IMG/VR virus record: IMGVR_UViG_3300017527_000519
Coordinates: 1-61,732 of that record
Length of the DNA stretch: 61,732 nucleotides
Strand: one strand, 5' to 3'
Source of the DNA: a virus
Made by a program: the position numbers and the translations under genes. Below the pieces are notes generated by a model. It did not search any database. It was given only the letters and a program-made list of their open reading frames with translations, and was not told the origin of the DNA. This document shows positions 1 to 61,732 of the stretch, piece by piece (positions within the stretch are counted from its first letter, which is position 1; every line of letters begins with the position of its first letter).

Positions 1-99
1 CGCTATTATCCCAATATTAATCCCTGTGAAAATGCCTATTAACAATCCTTGATGAAATCCACTCATGTTTTCCTCCTTATCGAGCACCAAAAAAGAAAA
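1..99. repeat. Left copy of 99-bp terminal direct repeat
   Basis: Bases 1-99 are identical to 61634-61732. A perfect overlap of exactly 99 bases is what a k-mer assembler leaves when a circular (or circularly permuted) molecule is closed, so it is read here as an assembly overlap rather than a biological terminal repeat. The mini membrane-protein gene at 61553-61699 crosses this overlap. Confidence 0.9.
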
Positions 100-167
100 A
101 GGATTATATTTGCAAAACTAAAGCCTATGAGAGAACCTAATAGCAACCCCTCGGCAAAAAAATTCAT
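63..167 (-). CDS. Mini membrane protein (34 aa)
   Basis: A 34-codon ORF starting at 167 with a spaced Shine-Dalgarno (AAGGATGAAACC before ATG) that overlaps the end of the YqaJ gene. The product begins MNFFAEGLLLG, holds one hydrophobic helix of about 20 residues and ends with a basic tail (SIRRKT). Its stop overlaps the start of the next gene as ATGA (at 66, equal to 61699 across the join), so the two are translationally coupled. That neighbour has a similar plan (GLL-G-x-x-G motif, one helix, basic end), suggesting a tandem pair of related mini membrane proteins. Function unknown; a role in holin control, membrane recruitment or superinfection exclusion is only a guess. Confidence 0.55.
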   Translation of the reverse strand: MNFFAEGLLLGSLIGFSFANIILFLFWCSIRRKT

Positions 168-177
168 GGTTTCATCC

Positions 178-804
178 TTATGCCTTCCTGTATTTTTCAA
201 CCGTTGAATCAAGCTCGTCACAGAACAATTCCAGTTCTACTTTAAGCTTCTTGATGAATTTTTCATCCCTATCGACAACAACGTCTAACGGCCTCATACC
301 GGTGCAGTATGACCGAAAGTACCACTGTTTAGCATCGCAGACATACATTGACCCTTGGACCTGGCGGTGGTGGATGGCTGGTAGGATACCAGCCTGCAAC
401 CGTTCGTACTGGATGCGGCTGATAGCATCCTTGGTTTCAAACCCCGCTACGATTGGCCCACCATCCCAAGCAATTAGACCATCAGGGGAACAACCGAACC
501 GCTTGCGCTCATCCTTGTAAACGAAAGCGACCTGGGACACATCAACTCCGAACTTCAGTTCAAATGTAAGGCGGCTTTCCGGTTCCATTTCCTTCCCCCG
601 GTTAAAGGCTGACAACTCCCACTGTTTGCCACTCCGCCCGGTGATTCGTTCATTGGCCAGTTTGTCAAGATAAGCCGCACGTTCTTTGGACCGGGTGCCG
701 TCCATCTTGACGATTTTGTGAAAGTTGCTGGCCGATGGCAGGCCCAGCTTCAGCGCGAACCATTCCGGGGATGATTGGTCTATGTCTGTTATTACGATTG
801 GCAT
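178..804 (-). CDS. YqaJ/lambda-exonuclease-like recombinase nuclease
   Basis: A 208-residue protein of the YqaJ viral recombinase family, 5'-3' exonucleases that resect double-stranded ends to leave a 3' strand for annealing. The PD-(D/E)XK core is visible: SPEWFALKLG with SASNF near residues 12-28, RGKEMEP at 69-75, acidic D108 in CSPDGL, E123-x-K125 in GFETKD, and the Q-x-Q helix at 148-150. Its length is normal for the family. It starts at 804 with GAGGAAGGA upstream, within a few bases of the ERF stop, so exonuclease and annealase are co-translated. Together they form a Red-like recombination pair for replication intermediates and genome circularisation or concatemers. Confidence 0.88.
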   Translation of the reverse strand: MPIVITDIDQSSPEWFALKLGLPSASNFHKIVKMDGTRSKERAAYLDKLANERITGRSGKQWELSAFNRGKEMEPESRLTFELKFGVDVSQVAFVYKDERKRFGCSPDGLIAWDGGPIVAGFETKDAISRIQYERLQAGILPAIHHRQVQGSMYVCDAKQWYFRSYCTGMRPLDVVVDRDEKFIKKLKVELELFCDELDSTVEKYRKA

Positions 805-806
805 GG

Positions 807-1607
807 CTATCCTTCCTCACCAGGTTCACGGTCAACCGGTTTTGCATCAATAGCCGCGCTGATGGCCTGGCGTACCTTGGCAAAGTTTTCTGCTCGAATT
901 GTCCCAAGCGTTTCGGCCTCGGCAATCTCCATCAGCTTTTCTTTCTGCTTTGCGCTTGGGTTAAGCTCCTTATACATCGCCTTGAGTTCTTTTAATTGGG
1001 TGTCTGTGATGGTTTTGATAGATGTTCCAGAATTGCCATCATCATCGGCGCTTGCATCCGTTCCCGCTAACCCGGTTATTGACTCAAATGTGGCCGACCG
1101 TAGATAGGTAAGTGTCGATCTGATTTCCTGCAAGGGGTTTTTTTTGCCGCTTGAATCCGGTGGGCCAAACATCGAAACAGAGTCGGTATGACCAAACCTG
1201 TGTTGCAAAACGCACTCAACTCCTATTTTTTTGTCGGGCTGAATCGGTATAAACTTTGTGGAAAAGCCGTGTTTGGCAAGGAATGGGGATACCGTTTCAA
1301 GCATTTGCCCCAAGGAAGTATACCAAGACTCGTATTGTCGGTTGAACTTGTCTTTTTTCAACTCGATTTTTTCTTGGTGAAATAAAGCCAGGTCTTTGAA
1401 GTACGCTTTCCTCGCCTCGTTTGCTTCATCCTCGCGCTTTAACTGCAAGAACTTTTCGAGCTGGTCAAGCGGGGTATCTTTGGTGAGTGCCACTTCAAGA
1501 ACCCGGTCGTACATGGATGCTGTTGCCACCGAGATTTCTGCCGGTGCTGGTTTGGTGATTTCCAGCTTTTTCAAAACTTCAACCGCGTGTGTTCCTTTGT
1601 CGTTCAT
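807..1607 (-). CDS. erf: ERF family single-strand annealing protein
   Basis: A 266-residue protein matching the ERF superfamily. Residues 70-180 hold the conserved core: an aromatic-rich helix (RKAYFKDLALF), then KDKFNRQYESWYTSLGQMLETVSPFLAKHG split by short variations, then VECVLQHRFGH and a segment ending LTYLRSATFESITGLAG. ERF proteins bind and anneal single-stranded DNA. The gene lies directly upstream of the YqaJ nuclease, the usual exonuclease/annealase pairing. The C-terminal third is charged and probably a flexible interaction tail. The start at 1607 has GGGGAT upstream and overlaps the end of the preceding gene (stop 1610-1612). Confidence 0.88.
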   Translation of the reverse strand: MNDKGTHAVEVLKKLEITKPAPAEISVATASMYDRVLEVALTKDTPLDQLEKFLQLKREDEANEARKAYFKDLALFHQEKIELKKDKFNRQYESWYTSLGQMLETVSPFLAKHGFSTKFIPIQPDKKIGVECVLQHRFGHTDSVSMFGPPDSSGKKNPLQEIRSTLTYLRSATFESITGLAGTDASADDDGNSGTSIKTITDTQLKELKAMYKELNPSAKQKEKLMEIAEAETLGTIRAENFAKVRQAISAAIDAKPVDREPGEEG

Positions 1608-1609
1608 GG

Positions 1610-1936
1610 CTACATCCCCTTTTTAAGTTTAATTTCCCTTGCACTCCAAAAATATTCAAAGTCGCAATCATCTGGTTCAAAATCATCTTGAGCCTTTTCA
1701 ATAGCGTCCGCCTTTGAAACTGCCAAGATGTCAAAGGTTTCGTCGTATGAGACTTCAATACTGACTTGATACATCTTCATTTCACCAGACTCCATCAATG
1801 CCTTTTCCGTAGCGATTTTATGGAGGCGGCTATCTATTTCGTTTAAAGCCTCTATTTGTTCCCTGTCCCCAAATTTAAGAGGACGCTTTAAAACTGACGG
1901 TACCTCCGCGTCCGGTAAAATTGAATGTAACGGCAT
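1610..1936 (-). CDS. Hypothetical protein with DpnD/PcfM-like C-terminus
   Basis: A 108-residue protein with no clear catalytic motif. The N-terminal half is mostly helical and charged. The C-terminal half (from about residue 55, YQVSIEVSYDETFDILA) alternates beta-like and acidic residues and ends in a compact Asp/Glu/Phe-rich stretch, loosely recalling DpnD/PcfM-type small domains; that match is by eye and weak. The start at 1936 has GGAGGGAACC upstream. It sits between small zinc-binding proteins and the ERF annealase in the same operon. Confidence 0.6.
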   Translation of the reverse strand: MPLHSILPDAEVPSVLKRPLKFGDREQIEALNEIDSRLHKIATEKALMESGEMKMYQVSIEVSYDETFDILAVSKADAIEKAQDDFEPDDCDFEYFWSAREIKLKKGM

Positions 1937-1959
1937 GGTTCCCTCCTAATAGTTGATCG

Positions 1960-2166
1960 TCATTTGCGGGATTTCACCATTGTTTTTAGTCGATACCCAC
2001 CACCCGGCATCCAACGGCGATCGGTTAAGTGTTGGAATTTTTCCTGGTAAACTTTATGCTGCTCATAGGTATTTTCCAGATCATCAAGAAGGATCTCAAA
2101 GCAATGATCACAAATACCCTCATCGTCAACCAGATCCGCATTACAGGTTTCGCATTTTAATGCCAT
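1960..2166 (-). CDS. Small zinc-ribbon protein
   Basis: A 68-residue protein with two CxxC knuckles near the N-terminus (KCETCNADL and CDHCFE, residues 5-22), the pattern of a structural zinc ribbon, followed by a charged helical region. The start at 2166 has GGAGGCAGGACT upstream and overlaps the 3' end of the preceding gene by ten bases, so translation is probably coupled. Such proteins in phage early operons often bind nucleic acid or host transcription proteins; no specific role can be assigned. Confidence 0.65.
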   Translation of the reverse strand: MALKCETCNADLVDDEGICDHCFEILLDDLENTYEQHKVYQEKFQHLTDRRWMPGGGYRLKTMVKSRK

Positions 2167-2447
2167 AGTCCTGCCTCCTTCATAGCCTCATACTGGTATT
2201 CAGCCTTATCTGCCTCATACTCAGCCGCCTGCCGATCGAGATCCCCCAGGATAGCATCAATCAGGTAATCCTCTTGGCCTGCGTTGATGTTAATTTCAGC
2301 GCCATCGGCTACAACGCTGTAGATGCAGACCTGTTCTGCAAAGCGAGGTTCATGCCACCCGTCACCGCACGGTGGCTCGTATTCGTAATGCACCACCACT
2401 TCCACATCGTCATCATCGATTATCATGTCCGTTTCGTAGGTTGGCAT
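2157..2447 (-). CDS. Hypothetical acidic phage protein
   Basis: A 96-residue acidic protein. Residues 14-50 ([14 protein letters not shown], then [13 protein letters not shown]) resemble a recurrent unnamed small phage family in which a beta-strand pair is followed by a Pro/Gly loop and a short Glu-rich region that specifies a beta hairpin. The C-terminus is a helical Ala/Glu/Tyr-rich tail. The start at 2447 has AAGGAGGGACAT upstream, and the stop overlaps the next gene. Function unknown. Confidence 0.6.
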
Positions 2448-2494
2448 ATGTCCCTCCTTGTAAATCCCCCCCGGCCATTGCTAACTCGTCGGTT

Positions 2495-2835
2495 ATGGCG
2501 CAATCAGAAGCGCCGTTAGCTGGGGCCATACCCCAGGCCGGGGGGAAACTGTGATTGTTACTCCCCGTACCCGTACCCGTACCCGTACCCGTCCCCGTCC
2601 CCGTCCCCGTACCCGTACCCGTACTCGTACCCGTCCCCGTACCCGTTCCCGTACCCGGTCCCGTACCCGTTCCCGTTCCCGTCCCCGTACCCGGTCCCGT
2701 TCCCGTCCCCGTACCCGGTCCCGTTCCAGTTCCCGTACCCGTTCCCGTACCCGTGCCCGTCCCCGTCCCCGTACCCGTACTCGTACCCGTAAGTATTATG
2801 ACTTTCGCCGTCAATTATTCCCATGATTTCCTCAC
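2495..2835. repeat. Repeat unit 1 of a tandem gene duplication with hexanucleotide array
   Basis: First of two tandem copies of a unit of about 345 bp. Each copy has a shared left flank (GGCGC-loop-GCGCC hairpin, then a GGGGCC-type hairpin), an array of about 38 variants of the hexamer CCCGTA (2561-2790), and a shared right flank ending TTTCCTCAC. The right flank carries the start and Shine-Dalgarno of a minus-strand gene. Variation within the hexamer falls mostly at one position, as expected if the array is coding. Confidence 0.85.
2558..2824 (-). CDS. Gly-X dipeptide-repeat protein A (Tyr/Asp/Asn-Gly)
   Basis: An 88-residue low-complexity protein: a short unique N-terminus ([14 protein letters not shown]) followed by about 35 dipeptides of Gly with Tyr, Asp, Asn, His or Thr, ending Gly-Glu-stop. 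It is encoded by the hexanucleotide array. The start at 2824 has GAGGAAATC directly upstream, and the paralogue at 2906-3178 keeps the same start context, N-terminus and final Gly-Glu-stop, which argues that this frame is the real one. A flexible, Tyr-rich acidic chain could form condensates, bind metal ions or interact with RNA polymerase or other host proteins; none of these is shown. Its partner in sequence is the DUF6948-like gene just upstream. Confidence 0.65.
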
Positions 2836-2841
2836 TCGGTG

Positions 2842-3168
<327 letters not shown>

Positions 3169-3189
<21 letters not shown>

Positions 3190-3492
3190 ACAGTCTATCA
3201 TGGAAACCACGGTGAGCATGTTAAATCGGACGGTAGGACAGGGATCTAAAACCGTTTCCGGCAAGGGGCCTTTTTCCGCAAGCTCACCAAGTCCTTTTGT
3301 CGTACCCCATCGACGGATGACAGAGGCATCTTCAAGCTTGCCATGCTCATTACCGTGACCATCAGCTTTGGATGTAAACAACCCCACGAACACCCAACCG
3401 CGTTGCATGATAACGATACGCATATCACCGGTTGTTGAGTCCTTTGCCACGTACCTTACTCCGTCTAATTCTATTTCGTTTGGACAGTTCAT
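3169..3492 (-). CDS. DUF6948-like protein
   Basis: A 107-residue protein. After a short N-terminus it shows the pattern I associate with the DUF6948 family: an Ile-Val strand, aromatic and Gly-rich turn (RGWVFVGLF), a charged loop, then ASVIRRWG and GLGELAEKGPL, with a hydrophobic C-terminal strand ending near an Ile-Asp-Cys. The family name is from memory and the similarity is judged by eye. The start is placed at 3492 because AAGGAGGAAAGC precedes that ATG; the longer frame upstream runs through a GC-rich hairpin. Downstream it overlaps a Gly-X repeat gene, so the three genes look like one functional set. Confidence 0.6.
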
Positions 3493-3510
3493 GCTTTCCT
3501 CCTTGTGGTG

Positions 3511-3557
3511 AGCCGCCCCGCACAAGCCCGTTGCAGGCCAGGGACCGCAGGGCGGCT
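3511..3557 (-). other. GC-rich hairpin in 5' leader of the DUF6948-like gene
   Basis: AGCCGCCC at 3511-3518 pairs with GGGCGGCT at 3550-3557, with further pairing possible between. It lies between the mini membrane-protein gene and the DUF6948-like gene on the minus-strand transcript and has no T-run, so it is more likely a structural or processing element than a terminator. The same 8-bp stem sequence is used in the terminator at 9572-9602. Confidence 0.45.
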
Positions 3558-3566
3558 GTTGGTAGG

Positions 3567-3662
3567 TTACGGCCAAAACAGTGACGCTATAATCATGATC
3601 GGTGCGAGTACGAATATCACTGTTAAAAAAAATGCGTTGATTATTATTTGCGTGTCTTTCAT
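3567..3662 (-). CDS. Mini membrane protein (31 aa)
   Basis: A 31-codon ORF, first gene of the leftward operon. It starts at 3662 with a strong Shine-Dalgarno (AAGGAGGCACC before ATG). The product begins MKDTQIIINAFF, consists almost entirely of one hydrophobic helix, and ends SLFWP. It lies about 25 bases downstream of the predicted start of the leftward transcript. Function unknown; it is one of four membrane proteins under 50 residues in the window. Confidence 0.55.
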   Translation of the reverse strand: MKDTQIIINAFFLTVIFVLAPIMIIASLFWP

Positions 3663-3686
3663 GGTGCCTCCTTGATTGGATAATTC

Positions 3687-3715
3687 ACCTTACGAATTCA
3701 AAACCATCATGTCAA
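3687..3715 (-). promoter_or_regulatory. Putative leftward early promoter
   Basis: Read on the minus strand: TTGACA (3715-3710), 17-bp spacer, TAAGGT (3692-3687). The -35 is a perfect sigma-70 match and lies in the context CTTGACATGATG, which is repeated exactly at the minus-strand promoter at 12157. It would drive the operon that runs from 3662 through the join to 59125. Confidence 0.6.
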
Positions 3716-3743
3716 GCATAAAATGCAAGACCAGAAATAATTC

Positions 3744-3771
3744 TTGACACGATATGCAAATGTGATAAGGA
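3744..3771 (+). promoter_or_regulatory. Putative rightward early promoter
   Basis: TTGACA (3744-3749), 16-bp spacer, TAAGGA (3766-3771), divergent from the leftward promoter with the two -35 boxes about 30 bp apart. Transcription would begin close to the ATG at 3778, so the regulator's mRNA could be nearly leaderless. The short intergenic segment between (3716-3743) is a likely operator location. Confidence 0.45.
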
Positions 3772-3777
3772 TAGACT

Positions 3778-3981
3778 ATGAAACCTAAATATAGAACAAT
3801 TACAGACGTAGCAAGCGAATTGGGGGTTCAGGTCTGGAACCTGAGCCGGTGGCTGAATGGTAAGGCGCGGCCTCGACTACATGAGGCTGAACGCCTTGCA
3901 GGTTGTGTGAAGGGGACCACCCTGATCATGTGGTTAAGGCCCGACACAAAGGCGCTCAAAAAGGCGTTGAGGATAAAATGA
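3778..3981 (+). CDS. XRE/Cro-like helix-turn-helix regulator
   Basis: A 67-residue protein with a compact helix-turn-helix: TITDVASELGVQVWNLSRWL followed by NGKARPRLHEAERLAG. It resembles Cro/XRE-family DNA-binding domains of minimal size, with no dimerisation or cleavage domain. It is the first gene of the rightward operon and faces the leftward promoter across 115 bp, the usual place for a regulator of divergent early promoters. AAGGAT lies just upstream of the ATG but may instead be part of the -10 element. It could be a repressor or a Cro-type switch; no partner repressor is visible. Confidence 0.6.
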   Translation: MKPKYRTITDVASELGVQVWNLSRWLNGKARPRLHEAERLAGCVKGTTLIMWLRPDTKALKKALRIK

Positions 3982-3995
3982 AGAAAGGAGAATAA

Positions 3996-4370
3996 ATGTT
4001 CGACTCGATGAGCGTTGAAGTGCAGGAAGACCCAATGAAAGAAAGCTGTTGTATAACATGCTCGCATCGCGGAGAACTGCCCGCCGCAAAATGTATGCAA
4101 CAACCCCACTGCCCGCTCAACCAGCCGAGGGAACCAATTTCGTGTTTTCTGCCAAAAAAATATCCACGGCTGCATAAGGCTCGGATAAAGCCCGAAGACA
4201 GAATGCAATGTAAGTATGAGGGCTGCAACAGGATGACGGGTAATAAGGTTCCCGATATCCTGTGTTATATCCATAAAATTGTGGTACTCCGGCGAATAGC
4301 GGGGGGAGTAACCGGGCCGGACCTTTTGAAATCAGGGTGGAGAAAAAGGAAATGGCTTACCACAAAGTAG
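3996..4370 (+). CDS. Cysteine-rich hypothetical protein
   Basis: A 124-residue protein with a good Shine-Dalgarno (AAAGGAG before ATG at 3996). It carries many cysteines: CCITCSHRGELPAAKC and CMQQPHC in the N-terminal half, then CKYEGC and a C-x2-H near residues 75-95, the layout of two zinc-binding modules, and a basic C-terminus (WRKRKW). This suggests a nucleic-acid-binding zinc protein of the early region. I do not recognise the family. Confidence 0.6.
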   Translation: MFDSMSVEVQEDPMKESCCITCSHRGELPAAKCMQQPHCPLNQPREPISCFLPKKYPRLHKARIKPEDRMQCKYEGCNRMTGNKVPDILCYIHKIVVLRRIAGGVTGPDLLKSGWRKRKWLTTK

Positions 4371-4371
4371 C

Positions 4372-4545
4372 ATGCCACACTGTGGCACTTGCGCGGCGAA
4401 CCAGAGTGTGTTAGGTTGGATAAAACCTTCAGCCTGGATAGAGGCTATGCACACAATCTTTGAACATGAAAATGGACCCATCACAAGCGGCATTCCCGAT
4501 GCCGTGGAGCTATCCCTCCCGTGGTGGGTCTTTTTGCGTGGTTAA
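4372..4545 (+). CDS. Possible 57-aa protein spanning structured region
   Basis: An ORF from ATG 4372 to TAA 4543-4545, starting MPHCGTCAANQSVLGW and ending PWWVFLRG. It has a CxxC pair and many Trp residues, but no clear Shine-Dalgarno, and it overlaps a perfect inverted repeat and a terminator-like hairpin. The stop lies just before the Shine-Dalgarno of the GIY-YIG gene. It may be a real small gene, a leader ORF, or chance. Confidence 0.3.
   Translation: MPHCGTCAANQSVLGWIKPSAWIEAMHTIFEHENGPITSGIPDAVELSLPWWVFLRG
4373..4387. promoter_or_regulatory. Perfect 7-bp-arm inverted repeat (possible operator)
   Basis: TGCCACA-C-TGTGGCA, a perfect palindrome around one central base, immediately after the stop of the cysteine-rich gene. 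Its shape fits a dimeric regulator site; I see no second copy in the window. Confidence 0.35.
4475..4535 (+). terminator. Terminator-like structure before the replication genes
   Basis: GACCCATCAC (4475-4484) pairs with GTGGTGGGTC (4521-4530; one G-U pair), enclosing a second hairpin CGGCAT-loop-ATGCCG (4488-4504), and is followed directly by TTTTT (4531-4535). It sits after the early regulator and before the initiator gene, the same relative position as tR1 in lambda, and could act as an attenuator needing antitermination. Confidence 0.5.
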
Positions 4546-4554
4546 GGAGTGGCT

Positions 4555-4998
4555 ATGATCTATTTTATCCAGTGCGGAACCAACGGACCTATCAAAATCG
4601 GGCAGACTGACAACGGTGTTGAACAACGTATGGCGCAGCTTCAGACCGGGTGCCCGTATGAACTGAAACTACTTTGGGTTTATAACGGCGAGGAATACAC
4701 TGAGGCGTCAATCCATGTAAATTTTAAACATGAATGTGTCCGTGGCGAATGGTTCCACCCAAGCAAAAAGCTTATTTATTTTATTAAATCAGAACTGTGT
4801 AATTATCACTATATAGAAACCGATAATGGTAGATATTTGGAATTTATAGAAACCTTTAAAGGTAATGACCAATTAGGTATAAAAACAAGCAAAAAAAGAA
4901 ATATATGGCACAATTTTTACTTTGACTATGAGGGCCATGGCCTATGTATCGCACCATGCGACACAAAAGTTAAATTAAAACTGTACGGTTCAGATTAA
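4555..4998 (+). CDS. GIY-YIG/T5orf172-like (Mug113) nuclease-domain protein
   Basis: A 147-residue protein. The start MIYFIQCG followed by IKIGQT gives the two short strands of the GIY-YIG fold, and the following QLQTGCPYELKLL and the Glu in a helix ending REWFH-like (RGEWFHPSKK, residues 61-70) match T5orf172/Mug113 proteins. ATG 4555 is chosen because AAGGAGTGGCT precedes it. The C-terminal half is unrelated to the core and AT-rich, unlike its neighbours. These proteins are single-domain nuclease relatives of unclear role; it lies directly upstream of the initiator gene. Confidence 0.7.
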   Translation: MIYFIQCGTNGPIKIGQTDNGVEQRMAQLQTGCPYELKLLWVYNGEEYTEASIHVNFKHECVRGEWFHPSKKLIYFIKSELCNYHYIETDNGRYLEFIETFKGNDQLGIKTSKKRNIWHNFYFDYEGHGLCIAPCDTKVKLKLYGSD

Positions 4999-5000
4999 AA

Positions 5001-5843
5001 ATGGCCTCCCCTCAAAAAGAAAATGGGTACACTCCAATAGCCAATGAAATTATGGACGAATTAGCAAAGTCTAAAATAACAGGGCAAGAGTTCAGGCTTA
5101 TAATGCACATACTTAGAAACACATATGGATATTCAAGAAAAGAGTACACAGCAAGCCTTTCAAAAATAGGCCAAGTTATTGGAATGAATCGTATTGTTGT
5201 TAAAAAAACATCAGACATGCTGTTATCGCGGAAGGTAATAGGTGTTACCCCCGGCGGTAACAGCAACCCCTCAACATACTGGATTAATAAGGATTATGAT
5301 TCTTGGTGTTACCCTATAAGGTTACAGCAAGGTGTTACCGCGGGAGGTAACAAAGCTGTTACCGCGGGGGGTAACAAATTAAAGATTCTACCTATAGATG
5401 AAAACAATAAAAGCAAAAAGAAAAAAAGAAAAAAAGAAAAATACAACTTCAGAAACTTTTCCGAATATCCAAACTGGTTGGATATGGCTTTGTTTTTTGA
5501 GTTTTGCGATGCCAGGGAAAAGCTAAAAAATGGCGGCATAAATTCAGATAGGGCTGTGAATGGGCTTTTGAATAAACTAAAAGGCTTTGTAGATGTTGGG
5601 TACACTCAAGAACAAGTTATTGACGAAGCGATAACCGGAAATTGGAAATCATTTTACGAACCGAAACTTCCACCGGCCTATAAAGGCACCATCAAACCTA
5701 CCACCTACGCCCAGAAGCAACACTATGACACCCAACTACAAGTCGCAGCCATAAGGAAATACGAGGATGAATGTAGACAAGAGAACGATCAGTGCAGAGA
5801 TAGCGAAGCTAAACCTCGCCTTGAACGCAAGAAGATCGGTTGA
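5001..5843 (+). CDS. Replication initiator, phage O-like
   Basis: A 280-residue protein. Residues 8-95 look like the winged-helix N-terminal domain of phage replication protein O (YTPIANEIMDELAK, SRKEYTASLSKIGQ, then RKVIGV). A middle linker repeats a Gly-Val-Thr-x-Gly-Gly-Asn peptide because the DNA there carries iterons, and continues into a Lys-rich stretch from the A-rich tract. The C-terminal domain (about 150-280) is helical and would contact the helicase loader. O-type proteins bind iterons inside their own gene and recruit loader and helicase. The gene follows the GIY-YIG stop by two bases with little Shine-Dalgarno and overlaps the next gene by 77 bases. Confidence 0.75.
   Translation: MASPQKENGYTPIANEIMDELAKSKITGQEFRLIMHILRNTYGYSRKEYTASLSKIGQVIGMNRIVVKKTSDMLLSRKVIGVTPGGNSNPSTYWINKDYDSWCYPIRLQQGVTAGGNKAVTAGGNKLKILPIDENNKSKKKKRKKEKYNFRNFSEYPNWLDMALFFEFCDAREKLKNGGINSDRAVNGLLNKLKGFVDVGYTQEQVIDEAITGNWKSFYEPKLPPAYKGTIKPTTYAQKQHYDTQLQVAAIRKYEDECRQENDQCRDSEAKPRLERKKIG
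5222..5445. other. Replication origin: five iterons plus A-rich tract
   Basis: Five 18-bp palindromic sites GTTACC-N6-GGTAAC (or one/two-mismatch variants) at 5222-5239, 5244-5261, 5308-5325, 5334-5351 and 5358-5375, followed by a strongly A-rich, purine-biased tract at about 5376-5445. Iterons inside the O-like gene followed by an easily melted tract is the architecture of the lambda origin. Sites 2, 4 and 5 have perfect GTTACC/GGTAAC arms; site 1 ends GGTAAT and begins GTTATC, site 3 ends GGTTAC. Confidence 0.8.
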
Positions 5844-6240
5844 CGAACTGAGGCTGCTTACCGACATCTGGTGGGTGGACTGCCAGCACATGTCAACTAA
5901 TAGATTTATCGAGGCGGTTGCTGAATGCCGCAAGACATCCAAGTGGTTTCCATCCCCATCCGAAATTTGCAAAGCATACGATCAGATCGTTTGGAACCTT
6001 CCTGAACCGGGAGTGAAATTGCTGGATGTTTCCGAACGCCTTGACGCTGACCAAGAAGCCGAACGGATGGAAGCGTTAAAAGCAATAATGGCGCCAGAGG
6101 CACAAACGATATTCATTGCTGAGAGGTATAAGCCTGACAACCTGATGTGCGAAAAAGATTTGAATGTTGTTTATGTTCCGGAACCGTTGAAGGAAAACAA
6201 GCGGCGTTACAAGGCGGGATTGGAGTTTATTACCCAATAA
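5767..6240 (+). CDS. Probable helicase-loader/replication partner protein
   Basis: A 157-residue helical protein. Residues 1-70 contain RLLTDIWWVDCQHMS and FIEAVAECRK followed by KWFPSPSEI, the helix-Phe-Pro pattern seen in the N-terminal domain of phage loader or helicase-inhibitor proteins such as G39P-like ones. It overlaps the initiator gene and would be co-translated, as lambda O and P are. There is no Walker A motif, so it is not a DnaC-type ATPase. Assignment rests on pattern and position. Confidence 0.5.
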   Translation: MNVDKRTISAEIAKLNLALNARRSVDELRLLTDIWWVDCQHMSTNRFIEAVAECRKTSKWFPSPSEICKAYDQIVWNLPEPGVKLLDVSERLDADQEAERMEALKAIMAPEAQTIFIAERYKPDNLMCEKDLNVVYVPEPLKENKRRYKAGLEFITQ

Positions 6241-6286
6241 CCAGCAGATAGGAGTGGGCGATGAAGGGCCGAGTCAGGAGGGACGA

Positions 6287-6709
6287 ATGTCACACATAAT
6301 GCCTTTCCATCCAAAATTCGGGGTTAGGTTGGTATGGATCTTCATACAAGAAGTTTTCCCACTTTTACGCAACCGGGACCATATTCTTGAAATCAAGGAA
6401 CGATCCGGCACAAGGACACCGACGATCAACGCATATTATTTCAAGATTGTGATAGGCGCGTTTATGCTGGAAATGGGTGTGCCAGAATCAGAAAGCGGTA
6501 GGGCCTACGTGCACTATGATATATTGGGGCAGGAGTTACGGCAGATACCGGATCCACACCGGCCAGGCAAGACCATGACACAGCGCACACGAGATATGAC
6601 CGGATCGGAGTTCTGGAAATATCTTGGCAAGTGCTCCAATTTGTTCCAGCATTTTTACTACTATGTTTATCCGCCGCCTGAAAACAGTTTGCGGCCGAGG
6701 GAGGAATAA
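6287..6709 (+). CDS. Hypothetical protein, NinB/recombination-like pattern
   Basis: A 140-residue protein. ATG 6287 is chosen because GGAGGGACGA precedes it; a longer frame reaches 6254. The middle has ERSGTRTPTINAYYFKIVIG, then AYVHYDILGQEL, a loop with GKTMTQRTRDMTGSEFWKYL, and a Tyr-rich C-terminus. The R-T-x-x-x-N-A-Y-Y and V-H-x-x-L patterns recall NinB/Orf-type phage recombination proteins and small relatives. The match is loose. Position in the early operon is compatible. Confidence 0.45.
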   Translation: MSHIMPFHPKFGVRLVWIFIQEVFPLLRNRDHILEIKERSGTRTPTINAYYFKIVIGAFMLEMGVPESESGRAYVHYDILGQELRQIPDPHRPGKTMTQRTRDMTGSEFWKYLGKCSNLFQHFYYYVYPPPENSLRPREE

Positions 6710-6710
6710 A

Positions 6711-6911
6711 ATGAAACCATGCGACTGCGATAGCATTGCCGATACAATGAGACTACAAGAAGCGGGTCTTGAATCAAACAATTTCAGTATCACTGTAAAG
6801 CCGATGTCTGTTTTTATACGAATTAAACCGTATGCCGAGATCCGCTTGCCGATGAAATACTTTAAACTCTTTGCGGAATGGTATTTAACCGATCAGGTTG
6901 GGGAGGAATAA
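6711..6911 (+). CDS. Hypothetical small protein
   Basis: A 66-residue protein starting at 6711 (GGGAGGAATAAA before ATG). It begins MKPCDCDSIADT and ends LFAEWYLTDQVGEE. The sequence GGGAGGAATAAAATGAAACCA is repeated at the start of the next gene, so the leader or the gene start has been duplicated. No family recognised. Confidence 0.55.
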   Translation: MKPCDCDSIADTMRLQEAGLESNNFSITVKPMSVFIRIKPYAEIRLPMKYFKLFAEWYLTDQVGEE

Positions 6912-6912
6912 A

Positions 6913-7113
6913 ATGAAACCAATAGCCATAAAGATAGTTTATCTCAAACCGGCACAGTACGCATATGATGCAGATGTTAAGCCTGAAGTTGAATTCCCTC
7001 TTACCCAAGAAACATTACGGATGGTGAAGGATGTTATAAATAAGTTTGGAGATGGCTACACCGGCCACGACCTTCTTGCGGCGTGGGAGAGTGACAATGA
7101 CGGGGAGGGGTGA
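6913..7113 (+). CDS. Hypothetical small protein
   Basis: A 66-residue acidic protein with the same leader and MKP start as the previous gene but a different body (IAIKIVYLKPAQYAYDAD at the start, ending DNDGEG). GGGGAGGAATAAA precedes ATG 6913, and the previous stop overlaps this signal. Function unknown. Confidence 0.55.
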   Translation: MKPIAIKIVYLKPAQYAYDADVKPEVEFPLTQETLRMVKDVINKFGDGYTGHDLLAAWESDNDGEG

Positions 7114-7114
7114 A

Positions 7115-7366
7115 ATGGCTCACAAATGTAAAGTATGCGACCAATTATCGGACAGTCTGACTAAATTTGGAAAACATGGGTGGTATCATCCAATATGTGT
7201 ATTTGATGCGTGGCAAGCGGCACTTGAAGAATTAGACGGGTATAGATGTGCTGAATACGCTCGTAAACACCCCACGCCGATTTTACGCAAAAGTCGATGC
7301 ACCTGCGACATCCACGACAAAGTGTATTACGGGTGCCATTGCGGGGCGGCAGAACATGACTCCTGA
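7115..7366 (+). CDS. Cysteine-rich zinc-binding protein
   Basis: An 83-residue protein. CKVCDQLS near the start with H and C at WYHPIC makes one likely zinc site, and CTCDIHDKVYYGCHCG near the C-terminus makes a second. The start at 7115 follows GGGGAGGGGTGAA. It overlaps the HNH gene by 11 bases, suggesting coupling. No family recognised. Confidence 0.6.
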   Translation: MAHKCKVCDQLSDSLTKFGKHGWYHPICVFDAWQAALEELDGYRCAEYARKHPTPILRKSRCTCDIHDKVYYGCHCGAAEHDS

Positions 7367-7679
7367 TCCGAAGCCGCCCAAGCACCGGAAGCGCAAGCGA
7401 TCTGGCCGACTGAACGGGCTCGCTTTGAAACGGTTTAGGGACGCGGTGCTATATCGTGACGGGTACGCCTGTGTTAATCCTAACTGCGAATGCCGGACGA
7501 ACCCAACACTGCCCTCCATATGCTACCTGTTATCCATTCATCACCGTCAGAAACGCTCTCAGGGCGGTTCAGACACTATCGGGAATTGTGTGACTTTGTG
7601 TAATTTATGCCACGACCTTGTTGAAAAACACAAATTATCAGAGGATTTTATTGATGAATATTTGGAGGGGATGAAATGA
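7356..7679 (+). CDS. HNH endonuclease
   Basis: A 107-residue HNH nuclease. A basic N-terminus (KHRKRKRSGR) precedes the fold: RDGYACVNPNCEC (first zinc pair, C39 and C44), LSIHH (H62-H63), then GGSDTIGNCVTLCNLCHD with N77, C82, C85 and H86. ATG 7356 is taken because it lies just before the stop of the previous gene; longer in-frame starts exist. Small HNH enzymes often act with the terminase in packaging or cut DNA in homing; this one is early and about 5 kb from the terminase. Confidence 0.8.
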   Translation: MTPDPKPPKHRKRKRSGRLNGLALKRFRDAVLYRDGYACVNPNCECRTNPTLPSICYLLSIHHRQKRSQGGSDTIGNCVTLCNLCHDLVEKHKLSEDFIDEYLEGMK

Positions 7680-7885
7680 AAGACTACGCAAAACCGTTAT
7701 GGTGGCCTGAATGTCCATACAGCAAGGATGTTTTCACAATGGAACTGAGTGAACTCACCAAGATTATAAAAAACGACAAGATATTAACGGCGATCAGTGG
7801 TTGCCTTGGGCGTTATTTCTGGACGGTGGCGTCGAACATGATTTATGAAAGTTGGATAAAATACGAGGACAACCAGTCTAAGTAG
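7676..7885 (+). CDS. Hypothetical small protein
   Basis: A 69-residue protein whose ATG overlaps the HNH stop as ATGA. It begins MKDYAKPLWWPECPYSKDVF and ends with a Trp/Tyr-rich helix (YFWTVASNMIYESWIKY). No recognised domain. It closes this cluster before a strong hairpin. Confidence 0.5.
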   Translation: MKDYAKPLWWPECPYSKDVFTMELSELTKIIKNDKILTAISGCLGRYFWTVASNMIYESWIKYEDNQSK

Positions 7886-7899
7886 CGGTAAGCGAACCA

Positions 7900-7934
7900 G
7901 GCCGGTGCAGGATGGGAAAAGGGCTGCACCGGCC
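7900..7934 (+). other. Strong intergenic hairpin
   Basis: GGCCGGTGCAG (7900-7910) pairs perfectly with CTGCACCGGCC (7924-7934), an 11-bp GC-rich stem with a 13-base loop. There is no following T-run, so it may be an RNA-processing or stabilising element rather than an intrinsic terminator. Confidence 0.55.
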
Positions 7935-7957
7935 CCACTCACAACAAGGAGGGGAAT

Positions 7958-8353
7958 ATGTACGAAGAATCGAAACAACCATATTTAATGGAGTTGAAGG
8001 AACGGCGCGAACTGGAAAAGTGGATAGAGTTTAAGGAACGGCACGAAGCGGAACAAGAGGCTAAAATGAGTCTTGGCGTTGGTAAAGTGGGTAGTATGGC
8101 TGTACAGCGGGACAGCGAGGTTATCAGGGCAATGAATGAAATAAACTCAGCGATAGACAGATCTGAATCTTTGGTCAACACCCTTTCCGAAAAGCTTGTG
8201 CCGGTTTTGAGCCAACCGCACCCGGAACCGGGAGAAACTAATAAACGGGAACAGCCGGACGCTCCACTCGCGAGTACGATGCGGCATTTGTCGGATCGTG
8301 TTGATAACATCACTGGTGTTTTGCAGGACTTGATTGAAAGGATCGAGCTTTGA
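7958..8353 (+). CDS. Coiled-coil protein
   Basis: A 131-residue protein with AAGGAGGGGAAT before ATG 7958. The first 50 residues are highly charged and helical (LKERRELEKWIEFKERHEA), residues 60-90 form a heptad-like helix around SEVIRAMNEINSAIDR, and after a Pro/Glu linker the C-terminus is another helix (RHLSDRVDNITGVLQDLI). It probably oligomerises. Function unknown. Its stop overlaps the TTG start of the next gene. Confidence 0.55.
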   Translation: MYEESKQPYLMELKERRELEKWIEFKERHEAEQEAKMSLGVGKVGSMAVQRDSEVIRAMNEINSAIDRSESLVNTLSEKLVPVLSQPHPEPGETNKREQPDAPLASTMRHLSDRVDNITGVLQDLIERIEL

Positions 8354-8817
8354 AAAACCCAAAAACAAAACGGGGTGAAGCTGAAAGAGCGGGAGAATGG
8401 TTTTTGCATGAAATCGAGGGATGTGTCGAAACTGTTAGGGCAATACGCACCAAATGGCAGCGGCAAGACCTGTTTGCGTCCGATGTAGTGGGTAAAAAGA
8501 AAAACGGTGCCCATGTGTACGCTCAAGTGACAGCGGGCCAGGATGGGGCTGTAAGGGTGCGTAGGCGCAAGCTGGATAAAATACCGTGGCACCCGTCAGA
8601 CAAGGTTTTTCTGCTTCAGCTTGTTCATACCGCGAACCCGGCAAATGCAAGGTCGAAGTTGTGGTTTTTCAGGGTCCATCGAATGAATACGGCTATGTTG
8701 ACTTGGAAGGTTGACGATGTTGCCCAGGATGTTCCTAAACTTTGGTTTAAGGCGTGGAAGAACGAGGAAAAAAAGAGGATGGACGCCGCCTGCGACATTG
8801 CAGATAAGTGTTTTTGA
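8350..8817 (+). CDS. Putative PD-(D/E)XK-like nuclease
   Basis: A 155-residue protein starting at TTG 8350 (overlap TTGA with the previous stop; AAGGATCGAG upstream). Residues 36-65 read RQDLFASDVVG, a short loop, then VYAQVTAG, which follows the D-LF-x-x-D ... Q-V-T pattern of a small phage family related to restriction-type nucleases. RRRKL and the aromatic C-terminus (FFRVHRM) complete the core. Without alignment the assignment is tentative; possible roles are recombination-intermediate cleavage or host DNA degradation. Confidence 0.45.
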   Translation: MKNPKTKRGEAERAGEWFLHEIEGCVETVRAIRTKWQRQDLFASDVVGKKKNGAHVYAQVTAGQDGAVRVRRRKLDKIPWHPSDKVFLLQLVHTANPANARSKLWFFRVHRMNTAMLTWKVDDVAQDVPKLWFKAWKNEEKKRMDAACDIADKCF

Positions 8818-8830
8818 TAGGGGGGATGAA

Positions 8831-9046
8831 ATGAAAGACCATGAAACCGAATACCTGGCACTAAAAAACCGGATTCTTTTCAACTGCGGTAGCAGAAAGG
8901 TTGGACTATCGATCATCTGCGATGTTGACCGGCTGCGGGAAGCTGATGAGGCCGCGACGATTGATAACACGCTTGACCTGGTACGGAGCATGATACAAGA
9001 GCACGGGGTTTCTATTCTTTACGAGAAGGAATTGGTTGAGGGGTAA
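8831..9046 (+). CDS. Hypothetical small protein
   Basis: A 71-residue protein with GGGGGATGAA before ATG 8831. It begins MKDHETEYLALKNRILFNCG and is mainly helical and acidic. No recognised domain. It is the last gene before an AT-rich gap with hairpins (9047-9255). Confidence 0.5.
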   Translation: MKDHETEYLALKNRILFNCGSRKVGLSIICDVDRLREADEAATIDNTLDLVRSMIQEHGVSILYEKELVEG

Positions 9047-9060
9047 ATTCATGGGGGTAT

Positions 9061-9135
9061 ATGCTAAAACCTTATTTTGAAACAGAAAACGGCAAATTAT
9101 TTCATATCGGAAAGAAAAGCAACACTTTTTATTAA
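9061..9135 (+). pseudogene. Possible remnant of a DNA-methylase gene start (24 aa)
   Basis: ATG 9061 opens a 24-codon frame (MLKPYFETENGKLFHIGKK) with GGGGGTAT upstream. Phage adenine and cytosine-N4 methylases often begin MLKPYY-x-x-x-G-x-x-x-x-H-G-D, so this may be the truncated front of such a gene. It could equally be a chance ORF in an AT-rich gap. Confidence 0.25.
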
Positions 9136-9173
9136 GTGTAATAACGGGTATTTATTATTAGCCCTGTTTTTTA

Positions 9174-9188
9174 TTTCCGAAACGGAAA
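9174..9188. promoter_or_regulatory. Inverted repeat TTTCCG-aaa-CGGAAA
   Basis: A perfect 6-bp-arm inverted repeat in the AT-rich gap 9047-9255, about 70 bp before the gene at 9256. A second hairpin (ACACTT-loop-AAGTGT, about 9122-9139) and a GGG/CCC pair before TTTTTT lie just upstream, so the gap may contain a weak terminator followed by an operator or promoter. Confidence 0.3.
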
Positions 9189-9255
9189 ATATATGTTGTT
9201 TTTAAAAAAGACGAGTATAAGGTAGTAAACACAGCAACCAAAACAGGAGGAGAAT

Positions 9256-9489
9256 ATGTTTGAACTCGAAAAAGGGGTGCCCGTCCCAAAGGGACGAAGG
9301 GGTGCAAAATACCCCATTCCCGAAATGGAAGTAGGTGACAGTTTCTTCATTCCTACAAAAGACAGGGCTGAATCCGCAAGGTTCAGAAACTCCATTAATG
9401 GTGTATGTAGATATGCAAAAGTAGGCAGCAGCAAAGAGTTCACCCTTAGGGCTGTAGAAGGCGGTTTGCGTTGTTGGAGGATAAAATGA
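9256..9489 (+). CDS. DUF7303-like protein
   Basis: A 77-residue protein with a strong Shine-Dalgarno (AGGAGGAGAAT before ATG). It shows a conserved small-phage-protein layout: GVPVP, then KYPIPEMEVGDSFFIP, a basic helix (RFRNSINGVCRYAKV), and a last strand ending GGLRCWRI. I associate this pattern with DUF7303 from memory. The fold looks like a small beta-helix-beta DNA-related domain, but no activity is known to me. It is the last gene of the rightward early operon; a bidirectional hairpin follows. Confidence 0.55.
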   Translation: MFELEKGVPVPKGRRGAKYPIPEMEVGDSFFIPTKDRAESARFRNSINGVCRYAKVGSSKEFTLRAVEGGLRCWRIK

Positions 9490-9571
9490 GAACCACATAA
9501 GATAGCATAACGGACCAGCTTAAATCAATCCCTCTTATACCACGAACGGTCATAAGATAACTGCGTCCAAA

Positions 9572-9602
9572 AGGAAAAGCCGCCCCAAGCAACAGGGCGG
9601 CT
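9572..9602 (-). terminator. Intrinsic terminator of the second leftward operon
   Basis: On the minus strand AGCCGCCC (9602-9595) pairs with GGGCGGCT (9585-9578) across a nine-base loop and is followed by TTTCCTTTT. It lies 17 bases after the last leftward gene. The stem could also slow rightward transcription after 9489, but no T-run follows on that strand. Confidence 0.75.
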
Positions 9603-9618
9603 CGTTAAGTAAGGCGGG

Positions 9619-9858
9619 TTATTCGGGGTAATGCGGGATCATTCTTTCTGTTTCACATTTTTCAAGGGCATCCATCAGCTTTTGATTCAGCGCATGTTCG
9701 GCCAGGTATAAATCCCCGCACCGCTTTTGAGCCTCGTAGGAGTCCTGCAGATCGTTAGTCACCCGGCTGATGTCTACCAGGAGAACCCCGACAGCTACCA
9801 ACCCGGCGACCATGACCACCGAAACCATAACCAGCACGGCGTTTTTAAGGTATTTCAT
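9619..9858 (-). CDS. Small membrane-anchored protein
   Basis: A 79-residue protein with one N-terminal membrane helix (residues 5-29, VLVMVSVVMVAGLVAVGVLL) and a soluble helical tail with two cysteines (KRCGDLYL and ALEKCETER). The start at 9858 follows GAGAGGGGAAA and overlaps the stop of the 21-aa gene upstream. The plan resembles small inner-membrane spanin-like or exclusion proteins, but it is in an early-type operon away from the lysis genes. Function unknown. Confidence 0.55.
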   Translation of the reverse strand: MKYLKNAVLVMVSVVMVAGLVAVGVLLVDISRVTNDLQDSYEAQKRCGDLYLAEHALNQKLMDALEKCETERMIPHYPE

Positions 9859-9920
9859 TTTCCCCTCTCTGCCAGCGCGAAATAAAAAACAATAGCGATG
9901 GCTAATAGTTGGATTTCCAC
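9855..9920 (-). CDS. Mini membrane protein (21 aa)
   Basis: A 21-codon ORF with a GTG start at 9920 and a strong Shine-Dalgarno (GGAGGTTTAA before GTG). The product, MEIQLLAIAIVFYFALAERGK, is one hydrophobic helix with a charged end; the sequence given is the whole protein in effect. The stop overlaps the next ATG by four bases. Very short, so real expression is uncertain, but signal, overlap and composition all agree. Confidence 0.4.
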   Translation of the reverse strand: MEIQLLAIAIVFYFALAERGK

Positions 9921-10163
9921 TTAAACCTCCAAAACTTTTATCGTCTGTACGGTTTTAACCAGCTTGAAAGTCATACGCGGGTTTTTTTTACGGACATAAG
10001 CAAGCACTTTTTTTGCGTGGTGGATGCTTGATGAGTCCAGTGTTTTGGTGATACCGGCTTCAACTCTTTGAGCCATAGTCCCGTATTTCCTCATGTAAAA
10101 TGATAAAGAGTGCTGCGTTGTATATCCGCGAGCACCTTTTTGAATGATTGCATATTTTGTCAT
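9921..10163 (-). CDS. Hypothetical small basic protein
   Basis: An 80-residue basic protein (MTKYAIIQKGARGYTTQHS ... KTVQTIKVLEV). It has GGGAGGTTTGAG before ATG 10163. A helical middle with two Arg/Lys clusters and a beta-like C-terminus suggest a small nucleic-acid-binding or inhibitor protein, but no family is recognised. Its stop codon lies next to the GTG start of the following mini gene. Confidence 0.55.
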   Translation of the reverse strand: MTKYAIIQKGARGYTTQHSLSFYMRKYGTMAQRVEAGITKTLDSSSIHHAKKVLAYVRKKNPRMTFKLVKTVQTIKVLEV

Positions 10164-10178
10164 CTCAAACCTCCCGAT

Positions 10179-10391
10179 TCAGGAACTTAATTTCTGCTTC
10201 TTGCCGGCCGGCGCCTCGGGCAGTCTCCGGTACGCCTCAAGGACGTTCTCGATGGTCTGCACGTCGTAAACGTGCCGGTTCAGGACATACTCAAGATAGC
10301 TGTTGAGCGACCTGTGCTCTTGCTTTGCTCGGACTTTCAATTGTTTGACCAGGATCGGGTCCAGGCGGATTGTGGTTCTGAGTTTATCCAT
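10179..10391 (-). CDS. Ribbon-helix-helix (Arc/CopG-like) regulator
   Basis: A 70-residue protein. Residues 1-40 (DKLRTTIRLDPILVKQLK, then RSLNSYLEYVLNRHV) are a classic ribbon-helix-helix: a strand for DNA contact and two helices. The C-terminus is Pro/Lys-rich. Of two ATGs, 10391 is preferred because GGAGGAGG lies seven bases upstream; 10397 touches the Shine-Dalgarno. Same double-ATG arrangement as the gene at 12084. Likely a dimeric repressor of this or another phage operon. Confidence 0.7.
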   Translation of the reverse strand: MDKLRTTIRLDPILVKQLKVRAKQEHRSLNSYLEYVLNRHVYDVQTIENVLEAYRRLPEAPAGKKQKLSS

Positions 10392-10429
10392 TTTCATCCT
10401 CCTCCGTTTAGGTTTAACCGCTTATCATG

Positions 10430-10455
10430 GCCCCCGACCAGACAGGCCCGGGGGC
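10430..10455 (-). other. Intergenic GC-rich hairpin
   Basis: GCCCCCG (10430-10436) pairs with CGGGGGC (10449-10455) across 12 bases. It lies between the gene ending at 10468 and the ribbon-helix-helix gene and lacks a T-run; probably an attenuating or processing structure. Confidence 0.4.
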
Positions 10456-10467
10456 TCAGGGAAGGGG

Positions 10468-10806
10468 TTAACGGGTCCCGGGCCATCCCGTTGCAGATAT
10501 CCAAATTTCGTCCATTTCCTTTCTGTGCCGACCTTGCAACCCGCCTTCTTCGATCCACGCCTTGACCTTTTCACGGCTACCCCAACAAGCATTGGGGCAG
10601 TTGTTGAAAAGCACCGCCACATAATCGACCAGCTTGTTGATGTTTACCGAGTCAGCATGGGCAACCGCCTTTGACAGATCGTTCTCAAGAACCGCTGTCA
10701 GGAAGTCTCCCGGCTTGTAGCCGTGGTTAACGTACATTTCCAGGCCGTCTTGCATGTGACCTGGGATTGATCTGTCCTTGCCGTTGTAATTGACTGTGAA
10801 TTTCAA
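10468..10806 (-). CDS. Conserved phage protein of unknown function
   Basis: A 112-residue protein of a widespread unnamed phage family: an N-terminal strand, then HMQDGLEMYVNHGYKPGDFL, TAVLENDLSKAVAHAD, a helix ending YVAVLFNNCPNACWGS, and KVKAWIEEGGL. The family pattern (Y-x-x-x-G-x-x-P-G-x-F-L-x-A-V-L-x-N-D-L) is clear. The start is taken as TTG 10806, since AAGGAGGAAAAC lies directly upstream; the longer ATG frame passes through that signal. Function unknown even in relatives. Confidence 0.7.
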   Translation of the reverse strand: MKFTVNYNGKDRSIPGHMQDGLEMYVNHGYKPGDFLTAVLENDLSKAVAHADSVNINKLVDYVAVLFNNCPNACWGSREKVKAWIEEGGLQGRHRKEMDEIWISATGWPGTR

Positions 10807-10826
10807 GTTTTCCTCCTTGTTGGTGG

Positions 10827-11000
10827 TTAATCCCAATCAGGTGTAAAATTTAGCCAACTAACCAAGTGATAGATATTTTTGGTTTTCAACTTGCCACACA
10901 GAAGGCATTCCCGCGCTTCCCACACTACGACTTCTGGAACCCGGTGACCTTTCCAGGGAGTCCAAGCGTGGAACCCCAAAAAACAAAATAGTTTGTTCAT
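10827..11000 (-). CDS. Small Cys/Trp-rich protein (57 aa)
   Basis: A 57-codon ORF starting at 11000 with AGGGAGAAATTTT before ATG. The product begins MNKLFCFLGFHAWTPWKG, has a CxxC knuckle (ECLLCGK) in the middle and ends SWLNFTPDWD. The N-terminal CxLGxHxW pattern plus a later CxxC is typical of small phage zinc-finger proteins. Function unknown. Confidence 0.5.
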   Translation of the reverse strand: MNKLFCFLGFHAWTPWKGHRVPEVVVWEARECLLCGKLKTKNIYHLVSWLNFTPDWD

Positions 11001-11352
11001 AAAATTTCTCCCTGTTGTGGTTGGGATTGGTGCGGTTTCCTGCCTCCGGTAAGCCGCAAGGCCCGTTGTCAGCTACGATCCGGTTCCGATACTGGCGACT
11101 CCAACAAAGTTGAAGCGACCGGCCTGCGATACTGTGTCCGTGTTCCCCTCTTTTGCCATGCTTCGGTATCGATTCCTATCGACGGGTACTTAATTTCCCC
11201 GAGTGTTTTCCCTAACACATGCGCTCAAGGGTGATCGCGTCCTTATCGATTCTTACCATTGCGTTCGTTTCCCTGTTCCCCGCACCAAATTTTAAAAGAT
11301 CGGTTGATAACTCAACTCTGCCAACGACCGGGCCGCTGGCAGGCCTGGGGTA
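11001..11352 (-). other. Gene-poor 350-bp segment within the leftward operon
   Basis: No gene with a start and Shine-Dalgarno fits here. Two things stand out on the minus strand. The frame of the zinc-ribbon gene stays open for about 47 codons after its TGA (to about 11214), with a protein-like sequence containing GRVELSTDLLKFG and AMVRIDKDAITLERMC. Farther down, several hairpins (for example around 11094-11119) and repeated CAGTATCG suggest RNA structure. It may be a decayed gene followed by a structured RNA. Confidence 0.3.
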
Positions 11353-11529
11353 TCAAGTGGTACTTACTTTCGGTCTTTTCGTTTTACATCTTGGGCATTC
11401 GGAAGTGCCTAAATATTGTTTGCGCCCACAATTCTCACATTCCCACAGCTTCCCATATCCCGCAGCCTTAATACGAGCTACGGTTGATTTATGGGTTTTG
11501 GTGTAGTCCCTGTTTGATCCGAGTGCCAT
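11353..11529 (-). CDS. Small zinc-ribbon protein (58 aa)
   Basis: A 58-codon ORF with AAGGAGGGATAAC before ATG 11529. It begins MALGSNRDYTKTHKSTVARI and carries a clear zinc ribbon: CENCGRKQYLGTSECPRC. The C-terminus is basic (KTKRPKVSTT). Downstream of the TGA the same frame remains open for about 47 codons, so the gene may once have been longer or the stop may be read through at low level. Confidence 0.6.
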   Translation of the reverse strand: MALGSNRDYTKTHKSTVARIKAAGYGKLWECENCGRKQYLGTSECPRCKTKRPKVSTT

Positions 11530-11553
11530 GTTATCCCTCCTTGGTTGGTGTTT

Positions 11554-11733
11554 TTATTTTCCATCAACGGATGAAACCCAGTTAATGGCATCAAACAGCG
11601 TTAGATGATATTTTTCTGGAGTGCGGCTGCCCACTGTTTTCCAAAGCCCATTTCGTAACGCTATCTTCACTTTGGTCGGTTTTCCACTGAACCAAGAGGT
11701 CTTACTTGTTTTAGTGCGACGATATTCTCTCAT
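11554..11733 (-). CDS. Small basic hypothetical protein
   Basis: A 59-residue basic protein; AAGGGGAAACACC precedes ATG 11733, giving MREYRRTKTSKTSWFSGKPT. A longer frame to 11766 exists without a better signal. The body (KVKIALRNGLWKTVGSRTP) alternates strands and ends in a short helix. No family recognised. Confidence 0.5.
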   Translation of the reverse strand: MREYRRTKTSKTSWFSGKPTKVKIALRNGLWKTVGSRTPEKYHLTLFDAINWVSSVDGK

Positions 11734-11772
11734 GGTGTTTCCCCTTCGTTTGGGTTGATAACTCAACGTTGC

Positions 11773-12084
11773 TCAACAGATCTCGTTACATCTGCTGATT
11801 GCGATTTGGGTCCAACTCAAATTTTTTGGGTACAGCCCGTTGAGGCCATTATTGACCTCAACTGCGTCGTACGTCTCAGAAACGTGTACAGCCTCGTAAT
11901 AAGGCCGAAACATTTCCAAAGCCTCTTTTTCAGAGGCGTTGAATACGAACTCCGCACAAAAGTGCGGAAGGTGGAAAGGGTTATGACTTCCATAGTCACC
12001 ACTTTCTTCCCCTCTTTCACAGTCTGGGCATTGGTGCTGGCACTCTACAATTATGAGAGAGCGTTTGATCTCTTTGTAATTCAT
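11773..12084 (-). CDS. Hypothetical protein with zinc knuckle
   Basis: A 103-residue protein, first of this leftward operon. ATG 12084 is preferred (MNYKEIKRSLIIVE) because GGAGGAGG lies seven bases upstream. CQHQCPDCERG near residue 15 with later His-rich FHLPHFC suggests a zinc site. The remainder alternates acidic helix and turn. Function unknown. Confidence 0.5.
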   Translation of the reverse strand: MNYKEIKRSLIIVECQHQCPDCERGEESGDYGSHNPFHLPHFCAEFVFNASEKEALEMFRPYYEAVHVSETYDAVEVNNGLNGLYPKNLSWTQIAISRCNEIC

Positions 12085-12128
12085 GTTCATCCTCCTCCTG
12101 TTTGGGTTGTTTGTTATCTCTTGACACC

Positions 12129-12157
12129 AAACTAACATCACAAAGACATCATGTCAA
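12129..12157 (-). promoter_or_regulatory. Putative promoter of the second leftward operon
   Basis: On the minus strand: TTGACA (12157-12152), 17-bp spacer, TAGTTT (12134-12129). The -35 region CTTGACATGATG is identical to that of the leftward promoter at 3715, suggesting a shared regulator or recent duplication. A second TTGACA faces it on the plus strand at 12121-12126. Confidence 0.55.
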
Positions 12158-12176
12158 GTAAAAAGTGAAAATAATG

Positions 12177-12205
12177 TTGAAAAAATATAAAAAATGTAAT
12201 AAGAG
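12177..12205 (+). promoter_or_regulatory. Putative late promoter upstream of terminase
   Basis: TTGAAA (12177-12182), 17-bp spacer, TAAGAG (12200-12205) in an AT-rich 150-bp intergenic region between the divergent operons. It is the only reasonable promoter before the gene at 12301 and the terminase genes. The -10 is weak, so an activator may be needed. Confidence 0.4.
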
Positions 12206-12300
12206 GATATATTAGATTAGACCATTATTTGACTTCGAAACGCGATAGTTAGAGGTAAACTTGTGTAATTAATGCGAACTACGACGATTGAACGGTTGTC

Positions 12301-12495
12301 ATGAGTTGGATTTCAAAACGATGGGAGGATAATGATATCGTTTTCCGTTGCGAAGATGGCCGGAAATTTCGGATGGGGCCGAAATTCACACACCCAGCAA
12401 TGCCATGTGTTAGAACGCGCATGGAGGAATCAATGGGAATCGAAGAATCTATCATGACTTTCTGCTGCCCTTTACCACCGGAGGGTGAAGAATGA
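12301..12495 (+). CDS. Hypothetical small protein before terminase
   Basis: A 64-residue protein starting MSWISKRWEDNDIVFRC. It lacks a clear Shine-Dalgarno. The end overlaps the region of the small terminase start. It has three scattered Cys and an acidic C-terminus. No family recognised. Confidence 0.45.
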   Translation: MSWISKRWEDNDIVFRCEDGRKFRMGPKFTHPAMPCVRTRMEESMGIEESIMTFCCPLPPEGEE

Positions 12496-12505
12496 CACCA
12501 TCTCA

Positions 12506-12913
12506 ATGACACTAACGCCAAGGCAAGAGGCCTATAAAAACAACCTATTAGAAGGAATGAACCAACAGTCGGCGTATATCGCCGCAGGGTATTCGGCAAA
12601 TCCGAACACCGCAAAGGTAAATGCTGCCAGGTTGCTAACCAATGCTAACTTCCGTGCAGAATACAACAAAGCCAAAGACAAAGCCGCCAAAAAAGCCGAG
12701 GTATGTAAGGCTGATGTTTTAAAAAGACTCTGGTTGGAAGCCAGGGGGGGTGGTGACGATACAGCATCGAGCGCCAGAGTTTCAGCCCTGGACAAACTCG
12801 CAAAGCATTTCGGCATCTACGAGGTAGACAACGCTCAGAAGGTCCCGAAGATAGAAACCATCAAGATTAACCTGGTCAGGCCTGACGGGACAACGCAGAC
12901 GGTGGACGAATAA
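12506..12913 (+). CDS. terS: Terminase small subunit
   Basis: A 135-residue protein (142 if GTG 12485 is used). TPRQEAYKNNLLEGMNQQ and SAYIAAGYS are the DNA-binding helix-turn-helix of the Terminase_2 type, followed by NAARLLTNANFRAEYN, a long helix that drives ring assembly, and a C-terminus that contacts the large subunit. No start has an ideal signal: GGAGG abuts GTG 12485 and is about 15 bases from ATG 12506. Terminase small subunits recognise packaging sites and stimulate the motor. The stop overlaps the large-subunit start (TAATG). Confidence 0.85.
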   Translation: MTLTPRQEAYKNNLLEGMNQQSAYIAAGYSANPNTAKVNAARLLTNANFRAEYNKAKDKAAKKAEVCKADVLKRLWLEARGGGDDTASSARVSALDKLAKHFGIYEVDNAQKVPKIETIKINLVRPDGTTQTVDE

Positions 12914-14268
12914 TGGAACTGGCCGCGGACTTTCCCGAAAAGCTTGGGTTCTTATTCTTCCCTTCACCGTACAAAATTGCAAGGGGTGGACGATCGGGCG
13001 CGAAATCTTGGGGTTTTGCAAGAGCCCTGTTGATTCAAGGGGCGAGGACAAAGCTCAGGATGCTATGCGCCCGTGAAATACAGAAGTCCATTAAAGACTC
13101 AGTCCATAAACTTTTGAAAGATCAGATCGTCCTTCTTGGGTTAGAAGATTTCTATACGGTTCTTGAAACAGAGATCCGTGGGGCCAACGGGACCGAGTTC
13201 GCTTTTACCGGCCTGTCAGAACACACAACAACCACGATTAAATCGTTTGAGGGTGTTGACCGGTGTTGGGTCGAGGAAGGCCAGGCCGTTTCTAAACGAT
13301 CATGGGACGTTCTAATCCCGACCATCCGTAAAGAAGGTTCAGAAATTTGGGTGTCCCTGAACCCGGAATTAGAGACAGACGATACCTATCAACGCTTTGT
13401 TGTCAACCCGCCCGAGGGTTGCCGGGGTGTTGAAATCAACTATCGAGACAATCCCTGGCACAATGACCTGCAGGAAGCTAAACGCCTACACTGTAAGATA
13501 AACGATCCCGACCTGTACGACCATATATGGGAAGGAAAACCGCTGCCAGCCGTCGAGGGCGCAATCTACTATCGTCAGATCATGGAGATGGAGGCACAGA
13601 AACGGAACTGCAACGTGCCTTACGATCCCATGCTGAAAGTTCACGCGATTCTTGACCTGGGCTGGAACGACTCGTTATCATGCGGTCTGGTACAAAAGGG
13701 CGTATCGGACGTTCGGATCATTGAATCGCTTGAGTGCCACCAGACACCGCTTGACATATTTTCATCCGAGTTAAAGACCAGGCCGTATAATTGGGGCAAG
13801 GTCTGGCTCCCGCACGATGGTTTCTCCAAGAGCCTGAACAGCGGTGGCCGTTCGTCGTATGACATCCTGACCGCATTGGGTTGGAACTGCGCCACGGAGG
13901 AAGAAATCATTAAGATGAGCATCGAGGAGGGGATCCGGGCGGTGCGCCTGATGTTTTCACGGTTGTACTTCGATAAGACCAAGGCGTACAACGTCCCGAA
14001 AGAGGATGTACCAAAACCGATCACACCCGGTTTTCATCCCACCGAGTACCATAACCGCCTGGGCGAATCGATCAAGCGGTATCGCCGGCACATCAACCAG
14101 AAGACACAAGCCGCGGGTCAGCCTGTCAAAGATGAAGTTGCCCACGGCGCCGACATGCTTAGATACATCGCTTGCAACATAGACGAGATGACCAATGAAG
14201 ACGACAACCAGGCCTTTCGGCTTTCTGGATACAGCTACCAGCCGCTTGACCAAGGAGTAGGGATGTAA
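12913..14268 (+). CDS. terL: Terminase large subunit
   Basis: A 451-residue packaging motor of the PBSX-like Terminase_3 type. The ATPase has Walker A GGRSGAKS (25-32), Walker B VDRCWVEE (115-122) and coupling motif SLNPE (148-152). The C-terminal RNase-H-like nuclease shows D248 in ILDLGWND, a middle acidic position near HDGFSK, and a final Asp in HGADMLRY near residue 418. It is complete and of family-normal length. It translocates DNA through the portal and cuts concatemers. Overlap with both neighbours (TAATG) implies coupled translation. Confidence 0.93.
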   Translation: MELAADFPEKLGFLFFPSPYKIARGGRSGAKSWGFARALLIQGARTKLRMLCAREIQKSIKDSVHKLLKDQIVLLGLEDFYTVLETEIRGANGTEFAFTGLSEHTTTTIKSFEGVDRCWVEEGQAVSKRSWDVLIPTIRKEGSEIWVSLNPELETDDTYQRFVVNPPEGCRGVEINYRDNPWHNDLQEAKRLHCKINDPDLYDHIWEGKPLPAVEGAIYYRQIMEMEAQKRNCNVPYDPMLKVHAILDLGWNDSLSCGLVQKGVSDVRIIESLECHQTPLDIFSSELKTRPYNWGKVWLPHDGFSKSLNSGGRSSYDILTALGWNCATEEEIIKMSIEEGIRAVRLMFSRLYFDKTKAYNVPKEDVPKPITPGFHPTEYHNRLGESIKRYRRHINQKTQAAGQPVKDEVAHGADMLRYIACNIDEMTNEDDNQAFRLSGYSYQPLDQGVGM

Positions 14269-16481
14269 TGGATCCAAAAGATACCGACAAACCAGAACAG
14301 GATGGTAAGGACCGCCGTGACCGACTGAACAACCTGGCCGACACTCTTGTAAGTAAGAGGGACAAGGCCGTTTTGTATCGTGCCAGCACTGGCGTTGAGA
14401 GACGGTGGCGTGAAGACCAGGAAATGCTTGACGTACTAACTTCTAAATCAGGGACCAGTATGATTGATTACGCGACCGGCGAGGCGCCCATGAAAAGCCA
14501 TGGACCTGTCCGATCAATGGCGGAAATCAATGTGTTGCGGGGTAAGTGCAATGTCGGCAGCGGCCGGTTTGAGGAAATCCTGTTTCCAGTGGACGACAAG
14601 AACTACGCTCTTGAGGTAACACCGGTACCGACTTTGGTGAAAGGCATGAAGGATGAGCGCCCGGTTGTTAACACCGAGACAGGGCAGCCCATGGTCGAGG
14701 ACGGAGAGCCCGTCACCGCGGCGAAAGTGGCTGCCGCTAAGATGGCCAAGGCCAATGAGGCCATGGAAGGCATGGAAGCCGAGATTGACGACCAACTGAC
14801 CGAATCCGATTACAACGGGGAGTGCCGGAAAGTTATCCGCCAATCGCCACGTTTAGGCACAGGCGTTCTAAAAGGTCCGGGCATCGTCATGGAGACGCGC
14901 AGGGCGTGGGTGAAACAGACCGATGAGGCCGGCGAGGCCTACGTTATGAAAACGGTTGAAGAAGCCAAACCCAAAAGTAAGTGGGTGGACTGCCGGAATT
15001 GTTACCCTGATCCACGATGCGGATCGGATGTCAAGAAATCATCGTATATGTGGGAATACGACGAGATTTTACCGCGCGACCTCCGGGCCCTGATTGGTGT
15101 TGAGGGGTATTTTGATGATGTGATTATGGAAATCCTCAAGGAAGAACCCCAGCGCATCCGGGTCGGCTATACCCGCAAGGAACAGCGGATCGAAAAGGAT
15201 TACCTGGACAGGGGCAATGCTTTTGAGTATTGGGAATACAACGGCGAAGTGGACACCGAGGATCTGCTTTCGCTTGGGTGCGAGTGCGAAGATGCCGGAA
15301 ATAAGACGCTATCGGCGTGTGTGATTTTAGTGAACGATAGACCGATCAAGGTGGCATTGAATATCCTCGACACCATGGACATCCCATACGACTTTTTCCA
15401 GTGGGAAGAAGTTGATGGGAGCCCGTTCGGGATAGGCCTGGTTCGTATGGGTATGTGGATGGCAAGGGTTATCAAGGCGGCATTCAGGACCATGATGGAC
15501 AACGGCCGCGACTCTGCCGGCGTGAACGTGGTCATTGGCCAGGGCATTGTGCCCGATGACAGAAATTGGGAAATCACAGGCAAGAAGATATGGAGGGCTA
15601 ACAAGGATATTACAGACATCCGAAAGGCCGTGTATCAGTTTCAGATAGCCAACAACCAGGCTGAACTCCAGGCGATCATTGAATTGGCGATCCGGTTCCT
15701 TGACCTTGAAACCGAACTGCCGATGATGTGGCAGGGTGAAAAGGCCGAGATGCCCGAAACCCTGGGCGCCACGAACATCATACTCGATTCCAGCAATATC
15801 GGTGTGCGAACCCGGGTGAAGCGGTGGGACGATCAAGTCACCAAACCGCACATGACCCGGTATTACAACTGGAACATGATGTATAATGAAAAGACCGAGA
15901 TCAAGGGCGATTATAATGTTGTGCCGCGGGGAGCCTCCGCATTGTTGGAAAAGGATCAACAGACCAAAGCCCTAATGCAGATCGTTGGATTAAGGGGTGA
16001 CGGCAGGTTCGATAAGGATGTGGATTGGAGCAAGGCTGTTAAAATGCTTTGCGAATACTTGAAGCTGGACATTTTGAAGACGGACGACCAGAAGAAGGCC
16101 GACGAGAAGGCAGCGCAGGAGAACCCGCCGCAGGATCCGAAGATACAGGTGGCTCAGATTAGGTCGCAGGGTGAGTTGGAGAAAGCTAAACTCAACCAGT
16201 CTTCTGATATGTCCGAACTGAAGATCAAAAAACAAATGGCTGACGATAAGATCCGGCATGAAGCGGCCCTGGCGGAACTGGACCGCGAGATACAGGTGAT
16301 GGAGTTTGCTGAGAACCGCGGGATTACATTGGAAAAGGCTAAGGTCGAGCTAACCAAGGAAGCATCGAAGCAAAACCTTCAGCGGGAATTATCCGTTGTG
16401 AAGGCATCCGGGCCACAAGTGGCCACGCCATCGGTCGAACCTGCCGGTCGCGCACCAGAGGGGCAGGCTTACCAGAAATGA
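14268..16481 (+). CDS. Portal protein
   Basis: A 737-residue protein of portal size and position. The N-terminal half contains the clip/stem region with KWVDCRNCYPDPRCG and many acidic loops, followed by PFGIGLVRMGMWMARVIKA and NNQAELQAIIELAIRFLDLE, typical of podovirus portals. The C-terminal 120 residues are a long charged coiled coil (KIQVAQIRSQGELEKAKL, LKIKKQMADDKI), probably the barrel that projects into the capsid. Dodecamers form the DNA channel at one vertex. It follows the large terminase directly. Confidence 0.85.
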   Translation: MDPKDTDKPEQDGKDRRDRLNNLADTLVSKRDKAVLYRASTGVERRWREDQEMLDVLTSKSGTSMIDYATGEAPMKSHGPVRSMAEINVLRGKCNVGSGRFEEILFPVDDKNYALEVTPVPTLVKGMKDERPVVNTETGQPMVEDGEPVTAAKVAAAKMAKANEAMEGMEAEIDDQLTESDYNGECRKVIRQSPRLGTGVLKGPGIVMETRRAWVKQTDEAGEAYVMKTVEEAKPKSKWVDCRNCYPDPRCGSDVKKSSYMWEYDEILPRDLRALIGVEGYFDDVIMEILKEEPQRIRVGYTRKEQRIEKDYLDRGNAFEYWEYNGEVDTEDLLSLGCECEDAGNKTLSACVILVNDRPIKVALNILDTMDIPYDFFQWEEVDGSPFGIGLVRMGMWMARVIKAAFRTMMDNGRDSAGVNVVIGQGIVPDDRNWEITGKKIWRANKDITDIRKAVYQFQIANNQAELQAIIELAIRFLDLETELPMMWQGEKAEMPETLGATNIILDSSNIGVRTRVKRWDDQVTKPHMTRYYNWNMMYNEKTEIKGDYNVVPRGASALLEKDQQTKALMQIVGLRGDGRFDKDVDWSKAVKMLCEYLKLDILKTDDQKKADEKAAQENPPQDPKIQVAQIRSQGELEKAKLNQSSDMSELKIKKQMADDKIRHEAALAELDREIQVMEFAENRGITLEKAKVELTKEASKQNLQRELSVVKASGPQVATPSVEPAGRAPEGQAYQK

Positions 16482-16585
16482 TAACTATATCGTCTTGTGG
16501 CGATGTAAATCAGTCTCCCCATGGGAGGCAAGACCTATATTCCGAATGAGCGATATCATTTTAACCAAGGGAAGGAGATATGAAC

Positions 16586-16720
16586 ATGCAATGGGTACTA
16601 AAGGAAGATTTTGACAAGGCAATGGCAAAGATGCAGGCCCAGATCGACAAACTGGCCATGCAGAAGACCTGGCTGCAGAAGGAAGCGAAGCCGAAGAAGA
16701 AGGTAACGGCCAAGAAATAA
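16586..16720 (+). CDS. Small coiled-coil protein (44 aa)
   Basis: A 44-codon ORF. The second of two ATGs (16586) sits eight bases after AAGGAG and gives MQWVLKEDFDKAMAKMQAQI, a helix with heptad spacing, then a Lys-rich tail (KEAKPKKKVTAKK). Possibly a DNA-binding or capsid-associated peptide. It follows the portal after about 100 bp with a small hairpin. Confidence 0.55.
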   Translation: MQWVLKEDFDKAMAKMQAQIDKLAMQKTWLQKEAKPKKKVTAKK

Positions 16721-16743
16721 CATTTTAATCCAGGGGGATTGCT

Positions 16744-17004
16744 ATGGATCAAGAAGAAGCGGCGATGTCCATTCAAGTAGGAATAGGCGCGGCAATGTTT
16801 ACGATGGCCAAGGTCTGTGACCAAAAGGATATTGATTCGTTATTTGAAGTAGAGATCGACGCGATCAAAGAAAAAACACAGATACATCCTGCCAAAGTTG
16901 ACGCCTTCTTGGAGGAAATGAAAGAAAACCTGATGGTTATGCACAAGGGGTTCAACAAATTAAAGGCATCCAGGGGGATTGATGATAACAAGAACAAGGC
17001 ATAG
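16744..17004 (+). CDS. Hypothetical helical protein
   Basis: An 86-residue protein preceded by the repeated signal CAGGGGGATT. It begins MDQEEAAMSIQVGIGAAMF and is helical, with a charged C-terminus. No family recognised; in portal-scaffold intervals such genes may be head-assembly cofactors. Overlaps the next gene by 23 bases. Confidence 0.5.
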   Translation: MDQEEAAMSIQVGIGAAMFTMAKVCDQKDIDSLFEVEIDAIKEKTQIHPAKVDAFLEEMKENLMVMHKGFNKLKASRGIDDNKNKA

Positions 17005-17284
17005 AAGGCGGAAACGTGCAGGGTGGCAAGGGCGAAGCGACGAAACAGAAGTGCTGAGAACCCGGCAACAGATTTGGGATGACATTGAAACAGAGAGTTG
17101 TGAGCAGTTTTTTAAGTCCGTTGAGGGGCCGTTGCATTTGAAACTGGCAAGATCTACCCTCCCGACCGTTTATTGTGCCCGGGGGATACGGATACAACTT
17201 GGAGACAAACAGACGAAGAAGGCCGCGGTTTTTGGGGTTTATGGAGACAACATTCATTTTCATACTTTTAAGTACACCGACTAA
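16982..17284 (+). CDS. Hypothetical basic protein
   Basis: A 100-residue protein starting at ATG 16982, three bases after CAGGGGGATT. The N-terminus is strongly basic (ITRTRHRRRKRAGWQGR), followed by a helix and a beta-rich C-terminus (AAVFGVYGDNIHFHTF). It might bind DNA or RNA during packaging. No family recognised. Confidence 0.5.
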   Translation: MITRTRHRRRKRAGWQGRSDETEVLRTRQQIWDDIETESCEQFFKSVEGPLHLKLARSTLPTVYCARGIRIQLGDKQTKKAAVFGVYGDNIHFHTFKYTD

Positions 17285-17303
17285 AACCCAGGGGGATTAA
17301 GCC

Positions 17304-17582
17304 ATGACAGACCACAGAATAATGAATGTTCGACTGAACGCCCATGTTTTAGGCCGGCTGGTAAAAAACACCGGTACCGCGTACCAGGTGATCAAAGGGG
17401 TGCCCGGGGATGCCAATCTGGTGGGCGCGGTGTACGTCGAAGAAAAGCATGATTTTATACTTGGCTATGAGCATGACAGTTTCGACCCTGTTCCCGAGGG
17501 GGAGAAAATTCCAGAGGTTGAAACTGAATTCCGGGCACTTCAGCCCGTGGCCGTGGAAAGTGACGCCGATGTGGTTCACTAA
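17304..17582 (+). CDS. Hypothetical protein
   Basis: A 92-residue beta-rich acidic protein (MTDHRIMNVRLNAHVLGRLV ... ESDADVVH), preceded by CAGGGGGATT. It has a strand-turn-strand middle (GDANLVGAVYVEEKHDFILG). No family recognised. It overlaps the next gene by 14 bases. Confidence 0.5.
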   Translation: MTDHRIMNVRLNAHVLGRLVKNTGTAYQVIKGVPGDANLVGAVYVEEKHDFILGYEHDSFDPVPEGEKIPEVETEFRALQPVAVESDADVVH

Positions 17583-17901
17583 GAAAAAGGACCGGGAACG
17601 GCTTGCCGAGAAGGAGAAGCCGTTTGCTGAGAAGGAGAAGCCGTCTATTTTCGGCCGTGGTATTCCCACGGTTCCGCGGCTGAACGTCCACGATGGCGCC
17701 TGGATCTACATGGTTCAGTATTGTGACCGGAAACTCAAGGAACTGCGCGAGATGAACGATAGTTTGGATCTTGACGCAACCCAAACCGCTGTTATCCGGG
17801 GCCGGATCCGGGCGTTGAAGGATGTGCTTGAAATTCCGAACGAGGACAGGCCGGTCAAACCCTTGGGGATAGTTGAGCGAGTCGTGGAGGATCCTTACTG
17901 A
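17569..17901 (+). CDS. Hypothetical charged helical protein
   Basis: A 110-residue protein; ATG 17569 is used because it overlaps the previous stop. The first 30 residues are Lys/Glu-rich with a duplicated AEKEKPF/AEKEKPS, then a segment RLNVHDGAWIYMVQYCDRKL and a helical end. Function unknown. Confidence 0.5.
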   Translation: MWFTKKKDRERLAEKEKPFAEKEKPSIFGRGIPTVPRLNVHDGAWIYMVQYCDRKLKELREMNDSLDLDATQTAVIRGRIRALKDVLEIPNEDRPVKPLGIVERVVEDPY

Positions 17902-18095
17902 TGCAAACCCGACCGGTCAGAATTGATATGCAGATGAGCGAGAGCCGTGGTCTGACGGAGCAGCAGGCCAGGTGCATCCTCAACGATTTAAAGAAGGTCT
18001 TGATTTGTCACGGGATATGGCATACGATATGGGAAACGAACGAGCCCGACCTGAAACGGGTTGATTTTAAGGGCTGTATTGTGGTGGGAAAATGA
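17901..18095 (+). CDS. Hypothetical small protein
   Basis: A 64-residue protein coupled to the previous gene by a TGATG overlap. It begins MQTRPVRIDMQMSESRGL and has a helix with C-x-L-N-D-L and a beta end (VDFKGCIVVGK). No family recognised. Its stop overlaps the following Tat-signal gene. Confidence 0.5.
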   Translation: MQTRPVRIDMQMSESRGLTEQQARCILNDLKKVLICHGIWHTIWETNEPDLKRVDFKGCIVVGK

Positions 18096-18445
18096 ATCGC
18101 AGGACGTTTTTAAAACTTTCCGGTAGCGCCTTCGCAATGAGCTTGGTTCCGTTTCAGTTATTCGCCAAGAGTGTAACCGAGATTAGTATGGAGGACTTGC
18201 TCATTATCAAGGTCCATGATGAATCACCGATGATATTCATCAATATAAATGGCCGCCATGCGACTATTCCCACAAACACAAAAGCTATTGCCAAACGCAA
18301 GTATGTGGAGGCGCTGGCCAAAGCCAAGGTCCACCGGTACAGGGAGACACCCTCCGGCATGAAGGAAAGTATTGAGAACCAATATCCCTTTACAGTAATT
18401 AAAGACCCAAATACAGAGGGTGCTAAATGGCTGGCTCAGTTATAA
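18092..18445 (+). CDS. Tat-signal protein, paralogue of the 23099 protein
   Basis: A 117-residue protein opening with a twin-arginine signal: NRRTFLKLSGSAFAMSLVP, matching S/T-R-R-x-F-L-K. The mature part (about 30-117) contains LLIIKVHDESPMIFININGR, then KRKYVEALAKAKVHRY, and NQYPFTVIKDPNTEGAKWL. The same order of elements occurs, without a signal, in the 147-residue protein at 23099-23542 (RKTMVKRKYVEALARC and YPFTVVRDPHPKGDAWL). So one copy appears destined for export of a folded protein and the other for the virion or cytoplasm. Function unknown. Tat signals are rare in phage proteins. Confidence 0.6.
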   Translation: MNRRTFLKLSGSAFAMSLVPFQLFAKSVTEISMEDLLIIKVHDESPMIFININGRHATIPTNTKAIAKRKYVEALAKAKVHRYRETPSGMKESIENQYPFTVIKDPNTEGAKWLAQL

Positions 18446-18738
18446 ACCGCAGGATGTTTTTAAAGGTTGTTGGTGGGCTTGCAGCATCGCTTGCGATACC
18501 GTTCACCCTGGCTGAGAAAAAGAAAGCCCTTCTTCCTATGGAATGGGGCAGCCTTGAGTCTACTCGTTTCATTACGAGCGAAGACATCCAGGCTGCACAA
18601 GACGCCATTTATAGAGCCAAGCCAATTATTCCGGCGTATTGGGTTCATCCAAAGGCATACGAGGATCCCAACATTCAGATCAACAGCCTTGTCAGGGTAG
18701 CCAAACGTCCGAACCTTTTTCACAAGAGGCGGGTATGA
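18427..18738 (+). CDS. Second Tat-signal protein
   Basis: A 103-residue protein with another twin-arginine signal (NRRMFLKVVGGLAASLAIPF) and a likely cleavage region near TLAEKK. The signal-coding DNA is similar to that of the gene before it (CGCAGGA-GTTTTTAAA in both), pointing to a duplicated leader. The mature part (SLESTRFITSEDIQAAQDAI ...) is different and ends with a basic RVAKRPNLFHKRRV. Overlaps the previous gene by 19 bases. Function unknown. Confidence 0.55.
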   Translation: MAGSVINRRMFLKVVGGLAASLAIPFTLAEKKKALLPMEWGSLESTRFITSEDIQAAQDAIYRAKPIIPAYWVHPKAYEDPNIQINSLVRVAKRPNLFHKRRV

Positions 18739-18763
18739 CCGACATCGAATCCAGGGTGGGGAA

Positions 18764-18892
18764 ATGAACCCGATAGAGGCAAGAGCTATTGCTTACGGGT
18801 ACAAGATTTTAAAAGAGCGTCGTAAAATTACAGTTTGGCAACGAGGCATAAACCTTATTTACCGATTGACGCGGATCTTAACCGGCAGGTAA
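18764..18892 (+). CDS. Small basic protein (42 aa)
   Basis: A 42-codon ORF with CAGGGTGGGGAA before ATG 18764. It begins MNPIEARAIAYGYKILKERR and ends LIYRLTRILTGR: a basic amphipathic helix. It could be membrane-binding or DNA-binding. Ends at a GCAGGT-loop-ACCTGC hairpin. Confidence 0.5.
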   Translation: MNPIEARAIAYGYKILKERRKITVWQRGINLIYRLTRILTGR

Positions 18893-18936
18893 AAACCTGC
18901 AAGACATAATTTAAAGCACGACCACCGAACACACGG

Positions 18937-18981
18937 GGCGGCTTTTGAAGGAAACACCTTCAGGAGTCGCCTTTTCTTTTT
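18937..18981 (+). terminator. Intrinsic terminator before the scaffold gene
   Basis: GGCGGCT...GAAGG pairs with CCTTC...AGTCGCC around an AAACA loop and is followed by TTTTCTTTTT. It separates the portal/accessory block from scaffold and capsid; with no obvious promoter after it, it may be a partial terminator that adjusts relative expression. Confidence 0.55.
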
Positions 18982-19051
18982 GCACCGGGCCGGGAAACCG
19001 CCCCGAAACCGTTCACCGCAAATAGGCGCTGGACAACAGGAGATTAAAGTA

Positions 19052-19915
19052 ATGGCAGAGGACCAGGGAATATTGACCGAAGAAGAAGCCGCCCAGGAAA
19101 GGGCCGATGCTGCAAAGGAGATTTTTGGTAGTGAGGGAACCGCCGATGATGATTCGCCGGGAACACCCCCCGACCCAAAACCCGGAGTAGAACCAGCGCC
19201 CGAGAAAGACCCTTGGGATGGAGTTGACCCCGTTATCCGGGAAAAGTTTGAGGCAATGGAAACCAAGCTGGTAGATTACGATTCAGTGGCCACCCGATTA
19301 AAGCAGGCTGAGTCACGAATCGGAGCAATCACCAACGAGGCCGCCGCCAAAGCTAAGCAAGACAAGGAAGCACCGACACAAGATGAGATAGATGCCGCTG
19401 CAGAATCTGAGTCTGATTGGGATGACCTGAAAGAGGAATTTCCGCAATGGGCCAAGGCTGTTGACAACCGGATTAAAAAAGAGGGTGAAACCTTCAAGAA
19501 GCTTCAAGACCAAATCGACAGCCTGGAATCGAACCGTTCCACCGGAGGCAACGAGGATCTGCTTAAAGAGGTAGACAGCCTGAAAAGGTTGGCGATCACG
19601 ATCAAGCATAAGGATTGGCTTCAGACGGTAAAGACCCCTGAGTTTAACGAGTTCGCCAAGTCGAGCGAGGAAAACCAGCGGTTGTTTGCCAGCCAGAACC
19701 CCGCAGAAGCGATCGAACTGCTTGACAGGTACGCCGACAGAAAACCACCGGAAAAGAAAACCACCGCGCAGATTGCGGAGGAGCGCAAGAAACGGCTCAA
19801 ACAATCACAAACACCAAACACAGCGTCTTCTCGACCAACGGCCAAGTCAGATGATGACATGGACGATGCCGAGTTTAGGGCGCGTGAGGCGAGACGGATT
19901 TTCGCCGAAGGATAA
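19052..19915 (+). CDS. Capsid scaffold-like protein
   Basis: A 287-residue acidic, helical protein immediately before the capsid gene. GGAGATTAAAGTA precedes ATG 19052. Residues 1-65 are acidic and Pro-rich, 75-110 and 140-170 have coiled-coil character (RIKKEGETFKKLQDQIDSLE), and the C-terminus is basic and helical (IAEERKKRLKQ, then FRAREARRIFAEG), the capsid-binding end typical of scaffolds. It would template procapsid assembly and then leave. No protease motif is seen. Confidence 0.7.
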   Translation: MAEDQGILTEEEAAQERADAAKEIFGSEGTADDDSPGTPPDPKPGVEPAPEKDPWDGVDPVIREKFEAMETKLVDYDSVATRLKQAESRIGAITNEAAAKAKQDKEAPTQDEIDAAAESESDWDDLKEEFPQWAKAVDNRIKKEGETFKKLQDQIDSLESNRSTGGNEDLLKEVDSLKRLAITIKHKDWLQTVKTPEFNEFAKSSEENQRLFASQNPAEAIELLDRYADRKPPEKKTTAQIAEERKKRLKQSQTPNTASSRPTAKSDDDMDDAEFRAREARRIFAEG

Positions 19916-19927
19916 AGGAGCAGCACA

Positions 19928-20968
19928 ATGGCTACCCAGAAATATAGTACTAAAGCGTCCCGGAATCTTATCCGGGCAGAACTCAAGATGCTGAAGCATG
20001 TTGAAAACATTACCGTTCTTGGCAAGTTCGGTCAGCAGAAGGAGCAACCGCTTCGCAAAACTGACACAATCGTTTTCCGGCGGCTGCAGCCCTTCAACGC
20101 GACCGCCACCGAAACCCCGGACATCACCACCGCGAATTTCGTCACCAGTGAGGGCACGACCCCCACGGCGAACACGATTACCTACACGGATGTGTCCGTT
20201 ACCCTGAGCCAGTTTGCCGTCCTGTTCAAGTTTTCCAGCAAGACCGAACTGATGTACGAGGAGGACATTCCTGACGATATGGCCACCCTGACCGGACAGA
20301 CCCTTGGCGAAGTGGCCGAGCTTGTTTGTTACGGCGCCATGAGAGCCGGATCATCCGTGGTTTACGCCAACGGTGCCAGCCGGGCCGTTGTCAACACCGC
20401 CATTTCCATTCGGAAGCTGCGCCAGTCCGCCCGGACCTTAGAAAGCAACCGGGCCATGCGCGTCACCAAGATGGTTAAGCCGGGTGAAAATTTCGGCACA
20501 TCGAGCGTGGAGCCGGCCTATCTGGTTTTTCATCATACCGATTGCAATGCCGACATTCGGGACTTGCCCGGGTTTACCAAGATTCAGGATTACGGGACCG
20601 CCATCAAACCGGTGCATCCCAGAGAGATCGGCGCCTGTGAAGAATTTCGGTTTATTCCCTCCCCGCTGTTTGCTCCGTTCCTGGCGGGCGGCGCGGTTGT
20701 TGGGACTTCCGGTATGGAAGCCGCTAACAGTACCAACGTCGATGTTTACCCGATGATTATCACCGCCGAGGACGCATGGGGCCATGTGAGCCTTAAGGGC
20801 AAGGGTTACACCAGTATTAGCCCGACCATCATTCCGTCCAACGTGAAAAACCATGCCAACCCATCAGGCATGTTCGGATATGTGGGTGCTGACTTCTGGT
20901 ATCAGAGCGTTCGGCTTAACGAAAACTGGATGACCCGGATCGAAGTTTGTGTCTCCGATCTGGATTAA
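19928..20968 (+). CDS. Major capsid protein, N4-gp56-like
   Basis: A 346-residue HK97-fold capsid protein resembling the N4-gp56 family. Diagnostic parts are the N-terminal QKYSTKASRNLIRAELKM with ENITVLGKFGQQ, the E-loop-like IVFRRLQPFNATATE, a long helix with TGQTLGEVAELVCYGAMRAG, and the A-domain with FHHTDCNADIRDLPGF and EEFRFIPSPLFAPF. GGAGCAGCACA lies before ATG 19928. It directly follows the scaffold gene. No prohead-protease cleavage signal is evident. Confidence 0.85.
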   Translation: MATQKYSTKASRNLIRAELKMLKHVENITVLGKFGQQKEQPLRKTDTIVFRRLQPFNATATETPDITTANFVTSEGTTPTANTITYTDVSVTLSQFAVLFKFSSKTELMYEEDIPDDMATLTGQTLGEVAELVCYGAMRAGSSVVYANGASRAVVNTAISIRKLRQSARTLESNRAMRVTKMVKPGENFGTSSVEPAYLVFHHTDCNADIRDLPGFTKIQDYGTAIKPVHPREIGACEEFRFIPSPLFAPFLAGGAVVGTSGMEAANSTNVDVYPMIITAEDAWGHVSLKGKGYTSISPTIIPSNVKNHANPSGMFGYVGADFWYQSVRLNENWMTRIEVCVSDLD

Positions 20969-21009
20969 TCCATAACTGTTCCCGGCATCAATAAAAAGGA
21001 GATCGCCAC

Positions 21010-21999
21010 ATGAACAACAAAATTCAGCAGTTTATCAACTACGTTGCCGACCCGAGGGCGAGAGCGTCCCTTACCGGCATTTATAAGTACCAGCAACAGG
21101 GCGATACCATTCCGCCTGCTGCTGGCACTGGATACCCGACCGGTGCGAAGTTTCTTTTAACCAACGCTGCCCCGGGCCAGTGTACCGAATGGACTAATGT
21201 GGGCACGGTTGCATCCTGCCTATTCGTTCCGACCGGCCCGATTAATGGGTATGGGTGTGCGTTTGCAGGTGGTCCGGTTGACCTGACCGATGACGCAGAC
21301 GAAACGTATGTGGAAATCCCCGGTCACCTTCAGAGCACCGATCTGTGCTTCGCGCAACATTCTTTGACCGCCGCGGCTGACCAGTTTAACACGGTTGTCC
21401 CGGTCGGTGTTGGCACCTTGCTGATTAACATGGCAATGGGAGGCAACCCGACCGACAGCATGGATGCCAATTACGCGGGTTTCCGAGCGAACTGTACCCC
21501 AACGCATGATATTTGGGCGGCGGGTACGGTCAGTTGCCTGGCAGCCGACGACGCGACCATTGCAAGGACCATCACCGGACTTCTGGCTACCGATATTGCC
21601 ATTGTTACCCAGGAGCGTCAGTCATCCACCCAAACACTCAATTTGGTTGTGTGTACCGCGAACACCTTGACCATTACTTACTCAGCCGACCCGGGAGCCT
21701 CAGACGGCGCCCAAAAGTGGAACTACATGATCCTGCGGCCGAGAGGGACCTTCAAACCGAGTCATTATGTGGCTTTTGCCGGGCAGTATACCGCATTAAC
21801 AGCTGACACCACGGCCGTTGCCATCACCGTGACCGGAGCTCTTGCCACCGATATTGCCATTGTTCAGTGCTACGATTCTGACGATGATGATTGTTTTGTC
21901 GAGGGTGCGGTAATGACGGCCAACACCTTAACCCTGGAATTAACCAACGATCCGGTGACCGACCACAGCTGGTCGTATCTGGTTCTACGGGCATACTAA
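21010..21999 (+). CDS. Putative head decoration/fibre protein with tandem domains
   Basis: A 329-residue protein with a strong signal (AAAGGAGATCGCCAC). The first part (MNNKIQQFINYVADPRARAS...) may bind the capsid. Residues 170-329 are two copies of a beta-rich domain of about 75 residues: the pair LLATDIAIVTQ/ALATDIAIVQC, and TANTLTITYSADPG/TANTLTLELTNDP with W-x-Y-x-x-L-R ends. Tandem Ig-like or jelly-roll repeats are typical of capsid-surface proteins. Function inferred from position after the capsid gene. Confidence 0.55.
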   Translation: MNNKIQQFINYVADPRARASLTGIYKYQQQGDTIPPAAGTGYPTGAKFLLTNAAPGQCTEWTNVGTVASCLFVPTGPINGYGCAFAGGPVDLTDDADETYVEIPGHLQSTDLCFAQHSLTAAADQFNTVVPVGVGTLLINMAMGGNPTDSMDANYAGFRANCTPTHDIWAAGTVSCLAADDATIARTITGLLATDIAIVTQERQSSTQTLNLVVCTANTLTITYSADPGASDGAQKWNYMILRPRGTFKPSHYVAFAGQYTALTADTTAVAITVTGALATDIAIVQCYDSDDDDCFVEGAVMTANTLTLELTNDPVTDHSWSYLVLRAY

Positions 22000-22099
22000 A
22001 ACAATTTTGGGGGATAGGGATACTCACCCATCCTGACCCGAAAAGCCGAACCCCTGGCGGCCTTCCCCCAACTCTTTACAGGGAATTAGGAGATGAACC

Positions 22100-22567
22100 A
22101 TGATTAACCTGAATGAAGCTCACAGAGGCGGGACAATGTGTCTGGCCAAGGCTGGCCTTGCGGTTGGCGGGACCTCTACGATTGGCCGGACCAACGCGCC
22201 CAACGGTGCCGGAATCGATTTTGCCATCAATGGCCTTTTGTACCATTTGGCCGATGCCGATGACAATATCGCCCTTACCGGTGTTGCAGTGGCTGATGGA
22301 TATACCAGCCTTGTGGTGGTTTGCGTCAGTACAGCCGGGGCGCTTACCGTTGTCCAGGGCAATTCGGCCTTGACAACCGACCTGACGGCGGGAACCGATG
22401 TTTTGCATTGGCCAACCCCGACTGACGGAACCTGCGCGATTGGTGCAATCAAAATTGCCATGGATGGCGCTGCCTTTGTTGGCGCAACCACAGGCCTGGA
22501 TGCTGCAGAGTGTACCGACACTTACTATGATTTCGTAACCGTGCCGACCGCGCCCCTGGCATCATAA
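22100..22567 (+). CDS. Structural protein, paralogue 1 of a tandem pair
   Basis: A 155-residue Ala/Thr/Gly-rich protein (MINLNEAHRGGTMCLAKAGL). Conserved blocks shared with the following gene: NGAGxDFAINGLLYHLADAD, the middle TAGTDVLHWP, CAIGAIKIA, and TDTYYDFVTVP. Beta-rich and low in charge, as expected for decoration or head-fibre proteins. Preceded by about 100 bp after the previous gene. The pair probably arose by duplication and may form hetero-oligomers. Confidence 0.55.
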   Translation: MINLNEAHRGGTMCLAKAGLAVGGTSTIGRTNAPNGAGIDFAINGLLYHLADADDNIALTGVAVADGYTSLVVVCVSTAGALTVVQGNSALTTDLTAGTDVLHWPTPTDGTCAIGAIKIAMDGAAFVGATTGLDAAECTDTYYDFVTVPTAPLAS

Positions 22568-22580
22568 AAGGAGATGCTCG

Positions 22581-23045
22581 ATGATAAACTTAAGTGAAGC
22601 CCATAGGGGCGCGACAATGTGTTTCAGCAAGGCTGGTTTAGCCGAGGGAACCAACGCCCATACCATTAAGACCGCTGCGCCCAACGGTGCTGGTGTTGAT
22701 TTTGCGATCAACGGCTTGCTGTATCACCTGGCCGATGCGGACAACATCGATCCGACCGCGTGTGACGAACAGGCTGCCGATACCACCTGCTTGTATTTGG
22801 TGACGGTTAATGCCGCCGGAACCGTGGATACCATAAAGGGAACCGAGATCCTTACTGCGACCCTCACCGCTGGTGACGGTGTAGTGCATTGGCCAGAACC
22901 GGCCGCCAATACCTGCGCGATTGGTGCAATCAAGGTTGTTACGACCGCCGCTTTCACCATGGCAACAACCGACCTTGGAGCAGGAGCGGTAACGGATACC
23001 TATTACGATTTTCTGACCATACCGGTTGAACCGTTGACGTCCTAA
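22581..23045 (+). CDS. Structural protein, paralogue 2 of a tandem pair
   Basis: A 154-residue protein that matches the preceding gene along its length (MINLSEAHRGATMCFSKAGL at the start, TDTYYDFLTIPVEPL at the end), with variation concentrated in the middle loops. AAAGGAGATGCTCG precedes ATG 22581. The conserved cysteine pair of the copies suggests the same fold. Role inferred as head decoration or fibre. Confidence 0.55.
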   Translation: MINLSEAHRGATMCFSKAGLAEGTNAHTIKTAAPNGAGVDFAINGLLYHLADADNIDPTACDEQAADTTCLYLVTVNAAGTVDTIKGTEILTATLTAGDGVVHWPEPAANTCAIGAIKVVTTAAFTMATTDLGAGAVTDTYYDFLTIPVEPLTS

Positions 23046-23098
23046 CTACTAACGGGGGGTGAATTGCCCCCAAGAACCCACCAGGGGAGAGCATAGCC

Positions 23099-23542
23099 AT
23101 GCCGAAAAGAAAAGACAACGATGTTGTAGACGAAAACTTAGGACAGGAAGAAGCCATTAACCTTGGCGAAGTTGGCGACCCGGGGCCGATTGAAAAGGCC
23201 GTTGAGGGTGATGTCAAGATGGAAGCGTTTATGAACGACCTCCTTGAAATTGTTGTTCATGAAACCGGGAATGAGGGCGATCTCCCCGTTATTTGTCCCC
23301 AAGTGAACGGCACCAATCAGCCGATCATTAGAGGCCGAAAGACAATGGTAAAGCGCAAGTACGTTGAAGCCCTGGCCCGCTGCACGACAACCAAGTACAC
23401 GCAGACAACGCCGGATGCCGCGCACCCGGACAACATGCAGATGATTCCGCGCCGGTCGCTCACATACCCGTTTACCGTTGTCCGGGATCCGCATCCGAAA
23501 GGTGATGCTTGGCTTGATATGATTAAAGCACAGCCGGCATAA
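23099..23542 (+). CDS. Paralogue of the Tat-signal protein, without signal
   Basis: A 147-residue protein starting MPKRKDNDVVDENLGQ, with a charged N-terminal extension in place of a signal peptide. From about residue 50 it parallels the 18092-18445 protein: LEIVVHETGN, VNGTNQPIIRGRK, KRKYVEALARC and YPFTVVRDPHPKGDAWLD. AGGGGAGAGCATAGCC precedes the ATG. It lies between decoration-like genes and the adaptor, so it may be a virion component. Family not recognised. Confidence 0.55.
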   Translation: MPKRKDNDVVDENLGQEEAINLGEVGDPGPIEKAVEGDVKMEAFMNDLLEIVVHETGNEGDLPVICPQVNGTNQPIIRGRKTMVKRKYVEALARCTTTKYTQTTPDAAHPDNMQMIPRRSLTYPFTVVRDPHPKGDAWLDMIKAQPA

Positions 23543-23629
23543 ATAGTCTTGGCCGGTGGGGCCTTTCCCCTCTAATGGTCCTACCTCCAACCATTCCAGG
23601 TCTCATCGGTCAAGTTTAAAAGGAGTGGC

Positions 23630-24313
23630 ATGAACTACCTGCAAATGTTCCAACGACTCCATTCCGAGTCCCGGCGCCAGGGCACGACACCGACAGCGGT
23701 TACGAGTCAGACGGGCATGAACCAACGCCTTTTGAATTGGATCGATACGTCATACGAAGATATTCAGTTATTGCACGAAACGTGGTTGTTCAGGCGGGCG
23801 TCTTTTAGCGGGTCCACTGTAGACGCGACACAGAACTACACCGCGGCCGACCTTGGAGTCACTGATCTTTCGATGTGGTGGTTCTACTCCGGCCAGGGCC
23901 TTTCCGGGATTCGTCTTTATTCTTCTGCGGCCGACGAAACCGATCTTCAGTATGTTCCCTGGGACGATTTCTTAAGGGAATATAAGTTTGGTGCCCACCG
24001 GTCAACGACCGGAAGGCCATCCGTTTTTACCGTCAAGACCGATCAGTCTATTGACCTATGGCCCATTCCGAACGCCATTTTTACCTTGAACGGCGAATAC
24101 GTTCAGCAGCCTGACGTTATGGAAGCCAACGCCGATATTCCTGTTTTCAACGACTTTCACATGGCGATTGTATGGCGGGCCTTGATGTATTACGGAGCAT
24201 CCTCCGGGGCCGGTGACGTTTACATCCACGGTCAAAACCAATACGACGATCTTCTTTACAAGCTTGAAAAGCGGTATTTGCCTATCATTACATGGGGAAA
24301 TCCACTCGTATGA
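23630..24313 (+). CDS. Head-tail adaptor (P22 gp4/T7 gp11-like)
   Basis: A 227-residue protein of the podovirus connector family. The N-terminal helices (YLQMFQRLHSESRRQGTTP, then RLLNWIDTSYEDIQLLHETW) dock on the portal, the middle is a beta domain, and the end has FHMAIVWRALMYYGASSGAGD and ALEKRY-like KLEKRYLPI. The order capsid-adaptor-nozzle is standard for P22-like tails. AAAGGAGTGGC precedes the start. Confidence 0.75.
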   Translation: MNYLQMFQRLHSESRRQGTTPTAVTSQTGMNQRLLNWIDTSYEDIQLLHETWLFRRASFSGSTVDATQNYTAADLGVTDLSMWWFYSGQGLSGIRLYSSAADETDLQYVPWDDFLREYKFGAHRSTTGRPSVFTVKTDQSIDLWPIPNAIFTLNGEYVQQPDVMEANADIPVFNDFHMAIVWRALMYYGASSGAGDVYIHGQNQYDDLLYKLEKRYLPIITWGNPLV

Positions 24314-26457
24314 TGAAACTCCCGAGGGTTAACATTAGAGAAGACTATTTTCAAACGGTCGGCGGTGAGGATCTTATATCCCCGACAATCACCGTTGATC
24401 CCGGCAGGGCTATTATTACCCAGAATTACGAGCTTGACACCCTTGGTCGTTACCGACTTATCGACGGGTACGAAGCGTTTGACGGTCGGCCTAAGCCGTC
24501 AGCGGCAAGCTATTGGATACTGAACTTCGATGCAGGCAGTGTTGAAATTGACGACGACGATATTTTGACCGGTGCCGGTGGTGCGTCCGGGATTATTATG
24601 CGGGTATCGAGGGCATCAGGCACCTGGGCAGGTGGTGACGCGGCCGGTTACGTTGTTCTTTTTGGTGTCACGGGCGATTACGTTGATGACGAAACATTGT
24701 CTGTGCTTGGCGGGCCTGTTGCGGTGGCGAATGGGGTGGCCACAGAACGAGGCTATGCTGACGAAACACAGGATACTATCTGGTTATTGGCAGCCGTAGA
24801 AGCGACAAGGGGCAATATCGCCGGTGTTGCTGGTTCGGGCAATATACTTGGTGTTTGGCAATACAAAGGCGTCAAGTACGCATTTCGTAACAACGCTGGC
24901 GGGACTGCCGCGGTGATGTTCAAATCATCAACATCCGGGTGGACGGCCGTCGATCTTGGTCGATACCTGGCGTTTAGCAGTGGCGGCGTTACCGAGATAT
25001 CGGAAGCGGATACCATCGAGGGCGAAACCGGTGGAGCGACCGCAACGGTTGAGAGGGTTGTGCTACAAAGTGGTACTTGGGCCGGTGGTGATGCAGCGGG
25101 GTATTTTATTCTGTCCGGTCAAACCGGTACGTTTGAGTCAGAAACAGTCAAGGTTGGTGTGAATCTTAACCTTGCCACAATAACCACAGACTCAACGGTG
25201 CAGACGCTTTTACCTGATGGCCGGTACGAATTCGTCAACAAAAACTTCAGGGGTCATTCCAACACGGCCAGGATGTACGGATGCGATGGTGTCAATAAAG
25301 GGTTTGAGTTCGATGGGACAGTCTATACGCCGATAGAAACCGGGATGACCACAGACAAGCCTGTTCACATAACCGCCCACAAAAAGCATTTATTCTTTAT
25401 CTTCCCGGGTGGTTCGATACAACATAGCTCAACAGGTGACCCGCTTACATGGTCTGCCATTACAGGATCGGCCGAATTGGCCCTTGGTGATGAAGGGGTG
25501 GCTTTTGTTTCCATGCCGAACACCTTAGCGATCTTCACCAGGAACACCACGCATATCCTTTATGGATCGTCAACCGATGATTGGGATTTAAGGCCACACT
25601 CTAACGAGGCGGGTGCGGTTGAATGGTCGGTGCAAAAAATCGGATTGGGTATTTATTTGGATGACAGGGGCCTGACTTCCCTATCAGCCGTTCAGGAATA
25701 CGGTGATTTCAAGGCGAACACGTTATCAAAATATGTTGACCCGTTTTTAAAAACGATGATGGGCAATGTACAGAGTTCGGCCAGGGTGAAAAGTAAAAAC
25801 CAGTATCGTCTATTCTTCGATGACCTTCAGGTTTTAACGCTCAATGTCGAAGGAAACAAGGTGATCGGATTCACTAGGCAATTTTACGATCACTTGCCCG
25901 TTTGCGTTTGTTCCTCCGAGAATACCTCGGGAGAAGAGGAGATTTTTTTTGGCTCTACAGACGGGTACGTTTACGAACTGGACAAGGGAACTTCTTTTAA
26001 CGGCGACCCGATAGAAGCAATGGCGAAGTTCCATTTCAACCACTTGAAGTCTCCAAGACGAAGAAAGCAGATACGCGGGATTGTTTTAGAGCTTGCCGCA
26101 CCGGCTGACACTTACTTGAGCGCAAATGTAGAATTCGATTATGGAGAAACGGCCAATGCTGGAGTTATCTTCAGCACTGAGTCACAGGGCGGCATTTGGG
26201 GTGTGGCGAATTGGGGCGAGTTTTATTGGGACGGTGGCAGTAAAAGTTCGCAACCTCTTGATGTAGATGCGGAATGTATGAATTTTTCGCTCACTGTTTA
26301 TTATTCTGGTGTATGGGAATTACAAGAGGATGATCCGATATTAGGGACCGGCTTTTTTCCTGCAGTTTTTGGAGGGCTTGAAGGCCTGACCGGAGCGGTT
26401 CCCCATACTCTACAGGGTTATATTGTCCTTTACGATTTAAGGAGCCTTCAACGATGA
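24292..26457 (+). CDS. Tail nozzle/stabilisation protein (T7 gp12/P22 gp10-like)
   Basis: A 721-residue protein overlapping the adaptor gene. The segment LPRVNIREDYFQTV and later GRYRLIDGYEAFDGRP, FRNNAGGTAAVMFKSS, AVEWSVQKIGLG and LFFDDLQVLTLN fit the beta-propeller nozzle proteins that close the podovirus tail. Inserted are two copies of an Ig-like repeat (around residues 80-140 and 230-290) that share SGTWAGGDAAGY. These repeats are probably added surface domains. Starts at 24292 and 24310 are both possible; neither has a strong signal. Confidence 0.7.
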   Translation: MGKSTRMMKLPRVNIREDYFQTVGGEDLISPTITVDPGRAIITQNYELDTLGRYRLIDGYEAFDGRPKPSAASYWILNFDAGSVEIDDDDILTGAGGASGIIMRVSRASGTWAGGDAAGYVVLFGVTGDYVDDETLSVLGGPVAVANGVATERGYADETQDTIWLLAAVEATRGNIAGVAGSGNILGVWQYKGVKYAFRNNAGGTAAVMFKSSTSGWTAVDLGRYLAFSSGGVTEISEADTIEGETGGATATVERVVLQSGTWAGGDAAGYFILSGQTGTFESETVKVGVNLNLATITTDSTVQTLLPDGRYEFVNKNFRGHSNTARMYGCDGVNKGFEFDGTVYTPIETGMTTDKPVHITAHKKHLFFIFPGGSIQHSSTGDPLTWSAITGSAELALGDEGVAFVSMPNTLAIFTRNTTHILYGSSTDDWDLRPHSNEAGAVEWSVQKIGLGIYLDDRGLTSLSAVQEYGDFKANTLSKYVDPFLKTMMGNVQSSARVKSKNQYRLFFDDLQVLTLNVEGNKVIGFTRQFYDHLPVCVCSSENTSGEEEIFFGSTDGYVYELDKGTSFNGDPIEAMAKFHFNHLKSPRRRKQIRGIVLELAAPADTYLSANVEFDYGETANAGVIFSTESQGGIWGVANWGEFYWDGGSKSSQPLDVDAECMNFSLTVYYSGVWELQEDDPILGTGFFPAVFGGLEGLTGAVPHTLQGYIVLYDLRSLQR

Positions 26458-27497
26458 ACGATTTTTATGATGCGGACGTTTTTACCGGATCTGCCGGAAC
26501 CCGGGCCAGGGCTTCTCAAGTGTCCGCTGTTTCTGAGGCCGTCGAGGATGCTTTTGATTTGTTGCCCGACGAAGACGATATTAACATGGGCTTGATTAAC
26601 TACGCGGTTGATTCCGGTGCAGCGGACGCCTATATTGTCACGCTTCCCCAAGAGCCAACCGCTCTTACTGATGGTATGCAGGTTGTTTTCAAGGCTTCTG
26701 CAGCCAACACGGGCGCTTGCACGATCAACCCGGACCTCCTTGGGGCCATCAGCATCAAACGCCATGACGGGACTGACCCTGTTGCTGGCGATATCGGCAC
26801 AAACAAGATTACCGAACTGAGATACAATTCGACATCAGCCACCTTTGAAATACAGGGCTCAATTGGTATTGCGGCCGGGACCGGGACAATGGCGGCCCAA
26901 AACGCAAATGCTGTTGCAATTACCGGTGGAACAGTAACGGGATTAGGGACACCGCTTGCCCTCGCGTCTGGTGGGACTGCAGCCGCTAGTGCAGCAGCAG
27001 CATTAACCAGCCTTGGTTTTACGGCTGTAGTGGCTGAAGTTAATACCGGTTGTGACGGTATATCAGATCCGCCTATTGCCGGTGATGCGACACCCGGGCG
27101 GGTGCTTAGAGCGTCAACTTTGCTAATAGAGGACGGTTTGGCAGCGACATCATTAAAAATGACACTGACCAGCCTGTTTAATGGAGATGCTGTAACCGTA
27201 CAAGACAGTATGACAGATGGCGTAACGAAAGAAGGCCTAGAGTTTACGCAGGCTGTTGCTGATTCAATCTCTATCGAGGTGATGAACAGTGCTTTGACTG
27301 GTGATTGCGTCCAAACCCTTGCCGTTATTGTTTCCAGTAATGCAACCGCCGTAGACATTACGACTTACCCGGTTGCGTCAGCTTCAGGAATAAAGTTCTG
27401 GATATTTAAAGCGCCGGATAGAGGGAACTTAACCATGACAACACTGGTTGATACTGGTGATATTATCCTAACAATAATCTACCTCACCGACGAATAA
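26454..27497 (+). CDS. Tail fibre protein
   Basis: A 347-residue protein coupled to the nozzle gene by ATGA. It shows common tail-fibre elements: an N-terminal helix, YIVTLPQEPTALTDGMQVVF with NTGACTINPDLLGAISIKR, AGDIGTNKITELRYN, then Ala/Gly/Thr-rich repeats around LALASGGTAAASAAAALTSL, and a beta-rich C-terminal domain. No signal peptide, unlike the later fibre-like genes. Likely attached at the nozzle. Confidence 0.65.
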   Translation: MNDFYDADVFTGSAGTRARASQVSAVSEAVEDAFDLLPDEDDINMGLINYAVDSGAADAYIVTLPQEPTALTDGMQVVFKASAANTGACTINPDLLGAISIKRHDGTDPVAGDIGTNKITELRYNSTSATFEIQGSIGIAAGTGTMAAQNANAVAITGGTVTGLGTPLALASGGTAAASAAAALTSLGFTAVVAEVNTGCDGISDPPIAGDATPGRVLRASTLLIEDGLAATSLKMTLTSLFNGDAVTVQDSMTDGVTKEGLEFTQAVADSISIEVMNSALTGDCVQTLAVIVSSNATAVDITTYPVASASGIKFWIFKAPDRGNLTMTTLVDTGDIILTIIYLTDE

Positions 27498-27508
27498 AGG
27501 GAACAGTT

Positions 27509-28423
27509 ATGCCAAACGAAGACATTTTTGAAACCAAACCAAAACAGGGGATTTTGTCCTCTCAGGCGGTTGTTCCTCCACCCCCGGAGGCGCCGGCCAA
27601 CCGGCCGATTGATCAAGGTCTTGCGAATGGTGAACTGAAGATTGACGAGTCGGGCGCTTTTTTTACACCCGGGAATACCTTGTCAGCCGGTCAATCAGGG
27701 ATGGGTGCGGAAAATACTGTTGCTGGTCAAATGACAGGTCTGCTTTCCAGTGAGAGCCCGTATAGAAAGGCGGCTGAGGCTTCTGCACAGAGGCAAGCCA
27801 ACGATAGGGGCTTGTTAAATTCTAGTCTCGCGGCCACCGCTGGCACCAAAGCGGCCATTGAATCGGCCCTGCCAATCGCGCAACAGGATGCCGGGTATTT
27901 TCAGCAACGTGGACTTCAGGAGCAGCAGGGCAACATCCAAAAAGGTTTGTATGAAACGCAGGGGGATATTTCGAAGCAACTTGCAACGGCAGGATTTGCC
28001 CACGAAAAGGAACTTGCAGCCGCAGGGTACACCCACGAAAAGGCTACACAAGAGGCTGATCTTGCCTGGAAAAATGCCGACCTTGCGTCACGGATGGACC
28101 TTGAATTTACCCGGATGGACGATGAAAAAAAAGCTCAATTTGACGTAACCACCCGGCAGGCCATGGAGGATTATACCAAACAGTATATTGCCATTCTTGC
28201 CGACCCTGCGTTTAGCACAGAGGGCGACAGGAAGGTTGCCATCAACACACTGATTGAATCCACTGGTCATCGTCTTCAAATAGCCGCGGACATCGCCGGG
28301 GTTGAGCTAATCTGGAAACCGGAAGTGCCGACACCGCCGACCAATCCGACCGAAGAAGAGGCAATAAGTCCCAAACTTGATTTTTCCTTGACCAAACCAA
28401 GATTTGATGGTGGTGGGCCTTGA
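27509..28423 (+). CDS. Putative internal virion or tail-assembly protein
   Basis: A 304-residue Gln/Ala/Glu-rich, mostly helical protein. The central part (ANDRGLLNSSLAATAGTKAA, then ALPIAQQDAGYFQQRGL) and coiled-coil stretch (EKELAAAGYTHEKATQEADL) resemble internal or ejection-associated podovirus proteins. It starts with AAAGGGAACAGTT before ATG. Ends at the TTG start of the next gene. Confidence 0.5.
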   Translation: MPNEDIFETKPKQGILSSQAVVPPPPEAPANRPIDQGLANGELKIDESGAFFTPGNTLSAGQSGMGAENTVAGQMTGLLSSESPYRKAAEASAQRQANDRGLLNSSLAATAGTKAAIESALPIAQQDAGYFQQRGLQEQQGNIQKGLYETQGDISKQLATAGFAHEKELAAAGYTHEKATQEADLAWKNADLASRMDLEFTRMDDEKKAQFDVTTRQAMEDYTKQYIAILADPAFSTEGDRKVAINTLIESTGHRLQIAADIAGVELIWKPEVPTPPTNPTEEEAISPKLDFSLTKPRFDGGGP

Positions 28424-28866
28424 ACCCCGAATGGATAGTGGATCCGTATCCAGTGTGGGATGATATTCGATCATACCTGGCCGACGATACCGGAGAACTT
28501 GAAACAGAAGGGCAGTTTTTGGGAATTTTCGATGGGGAGATTATGGCCGGCGCCTTCTTGATAAAACCATGGAGCGCATATTGTTACGAACTGCACGGCG
28601 GAGTTTTGAAAAAATATTGGGGGAAAGGTCCAGAAATTTGCGCAATGGCAGGCAGAACAGTATTTTACTCGTCACCATGCTTGAAACTGGTGGCGATCGT
28701 ACCTGAGTTTAATCGACCTATGAGATCGTGTGTTCAGAAAGCAGGCATGAAACAAGAAGGGATTGTAAAGAATTCCTATCTTAAATGGAGCAGGCTACAC
28801 GATCAATATGTTTATGGGGTTACAAGAACAGAGATGAGACAAATACCAGTGAAGGGAGAGTCATAA
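28420..28866 (+). CDS. GNAT-fold-like phage protein
   Basis: A 148-residue protein with a TTG start at 28420 overlapping the previous stop as TTGA. It has acetyltransferase-fold features: DGEIMAGAFLIKPWSAYCYE, HGGVLKKYWGKGPEICAMAG, LKLVAIVPEFNRPMRSCVQK, and AGMKQEGIVKNSYLKW, the pattern of small phage GNAT-like proteins that lie beside internal virion proteins. Whether it is catalytic is unknown. The stop overlaps the next start. Confidence 0.65.
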   Translation: MNPEWIVDPYPVWDDIRSYLADDTGELETEGQFLGIFDGEIMAGAFLIKPWSAYCYELHGGVLKKYWGKGPEICAMAGRTVFYSSPCLKLVAIVPEFNRPMRSCVQKAGMKQEGIVKNSYLKWSRLHDQYVYGVTRTEMRQIPVKGES

Positions 28867-29567
28867 TGCCACCCGCAGTAGTAGCAGGAGGGTTTGCAGC
28901 CGTTGGAGCTACGGCGATAACAACTTCGGTTGTGTCTGCCGTTTATGTCGGTGCAGCAGTTGGCGCGATTGTTGGTGCAGCCACATCGGCCATAACCGGT
29001 GGTGATATTTTAGAAGGTGCCTTAAAGGGTGCCATCATTGGTGGGGTGACCGGTGGTGTGGGTGAGGCACTATCGGCGCCGGCCCAAGTTGGGGTCAATG
29101 TTGCAAAAGTAGGTGTTGACGGTGTTACCGGTGCCGAAGCTGGCCACATGGCTAATGCGGGAATCGAAGCAGTAAGTGCGGGAGGCACGACAGGGGGTGT
29201 TGGAGGGGGTGTTGGAGGGGGATCAGGGGGAAGTGGAGGGGGCTCAGGGGGTGTTGGAGGGGGATCAGGGACAACAGGCGGAACAGGAAATGGCTTTCTT
29301 TCTGGTGCCGCCAACTGGATAAATAACAATCCAATGCCTGCTACCTTGCTTGCTCAGACGGTAGGGGGCGCGGCCACCAGCATGGCAGACGCCCGGTCTA
29401 CCGAAAAACAGCTTGAAGCCGACATGGAACGAGATCGGCTGTTAATCGATTCAAAGAAAGTGTCCGGGTTGAGCAATATGGATATCAAGATTGCCTTGCC
29501 GACCATTGGCGCTTTTGCCGAGAAACCAAAGTGGACTGCCCCGAGTGGCGGCCTGCTTGCAACCTGA
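28866..29567 (+). CDS. Gly-rich putative ejection protein
   Basis: A 233-residue protein with a hydrophobic, Gly/Ala-zipper N-terminal half (TAITTSVVSAVYVGAAVGAI and AIIGGVTGGVGEA), a low-complexity Gly-Gly-Val/Ser-Gly hinge (about 125-165), then a charged helix (STEKQLEADMERDRLLIDS). Membrane-active Ala/Gly zippers and flexible hinges suit proteins that form the ejection channel. ATG 28866 overlaps the previous stop (TAATG). Confidence 0.5.
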   Translation: MPPAVVAGGFAAVGATAITTSVVSAVYVGAAVGAIVGAATSAITGGDILEGALKGAIIGGVTGGVGEALSAPAQVGVNVAKVGVDGVTGAEAGHMANAGIEAVSAGGTTGGVGGGVGGGSGGSGGGSGGVGGGSGTTGGTGNGFLSGAANWINNNPMPATLLAQTVGGAATSMADARSTEKQLEADMERDRLLIDSKKVSGLSNMDIKIALPTIGAFAEKPKWTAPSGGLLAT

Positions 29568-29578
29568 TAGGTGAAACA

Positions 29579-30064
29579 ATGCCTGAACAAATGCAACCAC
29601 AACCCCAGGGACAGGGCCTTGACCAAAGCGGGTATGACATATTCGTAGCACAAGGGTTTAAGATTCTGGCCGGCATGGGAGCCAAGCTAAAGGGAAAAGC
29701 CAGCGTTGAGCAGCTTGGCAACACGCTCTTTGAGATTGTGAAAAAGATTGAAGCCGAGGGCGCCAAGAACGGCGTTGATTTTGGCATTGAAGTTGTCCTT
29801 CATGGTTCCAACGAGATTCTATCTAAGATGATCGAAGTCGCCCAGGTGGACATTCAAGAGGAACAAATCAAGGCCGTTATCGGTGTGGCCGTTGGCCGAT
29901 ACATTGACAACGCCATCAAGACCGGCAAAATGACACCGGAGGAGGTTCAGGGACTTGCACAGCAGGCGCAACAGTCTGCACCAGGGCAAGGGCCTCAACC
30001 CGGCCAGGAACCGGCCCAACCGCCGCCACAGGCCCAAAAGCCAGGCATACTACAAGGAGCGTAA
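29579..30064 (+). CDS. Hypothetical structural/ejection protein
   Basis: A 161-residue protein with Gln/Pro-rich ends and a helical core (YDIFVAQGFKILAGMGAKLK, LGNTLFEIVKKIEAEG, EEQIKAVIGVAVGRYIDNAI). AGGTGAAACA precedes ATG 29579. Position among ejection genes suggests a virion protein. Family not recognised. Confidence 0.5.
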   Translation: MPEQMQPQPQGQGLDQSGYDIFVAQGFKILAGMGAKLKGKASVEQLGNTLFEIVKKIEAEGAKNGVDFGIEVVLHGSNEILSKMIEVAQVDIQEEQIKAVIGVAVGRYIDNAIKTGKMTPEEVQGLAQQAQQSAPGQGPQPGQEPAQPPPQAQKPGILQGA

Positions 30065-30066
30065 CA

Positions 30067-31146
30067 ATGGGTTTAGATTGGACAGCGGGACTCTTGGGTG
30101 CAGCGGCCGGTGGCGCGAACGCGGTTGACAAGCTTTCTGAGGAACGGCGCAGGGAACTTGCCGAACAACTGAAGCGGGAAGCCCTGGAAGCCATTGCGGT
30201 AAGGTCTGATGAACGCCGGCACGGTTACGACAAGTCGTTGCAAAAGACTGACATCGAATCGAGTGAAAAGATTGCCGGCGAGCGTAACGACACCAGCCGA
30301 GAAATTGCCGGTGAACATGACGCTACCAGCCGGGAGATTGCTCAGACACGGCAGAACAACGCCTATAACATTGCCGAGGCAAGAAACACCGTTCTAAAAG
30401 ACCTTGAGGCGATGCGTCAGGAAACGGATAAACTAAAGCTTGGTTCGACTGAAGAAAACACTAATGCACGCATGGTGCAGGCAAGGACAGCCGCCTTTAA
30501 AGAAGTCGGGAATATTGTTGAACGCGGAGGATCCCTTGACGAAATAAATTCGCTCCTATCCCCTTTTAACGTTATGTATAAAATGGGCGTTATTAAGAAG
30601 GGAACAGAGGGTGGATGGCTACAAAACGGGAGCATTTACGACAAAGGGGAACCCGATGTTACTGGTTTGGTTCTGGTAACGACAGACGGTAAGCCGGTGG
30701 GTGGCACTGAAGGAGGCGCACCGCAAACCGGCCTGAGCCCTTTTTTGTCGGATCTTATCGGTGATCCAGGAGGGGAAACCGGGATAATGTCCGACGAGCC
30801 CGGGACGGCGCAGGCTGCCGAGAGCGCACCGCCAAAAGAGGCTCAGTCCAGGTCACCAGTATCTACCGAGACTGCAGCACCAGAACGGAAAGGCCTTTTA
30901 GAGACAGGGGGGCCAGCACCAAAAGGTCTACCCGAGGATATGGCCGATTGGGATGTAACCACCAAAACAGTGAACGGTAAGAAAGTCCCGGTTGTTATTA
31001 CTGATTCGGGACCGGTGGAGTTAACCCAGGAAGAATACGAGTTGTGGAAAAAGTGGCAGGCTGGTCAAGAGCCATCCGGCGTAACCGCTTTGAAGAATGC
31101 AAGAAACATAAACGAAACACCCAACCCCGGACCGAGGCCTTTTTAA
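30067..31146 (+). CDS. Hypothetical coiled-coil ejection-type protein
   Basis: A 359-residue protein. N-terminal Ala/Gly segment (AGLLGAAAGGANAVDKL), then a long charged helix with repeated SREIAGEH/SREIAQTR motifs (about 90-110), then a disordered, Pro/Gly/Glu-rich C-terminal half. Helical repeats followed by disorder fit internal virion proteins that refold during DNA delivery. AAGGAGCGTAAC lies before ATG. Ends with PGPRPF just before the giant gene's TTG. Confidence 0.5.
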   Translation: MGLDWTAGLLGAAAGGANAVDKLSEERRRELAEQLKREALEAIAVRSDERRHGYDKSLQKTDIESSEKIAGERNDTSREIAGEHDATSREIAQTRQNNAYNIAEARNTVLKDLEAMRQETDKLKLGSTEENTNARMVQARTAAFKEVGNIVERGGSLDEINSLLSPFNVMYKMGVIKKGTEGGWLQNGSIYDKGEPDVTGLVLVTTDGKPVGGTEGGAPQTGLSPFLSDLIGDPGGETGIMSDEPGTAQAAESAPPKEAQSRSPVSTETAAPERKGLLETGGPAPKGLPEDMADWDVTTKTVNGKKVPVVITDSGPVELTQEEYELWKKWQAGQEPSGVTALKNARNINETPNPGPRPF

Positions 31147-34100
31147 TTGGAACCGCAATACGATTGGCAGACCATCCAGAGCAGCCCTGAATATTGGGAT
31201 TTAAAACCTGAACAAAGGGCTCTTGCAAAAGCTGAATACTGGAAGCGATACGTTGAACCGTCCGAAGAACTGAAAGCGTACTCCCCGGAAAAGCAGGAAC
31301 TCGCCAAGTCCAGGTTTTTGGAACCGGAAAACTACGTTCCTTATGAGCGTGGCTTTATCGGTGATGTTGGTTCGAGGCTTGCGCGAGGCGGTGTAGGCCT
31401 GCTTGAAAGTGTTGGTGGGGCTATGCGTCTTGCCGATGCGGATCCTACCCAGGAAACCGGGATAGTTGCCAAGGCTGGCAAGAGCCTGGCCGACTTTGCG
31501 GAAAGAACCAGGGAAGGCAGCGACTTTCTAAAACCGGACATTTCCGAAGCGACCGGAGCCGAGGGTGTTGTAAAGCGTGGTTTTGGTGGTGCTGTTGAAA
31601 GTGCCATCCCTTCACTGGCTCCACTGGCCGGTACGATAGCCGGTGCCAAGGCTGGCGGTCTTTTGGGAACGGCACTCGCCGGGCCTGCTGGCACCCTGCC
31701 CGGCACGATCATCGGTGGCGGGATAGGTGGTATCGGGACCTTGTTTGCTACGTTTGGGTTGGGTCAGTACCAAACCACTTATGACGATACGGTGTCCGAG
31801 CTTACCGGTAAGGGCGTATCCCCGGAAGAAGCGGACATCAAGGCCAGGAAGAACGCGCTTGTTTCAGCTACAGCAGAGGCCGGTGGCGAACTGATTGGCG
31901 ACCTGGCAGCCATGACCTTCTTTGGCGTGTTCGGCGGCCAGGCGGCAAAACAACCGTTGAAGCTGACCATCAAGCAACTGTTGGGCGCCGGCAAGGTCGG
32001 ATTCGCAAAAGCAATAGCCAAATCCGTACCGTTTGAAGTCGGTTCGGAAATGGGCACCGCATATTTTCAGGCCAAGGCCGCGCAAGAAGCGGGTGTCTCG
32101 ACACTTCCCCCGGGCGAGGCAATGGCCGAGGCTGTTCTTCCTGCAGTATTCCTTTCCTTAATGTTCGGTGGCGCTGTCCATGGCATGAACCATATCGAGG
32201 CCACCAACATCTATAACGGTCTGAACTCCAAGGATCCAGAAACCCGGATTCGCGCGGCCGAGTCTATTTCATTGAGGATTAAAGACAAGGAGGAACGGCA
32301 GCAGTGGGCGAACATCGCCACCGGTTATATTGATTCTGGCGAACAAATGCCACTGGACAAGCCGATCATCGATTTCGCCATCCAGAAAAAAGAGGATGAC
32401 GGTGGCAAGACGGCTGACATCCAGAGTGCAACATCTGTTGACGAAGCCCTAAAGGCTTTTGAAGATGCGACCAGACCGCTTGCTCCATCTATCGCTGCCC
32501 TAACCGATCCACTGTACCAGGACAGACTCCAAAGACAGGGGATGATTGATCGAGAGTGGGGTTACGGTCCCGAGTCCGACATTCAGAGGCAAGCACAGTT
32601 TCCGGCGCAGACTCCCGAGGAACAGGCGGCCATGGAAGCTGCCATTGTTGAGCAGCGTAATAAGGGCCCGCGTGAACAGGCTTTAAAAGCAGCGGGTTTG
32701 CTGCAGACCTCCGGTGAAATACCCAGCCAGGGTGTTGACGAAGCGCAGCAGCGCAGGGAAGTCGGCCGGGCCGCCCTGAAATATCCCAAGCCGGAAACAC
32801 CGACCGGGATAGCGTTTCCCGAAACCGGGCCTACTCCCGATCGTGTGCCGCCCGGGATGGAGAGGACCGGTGCCTGGACGCATGATCCGGTAGGTGATTA
32901 TTGGAAAGGCGTTGCTGCTAAAGAAGGTTTGCTTGAGTCGGCCGCCGAGCCTGAACGTGACTTGACCGAATATTGGGCTAATGTACGGGAAAAGTACGGA
33001 CTGCAGGAAGAAACACCCGAGCCGCCACCGGTTGACACATCCGATGCAGAGTTTAAAGCGTGGGAACAGAAAGCCCAACGGGGTTTGACCGAAGAAGAAA
33101 AGGCCGAGTTTGCCGCCGAGATAGAAAAAGCGTCTGAATACAAAGGCATAATATCCGGCAAGGGGGAAGACGGCAAGACGGTCAAGCCTGCGCCTGCCGG
33201 GAAGAACGTCAAGGGAATCGTGGTTGAAGAGGAGTTTGAACCGACATCAAAAGATGAGTTAATAGAAAAATATCGCATCTATGAACGTGAGTTTGACAAA
33301 AAGATCAAGGAACACGGAAGCGTTAGCGCAGCAGAAACACATGCGCTTGCATCTTCTGGACTGTTGCAGGAAGGTGTTGCTGCGGCAAGACATCATTTAG
33401 GTTTGCCAAATACAATGAAGCCAGGGACGCCTTTAATGGAACGGGAAAAACCCACCCCCCCCATCAAAGGCCCCCAGACCAAGAAAGAAAAGGCGGCCAA
33501 GGCAACAGGAGTGCGTCGTGGTGAAGTCGGTGGGAAGATGCGCGAGGGCGAAGTTGTTATAACTTCTTCTGGCAGAAAAACGTCACCGTTCCCCAAAGTA
33601 TCGTTTGGCACAAACCGCAAGGCCACCCTCACAGTTAGGAGGGGAGAACAGTGGTTAATTAAAGAAGCTGCCGAAGAAGCAAAATCAAGGGGTGACGGAT
33701 TTAACCAGCGCAGCTTTGAACAAGACATTGGTGTTAAAAATGTCCCGCAGGCCAGCAAGGATTCAGCAGAGGAATACCTTTTTGGCGAACAACCGGAAAT
33801 ACCTAAAAGCATTTTAAAGCCGCTGATACCGAAAGAACCTATCAAAGGCCCAACCTCAAAGAAAGAAAAGGCGCTGAAGGAATACCGTGACTATGTTGCC
33901 GCCCTTTCCACCGAACAGCGCGAGGCGGTTTCCGACCTGATTGAAAAGGAACCGAAGCGACCGTCCGGGGCGCTGTTTAAGTTGCGGAAGGCTGTTGATG
34001 CGGCGAAACCGAAAAAGGCAGCGACAGAACCAAAGGCGCCTAAAACTGCTATCCCTGTTCAAGATAAAGATTTAAAAACGATACAAGAAATAACAGACCG

Positions 34101-37100
34101 AATAAAATCTATTGAAAAACAACGTGATGAATTAGAGCCCCCTGTTGAACATCACAAGTTTGCTGATTTTGAAAAAAGACTTGCTCGATTTACGAAAAGG
34201 CATGATTTTTTGTGGGCAAAACGGGCGAAACTTTTGTCTGAACAGAAAAGCCAGAAAGACACGCCGGGACCGGAAACCAAAGAGCCCAAAGCACCGGCCA
34301 GTAAGCCAAAGTACGGCGAGAAGAACAAACTTTTCACCAAGGATTCCGCAGATGCGGCCCGTGAATTGTTACGGAAAAAGCTCGGCCAGGTCAGCACAGG
34401 GCTTGACCCTGAACTAGTTCAGGCCGGTATCCAGCTTGCAGGGTATCATATTGAAGCCGGTGCGCGATCTTTTGGTGATTATGCAGCAGCCATGATTGCC
34501 GACCTCGGGAATGCGGTTAAGCCTTACCTCCGTGGATGGTATGAAGCAGTCCGGTATTATCCCAGCTTTGACGCAAAGGGTATGACGGAAGCGGCTGACA
34601 TAAACGAAAAAGACTTGACCGACACCAAAAAAGTGATTAACAATAAGGAAGAAAAGGAGGTGCCTGATGGAACGCTACGCGAACCAACTGAGGAACCACC
34701 TGAAGGAGAACAAGCAGGCGATGTTTCTGGAACTGTTGAAGGCGAAACGCCTGGATCAACATTGCCGGGACCGGGGGGCCGAGGCAGAAAAGGAACTTCA
34801 CGAAATGACGGCGGCAGGGATGCCGGACTTCATGGCGAACGAGATCGTGGTCAAGAACCTGCTGACAATGTAGATTATTCGATAACCCCCGATGATGCTC
34901 TCGGCGCAGGTGGACCGAAGCAAAAATATAAAGATAATGTAGCCGCTATCCGGGTTTTAAAAGACCTCGGACCCCGCAAGGCTACACCCGAAGAACAGGC
35001 CATTCTTGTTAAATACGTTGGATGGGGTGGCCTGCCACAAGCTTTCCCAAAGCCTAACGGCGATGTTTCAACCGGTTGGCAATCCGAAGTCGACGAACTC
35101 CAAGACGTTTTATCGTCCGAAGAATACGCGGCAGCGCGGAAAAGCACCCAGGACGCCCATTACACCAGCGCCACCGTAGTTGGTAAGATTTACGATGCCA
35201 TTAAAAAGTTTGGGTTTAAGCAAGGCAAGATCCTTGAGCCAGCCATCGGCACGGGTAATTTTGTCGGCCTCATGCCTGCATCTATTCGCAGCAGGTCGAG
35301 CATAACAGGGATTGAGCTTGACCCCATCACGGCGACCATAGCAGATAAGCTTTACCCGAAACAGCGCATTGTTAATTCTGGGTTTGAATCAGTTTCAATA
35401 GCGCCGGGTAGTTTCGATCTTGCTATTGGCAACCCGCCTTTTGGTGATAAAAAGCTATTCGATTCACAACATCCTGAGTTTAAATCCTTCTCTATTCATA
35501 ATTTCTTTTTCGCCAAAAGCCTTGTCGGTTTGCGTCCTAACGGCCTTTTGTCCATGGTGGTAAGTTCATCAATGATGGATAAGCGCGGAATGGACCAGCG
35601 TAAATGGTTGGCAGGCAGGGCCGAGCTTGTTGGGGCAATCAGGCTCCCGAACACTGCTTTTAAAAGCAATGCCGGCACAGAAGTTACAACTGACATCCTG
35701 TTCCTACGAAAACTGATGGACGGCGAACAAATCCCAGACGCTAAATGGATAGATTTAAAACCGATAGAAGCAGAGGACGGTACAAGCTACCTCGTTAATG
35801 AATATTTTGCCGATCATCCTGAAATGGTTTTAGGTGTACCGGTAAAAAATAAGCTCCACCCGGGCGAAGTCGTTGACGGCGTTTATAAGGGAGTCGCCGG
35901 GTTTGCCCCGAATGAGGGTGTTGACCTGGGAGAAGCGATTGATGCGGCTGTATCGTTTTTGCCGAAAGATATTTATAGGGCAGGACAAACAGTTGAAGAA
36001 GTGCAACGCCCTGAGATTCTTGTTTCAGACGTTGGTTTTTCGCAACCTTACGGATATACGGTTGACGATAGCGGCAATGCTGTCCGGCGCCTACCGGATG
36101 TAAACGGCGAGCATGTGTTTGAGCCGGTCCTGTACGCGGGTAAACCGTTGGCTGGCAAGCGCCTTGAAAAATTTAAAGGGCTCTTGAAAATAAGGGACGC
36201 GGTTAGAACGCTAATCCGGGCAGAAATTGCAGACGAAAGCAAAGCGACTCTTGACCGGTACAGAAAAAAACTGAATAGGGTTTATGATGGTTTCGTAAAA
36301 AAGCACGGCTATATTTCAGTGCCGGCTACCTCGAAAGTTTTAAATCAGGATCCGACTGACCTTCCCCTGTTGAGATCACTGGAGGAAAAATTCGATTCGG
36401 GTGTTTCCGCTGCTGTTGCCAGAAGGACCGGAGAGAAACCGCGTGGTCCGAGAGCAAATAAATCTTCTATTTTTACAGTAAGAACCCGGGAACCATACCG
36501 TGAAGCAACAACCGCGGCAAACGCTAAAGATGGTCTTGCGATTGTCTTGCGCGAAGACGGCTATGCTGACATTGACCGGATTGCAGAACTGACAGGGAAG
36601 ACGGTTGACGAAGCGGTAAAGGACCTGGCCGACATAATTTTCAAGAACCCGGTGACTGAAGGATATGAGACTTCAGACATCTACCTTTCTGGTAACGTAA
36701 AGAAAAAACTCACGCAGGCTAAGGAAGCACGATCAAGGGATGCAGTTTATAACGATAACGTGGAAGCGTTAAAAAAGGTTCTCCCTAAAGATGTACCGGT
36801 CGAGAAAATCCACTTTGAAGTCGGAGCTACTTGGATTCCGGCCCAGGTCTACGAAGATTTTTCAAGGGAAGTCCTTGAGCGAAATGCAACGGTTCAATAT
36901 ATCGAGGATGTTGGTGTCTGGAACATCAAAGTTGAAAAGGGAATAAGCCCTTTTGACAGTACCCGGAGATCGGCGGCAAAAATATACACCGACTTAGTTA
37001 CCGGTTCTGATGTTGCTGTTTATGAATATATAGATAAAAAACGGGTTTTCGATAGGGAAGGCACCGTAGACGCGCAACAGAAAGCGAAAGAAATCAATAG

Positions 37101-40100
37101 TGCCTTTCAGGATTGGGCGTTGAACGATACAGACAGAAGAAAGATAATATCTAAGAATTTCAACGATAAAGTAAATACGACCATTGATGGCAAGTTTGAT
37201 GGCAGCCACATGGTTTTTCCTGGTATGGGAGTTATAACCACTGGCGTCAAGCGCGACGATCAACTAATGGCCCACCAAAAGAATGTTGTTTGGCGGCTCA
37301 TTCAAAAAGGGAAGGGTCTTGTCGATCATGTTGTCGGAAGCGGGAAAACCTTTCTTTCAATAGCAACCGGGATTGAAATGAAGCGCATGGGCCTTTTAAA
37401 GAAACCCATGTATGTTGTCCCTAACCATCTTGTAGGGCAGTGGGCAATGGATTTCCAACGGCTTTATCCTGGCGCAAAAGTCCTTGTGATTGACAAAACA
37501 AACTTTGTTAAAAGCAAGCGGCAAGAATCTATGGGCCGAATCGCCACGGGTGAGTGGGATGCGGTGCTTGTGGCTCATTCCAGTTTTGGTTTTGTAAAGA
37601 TGCCGTATGAATATGAAAAGAAATTCTATGCCGACCAGATTGCCCAATACGAAGCGGCAATAGTCGCACTTTCCAAGTCAGAAGGGAAAAAGTCTCGGTC
37701 CGTTAAACAGATGGAGAACGCCAAGGATAAACTCAAATCGAAGATGCAAGCCTTGGCTAATCGACCAAAGGATGCAACGGTTGACTTCTCCGAGCTTGGT
37801 GTTGATGCCCTGTTTGTGGATGAGGCGCATGAGTTTAAAAACCTGTTCTATGCAACTAAACGCAACAGGGTAGCAGGGCTTGGGAACCAAAAAGGAAGCC
37901 AAAAAGCCTTTGATATGTTCGTTAAGACTCAGTTTATTAGCGAAACGAACAACGGCAGAGGGGTATTCTTTTTAACCGGCACACCCGTTTCAAACTCCAT
38001 TTCTGAAATGTATACAATGATGCGGTATCTTGAATATGACCGCATGAAAGAAATGGGTATCCGACATTTTGACCAGTGGGCAAATATGTTTGCGTCTGCT
38101 GTTTCAGATTGGGAGGTTGACCCATCTGGGACACGGTATCGTCTTCAGACAAAAATGGATTTCGTTAATGTCCCGGGATTAATGGCGTTTTATAAAGACT
38201 TTGCCGATGTGGTTAGCACAGACGATTTGCAAAAATGGGCCAAAGAACGTGGGCAGACTTGGCCTATTCCAGACATAAAGGGTGGAAAGCCTGAAACGGT
38301 TGTTGCTGAAAAGTCGGACCTGCAAAAGAACTTTATGGATTGGATTGTCCAACGGTTTGATAATATGCCGTCCGATCCAAAAGAAGATAATCCGCTGAAA
38401 GCAACCGGCGAGGCAATGAAGGGATCGCTCGATATTAGGTTGATTAATCCATCCTTACCTGACCATCCGGGTTCCAAAGTCAACCTTGCGGTAAAGAATA
38501 TTACAGCAACTCATAAAAAATGGAACGCCCGGAAGGGAACTCAGCTTGTTTTTTGTGACTTGAGCGTACCAAGCAAAGCAAAGGGTAAACACACTGCTGA
38601 AATAAAAGCACTTCAGCAACGAATCCGCAAACTTGAAACAAAACTTGAAGCGGAAACAGATCCAGAAAAGCTGTCAAGTATTGAAGAAGAATACACGAAA
38701 CTGACAGACAAGTTTGAAAAATATTCGCCTGCCGAGCTTATGGCCGCGAGTTCAAAGTTTTCAGTCTATGACGATGTAAAGGCAAAGCTGATTTCTAACG
38801 GGATACCTGAAAACGAGATTGCTTTTATCCATGACGCTAACACCGATCTTCAAAAAGAAGACTTATTTTCAAGGGTTAGGAATGGTCGTGTTCGTGTGCT
38901 AATCGGGTCAACAAGCAAAATGGGCGCTGGCATGAACGTTCAAAATCGTTTAGTTGCCTTGCACCACCTTGACGCACCATGGAGGCCGAGCGATCTTGAA
39001 CAGCGTGAAGGCCGTATTATCAGGCAGGGCAACAAGTTTTTCATGGAGGCCCTAAAGAAAGGCGAGAAATTTGCTGTTGATATTTTCCGATACGCCACAA
39101 AAGAAACGCTGGATACAAGGCGCTGGCAGATAATCGAGCGCAAAGCGAAAACGATTGAACAGCTCAGAACTGGCAACCTTCAATGGGGTGAAGTGATTTC
39201 AGACACTACGGGTGCCGCCGCGAACGCCGCAGAAATGAAGGCGGCGAGTAGCGGGAACCCGCTTATACTTGAAGAAATCCAGGCAAAAAAAGACCTTGAA
39301 ACTCTTGAGATGGAAAAGCGGTCAGACCGGTCAAAACGTTTTGGGTTCAAAAATACTATCGAGCATAGGGACAAACTTGAAAAGAGTTATAAAGGCGACC
39401 GCAAGACCATTGAAAAAGACATAAAATTTATTGAAAACCATCCGAGAGATAACACCCCAGAAGGTTGGTCGGTTTTCATCAACGAAAAACAATACACGGC
39501 AAAGGGCCTTATAAGTGTTCCTAAAAAATACGAAGGCAAGGACAAGGGCGAAAAGAAAGCCAACGCGAAAGCGATTAAAGATGCAACAGAAAACAATGCC
39601 AAAGCCCTGAAGAAAGCAAAGGCCGATTTTGAAGTTGGCATTAAAAAAGAACTTGTCCCGTATCTTGTAAGGGACTTGAAGGCTAATCTTGCAGATTTTA
39701 CCGTATCAATTAGAGGAATAGAGTTTGATGTAACCAGGAACCATTATTCACCAACTATAAATTTTGAGCCAAGCATTGGTGTGGCGCAAATTTTTAGCCG
39801 TGCGTTATGGCACAGTTACGGGCCCTCTTATGATGTGAGAGATTTGAATTCAGACGGTCTTTTTGTTGAAGGGCTTATTATCCGGTTGCACAATGCTATC
39901 GGCAGCATGGTAAATGATAGAGAAGTCGCCGAACAAAACATGAAAAAGAATCGGGAAGAAGCGAACCGGGAAGCCGACATTGCCGATCGTGGCCTCAAGA
40001 AACCTCCGTTTGATGAAACCAAGATTCAAGATGCCCGGAAAAAGCACACGGACATTTTAACTCAACTTCAAACAGAAAGCGCAAACGAGCCTACCGAGGT

Positions 40101-43100
40101 TCCTGATTTTTCAATGTGGACCGATCAGGTGATCGAACGGTCAGCGAGTCCGACACCTACCCCGGGATACTATGAACGGGCCAAGGGACCCAGCGGCGAA
40201 ATGGAATGGCTTCCCGCAATAGGGTCTAAAAAGATAGAAATTTACCCTTGGGTAGAAACTTTTGTAAGAAAAAAGGAAATCGGCACTAAAAATATTTGGT
40301 CTGTTTCCGAGGCGTCAACAGGTTCAAAGTTTCCTGGTTCATTCGGTACTCGTAAGGCCGCTGTATCTGATGCGAAAAGACAACTTGATAATGTAGGAAA
40401 AGATGCTTTTCTTGATATGATAAAGAGCCATATCGCTAATATAGGGGAGTCTCCATGGAGTACTGGCAAGCCGAAACTCTCCACCAAGACCGACCGCCGC
40501 ACCCATCCCAAAGATCCTGGCGGAGCAGAGTACACAGAACAAACCCGTCGTAGTCCGTTAACGCCAAGATTACGCAGAAAAGACCGGCGCGGCGACACGA
40601 TTACCGCTAAACAAGTAGCGGCAGAATTTCGCAAGATGGGGTTTGGTTCAAATATTGCCGGTGATAGTGTCACCGTCAGAACTCCGACCGGCAGTATAGC
40701 CATAAACGTTGCTGACAGCATCGTAACGGACGACGGTGCCACGATTTCATTCTCTTACGGGCGCGAGGCCAAGGCGGGGGAGAAAGTCGCAGGGTCGTAC
40801 TTTAATGGCGCTATTGACCTGAAGCGCAATTTAGCCGACAAATTTACGTTATCGCACGAACTGTTCCACCACATGAAAACGGCGGGGCTATTCAATCCTG
40901 CTGAAGAAGCCCTGTTGGCAAAGCACGGTGACGAAGAAGCGCAGGCCCGTTGGATTGAAGGACAGTTGCGAAATCGAAAGAATACTCGCGGTATTGCCGG
41001 CAAGCTGGTTCAGAAGGTTCGGGACTTTATTGACGCGATCGTCAATTCATTCATCAGGACGGAACGAGGCATATTGAGGGATGTCGAGGCCGGTAATATT
41101 CTGCAGCGCCAGGGAACCCCGAACGCCAATGAAACACAGCACTCCACCATAGCCGGTCGGTGGCAGTCGCAGATGGCCAACTTCCTTTCCGACAAACTCC
41201 CCGGTTCAGGTAGTCCAAAACAGATTTTACAGACGTTGGATTCTTGGGCCAAGAAGGGGTTGATAAAGTCTGAGGAACTGGAATGGTCGGGGTTGCGGGA
41301 GTGGCTTGCAGAGCAAGATGGCAAGGTCGGGAAACAGGACATCCTCGACTTCCTGGCGGCGAATCATGTTCAGGTTAAGGAAGTGGTGAAAGGGAAGCAG
41401 TCCAAATACACTATAGATGATATCGAAAACGGGGAATTAGAGCAATTAGAAGACGGGACTTGGGCTGTATGGCAGGGTGAATTTGCAGAACAAGTGGGCG
41501 AAGGTGAAACCGAACAAGCCGCAATTGATGATGCTGTTAAGACTCTCGGAATAGCCGGTATGTCTGTAGACGACACCAAATTCTCCCAATACCAGGAACC
41601 CGGCGGGGAAAATTATAAAGAGCTTCTGCTTACGCTGCCGGAAACGAAGCAAAAAGTCGAAATCCCAAAAATAGCAGAGACGAAACAGGGGTACGATGAT
41701 AGATGGTTTGTGTCTGACCAAAATGGGGATCAAATAAGTGGTGATGGTCACCCAACGAAAGAGGGAGCAATTGAGAAAGCCAAAGCTCATATTGATAGAT
41801 ATACTAAAGAGATAGCTCCGCAAAAATCTCAATACAAATCCCGCCACTTCGACGAGCCAAACGTATTAGCGCATGTCCGCTTCAACGAACGCACCGGGCC
41901 TGACGGTGAGCGGGTTTTGTTTATTGAGGAAATCCAGAGTGACTGGCATCAGGAGGGGCGTAAGAAGGGGTACAAAGGTAAAGGATTGCCGCCTGGTTAC
42001 CGGGTATCGGGGTCACCAAATGATTTGGGCCGTTTTGTTGTTTACGATAGTAATGGAGTGATTATACCCTCCCCACGCGGACACGCCACAGAACAAGAAG
42101 CCATTGCTTATGCAGTGAAGAAAATCGACGTACCCCCCAACGCCCCCTTCAAAAAGACCTGGCCCATGCTCGCCATGAAGCGCATGGTCCGCTACGCAGC
42201 GGAGAACGGCTTCGATCAGATTGCTTGGACACCGGGGGAGGTGCAGGCTGATAGATATGATTTTAGTAAACAGATAAAAGAAATTTTCTATCGTCAACAT
42301 AGCGATCAGTCTGATAAATATGAGTTTAAAGCAACTGCTCATAGTGGTGAAACCGTAATTGAAGAAGTTGGTATACCGTTATCGCGCATTGAAGAAATAT
42401 CGGGGAAAGAAATTGCCGAAAAGATAAAAAACGGAAAGGGCACGGACAATTCTGCCGCCCTTAGAGAATGGGGAGAACAGACCGGGGTTAACCTTAATGT
42501 TCAGGCTGGCCAAGAAGGAAGGGTACTCTCCGGCCTCGACCTAAAAGTAGGCGGCGAAGGCATGAAGGGTTTTTACGACAAAATTCTGCCTGCTGCCGCC
42601 AACAAATTCTTCGGCAAGAAGGCTTGGGGTGGGGCGCGGGTGGGAACGGCAAAAGTAGCCGCTGATGATACTAAATACACCGTTGAAAAATACGGTGAAA
42701 TTTACAGGATACGTCAAAACGGTGTGTTGTTGCACGGCCCCGGATTTAAATCCGCAGAGGCCGCATGGTCAAGGGTAGAAAAGGCCCAAGAATCCGATTT
42801 AAAAGAAGTCTGGTCCCTCCCCATAACCCCCCAGATGCGGAGCAAGGCGTTGTACGAGGGGATGCCGATGTTCAGCACAAAGATCATCGACACCCTAACC
42901 AACGAAGTCGGCAGCAGCCAGCTGGCCACGGACATCTACAACTTTGCGAACGGCCTGGTACAATCAGGAATTAAATCGTTCAAGGTTTTTACGGCCAGAA
43001 TTTACAATAAATTCAAGGAAGTTTACAAAAAGATCAAACCTCACTTAAAATCAATGTGGGACACCCTGAACAATCAGGGCGGCTACATCGTACTCCAAGA

Positions 43101-45459
43101 GGGCGAACAGAAACACTCCTACCAGGAAACGCTTGAGCCCGTTACAGATCAGGACGTTATTGAAAACCGGAAATCGAAACGGAACGTCAAGCTTGCTGCA
43201 GAAACAACTATTGCCCGGATCGGATCGGAAATGGCCGAGGGGATTGATAAGTTTACCGGGGCCATATCGACCAGGTTGGGCAACATCAGTAAAAAAATAA
43301 AATCCAAGATACGGCGGCTGGACTTTGACATCAACAAAAAATCAGCCGCGGACGTTGAGGCAGTCATGCCTCTGCTTAAAAAAGCCCGGAAGAAGATGAC
43401 CCGGGACGATTACGCAGATTGGGACTATGTCCGTAAAAACTCAGCCATCGACAAGATAAATGAGCTAATCGACAAGTATGGCCTGCGAACCGAATACGAT
43501 AAGTACCGGGAGGTTTTAACCCGGTTGCGGCGTGAGGGTCTTGATGTGGGCCTTGAGATAGGGCTCATACAAGAATACGCGCCCAGGATATTAAAGGACC
43601 CCAAAGGTTTTCTGACCGCCATTGGCAAGGATCCTGATTGGGGGGTTTACAGCGAACAGATAAAGAAACGGGCTAAAGAGCTAGATATGGACATGGAGGA
43701 TATGGACATCGACCAGAAAGCGGCGATCGTATCCAACATGATCCTTGGCGGTTACTCAGGCCTGGGTGGTGTGCCAGCAACGAAAGAAAGAAAGCTCAAA
43801 AAAATACCTGCCTATCTGAATCGATTCTACATGGATTCGGACGGGGCCCTGATGCGGCATATCTACGGGATGCGGAAACTAATCGAGGGTAGAAAGTTTT
43901 TCGGTAAGATCCCGAAGAAGGTTGCCGAGATGCGGCGGCGGTTGCGCCTGGCCGAAACTCACATGCGGAAGCTTCAGGATGAAATGAAAACCGCGTCCAC
44001 CGAAGATAAAGCCAAGATGAAAAAACGGTGGAACAAACTGTTCGGGCTCAAAAAACAGTACCAGGCGTATCTTGATAAATACTCGATGCAACGTGATTAC
44101 CGGCAGAATATCGGTGCCTATGTGGTGGAACTGATCGAATCGGGCGAGATCCGGCCTCACCAAGAACGTGTTGTCAATGAGATCCTAAACGCGAGATTCC
44201 ACGAAAAAGGCGCCTACGGAGTCGTACAGGCGTACAAAAACCTTTCCTATATGGATACCATGGGTTCACCCATCAGCGCCTTGACACAGATAGGTGACAT
44301 GGCTTGGGCGGCCTTTGACGGTGGACTTATAAAGGCACTGAAACATGCCGGCCGATCGATACTTAAAAAATCACGGATTACCAAGGAGGATGTTGGGATA
44401 GAACGAATCGCCCAAGAGTTTGAGGACGCCGGATCCTTGGGCAAGGCGGTTTCGTTTGTGTTCAAATGGGTAGGCCTGGAAAAGATTGACTCGATCGGTA
44501 AAGAGGCTTTGCTGAACACGGCCTTTGAAAAATATAAAAAGCAGGCCAAGAGCAACCCGGACAAGTTGAAGTCCCAAATATCAGAAATCTTTGAAGATGA
44601 AACCGATCAGGTTATCGAAGACCTGAATAATGACGAAATTACCGACAACGTAAAGCTATTGGTTTACAGCAGGCTGCTTGACTTTCAACCGGTGGCCCTG
44701 TCCGAGATGCCTGAAAAATACCTGACGGCCGGTAATGGTCGCCTGTTTTACATGCTGAAAACATTCACGTTAAAGCAGTTTGATATTTATCGCAACGAGA
44801 TTTACAACAAATTCAAGAACGGCGATCGGGCAGACAAGGTTCAGGCCATAAAGAATCTTGTGAGGCTCACAATGTTTTTTGTGATTGCCAATGCTGGCGC
44901 CGACGAACTGAAGGATTGGGTGCTTGGCAGAAAGACCGACTTTGAGGACAGGGCGGTGGATAACATGCTACGCCTGGCCGGGGTATCGAAGTTTTACACA
45001 TGGAAAGCCCGGACGGAGGGTATCGGGTCCGCTACCCTGAAACTGATACTGCCGCCTGTGAAGTTCATCGATTCGCTGACCAAGGACATCACAAAGGCCG
45101 GGGATGAAAAGGGCCTGGAAACTGTTGGATCCATACCGCTGGTTGGTAAGTGGGCATACTGGCGCATGGGCCGCGGGGTAAGTAAGCGTGACGATCTTTG
45201 GGACATTCGGCTTAGAAAAGAAAAGCGCCGGCTGAACGATATTAAAAACCGGATGGAAGAAGCCCCCAACCAAAACGCCTTCAGGCAAAAATATAACCGG
45301 GAACTATCGAGACTCCGTAGGGCAAACGCGCTGCAGGGCAGGTTGAACAATTTTAAACAAAGAATCAACCGGTTAAAAAAGTCGGGTGGAAACAAGGCCG
45401 ATATTGACAGGCTTGCCAATAAAAGGATAGACTTCATTAAACAATTTCTTAAAGAATAA
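31147..45459 (+). CDS. Giant polyvalent virion protein: methylase, SNF2 helicase, zinc-protease motif
   Basis: A single 4,770-residue ORF from TTG 31147 (one base after the previous TAA). In order: ejection-like N-terminus with Gly-zipper hydrophobic stretches (about 150-205 and 270-360); disordered linkers; a small alpha domain (1059-1150); N6-adenine methylase with LEPAIGTGNF near 1362 and NPPF at 1429-1432; SF2/SNF2 helicase with GSGKT 2064-2068, DEAH 2225-2228, FFLTGTP and QREGRIIRQGN 2619-2629; metallopeptidase-like HELFH 3237-3241; a domain ending KGFYDKILPAAANKF near 3806; and a long helical C-terminus. This is the DarB-like plan of phage antirestriction proteins injected with DNA. No frameshift is seen. 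It takes 23% of the genome. Confidence 0.85.
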   Translation: MEPQYDWQTIQSSPEYWDLKPEQRALAKAEYWKRYVEPSEELKAYSPEKQELAKSRFLEPENYVPYERGFIGDVGSRLARGGVGLLESVGGAMRLADADPTQETGIVAKAGKSLADFAERTREGSDFLKPDISEATGAEGVVKRGFGGAVESAIPSLAPLAGTIAGAKAGGLLGTALAGPAGTLPGTIIGGGIGGIGTLFATFGLGQYQTTYDDTVSELTGKGVSPEEADIKARKNALVSATAEAGGELIGDLAAMTFFGVFGGQAAKQPLKLTIKQLLGAGKVGFAKAIAKSVPFEVGSEMGTAYFQAKAAQEAGVSTLPPGEAMAEAVLPAVFLSLMFGGAVHGMNHIEATNIYNGLNSKDPETRIRAAESISLRIKDKEERQQWANIATGYIDSGEQMPLDKPIIDFAIQKKEDDGGKTADIQSATSVDEALKAFEDATRPLAPSIAALTDPLYQDRLQRQGMIDREWGYGPESDIQRQAQFPAQTPEEQAAMEAAIVEQRNKGPREQALKAAGLLQTSGEIPSQGVDEAQQRREVGRAALKYPKPETPTGIAFPETGPTPDRVPPGMERTGAWTHDPVGDYWKGVAAKEGLLESAAEPERDLTEYWANVREKYGLQEETPEPPPVDTSDAEFKAWEQKAQRGLTEEEKAEFAAEIEKASEYKGIISGKGEDGKTVKPAPAGKNVKGIVVEEEFEPTSKDELIEKYRIYEREFDKKIKEHGSVSAAETHALASSGLLQEGVAAARHHLGLPNTMKPGTPLMEREKPTPPIKGPQTKKEKAAKATGVRRGEVGGKMREGEVVITSSGRKTSPFPKVSFGTNRKATLTVRRGEQWLIKEAAEEAKSRGDGFNQRSFEQDIGVKNVPQASKDSAEEYLFGEQPEIPKSILKPLIPKEPIKGPTSKKEKALKEYRDYVAALSTEQREAVSDLIEKEPKRPSGALFKLRKAVDAAKPKKAATEPKAPKTAIPVQDKDLKTIQEITDRIKSIEKQRDELEPPVEHHKFADFEKRLARFTKRHDFLWAKRAKLLSEQKSQKDTPGPETKEPKAPASKPKYGEKNKLFTKDSADAARELLRKKLGQVSTGLDPELVQAGIQLAGYHIEAGARSFGDYAAAMIADLGNAVKPYLRGWYEAVRYYPSFDAKGMTEAADINEKDLTDTKKVINNKEEKEVPDGTLREPTEEPPEGEQAGDVSGTVEGETPGSTLPGPGGRGRKGTSRNDGGRDAGLHGERDRGQEPADNVDYSITPDDALGAGGPKQKYKDNVAAIRVLKDLGPRKATPEEQAILVKYVGWGGLPQAFPKPNGDVSTGWQSEVDELQDVLSSEEYAAARKSTQDAHYTSATVVGKIYDAIKKFGFKQGKILEPAIGTGNFVGLMPASIRSRSSITGIELDPITATIADKLYPKQRIVNSGFESVSIAPGSFDLAIGNPPFGDKKLFDSQHPEFKSFSIHNFFFAKSLVGLRPNGLLSMVVSSSMMDKRGMDQRKWLAGRAELVGAIRLPNTAFKSNAGTEVTTDILFLRKLMDGEQIPDAKWIDLKPIEAEDGTSYLVNEYFADHPEMVLGVPVKNKLHPGEVVDGVYKGVAGFAPNEGVDLGEAIDAAVSFLPKDIYRAGQTVEEVQRPEILVSDVGFSQPYGYTVDDSGNAVRRLPDVNGEHVFEPVLYAGKPLAGKRLEKFKGLLKIRDAVRTLIRAEIADESKATLDRYRKKLNRVYDGFVKKHGYISVPATSKVLNQDPTDLPLLRSLEEKFDSGVSAAVARRTGEKPRGPRANKSSIFTVRTREPYREATTAANAKDGLAIVLREDGYADIDRIAELTGKTVDEAVKDLADIIFKNPVTEGYETSDIYLSGNVKKKLTQAKEARSRDAVYNDNVEALKKVLPKDVPVEKIHFEVGATWIPAQVYEDFSREVLERNATVQYIEDVGVWNIKVEKGISPFDSTRRSAAKIYTDLVTGSDVAVYEYIDKKRVFDREGTVDAQQKAKEINSAFQDWALNDTDRRKIISKNFNDKVNTTIDGKFDGSHMVFPGMGVITTGVKRDDQLMAHQKNVVWRLIQKGKGLVDHVVGSGKTFLSIATGIEMKRMGLLKKPMYVVPNHLVGQWAMDFQRLYPGAKVLVIDKTNFVKSKRQESMGRIATGEWDAVLVAHSSFGFVKMPYEYEKKFYADQIAQYEAAIVALSKSEGKKSRSVKQMENAKDKLKSKMQALANRPKDATVDFSELGVDALFVDEAHEFKNLFYATKRNRVAGLGNQKGSQKAFDMFVKTQFISETNNGRGVFFLTGTPVSNSISEMYTMMRYLEYDRMKEMGIRHFDQWANMFASAVSDWEVDPSGTRYRLQTKMDFVNVPGLMAFYKDFADVVSTDDLQKWAKERGQTWPIPDIKGGKPETVVAEKSDLQKNFMDWIVQRFDNMPSDPKEDNPLKATGEAMKGSLDIRLINPSLPDHPGSKVNLAVKNITATHKKWNARKGTQLVFCDLSVPSKAKGKHTAEIKALQQRIRKLETKLEAETDPEKLSSIEEEYTKLTDKFEKYSPAELMAASSKFSVYDDVKAKLISNGIPENEIAFIHDANTDLQKEDLFSRVRNGRVRVLIGSTSKMGAGMNVQNRLVALHHLDAPWRPSDLEQREGRIIRQGNKFFMEALKKGEKFAVDIFRYATKETLDTRRWQIIERKAKTIEQLRTGNLQWGEVISDTTGAAANAAEMKAASSGNPLILEEIQAKKDLETLEMEKRSDRSKRFGFKNTIEHRDKLEKSYKGDRKTIEKDIKFIENHPRDNTPEGWSVFINEKQYTAKGLISVPKKYEGKDKGEKKANAKAIKDATENNAKALKKAKADFEVGIKKELVPYLVRDLKANLADFTVSIRGIEFDVTRNHYSPTINFEPSIGVAQIFSRALWHSYGPSYDVRDLNSDGLFVEGLIIRLHNAIGSMVNDREVAEQNMKKNREEANREADIADRGLKKPPFDETKIQDARKKHTDILTQLQTESANEPTEVPDFSMWTDQVIERSASPTPTPGYYERAKGPSGEMEWLPAIGSKKIEIYPWVETFVRKKEIGTKNIWSVSEASTGSKFPGSFGTRKAAVSDAKRQLDNVGKDAFLDMIKSHIANIGESPWSTGKPKLSTKTDRRTHPKDPGGAEYTEQTRRSPLTPRLRRKDRRGDTITAKQVAAEFRKMGFGSNIAGDSVTVRTPTGSIAINVADSIVTDDGATISFSYGREAKAGEKVAGSYFNGAIDLKRNLADKFTLSHELFHHMKTAGLFNPAEEALLAKHGDEEAQARWIEGQLRNRKNTRGIAGKLVQKVRDFIDAIVNSFIRTERGILRDVEAGNILQRQGTPNANETQHSTIAGRWQSQMANFLSDKLPGSGSPKQILQTLDSWAKKGLIKSEELEWSGLREWLAEQDGKVGKQDILDFLAANHVQVKEVVKGKQSKYTIDDIENGELEQLEDGTWAVWQGEFAEQVGEGETEQAAIDDAVKTLGIAGMSVDDTKFSQYQEPGGENYKELLLTLPETKQKVEIPKIAETKQGYDDRWFVSDQNGDQISGDGHPTKEGAIEKAKAHIDRYTKEIAPQKSQYKSRHFDEPNVLAHVRFNERTGPDGERVLFIEEIQSDWHQEGRKKGYKGKGLPPGYRVSGSPNDLGRFVVYDSNGVIIPSPRGHATEQEAIAYAVKKIDVPPNAPFKKTWPMLAMKRMVRYAAENGFDQIAWTPGEVQADRYDFSKQIKEIFYRQHSDQSDKYEFKATAHSGETVIEEVGIPLSRIEEISGKEIAEKIKNGKGTDNSAALREWGEQTGVNLNVQAGQEGRVLSGLDLKVGGEGMKGFYDKILPAAANKFFGKKAWGGARVGTAKVAADDTKYTVEKYGEIYRIRQNGVLLHGPGFKSAEAAWSRVEKAQESDLKEVWSLPITPQMRSKALYEGMPMFSTKIIDTLTNEVGSSQLATDIYNFANGLVQSGIKSFKVFTARIYNKFKEVYKKIKPHLKSMWDTLNNQGGYIVLQEGEQKHSYQETLEPVTDQDVIENRKSKRNVKLAAETTIARIGSEMAEGIDKFTGAISTRLGNISKKIKSKIRRLDFDINKKSAADVEAVMPLLKKARKKMTRDDYADWDYVRKNSAIDKINELIDKYGLRTEYDKYREVLTRLRREGLDVGLEIGLIQEYAPRILKDPKGFLTAIGKDPDWGVYSEQIKKRAKELDMDMEDMDIDQKAAIVSNMILGGYSGLGGVPATKERKLKKIPAYLNRFYMDSDGALMRHIYGMRKLIEGRKFFGKIPKKVAEMRRRLRLAETHMRKLQDEMKTASTEDKAKMKKRWNKLFGLKKQYQAYLDKYSMQRDYRQNIGAYVVELIESGEIRPHQERVVNEILNARFHEKGAYGVVQAYKNLSYMDTMGSPISALTQIGDMAWAAFDGGLIKALKHAGRSILKKSRITKEDVGIERIAQEFEDAGSLGKAVSFVFKWVGLEKIDSIGKEALLNTAFEKYKKQAKSNPDKLKSQISEIFEDETDQVIEDLNNDEITDNVKLLVYSRLLDFQPVALSEMPEKYLTAGNGRLFYMLKTFTLKQFDIYRNEIYNKFKNGDRADKVQAIKNLVRLTMFFVIANAGADELKDWVLGRKTDFEDRAVDNMLRLAGVSKFYTWKARTEGIGSATLKLILPPVKFIDSLTKDITKAGDEKGLETVGSIPLVGKWAYWRMGRGVSKRDDLWDIRLRKEKRRLNDIKNRMEEAPNQNAFRQKYNRELSRLRRANALQGRLNNFKQRINRLKKSGGNKADIDRLANKRIDFIKQFLKE
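34667..34873 (+). CDS. Overprinted small protein inside the giant gene (68 aa)
   Basis: An ATG at 34667 with a near-perfect Shine-Dalgarno (AAGGAGGTGCCTG) opens a 68-codon frame inside the giant gene. The product (YANQLRNHLKENKQAMFLEL, then EKELHEMTAAGMPDFMANEI) has the look of the common small phage/mobile-element family that ends in a Met-Pro-x-x-x-A-x-E-x-V helix. In the giant frame the same bases encode a disordered Pro/Glu/Gly linker (residues about 1174-1243), exactly where overprinting would be tolerated. It may be a relic of formerly separate genes or a translated overlapping gene. Confidence 0.5.
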   Translation: MERYANQLRNHLKENKQAMFLELLKAKRLDQHCRDRGAEAEKELHEMTAAGMPDFMANEIVVKNLLTM

Positions 45460-45471
45460 AGGAGTTAAGCC

Positions 45472-45906
45472 ATGGCTGGTGCATTGACAACCCCAACGAG
45501 AACGACCCAGGACATCGGGCAAATAATGAAGGCTGAGATCAAGATCAGCCTTGCGTGTGTTTCCGACAGCGCAACTGGATTGGTGCCTGACCAGGCGTTG
45601 ACCGGGCTTGATGGATATGTGCTTACCCAAGTTCAACCGGTCCCGGATGCAGTTGCGCCCTTTACGAGTGCGTTTGAAATCAAGATCATCGATGCGAACA
45701 CGGCCAGGTTGTATCTCAGCGGTAGCGTTGCCGTAGACAGTTACGAGATTCTTGGAGGTCAGACCGGGTCAAACGATGGGAACTATCCTAGAATGGATGA
45801 AGCATCAACCTTTAAGATTGTGGATCCTGCCGACAGCGTATCCACATTAAGTGTCGGGAACTCAAAAGAAATCACGATTATCTTAAGGTTCGAAAGACAG
45901 GTCTAA
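45472..45906 (+). CDS. Hypothetical structural protein
   Basis: A 144-residue beta-rich protein with AAAGGAGTTAAGCC before ATG. It contains MKAEIKISLACVSDSATG, a loop, FEIKIIDANTARLYLSG, and a C-terminal strand ITIILRFERQV. Low charge and many strands suggest a virion or fibre-associated protein. First gene after the giant ORF. Confidence 0.55.
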   Translation: MAGALTTPTRTTQDIGQIMKAEIKISLACVSDSATGLVPDQALTGLDGYVLTQVQPVPDAVAPFTSAFEIKIIDANTARLYLSGSVAVDSYEILGGQTGSNDGNYPRMDEASTFKIVDPADSVSTLSVGNSKEITIILRFERQV

Positions 45907-45928
45907 CCCATTTTTGGCTGGTGACGCA

Positions 45929-46333
45929 ATGAAATCCTCCGAACATGATAGAGCGTTAAAAAAGTATAATGTCGGCAAGAAGTTTTTTGGTTCAGGCAAC
46001 CTGATGTTTGACGGGAACTTTCTTTTAACCAACCATGAACCGTTTATAGCCTCGGTTGAATATGCCAGGAATGCATTGAGTTTTTACACATACGTTCCAG
46101 AAAGAGATGATTGCGATAATTACGCTTTCATGCAGTATGGCCGGCAGCTTGAATACTTTTCCAGAAACGGTGGTGGTAATTTTTCTCGCACGTTCGGGCC
46201 ATGTTGGGGATACTGGAACAATAAAAACCATATGTGGGGGTATGGCCTAACCGACATGGGGTTTTTCCATGTGAACTATGGCCACATAGTCACGCCGGAT
46301 TCATATAAAGGAATTGGGAGCATTACATCATGA
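45929..46333 (+). CDS. Transglutaminase-like (DCDN-motif) phage protein
   Basis: A 134-residue protein. ATG 45929 is used; a TTG five codons earlier is possible. The central YVPERDDCDNYAFMQYG puts a Cys inside an acidic motif at the start of a helix, followed by NFSRTFGPCWGYWNN and a His (FHVNYGHIV), reminiscent of Cys-His transglutaminase-like or BTLCP proteins with D-C-D-D/N-x-A. Substrate unknown. Coupled to the next gene by ATGA. Confidence 0.5.
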   Translation: MKSSEHDRALKKYNVGKKFFGSGNLMFDGNFLLTNHEPFIASVEYARNALSFYTYVPERDDCDNYAFMQYGRQLEYFSRNGGGNFSRTFGPCWGYWNNKNHMWGYGLTDMGFFHVNYGHIVTPDSYKGIGSITS

Positions 46334-48303
46334 ATAAAATCATACCAATTTTATTGGGCCTTCTTTTGATGACAGGCTGCGCCGGTACAGGATTCAAAAC
46401 TAAGGCTCAGTCCGGTGTTGCAGATAAAACGACCGGTGATTCATTAACGGGCACCGAGTTTACCGCTGTGAAAAACACTGCCGACACAGCGGACGCGCTT
46501 GCTACCGTTAACGAATCAGCCATTTCAGGTATAAAGGATGGTTCTGTTGCTTTAACCACGCCTGCGCTTGGAACACCTGCGTCCGGGACTTTAACCAACG
46601 CAACCGGATTGCCAGTCTCAACGGGTGTAAGCGGTCTTGGTGCAAACGTTGCCACCGCTCTGGGTGTCGCCGTTGGTCAAACCGGGGCACCGGTTGTTTA
46701 TGATGGTGCGCTCGGAACCCCAACCGCTGGCACCCTCACGAACGCAGACGGCCTACCTATAGACGGTGGCACAACTGGAACATTGCCAATAGCCAGAGGC
46801 GGGACAGCGGCAGTAACAGCAGCAGCGGCAAGAGTGAGCCTTGGAGTTCCACCTGTATCGTCATGGGCAACAGCGACTTCATATGTAACCACCACTGACT
46901 CTCCAAACCGGATGGTTTATAATGATGGAATTCTTTACAAGTGTGTTGTCGCCCACACTTCTGGCGACACCGACGACGAGCCTGGAACCGGTGCGACTTG
47001 GCAAACATATTGGGAAGCTGGTGGCAGCGGCTTCGATGCCGAAAATCCTGGCGAGATTGGTGGAACGACTCCAGACGTGGTTAACGCTACTCAAGTTGTG
47101 ATTTCAAGGAGTGCCACCCTGGGGGATACGTGGGAATTTCGTGAAGGCTCAGAGAACGGTGACAATTATACGTCTATCGCTGGTGCGGCTGCACAGGAGT
47201 TTGACGTAGATTATGTTCTGATAAACAAAGAAGACGCTGACCTGCTTGGACCACCTTGGCCTCATCCGGCAAGAACTGCCGAATATAATGCACTTGGTCA
47301 ATATTCTTCCCATGACATTATTCCGTTTTCTGGTGCCGACACTGCTATAAACCTTGCTCCGGTGTCGAGTCTTTCAGCTAATTCGTGGGTTTGGGCGCAC
47401 TCGTTAGATGCGAATGATAAGTATGTTAATCCTAACGCAAGCGATTATATTTGCTACAACGCTGCGGGAACCTTTACTTGTCTCGATGATGGTGATTCAG
47501 TTCTTATTACTGATGTAGGCACTGCGATATTTTATAGACGGAACGATGGTGCCGGGTGGAACGTGTCTCACCCGAGTTTAACACTCGCTGATGCAGGGGC
47601 AGGCTGTAGCGGATGGAATTGTGGAATTGCCTCTGACGGCAATGTTCAGGCTTGGTATAAATTCGATGATGGAGCTTTGACAACCGATTCCAAGAATTCA
47701 TGGACCCTTACGTCGAATGGGACTCCCGTTGCTGACACAGTGGACTATATCCAAGGAGACGCTTCGGTGGACTTTGAGGGTGATGATAATGACTATTTTT
47801 CAATGGCCGGAACGACTGATGATTACGGGTGGGCAACCAGCAGCGACCTTGCAATTACTGGATGGTTCAAAGTCGAATCGTCAAACGTGAACAGAAACAT
47901 ATTTTACAAACAGGATGTTATCAGAATTGCGTTTGGCGCGGGAAATAAATTTGTACTTTCTGTTGATGATGACGATGACGGCAGCTGGGACACATACCAG
48001 CATGGATCAACGCTACAGGACGGTAGATGGTATTTCTTTGCGGTCACCATAAACGGAGGTGGTGCCGGGGCGTACACTATTCATTTGTGGGATTCAGTGG
48101 CGGAAGCAAGGGTTGGTACGGATATTTCGGATGTGTTTGACGATACAGATTCGCCTTACAATTTTGATGAAACGGACACTGTTTATATATCCAGTACAGG
48201 CACGAATGAATTTGACGGCAGGGTGGACGACATTGTTATATGGGATTCAACTCTATCGGAGACTATAATTGACCAGATTCGGCAGGGGACGTATGGACAG
48301 TAA
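46330..48303 (+). CDS. Tail-fibre-like lipoprotein with LamG-type domain
   Basis: A 657-residue protein that starts with a lipoprotein signal (IIPILLGLLLMTGC, lipobox Met-Thr-Gly-Cys) and continues with classic tail-fibre repeats (ALGTPASGTLTNATGLPVS and GTLTNADGLPIDGG, then TLPIARGGTAA). A short carbohydrate-binding-like piece (MVYNDGILYKCVVAHTSG, yW end) follows, and residues 440-650 form a LamG/concanavalin-like fold (YFSMAGTTDDYGW, ITGWFKVESSN, RVDDIVIWDSTLS). Fibre sequence behind a lipid-anchor signal is unexpected. It may be shown on the host surface or be anchored in the envelope. Coupled to both neighbours. Confidence 0.7.
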   Translation: MNKIIPILLGLLLMTGCAGTGFKTKAQSGVADKTTGDSLTGTEFTAVKNTADTADALATVNESAISGIKDGSVALTTPALGTPASGTLTNATGLPVSTGVSGLGANVATALGVAVGQTGAPVVYDGALGTPTAGTLTNADGLPIDGGTTGTLPIARGGTAAVTAAAARVSLGVPPVSSWATATSYVTTTDSPNRMVYNDGILYKCVVAHTSGDTDDEPGTGATWQTYWEAGGSGFDAENPGEIGGTTPDVVNATQVVISRSATLGDTWEFREGSENGDNYTSIAGAAAQEFDVDYVLINKEDADLLGPPWPHPARTAEYNALGQYSSHDIIPFSGADTAINLAPVSSLSANSWVWAHSLDANDKYVNPNASDYICYNAAGTFTCLDDGDSVLITDVGTAIFYRRNDGAGWNVSHPSLTLADAGAGCSGWNCGIASDGNVQAWYKFDDGALTTDSKNSWTLTSNGTPVADTVDYIQGDASVDFEGDDNDYFSMAGTTDDYGWATSSDLAITGWFKVESSNVNRNIFYKQDVIRIAFGAGNKFVLSVDDDDDGSWDTYQHGSTLQDGRWYFFAVTINGGGAGAYTIHLWDSVAEARVGTDISDVFDDTDSPYNFDETDTVYISSTGTNEFDGRVDDIVIWDSTLSETIIDQIRQGTYGQ

Positions 48304-50173
48304 AAAGCTTTTTACTTTTATATTCTTACTTATGTTCGCTACGCCTGCATCAGCGACCACGTTTTACATCGGATCTCACGCGGCAGCGGAACATCCGGGT
48401 GTGGGATATGCGACTTACGACGCCTTTAAATCTACCGCATCACCGTCAACCAGTGATGATCTGTATTTTGAAAACGGTGAGACTTTCACCTTTGGTGGTG
48501 CAAACCATAATATCGTCATAAATTGGCAAGGAACTTCTGGTGACAGGGCGATTATCGGCGGTTGGTCGTCTGATGCTGAGGCGAGCACCACAAAACCGAT
48601 TCTTGATTTTGAATGGACGTGGCCGGGTGATGGTTTAGGCGGTGGAATAAACGACTGCAAAACAAGCGGAGGATGGGATAAGGGTAAATGCTGGACCCCG
48701 GCGATTAAAGTTATGGATAGAGATTATGTAACAATCGAAAATTTAGACATTCGAAATGTCGTGGGTGTGGGGCCGGTCCTCGATGATGGTGATTATCCAA
48801 TCATGGATGGTGTAAAGGTTGATCGAACATGGGGGAAAAGCGGAAGTGTTAGCGACGTGCCCACGTCCGCTACAATACAAAACTGCGAGTTTTCCAGGTC
48901 TGCGCAACTTTTGAAAGAATTTATTTGCTCAAGAAAGGGCGGTTTCGCGATAACTCGGACAAACGGGGCGGTTTTTACAAAAAACTATATCCACGATCAG
49001 CATAACGAGGGCGTTGACATTATTAAGAATAGCCAAAACTTTGAAGCAAGTTTTAACCGGTTTGATAGTGTGCGCGGACCGGCCTTGGTGGTGTCCAGAT
49101 CGAGAACAGGCGTGGTTAAATTCAATGTTTTTACGCACACAAAAGATTCGATTGTTCCCCTCAAGGGTGCTTGTCTGACTATAGATCAGGAAGACGACAC
49201 GAAGTATCCTGTAGCTTGGGTAGTCAAAGACATCCTGGTCTATGGAAACATTTTTTACGGGATACGCGGGAACGCCATAGATATTGCTAACAATAATATA
49301 TATGTGGATAACGGCCACTTTTCAAACATTGACGTAATAAATAACACTGTAGTCGGTGCGAGAACTCCGTTAAGGCTTCATGACACCTTTGCTTGCGATT
49401 GGTCTGGCGGCGAAGTATCGGGGAACATTTTCTATACTGCAGGTACAACTTTTATCGATGGAAAACCAGACAAGGTTATCGCGGCAGGCATGACCTTCTA
49501 TGGTAATTTTTACGCGGCGCTGATGTATTCCGGTCAACTCCCGCCTGCTTCGGCGCGGCATGCATTGGATAGATATGGTGAACCCCCGTTTAATTCTACC
49601 TTGGGAGACGGAAGACAGTTTAATTATGAAGAAGCAATGGTTTCTCACGCAGCACTTCCAGCCGGGTCAAGGGCAATAGGGTCAGGCATAAACAATAGCA
49701 GCCATAACTCTTCTTTGTTTAATCCCGCGTCAACCGACCCACAAACGGCAACATTATCAACGGTTGGTGCTACAGCGGATTGGGATTTCGGAGCGGTTGA
49801 CTACGGGGGAACCTCTACGCCACCCAATGAGACAGATTGCAGCAACGGTATTGATGATGACGGTGATACGTTTACTGATTGCGACGATTCTGATTGTGTT
49901 GACGATCCAGCTTGTGAAGTAGCACTGGAAACCAATTGTTTCAACGGGTTCGATGACGACGGTAACGGAGATACAGATTGTGCAGACGCGAACTGCCAGG
50001 CAACCGAGGATGCTTGTGTGGAAAGTGAAGAATCGCCATACTGCACAGACGGGATTGACAATGATGGGGACGACTTAATTGATTGCTATTACGGAAGGTC
50101 TGACCCTGGATGTGCATGTGGTGAGCCTGAATATCACACACAACCAAAAATATTAGGTGGAATAAGCAAATAG
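48293..50173 (+). CDS. Secreted parallel beta-helix protein with Ca-binding-like repeats
   Basis: A 626-residue protein; ATG 48293 overlaps the previous gene. Sec signal (LFTFIFLLMFATPASA, cleavage after ASA). Residues 18-480 are a right-handed beta-helix of the pectate-lyase/NosD type (TIENLDIRNV, FTKNYIHDQHNEGVDII, NASFNRFDSVR-like turns). The C-terminus (513-600) has three Cys/Asp repeats of the kind C-x-N-G-x-D-D-D-x-D-x-x-x-D-C, likely calcium-binding. Together these suggest a secreted sugar-binding or depolymerising protein. No catalytic residues could be assigned. Confidence 0.7.
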   Translation: MDSKKLFTFIFLLMFATPASATTFYIGSHAAAEHPGVGYATYDAFKSTASPSTSDDLYFENGETFTFGGANHNIVINWQGTSGDRAIIGGWSSDAEASTTKPILDFEWTWPGDGLGGGINDCKTSGGWDKGKCWTPAIKVMDRDYVTIENLDIRNVVGVGPVLDDGDYPIMDGVKVDRTWGKSGSVSDVPTSATIQNCEFSRSAQLLKEFICSRKGGFAITRTNGAVFTKNYIHDQHNEGVDIIKNSQNFEASFNRFDSVRGPALVVSRSRTGVVKFNVFTHTKDSIVPLKGACLTIDQEDDTKYPVAWVVKDILVYGNIFYGIRGNAIDIANNNIYVDNGHFSNIDVINNTVVGARTPLRLHDTFACDWSGGEVSGNIFYTAGTTFIDGKPDKVIAAGMTFYGNFYAALMYSGQLPPASARHALDRYGEPPFNSTLGDGRQFNYEEAMVSHAALPAGSRAIGSGINNSSHNSSLFNPASTDPQTATLSTVGATADWDFGAVDYGGTSTPPNETDCSNGIDDDGDTFTDCDDSDCVDDPACEVALETNCFNGFDDDGNGDTDCADANCQATEDACVESEESPYCTDGIDNDGDDLIDCYYGRSDPGCACGEPEYHTQPKILGGISK

Positions 50174-50183
50174 GAGAAACACA

Positions 50184-50471
50184 ATGGGAGAAATTAAAAC
50201 CACGCCGCAGTATATTGTTACTGCAGAGCCGACGACAAACAAAATTGAAAAGGTTACTTTCACAATTAACTTCGGTTCTCCATCAACAGTAACAGTAAAT
50301 TTTAATCTTGTTTCAATAGGCGGAACAGTCTTGAAACGTCATTCGTTCGACATTGATGGGGCTGAATTTACCGCGCTGTTTGATGGTATAGGATCTACTC
50401 TGAACAGCCGGATAGAATCAAATATTTGGTCATATGTTCAGGATAATTATGATACCCAAGCAACACCTTAA
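50184..50471 (+). CDS. Small beta-rich protein
   Basis: A 95-residue protein with AGGAGAAACACA before ATG. It is beta-rich (KVTFTINFGSPSTVTVNFNL) and has no signal peptide, the only such gene between 46330 and 56968. The end (YVQDNYDTQATP) contributes ACACCTTAA, which is also the left end of the duplicated cassette. Function unknown; possible fibre chaperone or cap. Confidence 0.55.
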   Translation: MGEIKTTPQYIVTAEPTTNKIEKVTFTINFGSPSTVTVNFNLVSIGGTVLKRHSFDIDGAEFTALFDGIGSTLNSRIESNIWSYVQDNYDTQATP

Positions 50472-50778
50472 AAGGAACTAAAATGAAAAAAGTAGTAGGA
50501 TTAATTGTATTCATGGCGGCAGCATTTTTGTTCGTCGGGTGTTTCGAGCGTGAAGAGACGGCTAGTCCGCCAATCGCACCGGCAAAACGGCTGACTGATG
50601 CGGAAGTAGCTGCGGGGACATCGACCGCATATGGGTTGATCACCCCTAAGATTTATGCAGACAACCTTGGCATTGGTGCTGGTGAGGCCACCACCTACGA
50701 GGTACTGAATACAAATTCTGACGTAGATACTGATTTAACGGATGGTGCTACGGCAAGCACTGTCCCGGCTGCTGCGGC
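50463..50778. repeat. Lipoprotein-anchor cassette, copy 1
   Basis: A 316-bp segment from ACACC before the gene through the first ~98 codons of the lipoprotein at 50483. It recurs at 53657-53972 with scattered, mostly synonymous changes, at a constant offset of 3,194 bases. Similarity ends abruptly at the Ala-rich end of the shared module, after which the proteins differ. Confidence 0.85.
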
Positions 50779-53065
50779 TACTAAGACGTATGCTGATTTG
50801 AAAGAAACCATCGTTACAGAAGGCTCTTTGGGGGATTCTGTTATTGTATCTGCTGATATTAAAGATGGAGTAATTCTTGTTGCGGATATGGCGGCAGCAG
50901 CGGTGGTTACTGAGTCTGATACTATCGCGGGGAATGATAACGATACGACCGTACCGACCAGCGCGGCTGTGAAGGATTATGCTGATTTGAAATTGGATGG
51001 ATATACCGTATGTTCAAATCTATCGGAGTTTACCACCGCAGAAACCGCCGGTGAAGGAATTTGGGTGGATGGGACCATCACTATGACGGGTAACATTGAA
51101 GTCAATGTGCCTGTGTACGTTTCCCCTGATGATGGTTTGATTGTTACGACAGGGCATACATTAACTTTTGGTGATGGTGGATCGATTGATGCCGGTAGAT
51201 ATACTATATTCACAACAGCCTCGGATGGAACTGAAATCGTTGGATTAAAAGAGGCAAAAGTTGAATGGTTTGGTGCGAGCCCAGGCGCTTCGGCAGCAAA
51301 CAACAGCACATATTTCGAAACTGCTGATAATGTTTGCGAACAAGGAGTTGTAACGGTTGGGGTCGGCACGTTCGCAATGAACGGGTGGGGCATTGAGTCT
51401 GTGTTTTGGCGCGGCGCTGGGGGCCATGGGACAATATTAGATATAGCAAGTGGTAGTATTCAAATTGACAACCAAGCCGCAGGATCGTCCTCAAACCCGG
51501 GAGAACTGGCATATTTTAGTATTACGGGTGCAACCACTTCTGCGTTGATTTCTGTCCAAACCGAAAGCGCATTATTTAAAATTCATAATAATTTAATTTA
51601 TAGCGGAGGCGGCGACGGAATCCAGCTTGCCACTGGCGGCGCTTCTGTACATTGCACGGGTATTGAAATATATGACAATAAAATTGCTTTAAATGCAGAT
51701 GACGGTATTTATGGTACTGCAACATCAACAGCTCAAATTAATACTATATTTATCCATCACAATGATATCGGCAGTAATACAGGTGATGGTATACAGCTTT
51801 TTGGTGCGACCAGTATCGTGGTTGAAAACAACCAGATCCAAAACAACGGGGTGTATGGAGTAAGTACCCTGGCGGTTGGTGACTCAAGCCAGAATTTTAG
51901 CAATTTGCAGATTGTAAAAAATCATTTCGAAGGGAACGATACAGGCAGTATTTATATGTGGGGTGAAAATGACGATTCACCCGTTAATGTTAGACATATC
52001 ATAGATTTTGTAATAGATGGAAATTTCTTTTACACAAGCGACACAGTAGATGCATACATTACCTTTATTGCAACGGGCACAGGTGATGCCGCAGGATACA
52101 ATGCGTTCAGAAATGGTTCTATCAAAAACAATAGATTTACTTCTAGCGGAACTGTTACTGACTATATAGATTTCGGAGACACATGTAATAGAGATGTTTT
52201 TGTGTTGTTACAATACTCAGATTTTGACGGGGCGGAGCTTAACGGAGACCATCGCTATTACGAAGTCAATCTAGATGAATATACTAATTTTGGAACGGAG
52301 AGAACTCCGACATTTATTTCCAGTTATTTATGCGGCAATTCCGGGGCACCATCTGAGACTCCATTATGGATTGGGCAGGAGTATTACGATTTCACAAACG
52401 ACGTTTTGTATCGGGCTGTTGAAACGGATTCTGCTGCGGATTGGAAAACCAGCGTAATTGTTGGTGAAGATATCGCTACAACAGGATCTATCAGTGGAAC
52501 AGCCGTGCCTGTTTCGGTGGTAAATTGTACGGGAGCGCATGATACGGGTGACGATGCATTGATACTCGTGGATTCAGGAGAATCATTGACGGTAGATGCT
52601 TATATCGGCATGACATTATATAACATCGACGATGGCTCAAGTTGCACAGTTGCTGATAATGACGGAACAAGCATAACGTGCGAAGATTATTCAGTGGGTG
52701 TGGCGAGTGGACTTACCGGCGGAACAGATGATAATTGGACTACAACCGATGTCTGGATGGTCGGCCCTGGACCGGAACAATCAAACCAAGTTTTCTATAT
52801 TAATGCTGCTACTACAATCGCGCATCCCGCGACAGTCGGATTCGTTGCGAGTTACTTTTCATCTGGTGCAACTGTTGTAAAGATAGATCCAGCATCGGAC
52901 TCTATGACAATCAACTTTTCTGACGATGGCGTCTACACAGACCCAACTGCCGGTGTAACTGTTGATGGCGATGGAACTGCGGGAGACCACATCACTATCC
53001 ATAATCAGTCGGTAACTGAAGCACACTCTTGGGGTGTTAATGGCTCATGGGCAGCAGGGAGTTAA
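50483..53065 (+). CDS. Lipoprotein with beta-helix, fibre-like
   Basis: An 860-residue protein: lipoprotein signal (VVGLIVFMAAAFLFVGC, lipobox Phe-Val-Gly-Cys), a shared 98-residue anchor module (LTDAEVAAGTSTAYGLIT, typical fibre sequence), fibre repeats, and a long right-handed beta-helix (about 200-600; IYDNKIALNADDGIYG, VENNQIQNNGVYG). The C-terminal part is beta-sandwich-like. AAAAGGAACTAAA precedes ATG 50483. Receptor-binding or sugar-binding is likely; the lipid anchor suggests surface exposure on the infected cell. Confidence 0.65.
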   Translation: MKKVVGLIVFMAAAFLFVGCFEREETASPPIAPAKRLTDAEVAAGTSTAYGLITPKIYADNLGIGAGEATTYEVLNTNSDVDTDLTDGATASTVPAAAATKTYADLKETIVTEGSLGDSVIVSADIKDGVILVADMAAAAVVTESDTIAGNDNDTTVPTSAAVKDYADLKLDGYTVCSNLSEFTTAETAGEGIWVDGTITMTGNIEVNVPVYVSPDDGLIVTTGHTLTFGDGGSIDAGRYTIFTTASDGTEIVGLKEAKVEWFGASPGASAANNSTYFETADNVCEQGVVTVGVGTFAMNGWGIESVFWRGAGGHGTILDIASGSIQIDNQAAGSSSNPGELAYFSITGATTSALISVQTESALFKIHNNLIYSGGGDGIQLATGGASVHCTGIEIYDNKIALNADDGIYGTATSTAQINTIFIHHNDIGSNTGDGIQLFGATSIVVENNQIQNNGVYGVSTLAVGDSSQNFSNLQIVKNHFEGNDTGSIYMWGENDDSPVNVRHIIDFVIDGNFFYTSDTVDAYITFIATGTGDAAGYNAFRNGSIKNNRFTSSGTVTDYIDFGDTCNRDVFVLLQYSDFDGAELNGDHRYYEVNLDEYTNFGTERTPTFISSYLCGNSGAPSETPLWIGQEYYDFTNDVLYRAVETDSAADWKTSVIVGEDIATTGSISGTAVPVSVVNCTGAHDTGDDALILVDSGESLTVDAYIGMTLYNIDDGSSCTVADNDGTSITCEDYSVGVASGLTGGTDDNWTTTDVWMVGPGPEQSNQVFYINAATTIAHPATVGFVASYFSSGATVVKIDPASDSMTINFSDDGVYTDPTAGVTVDGDGTAGDHITIHNQSVTEAHSWGVNGSWAAGS

Positions 53066-53067
53066 CT

Positions 53068-53556
53068 ATGCGTAAATTTTATTTTGGCGCGGTATTTATC
53101 CTTAGTTTGATACTGTTGGGAACACTGGCTCATGCGTTTGGTTTGATTGGACTGGGTTCTTGGAGAGAGATTACTTATCTCGGCACCAATATGGACTTTA
53201 CAAATTGGTCGGATGACGACCCGGTCGGGTGGACAGTTTACGGTGAAAGTGGGTCTGACCCGATGGTAACAGAGGTAAGCGGCGCGGCGAGAATGTATAC
53301 GTCGAGTGCTTATGTTGATATCACACAAGCTATGATAATGGACGGACTTAGTTGTCACATTACACTTGATTATACTCATGTATCTGGAAGTTTTGTTATT
53401 GGTAGTACTGATGGTGGATCAGATATTAAGGTGATAGACTCTTCTGACGATGACGGCCCATTTGATTTTACGGGGGCTGGCGATGTCTTATGTATCAAAC
53501 GAAATACTCTCCCGGCCGATGGGACTTTTGATAATATACTAGTGTGGTGCGATTAG
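53068..53556 (+). CDS. Secreted CBM-like protein
   Basis: A 162-residue protein with a Sec signal (RKFYFGAVFILSLILLGT, cleavage near AHA). The mature part has NMDFTNWSDDDPVGWTVYG and a beta-sandwich pattern of the carbohydrate-binding-module kind (jelly-roll), ending FDNILVWCD. The start overlaps the end of the previous gene. It resembles the protein at 54663 in architecture. Role: sugar binding, inferred only from pattern. Confidence 0.6.
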   Translation: MRKFYFGAVFILSLILLGTLAHAFGLIGLGSWREITYLGTNMDFTNWSDDDPVGWTVYGESGSDPMVTEVSGAARMYTSSAYVDITQAMIMDGLSCHITLDYTHVSGSFVIGSTDGGSDIKVIDSSDDDGPFDFTGAGDVLCIKRNTLPADGTFDNILVWCD

Positions 53557-53611
53557 TAGCGAATCTGGAGACAGTGGGGAAATAGCGGCAAAAAACTAAC
53601 GAGGAAATACC

Positions 53612-53665
53612 ATGCCAGACCGAATGGACCCATTGGACAGGATGTTGACCGAAGAGACACCTTAA
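53612..53665 (+). pseudogene. Truncated 17-codon copy of the 56978 gene start
   Basis: ATG 53612 with GAGGAAATACC upstream opens MPDRMDPLDRMLTEETP-stop, the same first 17 residues as the gene at 56978. The DNA matches until ACACC, where it joins the copied lipoprotein-anchor cassette. So an upstream copy of the later gene was broken by the cassette. A clear recombination scar, unlikely to be functional. Confidence 0.7.
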
Positions 53666-53972
53666 AAGGAACTAAAATGAAAAAAGTAGTAGGATTAATT
53701 GTATTCATGGCGGCAGCATTTTTATTCGTCGGGTGTTTCGAGCGTGAAGAGACGGCTAGTCCGCCAACCGCACCAGCAAAACGGTTGACCAATGCGGAAG
53801 TAGCTGCGGGGACATCGACCGAGTACGGGTTGATCACCTCTAAGATTTATAAAGACAACCTTGGCATTGGTGCTGGTGAGGCCACCACCTACGAGGTGCT
53901 GAATACAAACTCTGACGTGGACACTGACCTAACGGATGGTGCTACGGCAAGTACCGTTCCGGCTGCTGCGGC
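53657..53972. repeat. Lipoprotein-anchor cassette, copy 2
   Basis: The second copy of the 316-bp cassette (50463-50778). It carries the ribosome-binding site, signal peptide and anchor module of the lipoprotein at 53677. Its left boundary lies exactly at the end of the truncated MPDRMDP copy. Confidence 0.85.
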
Positions 53973-54666
53973 AGTAACGGGTTTGATTGACACCACTCAA
54001 AAGTTAGAGGATGCAAGTAGTGCCGGTGCTTACGCAAGCGATATTTTGGACTGTACTGATCAAGCCGCTCTTGTTACGCTTGTTTCTGGTGTGAGTCCCA
54101 CAAATGTCACACCAGTCGACACCGGTAACGAGAACACGACTTTTTATCTTTTGATGACTGATGGTAGAACAGATACGCAAGCCGTCGAAACTGATCTAGA
54201 ATTTCCATACAACCCTTCCACCGACACCTTAACAGTGAAGAACATTGCTATAGCGTCTGGCGGTGGGATAACTAATGTGGGTGTTATATCTCCTGATGGC
54301 GTCCTTCCCAGGGTGCTTGACGGCGCAGAACTTGGTGACACCGCAACACCACACGTTATGACAGCGGCAGAAGTAAGCGGAAATATCATCACAAATAATG
54401 GTGCAAGTGCAGATGCAGTGTTTACATTTCCGGCTCTGTCGACGATAGAGGGCTCGACCGGGATTTTTAATGTTGAGGAAGCTTATCAAGTCGATCTTGA
54501 ACCAAACGGTTCAGAGCAGTTTTATTTAAACGGAGCGCAGATGGGAACAGGAGAGCATATCCAAAATACGGCAGATACAATAGGGGATATGATTAGTTGG
54601 ATATGCACGGAAACCGCGTGCTTTTTTAAATCAGGTAACCCAAATTGGGTAGAGGCTACACCATGA
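53677..54666 (+). CDS. Fibre-like lipoprotein, short form
   Basis: A 329-residue protein with the same lipoprotein signal and 98-residue anchor module as 50483, followed by a different fibre-type body (NTTFYLLMTDGRTDTQAVE, YNPSTDTLTVKNIAIASGG) and a C-terminal beta region (LEPNGSEQFYLNGAQMG). The body resembles tail-fibre shaft and tip sequence. Domain swapping on a constant exported anchor is implied. Coupled to the next gene by ATGA. Confidence 0.65.
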   Translation: MKKVVGLIVFMAAAFLFVGCFEREETASPPTAPAKRLTNAEVAAGTSTEYGLITSKIYKDNLGIGAGEATTYEVLNTNSDVDTDLTDGATASTVPAAAAVTGLIDTTQKLEDASSAGAYASDILDCTDQAALVTLVSGVSPTNVTPVDTGNENTTFYLLMTDGRTDTQAVETDLEFPYNPSTDTLTVKNIAIASGGGITNVGVISPDGVLPRVLDGAELGDTATPHVMTAAEVSGNIITNNGASADAVFTFPALSTIEGSTGIFNVEEAYQVDLEPNGSEQFYLNGAQMGTGEHIQNTADTIGDMISWICTETACFFKSGNPNWVEATP

Positions 54667-55139
54667 AAAAGTTACTATGCTGTTTAATTATTTTATTGTG
54701 CATGGGTGTTTCTGCTTGGGGATTAAATCTCTCAACTATCAATGAGATGGGCAGTAAGGGCTACGGCCCAGAAATATTGGCAGATGGTACTTGTGATTCT
54801 GATAGCTGGTCAACCACTGAGGTTGGGTGGGCTTATAACGCAACGGATGATGACTATGACGTTGATGGCTCTCAAGAGGGTAATGCATATATATATAAAG
54901 ATACCACTGGCACTGATGACAATACTCCATATTTAGTTGTATTTGAAATAAAAGCTATTTCGGCGGGAAGCTGTTACGTATATTTTGGTGGTGTTATTGA
55001 TACTGGAACCGCAAGATCAACTGCTGACACCTTCGAAGAAGAAATATTAACAACAACAGGCGACAATACTTTTGGTTTAAAGTGTACATCTACATTTGTA
55101 GGAACCGTAGATAATTTTTCTATAAAACGGGTTAATTAA
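54663..55139 (+). CDS. Secreted CBM-like protein
   Basis: A 158-residue protein starting at 54663. Sec signal (KKLLCCLIILLCMGVSAWG). The mature part is beta-rich with DSDSWSTTEVGWAYNATDDD and YVYFGGVIDTGTA, again like a carbohydrate-binding jelly-roll, ending VDNFSIKRVN. The same order (signal, F/W-rich first strand, D-N-F/I end) as 53068. Coupled to the following gene (TAATGAG). Confidence 0.6.
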   Translation: MKKLLCCLIILLCMGVSAWGLNLSTINEMGSKGYGPEILADGTCDSDSWSTTEVGWAYNATDDDYDVDGSQEGNAYIYKDTTGTDDNTPYLVVFEIKAISAGSCYVYFGGVIDTGTARSTADTFEEEILTTTGDNTFGLKCTSTFVGTVDNFSIKRVN

Positions 55140-56968
55140 TGAGACAATTTGTCTTTTTTTTAATAGGGTTTTTACTTTGTTGCTCTTCTGCTTTTGCAGT
55201 AGATACTACTTACTACGTTACTAAGGCGGGTAACGACGACACCGGAGATGGTACGGTGGAAACTCCATGGTTAACTATTCAACACGCTATAAACCAAGTT
55301 GAAGCGAACGAAGCCGAAGACACCAGTTTTCTTGTAACGGTTGGTGCTGGCACATATACAGAGCAAATCACACTTTCTGATTTTGACGCCAGCGGATCAT
55401 CTCTCTCTGTGGATGGCGGTGCTGTTGCGACCATTGACGGTGGGGATAGATTGTCAGGATGGGTAACTGCCCCTGAAATTGGGGCAGGAGTTTATAAGTA
55501 TGTTGACGGTGGAACAGCCTTGGGCTATGCGCCTGAGAATATGGCAACAGACAATAAAGCGACATTAGATATCACCACCTCCGCTATGGATGCTGGATCT
55601 GGGGACGCCATACTTGCCCTTGCAGAAGGCAATGCTGGTTGGGATGGGGTGGAAGTGAGATGGGGGTATAACTCTGTAAACGACAATATTTATGTTCGCT
55701 TCGAAGATGGCAGCGACCCAGATGATAAGGATTGTGCGTTTTCCCCTGATTCTGGCGGTGCTTTTTTTCTTGATGATTCAAGTAATGTAACAATTACGGG
55801 TTTCACAATCCGAAACAACTATTCGGCAATTAGGATGACATATAATTGTGACAACAATATCATAGAAGACAACACTCTGGAAGGTGGATTGATAACAGTT
55901 AATATCAAGGGTTATTCGACCTCCATTCCAGATGGTAATATAATTAGAAACAATGACATAACCCTTGGTTTTATTTACACCTCTGCTGGATACCAAATGT
56001 ACAAATCCGCAACTGATGAAAATATTTGGGACACTGTTAAGACTGGCAATTCTTCAAGTGACCGAATTGGGATTTATATTTATCGTGGTGGAGATGGGAA
56101 CAAAATATACAGTAATATTATTGCTAAACATTTTGACGGTATTGTTATTTCTGATGATACAGCAGACCGAAACGATAATACCGAAATTTATGAGAACACA
56201 CTGCATCATAATATGGATAGTTCCATCGAATTAAATACGTATGATGGCGAGGGGATAAAGATATATGACAATTCTCTCCATGAATCCACTACTTTAATAC
56301 GAATTAAAAGATTAGACACGGGGCCGGTTTATATCTATAATAATGATATTACAGTCGAAACTGCGGTTGGTTATGATTCTCAGACTCTGGCGAGTGGGAT
56401 CACTTTCTCTCTTACTAGTACACCGGAAACTACCGGTACACTTTACGTTTACCACAATTCAATAGCCACGGCAGCCGCCGCAATTAATTATGATGTAAAC
56501 GCATCAAGTACGGCAAAATTTCCAAACTTCTGGTTTATTAATAATATTTTTGGTAGTACTAATATTCTCCGACGTATAGAAACAATGGGGGAACCTTTAT
56601 CTCACACCTGTTATAATTATGCTGCGGGAGCGGAGCAATATGGAGATGATTATTGGCCCTTAAGGCATGATAATACTGGTGATCTTCAGAATATTGACGG
56701 GACACTAACTGATTTATGGACCTCTTTAGTTAATGTAAACGTAGAAATCCCGATTGATCCAACCGATCTTCTTGAAGCTGGCGTCGATGTTTCTGATACA
56801 TTTTCATGTGATGGTGACAGTAAAAGCGCGTTGCCAGGATTTACTAGTAACTACTTTGATCGGTCTGCACCAGATATAGGTTCGGTTCAATGGTCGGATG
56901 CAAATTCAATACAAGATGGCAACGGCACCATACTATACGGAACCGGAACAATAAGTACGTTAGACTAA
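55139..56968 (+). CDS. Secreted right-handed beta-helix protein
   Basis: A 609-residue protein with a Sec signal (FVFFLIGFLLCCSSAFA). It opens DTTYYVTKAGNDDTGDG, PWLTIQHAINQVE, the DUF1565/pectin-lyase-type start, then beta-helix turns (IIEDNTLEGGLITVNI, IYSNIIAKHFDGIVI, EIYENTLHHNMDSSI). Its final 100 residues hold a W-x-x-L segment and PDIGSVQW. It resembles secreted polysaccharide-binding or lyase proteins and phage tailspikes. No active site can be assigned. Confidence 0.65.
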   Translation: MRQFVFFLIGFLLCCSSAFAVDTTYYVTKAGNDDTGDGTVETPWLTIQHAINQVEANEAEDTSFLVTVGAGTYTEQITLSDFDASGSSLSVDGGAVATIDGGDRLSGWVTAPEIGAGVYKYVDGGTALGYAPENMATDNKATLDITTSAMDAGSGDAILALAEGNAGWDGVEVRWGYNSVNDNIYVRFEDGSDPDDKDCAFSPDSGGAFFLDDSSNVTITGFTIRNNYSAIRMTYNCDNNIIEDNTLEGGLITVNIKGYSTSIPDGNIIRNNDITLGFIYTSAGYQMYKSATDENIWDTVKTGNSSSDRIGIYIYRGGDGNKIYSNIIAKHFDGIVISDDTADRNDNTEIYENTLHHNMDSSIELNTYDGEGIKIYDNSLHESTTLIRIKRLDTGPVYIYNNDITVETAVGYDSQTLASGITFSLTSTPETTGTLYVYHNSIATAAAAINYDVNASSTAKFPNFWFINNIFGSTNILRRIETMGEPLSHTCYNYAAGAEQYGDDYWPLRHDNTGDLQNIDGTLTDLWTSLVNVNVEIPIDPTDLLEAGVDVSDTFSCDGDSKSALPGFTSNYFDRSAPDIGSVQWSDANSIQDGNGTILYGTGTISTLD

Positions 56969-56977
56969 GGAGACGGC

Positions 56978-57310
56978 ATGCCGGACAGAATGGACCCGTT
57001 AGATAGAATGTTGACCGAAGAGACACCTGCCGTTCGAGCAATCCACGAAGAGGTTAAAGATGTTCTAAGGCTAGTTCTTGACAGCAATATTAAAGTTGAG
57101 ACAGCCATGGCAGATGGTTTTCGTGAGCTTGCCGATAAATTGACGCAGACTCACAATAGCTGCGAAGCCAGGCGGTCTATCCAAAATGGACAAATTTCAA
57201 AACTGGTCACTAAACAGGAAGTCAATCGAACGAAACTAAGCTACCTGGTTGGCGGGTCTGCTGTTGGTGGTGGGGTTTTTGCGAAAATTGTTGATTGGCT
57301 GATGAGGTAG
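56978..57310 (+). CDS. XhlA-like membrane-associated lysis cofactor
   Basis: A 110-residue protein: MPDRMDPLDRMLTEETPAVR, a long amphipathic helix (ELADKLTQTHNSCEARRS, then KLVTKQEVNRTKLSYL), and a C-terminal hydrophobic helix (VGGSAVGGGVFAKIVDWL). This matches the helix-plus-C-terminal-anchor plan of XhlA-type proteins next to endolysin. AAGGAGACGGC precedes ATG. Its first 17 codons also occur as a broken copy at 53612. Confidence 0.55.
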   Translation: MPDRMDPLDRMLTEETPAVRAIHEEVKDVLRLVLDSNIKVETAMADGFRELADKLTQTHNSCEARRSIQNGQISKLVTKQEVNRTKLSYLVGGSAVGGGVFAKIVDWLMR

Positions 57311-57316
57311 GGAAAT

Positions 57317-57748
57317 ATGTATCTTACAGAACAACTTATTCGGCATGAAGGTTTGCGGTTACACCCATACAAATGTCCTGCGGGATATTGGAGTATAGGA
57401 GTGGGCCGGAATCTTGAAGGAAAAGGTATTACTCATCAAGAAGCAATGTATATGATGATGCATGACATAGCTGACGCCAAGATTGGCGTTAAACAGATTT
57501 TAAGCAATTATCATATTGAAGATTATAAAATAAATTTGCCAAGAAGGGATGCATTGATCAATGTAGCGTACAACATCGGCCAGTCGTCCTTGATGGGGTT
57601 CAGAAAAATGTTTTCTGCCATATATGCAGAAGATTGGGATAAGGCCGCTGTTCAGCTACTTGATAGTAAATACGCAACAGAGGTTGGGGGAAGGGCTGTT
57701 GAATTGTCTAACCAGTTGAGAACAGGAGCATATCAAAGAAATGAATGA
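57317..57748 (+). CDS. Endolysin, GH24 (T4-type) lysozyme
   Basis: A 143-residue lysozyme without a signal peptide, so it depends on a holin. The catalytic pattern EGLRLHPYKCPAGYWSIGVG places E11, C20 and S26 at the T4-lysozyme positions E11, D20, T26. Cys at the second position occurs in many phage lysozymes; Ser for Thr is conservative. The C-terminal helices (RRDALINVAYNIGQSSLMGF) are typical. Cleaves peptidoglycan MurNAc-GlcNAc bonds. Overlaps the holin gene. Confidence 0.85.
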   Translation: MYLTEQLIRHEGLRLHPYKCPAGYWSIGVGRNLEGKGITHQEAMYMMMHDIADAKIGVKQILSNYHIEDYKINLPRRDALINVAYNIGQSSLMGFRKMFSAIYAEDWDKAAVQLLDSKYATEVGGRAVELSNQLRTGAYQRNE

Positions 57749-58031
57749 TTTAACAATTCGAAAGGCGTTGGCGAATCTAATCGCCAACAGCGATATGGTT
57801 GATCTGACAAATATGTATCGGGTTTTGTTCAGAATGTTTTTGTCAGTCACTATGATTATGGGCGGCGGTAGTTTTTTGTGGGCTGCTGCTTTTACAGAAA
57901 AAGCGAGGCTTACCGATATCACCACAATGGTCGTTGGTTTTGTGATTGGTACTTTTCTCGCTCTGCCAATCGGCTTTTACTTTGGTGGACAAGACAGGCA
58001 GAAGAAAAATGATGAACAAAATGAAATATAG
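57741..58031 (+). CDS. Holin-like membrane protein
   Basis: A 96-residue protein with two membrane helices (about 29-52 containing RMFLSVTMIMGGGSFLWAAA and 62-83, MVVGFVIGTFLALPIGFYFG) and a charged C-terminus (DRQKKNDEQNEI): a class II-like holin. The gene overlaps the endolysin stop. Location and topology support release of the endolysin. Confidence 0.6.
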   Translation: MNDLTIRKALANLIANSDMVDLTNMYRVLFRMFLSVTMIMGGGSFLWAAAFTEKARLTDITTMVVGFVIGTFLALPIGFYFGGQDRQKKNDEQNEI

Positions 58032-58413
58032 CGCAGGATATAAATATATTTTGCGGGAACCGTTTACTCTCCCGCTGGCAGGGCATTGGCCGAAATGCGG
58101 TAATAATTTTGTGCGGATAACATCGGATGGTCAATTGCTTCTCCGGGAAGGCTATGCCTGGGATGGTGTTAGTGGTCCTGTTGCTGATACGAAAATTAAT
58201 ATGCGGGGTGGTCTTGTTCACGATGCGCTTTATCAGCTTTTACGCAACGATATCCTCCCAAGAGAATATCAAATAGTTGCGGATATTGTCGCCAAAAATA
58301 TATGGATTGAGGACGGCATGTGGGCCTGGCAAGCGGGCATGTACTATAGAGTTCTTAGGACCGTATCACCGTTTACAGCTAAAAAACCGAGAGAAGTATT
58401 ACATGCACCATGA
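58009..58413 (+). CDS. DUF1353 protein
   Basis: A 134-residue protein with the DUF1353 pattern: YILREPFTLPLAGH, then LLLREGYAWDGVSGPVADT and GLVHDALYQLLRN with a later Asp (IVADIVAKNIW). The G-x-x-W-D-G and H-D-A-x-Y motifs suggest a metal-dependent peptidase-like or hydrolase active site; the family is common in phage lysis regions but its activity is unknown. ATG 58009 or 58012 is possible; it overlaps the holin gene. Confidence 0.75.
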   Translation: MMNKMKYSAGYKYILREPFTLPLAGHWPKCGNNFVRITSDGQLLLREGYAWDGVSGPVADTKINMRGGLVHDALYQLLRNDILPREYQIVADIVAKNIWIEDGMWAWQAGMYYRVLRTVSPFTAKKPREVLHAP

Positions 58414-58429
58414 AAGGGGAGACGCCCAA

Positions 58430-58759
58430 ATGAAAAAAGCTTCAGTTAGTTTACTAATGGTGTTTTTGGCGGCAATGGTTGGTTGTGCCAATATGGGCAG
58501 TTTAGACACGCCTGAAAAACAATTTCTTGGTGCGAGGGGTGAGCTTAACATCCTGATCGAACAGTATGTAATGATTCAGGATGATGTACCAATGCCCCTA
58601 CATTTAAAAATAAAAAGTTATTTTGAAAATGCCGATCTTATATTGGACATGTGGCAAACAAATATAAACAAAGATATCGATTTTGCCACAGACTATCGCG
58701 CCTGGATAAACATCAAAAGTCAAATACTGCAGACCTTAAAGGAGATTTACGATGAGTGA
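58430..58759 (+). CDS. Small lipoprotein (possible o-spanin)
   Basis: A 109-residue protein with a lipoprotein signal (ASVSLLMVFLAAMVGC). The mature part is helical (LNILIEQYVMIQDD, YFENADLILDMWQTNIN). An outer-membrane lipoprotein among lysis genes is a candidate o-spanin, though it is longer and less Pro-rich than most. Its stop overlaps the next gene (ATGAGTGA). Confidence 0.5.
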   Translation: MKKASVSLLMVFLAAMVGCANMGSLDTPEKQFLGARGELNILIEQYVMIQDDVPMPLHLKIKSYFENADLILDMWQTNINKDIDFATDYRAWINIKSQILQTLKEIYDE

Positions 58760-58919
58760 TGCACCAAAGATCCTAAACCAAGTGGATGCGTTGTCCAATA
58801 TCATTCTACTATCACTGTTCTTGATGCAACAGATCACCGGAAAAACTAAAGAAGAAACAATGAAAATGATTGATCAAGAGGGTATTAAAACTGATGCTTT
58901 GTTGATGAAGCTAAAATAG
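58752..58919 (+). CDS. Small membrane-associated protein (55 aa)
   Basis: A 55-codon ORF at ATG 58752 overlapping the lipoprotein stop. Residues 12-28 (LSNIILLSLFLMQQITG) form a hydrophobic helix and the rest is charged helix ending ALLMKLK. It could pair with the lipoprotein in lysis, but this is only positional. Confidence 0.5.
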   Translation: MSDAPKILNQVDALSNIILLSLFLMQQITGKTKEETMKMIDQEGIKTDALLMKLK

Positions 58920-58920
58920 C

Positions 58921-59124
58921 GTGGATATCCCCGAAATGGATATCATCAGACAACCGTGGGTGGTATGCGGTATCTGTATGAGCCGCAACCACCCCCATAT
59001 GTGGTGCAGAGGTGGCCACGTCCCATTGTGGCAATGCGCCGGGTGCTCATGCCATATACCCGAAGATGTTTTCGATGAAGTGCTGGAGCTGTTTGAGCCT
59101 CAGACTTCAATTACCGAGCCATAG
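58921..59124 (+). CDS. Small zinc-finger protein
   Basis: A 67-residue protein with GTG 58921 (or ATG 58936) as start and no strong Shine-Dalgarno. CGICMSRNHPHMWC and WQCAGCSCHIPE give Cys/His zinc-binding clusters; the C-terminus is acidic. It is the last gene of the late operon and ends base to base against the convergent methyltransferase stop (59124/59125); no terminator is visible between. Confidence 0.45.
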   Translation: MDIPEMDIIRQPWVVCGICMSRNHPHMWCRGGHVPLWQCAGCSCHIPEDVFDEVLELFEPQTSITEP

Positions 59125-60165
59125 TCAATACCACGCTGTGGTGCTTAGAAACGCCTTGATAAATGCAGCCGCTACTTGCGGTACGATGGCGTTCCCAGCC
59201 CCGCGCAGCGCCCCCACTCGATTGGGTAGCCCATCAGCCAAAGGGAAAAGTAGGGATTCAATTTCAGGCTGGTTTTCGATCGAGGCCCGTTGTGTTCGAG
59301 CCTTATCCCAAGTGCCACGTCTACCTGCCTTGTGTAGTCGCTGCCCCCGCCTTCGTTGTAGGTTGTCGTTTTCGGAGATAGGGTCTGGGGACTTGGCCAC
59401 CCTGCCAGGCACCCGCCGCCACTTTCCATCGGCGCAGGGGATGAGGATGGAGTTTTGCCAGAAACCATCAGGGCCATCGCCTGGAGATCCCCACCGCCCG
59501 ACTCTTTCCTGCCTAATTCCTGCTTCCTTTCCGCTGATTCCGGGCCTCCTGTAACCACTCTTGGCGTTGCCCACCCCGCTGTTTGGCTCATGGTTATTAA
59601 ATTCAACCTTGATTTTTTGTGTACTGTTTTGTGCGCTCCTCTTTCCCCATCCGTTTGAGCTGGACTGCGCCACCCACCACAAACGTTGCCTGATGTGCGG
59701 TGCGCCAACGCTCGCAGCGCACAAATCAGCGGCCCCGACTGCATATCCCATCGCTTCCAGATCAAGTCGTACTCCTGAGAGCCATTCACGGCCATCCTTG
59801 CTCGCAACCTGCTCTCCAAAGATCGTTGCAGGTTTTCGCTTGGCGTTAGCGATGAGCCACCGAAAAGCGGGCCAAAGGTGGCGGGAGTCGTCAATTCCTC
59901 CACCCTGGCCTGCGACACTGAATGGCTGACATGGGCAGCTTCCTGTCCAGACGGGTTGGTCTTCTGGCCAACCAGCCAACCTGAGTGCGTAAGGCCAGCC
60001 TCCAATGCCTGCGAAAAAGTGACACTGGACAAATCCGTCGAGGTCTGCCGGTTGGATGTCGTTGATGGATCGGTCGTCAACCTTGCCATTGGGAATCAAC
60101 TCCTCCTTGATGAGTTCCTTCAGCCACGCGACTGAGGTTTTTTCATTGTCGTTGTAATAGTTCAT
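59125..60165 (-). CDS. DNA cytosine-5 methyltransferase (Dcm-like)
   Basis: A 346-residue methylase, last gene of the leftward operon. Visible motifs: I FFAGIGG (50-56), IV PCQPFS (78-83), VI as GEQV (Gln in place of Asn of ENV, as in a phage subgroup), VIII RQRLWWVA, and IX-X RVGALRGAGNAIVPQVAAA near the C-terminus. The start is 60165 (GGGGGG before ATG). It would methylate the phage genome to resist restriction. A second ORF of 305 codons is open on the same strand in another frame. Confidence 0.82.
   Translation of the reverse strand: MNYYNDNEKTSVAWLKELIKEELIPNGKVDDRSINDIQPADLDGFVQCHFFAGIGGWPYALRLAGWPEDQPVWTGSCPCQPFSVAGQGGGIDDSRHLWPAFRWLIANAKRKPATIFGEQVASKDGREWLSGVRLDLEAMGYAVGAADLCAASVGAPHIRQRLWWVAQSSSNGWGKRSAQNSTQKIKVEFNNHEPNSGVGNAKSGYRRPGISGKEAGIRQERVGRWGSPGDGPDGFWQNSILIPCADGKWRRVPGRVAKSPDPISENDNLQRRRGQRLHKAGRRGTWDKARTQRASIENQPEIESLLFPLADGLPNRVGALRGAGNAIVPQVAAAFIKAFLSTTAWY
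59172..60089 (-). CDS. Overlapping gene within the methyltransferase, alternative frame (305 aa)
   Basis: ATG 60089 follows AAGGAGGAG at a 10-base spacing, and 305 codons run without a stop through the dcm gene in another frame. The product has the features of a family often seen beside phage dcm genes: SLESRLRARM, EYDLIWKRW, CALRALAHRTSGN, Ser/Trp/Pro spacers (WRSPAQ, GWATP, GWPSP), and the end LNPYFSLWLMGYPIEW. Recognition of that family is from memory. If real, about 900 bases are double-coding. Function unknown. Confidence 0.55.
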   Translation of the reverse strand: MARLTTDPSTTSNRQTSTDLSSVTFSQALEAGLTHSGWLVGQKTNPSGQEAAHVSHSVSQARVEELTTPATFGPLFGGSSLTPSENLQRSLESRLRARMAVNGSQEYDLIWKRWDMQSGPLICALRALAHRTSGNVCGGWRSPAQTDGERGAHKTVHKKSRLNLITMSQTAGWATPRVVTGGPESAERKQELGRKESGGGDLQAMALMVSGKTPSSSPAPMESGGGCLAGWPSPQTLSPKTTTYNEGGGSDYTRQVDVALGIRLEHNGPRSKTSLKLNPYFSLWLMGYPIEWGRCAGLGTPSYRK

Positions 60166-60209
60166 ACCCCCCCTATTCGACCTCCATTGATGGTATATAA
60201 AGCGCCGGC

Positions 60210-61544
60210 TCATTCCTGTGAGGCCGAAATAAAGCACCCTCCACCACCACCGGATGATGCCGCCGGAATTTGCGCTTTATCAAACCTTGCTTCGATGGTG
60301 CAAGTTTCATAGATGGCGCCTGTAGTGAAGGTTGAGCCTGACAAACTCCCGCCGCACCCAAAAACGGAACCGATGACATAACCGCTGTCTGGTACGACTT
60401 GGAATGTTGCAGTGTCACCGTAATCAACCACCTGCTTCGATGGTATTAGATGCCCGTGTTTTGTTGGTGCGATCAACACAACGCACGTTTCGATTTCGTA
60501 AGCCACATTGATTGTGGTCACTGTGTGTTCGTCAATCTGGACCGTCACCGGTTGCGGGATGACCCAACCCCTGACATCACTGAATTCGATTTCCGTCGGT
60601 CCTACCGGCAAATTTAGCTGATCTCCGCTGTCATGCCAGGTTTTGCCGTCTACCAGTCGCCACTTTGCGGCTGCCGGGTCAAGATTGACCTGCAACGTTC
60701 CACCTTGATAGCGATATGCCGCGATGACATGCTTCATTTCCCGGCCAGTCCGAGCGTTATCTGCATCGACAGCGTCGCCGGTTAGTGCGCTCAGATGTGA
60801 CACGTGTGGGCTGGAAAATACCGGAATCCGAAAGTGTGGGATTCCATCAGGAAAATACGAGCCTCCTGAGTACGTCATGACAGAGCAGTATCCTACCCCA
60901 TCTGACCCCATCCATCGACCCCCGGCACTGTAACTATATACGCCGGGACCTGGTTGGAAATTTTGGAGTTTGCTATGGTGCATCCCTATGTTATGGCCCA
61001 TTTCGTGGACTGTGGTTGGGCCGGCCATTTGTTGAACCCGCACCAGGGAAAACCCATAATCACTATTGCCGGCTGGTTCTGTCATCAGCCAGGCAATCCC
61101 CCCAACATCATTTACTTTCGCAACTAGGACGACTAAATCCGCCCCAAGATTGTCACGGACTTCGTGTACCTCGTCCATGTACCCATCCGCAGGATTTGTT
61201 AGTCGTCGAAGGTCTGTTACTGATTTATTAGACTCGACATAAATTGTTTCCAACATACCAACTACTAGAAAATCAATTCCGGTATTACTATTGTACGCCG
61301 TGAGATTAGCATAGTCGATAGCAGCTTCAATCTCGGCGTCTATGTCAGTTGCCCATGACTTTGCCGCTTTCGTGTAGACCATCAGCACTGTGATAGTCGC
61401 CGGTGTGTCTGGATCGTATGGCGTATCATATGATAAACTCCTTGATACATCGTACGGCAGCGGAATAGATATGGGGTTTAATTCGTCTGCCCAACCAGGG
61501 ACGGCCAGGCACAAAATAATGATGGTGGTGATTAGTGTTTTCAT
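60210..61544 (-). CDS. Secreted metzincin protease with InlB-like repeat and CFI-box-like tail
   Basis: A 444-residue protein: Sec signal (LITTIIILCLAVPGWA), a reprolysin-like metalloprotease with HExxHxxGxxH at H180-H190 (HEMGHNIGMHH) and the Met-turn CSVMTY (M223), then beta domains resembling divergent InlB B-repeats (HGHLIPSKQVVDYGDTATF), and a C-terminal GGGGGCFISA, like the start of the CFI-box tail of extracellular deltaproteobacterial proteins. TAGGAGGTACC precedes ATG. It would cleave surface or extracellular proteins. A protease of this kind in a phage early operon is unusual. Confidence 0.8.
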   Translation of the reverse strand: MKTLITTIIILCLAVPGWADELNPISIPLPYDVSRSLSYDTPYDPDTPATITVLMVYTKAAKSWATDIDAEIEAAIDYANLTAYNSNTGIDFLVVGMLETIYVESNKSVTDLRRLTNPADGYMDEVHEVRDNLGADLVVLVAKVNDVGGIAWLMTEPAGNSDYGFSLVRVQQMAGPTTVHEMGHNIGMHHSKLQNFQPGPGVYSYSAGGRWMGSDGVGYCSVMTYSGGSYFPDGIPHFRIPVFSSPHVSHLSALTGDAVDADNARTGREMKHVIAAYRYQGGTLQVNLDPAAAKWRLVDGKTWHDSGDQLNLPVGPTEIEFSDVRGWVIPQPVTVQIDEHTVTTINVAYEIETCVVLIAPTKHGHLIPSKQVVDYGDTATFQVVPDSGYVIGSVFGCGGSLSGSTFTTGAIYETCTIEARFDKAQIPAASSGGGGGCFISASQE

Positions 61545-61552
61545 GGTACCTC

Positions 61553-61699
61553 CTATTTGGTTAGAATTTTTTGATACTCATCAAGAATTTTATTTTCCGC
61601 TCTTTTCCGCAGGAAATACTCAATCAAGAAAGTCGCTATTATCCCAATATTAATCCCTGTGAAAATGCCTATTAACAATCCTTGATGAAATCCACTCAT
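61553..61699 (-). CDS. Mini membrane protein (48 aa), crosses the assembly join
   Basis: A 48-codon ORF with AAGGAGGAAAAC before ATG 61699 (equal to base 66). It begins MSGFHQGLLIGIFTG, has one hydrophobic helix and a long charged tail (LRKRAENKILDEYQKILTK). It is coupled to the 34-aa gene at 63-167 by ATGA and precedes the metzincin. Similar helix plan to that gene. Function unknown. Confidence 0.55.
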   Translation of the reverse strand: MSGFHQGLLIGIFTGINIGIIATFLIEYFLRKRAENKILDEYQKILTK

Positions 61700-61732
61700 G
61701 TTTTCCTCCTTATCGAGCACCAAAAAAGAAAA
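61634..61732. repeat. Right copy of 99-bp terminal direct repeat
   Basis: Identical to bases 1-99; see the left copy. Joining the two gives continuous genes at the junction, which supports a circular or circularly permuted genome. Confidence 0.9.

What the first reader, a model, noticed from the sequence alone, without database searches (positions are those of the whole stretch)
46330..56968. Array of tail-fibre and beta-helix proteins that carry Sec or lipoprotein signal peptides
Six of the seven full-length genes from 46330 to 55139 onward (46330, 48293, 50483, 53068, 53677, 54663, 55139; only 50184 lacks one) begin with a plausible signal peptide, three with lipoboxes. Yet 46330, 50483 and 53677 have classic tail-fibre repeats, and 48293, 50483 and 55139 are beta-helices. 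Virion fibres are normally assembled in the cytoplasm. This suggests a phage-encoded surface coat on the infected cell, for example receptor masking, adhesion of the infected host, glycan modification, or a new way of using exported spikes.
Basis: partly seen in the sequence, partly recalled or inferred. Interest (0 to 1): 0.88.

Follow-up and report, generated by a model that had tools for sequence, protein, structure and literature searches.

The report
Phage array of exported fibre proteins
This uncultured phage, and at least eight related ones, carry a block of genes for tail-fibre-like and sugar-binding proteins that begin with genuine-looking export signals, which suggests the phage sends fibre-like proteins to the outside of the cell it is infecting; this is unusual and no description of it was found.

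Summary
The window is a complete phage genome (99-nt terminal repeat). Seven of eight consecutive genes (46330-56968) start with Sec or lipoprotein signal peptides (three lipoboxes), against 1 of 49 other genes in the genome. The signal-bearing starts, not internal ones, carry the ribosome sites or translational coupling. The pattern recurs: at least eight related uncultured phages carry 1-6 signal-bearing fibre-like genes at the same place, after a giant virion-type gene and before lysis, while others have signal-less fibres there. One relative (G029) keeps four collinear homologues although its coat is unrelated; two of its three signal peptides have diverged to about a third identity yet remain signal peptides. 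50483 and 53677 share a ribosome-site-plus-lipobox-plus-stalk module with different tips. One tip is predicted to fold like a phage spike. A separate signal-less tail fibre (26454) exists. Best reading: lipid-anchored and secreted fibre/lectin/beta-helix proteins deployed late on or around the infected cell. Export about 0.9; a surface-masking or matrix-modifying role is inferred. Rival: export is a step in completing virions, because relatives put signal peptides on virion-type proteins (L089 fibre, G030 structural protein). Nearest known analogues: Bdellovibrio MAT fibres and T5 Llp.

The parts
45472..45906 (+). Small non-exported protein at the head of the array; homologue in G030 in the same position
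   Evidence: No signal; 36% identical to G030 32332-32796; a similar-sized gene in the same slot in L232, L234, L239
45914..46333 (+). Small non-exported protein; homologue L234_12653 weakly resembles the C-terminal domain of agglutinins (cysteine-protease-like)
   Evidence: Homologue in G031; PF18022 E 9e-5, below its curated cut-off, on L234:12653
46330..48303 (+). Lipoprotein fibre: signal plus lipobox (MTGC), fibre repeats, weak CBM5/12, LamG tip
   Evidence: orthologue in G029 with its own lipobox
48293..50173 (+). Sec-secreted beta-helix protein with Cys-rich C-x-DG-DDDGD-x-DC repeats
   Evidence: orthologue in G029 with signal and the same Cys repeats
50184..50471 (+). Small protein without a signal; conserved at the same position, also without a signal, in G029
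   Evidence: 43% identical to G029 31630-31932
50483..53065 (+). Lipoprotein fibre: signal plus lipobox (FVGC), fibre stalk, beta-helix
   Evidence: N-terminal module shared with 53677
53068..53556 (+). Sec-secreted small protein, beta-sandwich-like by eye only
   Evidence: signal and SD; no Pfam match
53602..53662 (+). Recombination scar: truncated 5' end (RBS plus first codons) of the downstream gene 56978
   Evidence: 84% identity over 61 nt
53677..54666 (+). Lipoprotein fibre: the same signal-stalk module as 50483, different distal domain
   Evidence: 300-nt repeat 50454-50753 / 53648-53947 at 93%; distal domain model resembles phage spikes
54663..55139 (+). Sec-secreted small protein, beta-sandwich-like by eye only
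   Evidence: signal and SD; no Pfam match
55139..56968 (+). Sec-secreted beta-helix protein with C-terminal tag NGTILYGTGTI
   Evidence: PF13229 and PF05048; tag shared with the last array gene of three other phages
26454..27497 (+). Canonical virion tail-fibre-type gene without a signal (N-terminal domain conserved in relatives)
   Evidence: phrog_4900 tail protein; homologues in G001, G003, G011, G023, L087
31147..45459 (+). 4770-aa multidomain protein preceding the array
   Evidence: same position in relatives
57317..57748 (+). Endolysin shortly after the array
   Evidence: phrog_7 endolysin E 5e-21
60210..61544 (-). Signal-bearing M12B reprolysin-like metalloprotease, a further exported product

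Best explanation
The region is a cassette, placed among late genes, of phage-encoded EXPORTED fibre-like proteins. SHOWN by sequence: seven consecutive genes carry functional-looking Sec or lipoprotein signals; the cassette lies between a giant virion-type gene and the lysis genes; it recurs in related phages; its N-terminal signal-stalk module recombines onto different tips. INFERRED: the host Sec and lipoprotein machinery exports them. The three lipoprotein fibres are anchored in the envelope by their acylated cysteine, with the lipid anchor taking the place of a virion's tail-anchor domain, and hold carbohydrate-binding or beta-helical tips outward. The Sec-only small and beta-helix proteins are released or held at the surface. 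Made late, they coat or modify the glycans of the dying cell and its debris, so that sister phages and fresh progeny do not stick to it, and/or loosen the surrounding matrix at lysis.
For: Signals and their enrichment; SDs at signal starts and none better inside. Recurrence at the same locus in G003, G007, G015, L224/G032, L232/G030, L234/G029, L235, L236 and L239/G031, with signal-less fibre-like genes at that locus in G001, G002, G013, L225, L226, L229 and L230. Orthologous array in G029 despite an unrelated (P22-type) coat; two of three signal peptides diverged (5/16 and 7/20 identical; third 10/17) yet signal character kept. Constant lipobox-stalk module, variable tips and a lysis-gene scar. 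Lectin/CBM/beta-helix/Calx-beta/Ig-like domains in exported members. Cys-rich repeats in 48293 and its orthologue, and more Cys in exported than in signal-less fibres (1.24% vs 0.75%, P 4e-4). The phage keeps a separate signal-less fibre, 26454.
Against: No experiment and no host is known, and signal calling was rule-based. L089 has a signal fused to the intact conserved domain of the tail fibre at its canonical locus, and G030 has a signal on a structural-family protein; surface masking alone does not explain these. The exported tips show no homology to the virion fibre's tip, so they need not bind the same receptor. Which side of the outer membrane the lipoproteins face cannot be told from sequence.
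Confidence: 0.5

Rival explanations
1. Extra-cytoplasmic virion completion: the phage exports fibres (some Cys-rich) to fold in the periplasm and they attach to virions at or after lysis. Signal peptides are then a feature of virion proteins in this group.
For: L089: signal fused exactly in front of the virion-type domain orthologous to 26454, at the canonical locus after the tail nozzle. G030: signal in front of a phrog_399 structural protein, SD at the signal start. The array sits where other relatives have signal-less fibres. Cys-rich members.
Against: Lipoprotein members would be membrane-anchored. The window's array proteins have no recognisable tail-anchor domain. The array is shared by phages with unrelated coats. 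Connector proteins are needed on the DNA-filled head in the cytoplasm (general knowledge).
Confidence: 0.2
2. Secreted matrix or capsule tools: the beta-helix and lectin-like proteins plus the exported metalloprotease digest or grip extracellular polymers to free progeny or help lysis; the lipoproteins are only scaffolds.
For: Beta-helix, CBM and LamG hits, weak PL14 hit in L232; M12B protease with signal; position before lysis genes.
Against: No strong catalytic-family hit in the window's array; much of the array is fibre stalk plus lipid anchor.
Confidence: 0.17
3. Host-fitness genes carried by a temperate phage (lysogenic conversion): exported adhesins used by the host.
For: Exported adhesin-like content; three coat homologues lie in bacterial genome assemblies.
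Against: Located inside the late structural/lysis region rather than as an independently transcribed moron; the coat homologues are contigs of metagenome-assembled genomes, possibly free phage. No integrase was sought systematically.
Confidence: 0.08
4. Artefact: mis-called starts or non-functional hydrophobic N-termini.
For: A rule-based scorer was used; a few random hits occur per genome.
Against: 7/8 against 1/49, SDs at the signal starts, conservation of signal character between divergent orthologues, recurrence in many phages.
Confidence: 0.05

Closest known systems
Bdellovibrio bacteriovorus MAT (mosaic adhesive trimer) fibres, PMC10769870
   Different: Encoded by a predatory bacterium, not a phage; defined by a conserved ~130-aa beta-rich domain right after the signal, 13 of 21 ending in an S74 domain; no S74 domain was found in the window's array
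T5 Llp / T1 Cor superinfection-exclusion lipoproteins, PMC9586334
   Same: Phage-encoded lipoproteins; Llp lies next to the receptor-binding gene and prevents adsorption to infected cells and lysed fragments
   Different: Llp is very small, periplasmic and acts on the receptor FhuA, and the paper describes such proteins as expressed early; here the proteins are 329-860 aa fibre/lectin/beta-helix proteins in a late-region array
Canonical podophage tail fibres and tailspikes
   Same: Fibre repeats, beta-helices, spike-like distal fold (Pa223 capsid spike 9ny6_C)
   Different: Virion fibres have a tail-anchor domain and no signal peptide; these have a signal or lipobox instead

Membership tests
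Canonical virion tail fibre | N-terminal virion-anchor domain and no signal peptide | tested here: not met
   All seven array genes have signals; no domain like that of 26454. 26454 itself fits
Canonical virion tail fibre | Fibre repeats and spike-type distal fold | tested here: met
Bdellovibrio MAT fibres | Signal peptide on phage-fibre-like protein | tested here: met
Bdellovibrio MAT fibres | Conserved ~130-aa beta-rich domain directly after the signal | not tested
   MAT sequences were not at hand; 46330 does not share its N-terminal region with 50483/53677 by BLAST
Bdellovibrio MAT fibres | S74 autoprotease (13 of 21 members) | tested here: not met
   No S74 family in Pfam scans of the array or relatives
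Llp/Cor superinfection-exclusion lipoproteins | Lipobox and phage origin | tested here: met
   46330, 50483, 53677
Llp/Cor superinfection-exclusion lipoproteins | Very small single-domain protein | tested here: not met
   329, 657 and 860 aa
Llp/Cor superinfection-exclusion lipoproteins | Blocks phage receptor on the infected cell | not testable with these tools
   needs adsorption assays

The most novel reading that the evidence does not exclude
In this group of uncultured podophages, virion-type proteins themselves (tail fibre in L089, structural protein in G030, fibre arrays in the window and others) are routed through the host export machinery, so part of the particle is matured outside the cytoplasm and joins virions at lysis, a mode of tailed-phage assembly not described as far as the literature searched here shows.
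Probability: 0.18. Interest if true: 0.92.

Novelty: new variant of a known kind. Interest (0 to 1): 0.72.

Why it matters
Tailed phages are thought to build their fibres in the cytoplasm. A recurring, horizontally shared cassette of exported fibre-like proteins means that some phages either display fibres on the host they are killing or mature fibres outside the cytoplasm. Either would change how host-surface remodelling, superinfection exclusion and fibre evolution are viewed, and would parallel the exported fibres of Bdellovibrio. The cassette gives clear test cases: paired relatives with and without signals at the same locus.

Tried and rejected
Start-site error: rejected. Chance hydrophobic N-termini: rejected. 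Recently captured host exoproteins: fibre repeats and spike fold argue against this for the lipoprotein fibres; the Cys-repeat beta-helix 48293 may be of host origin. Searches that found nothing or little: single-protein scans of viral contigs with the portal and with 50483; INPHARED with 50483 and 55139, with 46330 (only repeat matches) and 53677 (weak cyanophage hits); PDB by sequence; 395 genomes of the Desulfobacula phylum with the distal-domain profile, so the host is not identified. A single-sequence fold of the 55139 beta-helix was unusable (pLDDT 36) and was not searched. Promoter and terminator scans were at chance level. Literature: no report of exported phage fibre arrays (open-access library only). 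My scorer missed two G007 signals at its first threshold; a lower threshold was used afterwards, and the enrichment was computed at three thresholds. Gene calls are from a simple longest-ORF caller, not a trained gene finder.
Full report
WHAT THE WINDOW IS. The window is a complete phage genome: its first 99 nt repeat at its end. Its terminase, portal-type connector, major head, tail and endolysin genes match PHROGs, and a 4770-aa multidomain gene (31147-45459) precedes the array. The nearest cultured relatives by portal are only about 30% identical. Coat-protein relatives at 56-80% identity exist in IMG/VR, and three coat homologues lie in metagenome-assembled genomes (Desulfobacula, Burkholderiales, Spirochaeta), so the host is unknown.

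THE OBSERVATION. Seven of the eight genes in 46330-56968 start with a signal peptide: three lipoproteins (46330, 50483, 53677) and four of SPase-I type (48293, 53068, 54663, 55139); only 50184 lacks one. With a rule-based scorer the proportion is 7/8 against 1/49 for the other genes of at least 90 aa. The signal-bearing starts carry SD sequences or overlap the previous gene; internal starts after the signals have none that is better. Fibre repeats are plain in the translations. Pfam finds beta-helices in 48293, 50483 and 55139, and LamG with a weak CBM5/12 in 46330.

IT RECURS. The same locus was compared in related phages, found through the coat and through the C-terminus of the giant protein. 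Signal-bearing fibre-like genes stand directly after the giant gene in G003 (4), G007 (3), G015 (at least 1, contig end), L224/G032 (3), L232/G030 (6), L234/G029 (6), L235 (3), L236 (1, contig end) and L239/G031 (5). Others have signal-less fibre-like genes there: G001, G002, G013, L225, L226, L229, L230. In seven array-bearing genomes 32 of 36 genes in the array, against 14 of 383 outside, have a signal (regions chosen after inspection). G007 and G013, alike in the giant gene, differ in this trait, so it has been gained or lost more than once (inference).

ORTHOLOGUES KEEP SIGNALS. G029 has collinear homologues of 46330, 48293, 50184 (again without a signal) and of the N-terminus shared by 50483/53677. 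Two of the three signal peptides have diverged strongly (5/16 and 7/20 identical; the third 10/17) but remain signal peptides of the same type. G029 has a P22-type coat (phrog_283), and W's coat finds no match in G029-G032, so the array is shared between phages with different heads.

MODULARITY. 50483 and 53677 share a 300-nt block (93%) containing the ribosome site, the lipoprotein signal and the start of the stalk, followed by different tips; a 61-nt truncated copy of the start of lysis-region gene 56978 lies just upstream of 53677. The array therefore grew by recombination in which the constant end is the lipid anchor. The last array gene of four phages (the window, L224, L239, G030) ends in a short tag G[NT]GT-x3-GTG[TN]; apart from one chance hit (L015), no other of 4056 distinct proteins matched the pattern used.

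STRUCTURE AND DOMAINS. The distal domain of 53677 (AF2, pLDDT 72.5) resembles phage fibres and spikes (PDB 9ny6_C Pa223 capsid spike, E 1e-5; tailspike 24qj, E 3.5e-4; TM-scores about 0.4-0.5). Other exported members carry LamG, CBM5/12, Calx-beta, Ig-like and beta-helix domains. 48293 and its G029 orthologue share Cys-rich C-x-DG-D-DGD repeats; exported fibres have 1.24% Cys against 0.75% in signal-less fibres.

VIRION OR SURFACE? The window has a separate, signal-less tail-fibre gene, 26454, with a domain conserved in relatives, and the array proteins lack that domain. This favours a non-virion role. But in L089 a signal is fused exactly in front of that same domain at the canonical locus (41% identity over 184 aa), and in G030 a signal precedes a phrog_399 structural protein whose family match starts at residue 37, with an SD at the signal start. 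In the window, 18092 joins a Tat-like RRTFLK start to a domain shared with a head-module family found in most relatives. So signal fusion to virion-type proteins happens in this group, and a virion-completion role cannot be excluded.

CONCLUSION. Export of these proteins is likely (about 0.9, inference from sequence). Display on or around the infected cell, with a masking or matrix-modifying effect, is the best single reading (0.5 for the whole explanation). It works like Bdellovibrio MAT fibres (PMC10769870) and, in purpose, perhaps like T5 Llp (PMC9586334), but is not a member of either by the features tested. No description of such arrays was found in the open-access library.

Noticed in passing
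18092-18445 and 18427-18738 (+): Two adjacent head-region genes start with exact Tat motifs (RRTFLK, RRMFLK); 18092 shares its mature domain with a head-module family found in most relatives, so it looks like a structural-protein paralogue given a Tat signal.
   Followed up: partly
60210-61544 (-): M12B reprolysin-like zinc metalloprotease with a Sec signal and strong SD, on the opposite strand near the genome end.
   Followed up: partly
L089:12610-13962: Tail fibre at its canonical locus with a signal peptide fused directly to the intact conserved N-terminal domain (contig ends inside the gene).
   Followed up: yes
G030 47084-47776, 48634-49881, 43830-47084 (-), in loci L309: Signal-like N-termini on head/connector-region proteins (phrog_399 structural protein, a 415-aa protein next to the coat, and less clearly the tail nozzle).
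   Followed up: partly
55139-56968, L224:16674-18257, L239:18754-20130, G030 21185-22525: Short C-terminal tag G[NT]GT-x3-GTG[TN] shared by the last array gene of four phages whose sequences are otherwise unlike; function unknown.
   Followed up: partly
2564-3144: Two long arrays of a 6-nt unit (CCCGTA/CCCGTC) with similar flanks, open in several frames on both strands.
   Followed up: no
45914-46333: Small gene before the array; its L234 homologue weakly matches agglutinin C-terminal (cysteine-protease-like) domains and it keeps a DCDNYAF motif; no signal.
   Followed up: partly

Follow-up and report, generated by a model that had tools for sequence, protein, structure and literature searches.

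A second reading frame within a phage cytosine methyltransferase gene probably encodes the other subunit of the same enzyme

Long same-strand overlaps between prokaryotic genes are disputed, mostly because their function is unproven. The viral window analyzed here, a stretch of 61,732 nucleotides (IMG/VR record IMGVR_UViG_3300017527_000519), raises the question of what is encoded near its end on the minus strand, where a second open frame of about 900 bases lies within a cytosine methyltransferase (dcm) gene. Judged from sequence comparison, and with a probability of roughly 0.88, the region encodes both subunits, alpha and beta, of one C5 cytosine methyltransferase on the same strand. The computed support consists of conservation and openness, purifying selection acting on each frame, ribosome-binding sites inside the gene, and a complementary distribution of motifs. 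Alpha would supply motifs I-VIII, which make up the AdoMet-binding and catalytic half, as well as motif X, and beta, translated from its own internal start, would supply motif IX and modules resembling a target-recognition domain. If translated, the two chains would together form an active methyltransferase acting on phage DNA, perhaps with a role in protection or signaling.

The dcm open reading frame (59125 to 60237, minus strand) extends 5' of the alpha start, an ATG at 60165 picked from the family alignment, to a GTG at 60237. The beta frame, 305 codons with an ATG start, lies entirely within it in +1.

59125 to 60165, minus strand: alpha, predicted C5 cytosine methyltransferase subunit, 346 residues from the ATG at 60165
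59172 to 60089, minus strand: beta, nested +1 frame, 305 residues, from the phrog_1008 match and the selection and shuffle tests
60100 to 60108, minus strand: Shine-Dalgarno sequence AAGGAGGAG, its 3' end 10 nt ahead of the beta ATG, from the sequence

A sequence-only reading of this DNA had described the second same-strand frame of 305 codons and its Shine-Dalgarno sequence, and both were confirmed. In the window, the beta span stayed open in 1 of 5000 synonymous-codon shuffles of dcm, with a mean of 5.0 stops, and the +2 frame of dcm was open for at most 61 codons in a row. Directly upstream of alpha is a gene for a reprolysin-like (M12B) metallopeptidase (60210 to 61544, minus strand) with the zinc motif HEMGHNIGMHH (PF13582, E 3.3e-12), an odd neighbor for a phage methyltransferase.

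Homology searches of both products, as the earlier reading had suggested, each gave a family: alpha matched phrog_363 (E 2.7e-69) and beta residues 14-295 matched phrog_1008 (E 1.4e-15), both labeled DNA methyltransferase in PHROGs. Alpha was recognized by both Pfam and NCBIfam, with an E value of 6.5e-12 for PF00145 (C5 cytosine DNA methyltransferase), and holds motifs I-VIII and X, five of which were located by alignment.

59995 to 60015, minus strand: alpha motif I, FAGIGGW, residues 51-57, by alignment
59926 to 59934, minus strand: alpha motif IV, PCQ, whose cysteine (Cys79) is catalytic, identical in all 15 aligned sequences
59806 to 59814, minus strand: alpha motif VI, EQV (ENV in HhaI), by the family alignment and the HhaI alignment
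59683 to 59691, minus strand: alpha motif VIII, RQR, with R159 and R161 invariant in the alignment
59176 to 59196, minus strand: alpha motif X, GNAIVPQ, by alignment

FAGIGGW corresponds to motif I of the C5 methyltransferase family. Among the features of the PF00145 class, alpha has motifs I, IV, VI and VIII and the catalytic cysteine and lacks motif IX on the same chain. The motif IX pattern was found in 0 of 257 alphas, and the earlier statement that the dcm frame keeps all its motifs has to be corrected on this point. The HhaI profile matched alpha across motifs IV-VIII, and a Foldseek search of the PDB with the AF2 model returned Dnmt2, HhaI and HaeIII (E 3e-7 to 4e-7 over about 170-190 columns); alpha is thus predicted by its model to have the C5 methyltransferase catalytic-domain fold.

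The motif missing from alpha was found in the other frame. Three parts of beta were distinguished, each scoring above all alpha-preserving shuffles at most or all loci.

59685 to 59849, minus strand: beta residues 81-135, predicted helix and hairpin, with constraint beyond alpha (78 of 78 loci)
59310 to 59684, minus strand: beta residues 136-260, built of W-[STP]-P modules, where the target-recognition domain would sit (74 of 78 loci)
59214 to 59261, minus strand: beta residues 277-292, motif-IX-like segment LNPYFSLWLMGYPIEW (77 of 77 loci; hhalign E 1.2e-6)

The motif-IX-like pattern, named for its position between VIII and X, was present in 230 of 257 betas versus none of 257 alphas and was missing from 27 betas. 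Pfam and NCBIfam searches with beta gave no match, including none to a regulator or an HNH domain. Neither the beta profile nor a 20-column profile of motif IX found a C5 methyltransferase among PDB sequences, the sole match being a chance WW peptide. The AF2 model of beta was poor (mean pLDDT 58), with a block at residues 81 to 130 of about 77-85, and its Foldseek search of the PDB gave no meaningful match. Its top matches in a viral structure library included a 'Methyltransferase' of the Edwardsiella phage eiDWF and an uncharacterized FoX4 protein, which, going by phage and annotation, are probably other betas.

Single-chain methyltransferases of mycobacteriophages provided a guide to how the two products relate. 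ShiLan gp70 matched phrog_363 over residues 1-385; its residues 196-388 also matched the C-half of phrog_1008 (E 2e-61), and the protein has modules homologous to beta 136-260 in frame. Graduation gp47 gave the same double match (5e-30 for the phrog_1008 C-half). In some of these enzymes the motif-IX segment and the recognition-domain-like modules that precede it lie in frame between motifs VIII and X. By hhalign, beta aligned with three single-chain mycobacteriophage enzymes at RLAPAFSEWMMGWPAGW, immediately ahead of motif X (E 1.2e-6), and alpha aligned with the single-chain enzymes only in its motif IV-VIII part (E 5e-21). Enzymes of the ShiLan, Estave1 and Graduation type contain the catalytic half, the recognition-like modules and the motif-IX segment of alpha plus beta, but with everything in one frame. 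Because the motif-IX-like segment is absent from alpha and the C-half of beta occurs in frame in the single-chain enzymes, beta would be the other half of the enzyme, most likely the recognition-side half. In ShiLan and Estave1 an upstream frame also seems to resemble the N-part of beta, a likeness given no weight as proof.

Two other gene arrangements were considered. In the Gordonia phage Upyo (1309-2578 of locus L267), a gene with motifs I-VIII is accompanied by a 421-codon +1 open reading frame that carries recognition modules, IX and X and extends back over the first gene, possibly an intermediate between the single-chain and nested forms. An in-frame alpha-beta fusion suggested by eye in a gut phage (L272) was unsupported by profiles.

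Whether the beta frame is maintained was evaluated in loci selected with the alpha profile (80 viral, dcm-selected) and with the beta profile (80 viral and 80 genome loci). The +1 overlap of beta with alpha was present at every one of the 80 dcm-selected viral loci and the 80 beta-selected genome loci, and at 78 of the 80 beta-selected viral loci. Among loci with both motifs (9, 9 and 11 without a motif match were dropped, and two beta-selected viral loci were counted in the alpha-selected set), the +1 frame was open from motif I to motif X in 68 of 71, 67 of 69 and 66 of 69, where synonymous shuffling predicts 4.6, 3.1 and 5.1; over this span the +2 frame was open in 0, 1 and 0 loci. In each of the 229 loci scored, a set that excluded overlaps under 600 bases and contained a few near-copies of profile seeds, the real +1 frame had a higher beta profile score than any of 100 synonymous shuffles, and median scores were about 272-278 bits for real and 98-105 bits for shuffled frames. 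Openness within these loci is partly by construction, and the motif I to X test was used instead. The beta of the window reached 317 bits, where the best of its shuffles reached 154, a result inflated because the window is itself a profile seed.

A few loci departed from the common arrangement. The two exceptions in the beta-selected viral set were L136, with two complete overlapping alpha/beta pairs in tandem (308-3430), and L176, with a rearranged copy. L176 (1283-3374) and L189 (1536-3435) have in common a tandem duplication of part of the alpha/beta region, with beta broken there into three open pieces. In L050, L197 and L256 a single in-frame stop breaks alpha while the beta frame continues, by decay, error or recoding.

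Substitution patterns were compared in 32 independent close pairs. Differences at alpha codon positions 1, 2 and 3 were 34, 21 and 45% in the overlap and 16, 12 and 71% in the alpha-only 5' part, a small control with 409 differences. The dSN/dSS ratio was 0.46 (bootstrap 0.38-0.55) in the overlap versus 1.55 (0.95-3.4) in the alpha-only part, and dNN/dNS was 0.62 (0.52-0.74) versus 1.23 upstream. The ratio of stop-creating to other alpha-silent changes (SX/SN) was 0.27 in the overlap and 1.07 upstream. Alpha was constrained as well (dNS/dSS 0.31), and both frames are by these computations under purifying selection. None of the loci is closely related to the window, so we infer selection on its own frame from the family. 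The double coding over some 900 bases that had been read from the sequence was thus borne out by a family of its own for the second product, by openness across phages and by purifying selection; the stop-ridden shadow frames and lack of purifying selection named at the time as arguments against it were not what the analysis of synonymous constraint found.

Constraint was unevenly distributed along the overlap. When alpha-preserving shuffles were scored against beta in the dcm-selected loci, beta residues 19-80 exceeded all 30 in only 23 of 78 loci, and the counts for residues 81-135, 136-260 and 261-300 were 78 of 78, 74 of 78 and 77 of 77. In the reverse test, in which beta codons were shuffled and alpha was scored, alpha 45-110 and 111-168 exceeded all shuffles in 78 of 78 loci each, 169-235 in 9 of 78, 236-300 in 73 of 78 and 300-334 in 75 of 77. 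The first 80 residues of beta look like a passive shadow of alpha motifs I-IV, and the alpha stretch after motif VIII (169-235) looks like a passive shadow of the beta modules; since this stretch is barely constrained beyond beta, beta leads there. The last third of the overlap is under double constraint. Because beta 19-80 is little constrained beyond alpha, the true start of beta may vary.

Two internal start sites, A and B, recur among relatives. The arginine codon of the alpha DxRSI segment was AGG in 59 of 184 representatives, versus 8.7% elsewhere, and 58 sequences had AGGAG there, 54 of them with an ATG 8 nt on. The second site lies 5' of the alpha DxRHL segment; N15 has AGGGAGGA followed by an ATG there, which gives a beta of 214 residues with its predicted start at position 44823 of the N15 record, and the N15 +1 frame is closed upstream. 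A Shine-Dalgarno sequence with ATG or GTG was present at either site in 116 of 180 loci, compared with 47 expected, a 2.5-fold enrichment. Among 173 loci, the frame was blocked between site B and motif X in 4 and between A and B in 14. The beta of the window uses neither recurrent site, and its Shine-Dalgarno sequence points instead to the ATG upstream as the probable start.

Explanations other than two subunits were weighed against these results. Programmed ribosomal frameshifting from alpha after motif VIII would produce one chain that includes beta, and it is favored by the adjacency of the frames (+1), by the single-chain versions in mycobacteriophages, and by Upyo, where motifs I-VIII are in one frame and the modules, IX and X in the next. 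Such a shift would leave beta 81-135, which lies over alpha motifs VI-VIII and is constrained in every locus scored, untranslated; it would have to occur twice, as motif X is back in the alpha frame, and it does not account for the enrichment of internal Shine-Dalgarno sequences and start codons. We consider it very unlikely. The same holds for a role of beta as a regulator or inhibitor of the methylase, even though nesting would have beta expressed together with the enzyme: the motif-IX-like segment is missing from alpha and present in beta, single-chain methyltransferases contain the C-half of beta as a structural part, and the domain searches matched no regulator. The sequence-only reading had envisaged an ancient paired system, and the double coding and an old pair, open and selected across phages, stand; its example of a methylase with a regulator or inhibitor is not supported.

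Beta could also be open, and similar among phages, only through conservation of alpha or of the DNA, with no protein made. Alpha is indeed conserved and alone explains beta 19-80. However, synonymous shuffles that preserve alpha lose the openness and most of the score, stop-creating changes are avoided, and alpha 169-235 is barely constrained beyond beta. The shuffle and rate tests exclude a passive shadow for beta residues 81-300, and for the frame as a whole we regard it as extremely improbable.

Two subunits of one enzyme, the favored reading, have counterparts among known split methyltransferases. Lee et al. reportedly found in 1995 that a different frame nested in the large-chain gene of M.EcoHK31I encodes its small chain, and the window pair shows this feature, a second chain in another frame within alpha. 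According to PMC3404938, M.EcoHK31I consists of two polypeptides, motifs I-VIII and X being on the larger and motif IX on the smaller, and alpha and beta match this anatomy. By anatomy the window pair would be a split methyltransferase of the M.EcoHK31I type, as compared with M.EcoHK31I by description only. M.EcoHK31I (YGGCCR) differs in belonging to a bacterial restriction-modification system, among the E. coli Type II systems, whereas the window holds a phage gene and no partner nuclease was seen. Its predicted target-recognition domain is assigned to alpha in PMC3404938, whereas here most constraint at this position is in beta (beta 136-260 above all shuffles in 74 of 78 loci; alpha 169-235 in 9 and alpha 236-300 in 73 of 78). 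The arrangement of overlapping halves is known from this single studied bacterial enzyme. M.AquI (CYCGRG), also a two-subunit C5 methyltransferase, likewise has the catalytic motifs and motif IX on separate chains (PMC3404938), but its small chain has IX and X, whereas X (GNAIVPQ) is in alpha here. The ShiLan domain, described in PMC11855218 as an out-of-frame HNH endonuclease within a phage methylase, is likewise a second frame within a phage methylase gene; it differs as a homing endonuclease insert, beta having no HNH match and being, on our reading, part of the enzyme.

The overlap was widespread. In tblastn searches of 50,697 phage records, beta was found in 152, with at least 80% coverage in 101, and alpha in 408, with at least 80% coverage in 181. 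The beta matches included N15, epsilon15, BcepC6B and eiAU, and the overlap was also found in K1-type, Paenibacillus and other phages. Depositors annotated both frames in Xanthomonas phage PhiXhv-18, K1ind2 and Paenibacillus phage Jacopo, and the beta-like frame alone in, for example, Vibrio phage 1.236.O and Pseudomonas phage phPA-G. Among the genome matches were records with Alphaproteobacteria, Verrucomicrobia or Planctomycetota in the title, and many were metagenome bins. N15 DNA matched 63 of 5,426 E. coli genomes, and the one neighborhood inspected among these (L433) was a prophage with no restriction gene seen.

For two further alpha families, each represented by 80 viral loci, an open +1 frame contained the strict motif-IX pattern at 63 and 60 loci, with 0.00 expected by shuffling. 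The strict pattern was lacking in 16 and 19 loci, of which four inspected cases have close variants by eye; the pattern is in the alpha frame in L344 and in a closed +1 frame in L428. In held-out halves of these families, the +1 frame exceeded all 30 shuffles in 40 of 40 loci each and was open in 34 and 32 of 40 versus 1.3 and 0.9 expected. Overlapping two-frame methyltransferase genes are apparently common in phages. An open-access literature search found no paper on overlapping phage methyltransferase subunits, and the phage spread and the map of mutual constraint appear new relative to the literature searched.

A broader picture, to which we give even odds, joins overlap as the ordinary state with origin from a slipped domain, mutual overgrowth, and recognition mainly in beta. 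Two-frame encoding would then be ordinary in several large phage C5 methyltransferase families, and databases would record such pairs as single-gene enzymes or, where the wrong frame was chosen, as hypothetical proteins. The starting point may have been a single-chain enzyme whose recognition domain and motif IX slipped into +1, after which the halves overgrew each other. If this is true, one stretch of DNA ties specificity, mainly in beta, to catalysis. The alpha/beta overlap would have a clear biochemical reason, is under selection in each frame and is very widely spread, and its presence in the well-known laboratory phages N15 and epsilon15 makes it testable at once. Gene finders would miss or misname the partner frame, and phage methyltransferases cloned as single annotated frames may be inactive halves.

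Inserts were observed in two loci. In the Komagataeibacter phage phiKX1 (2612-3130 of L262), an HNH endonuclease lies in the beta frame straight after motif IX (PF01844, E 6.2e-6), and an insert of the same type was seen by eye after beta motif IX in L017 (about 4030-4400). In both, alpha continues through to motif X, and the inserts resemble the out-of-frame HNH endonuclease described in PMC11855218.
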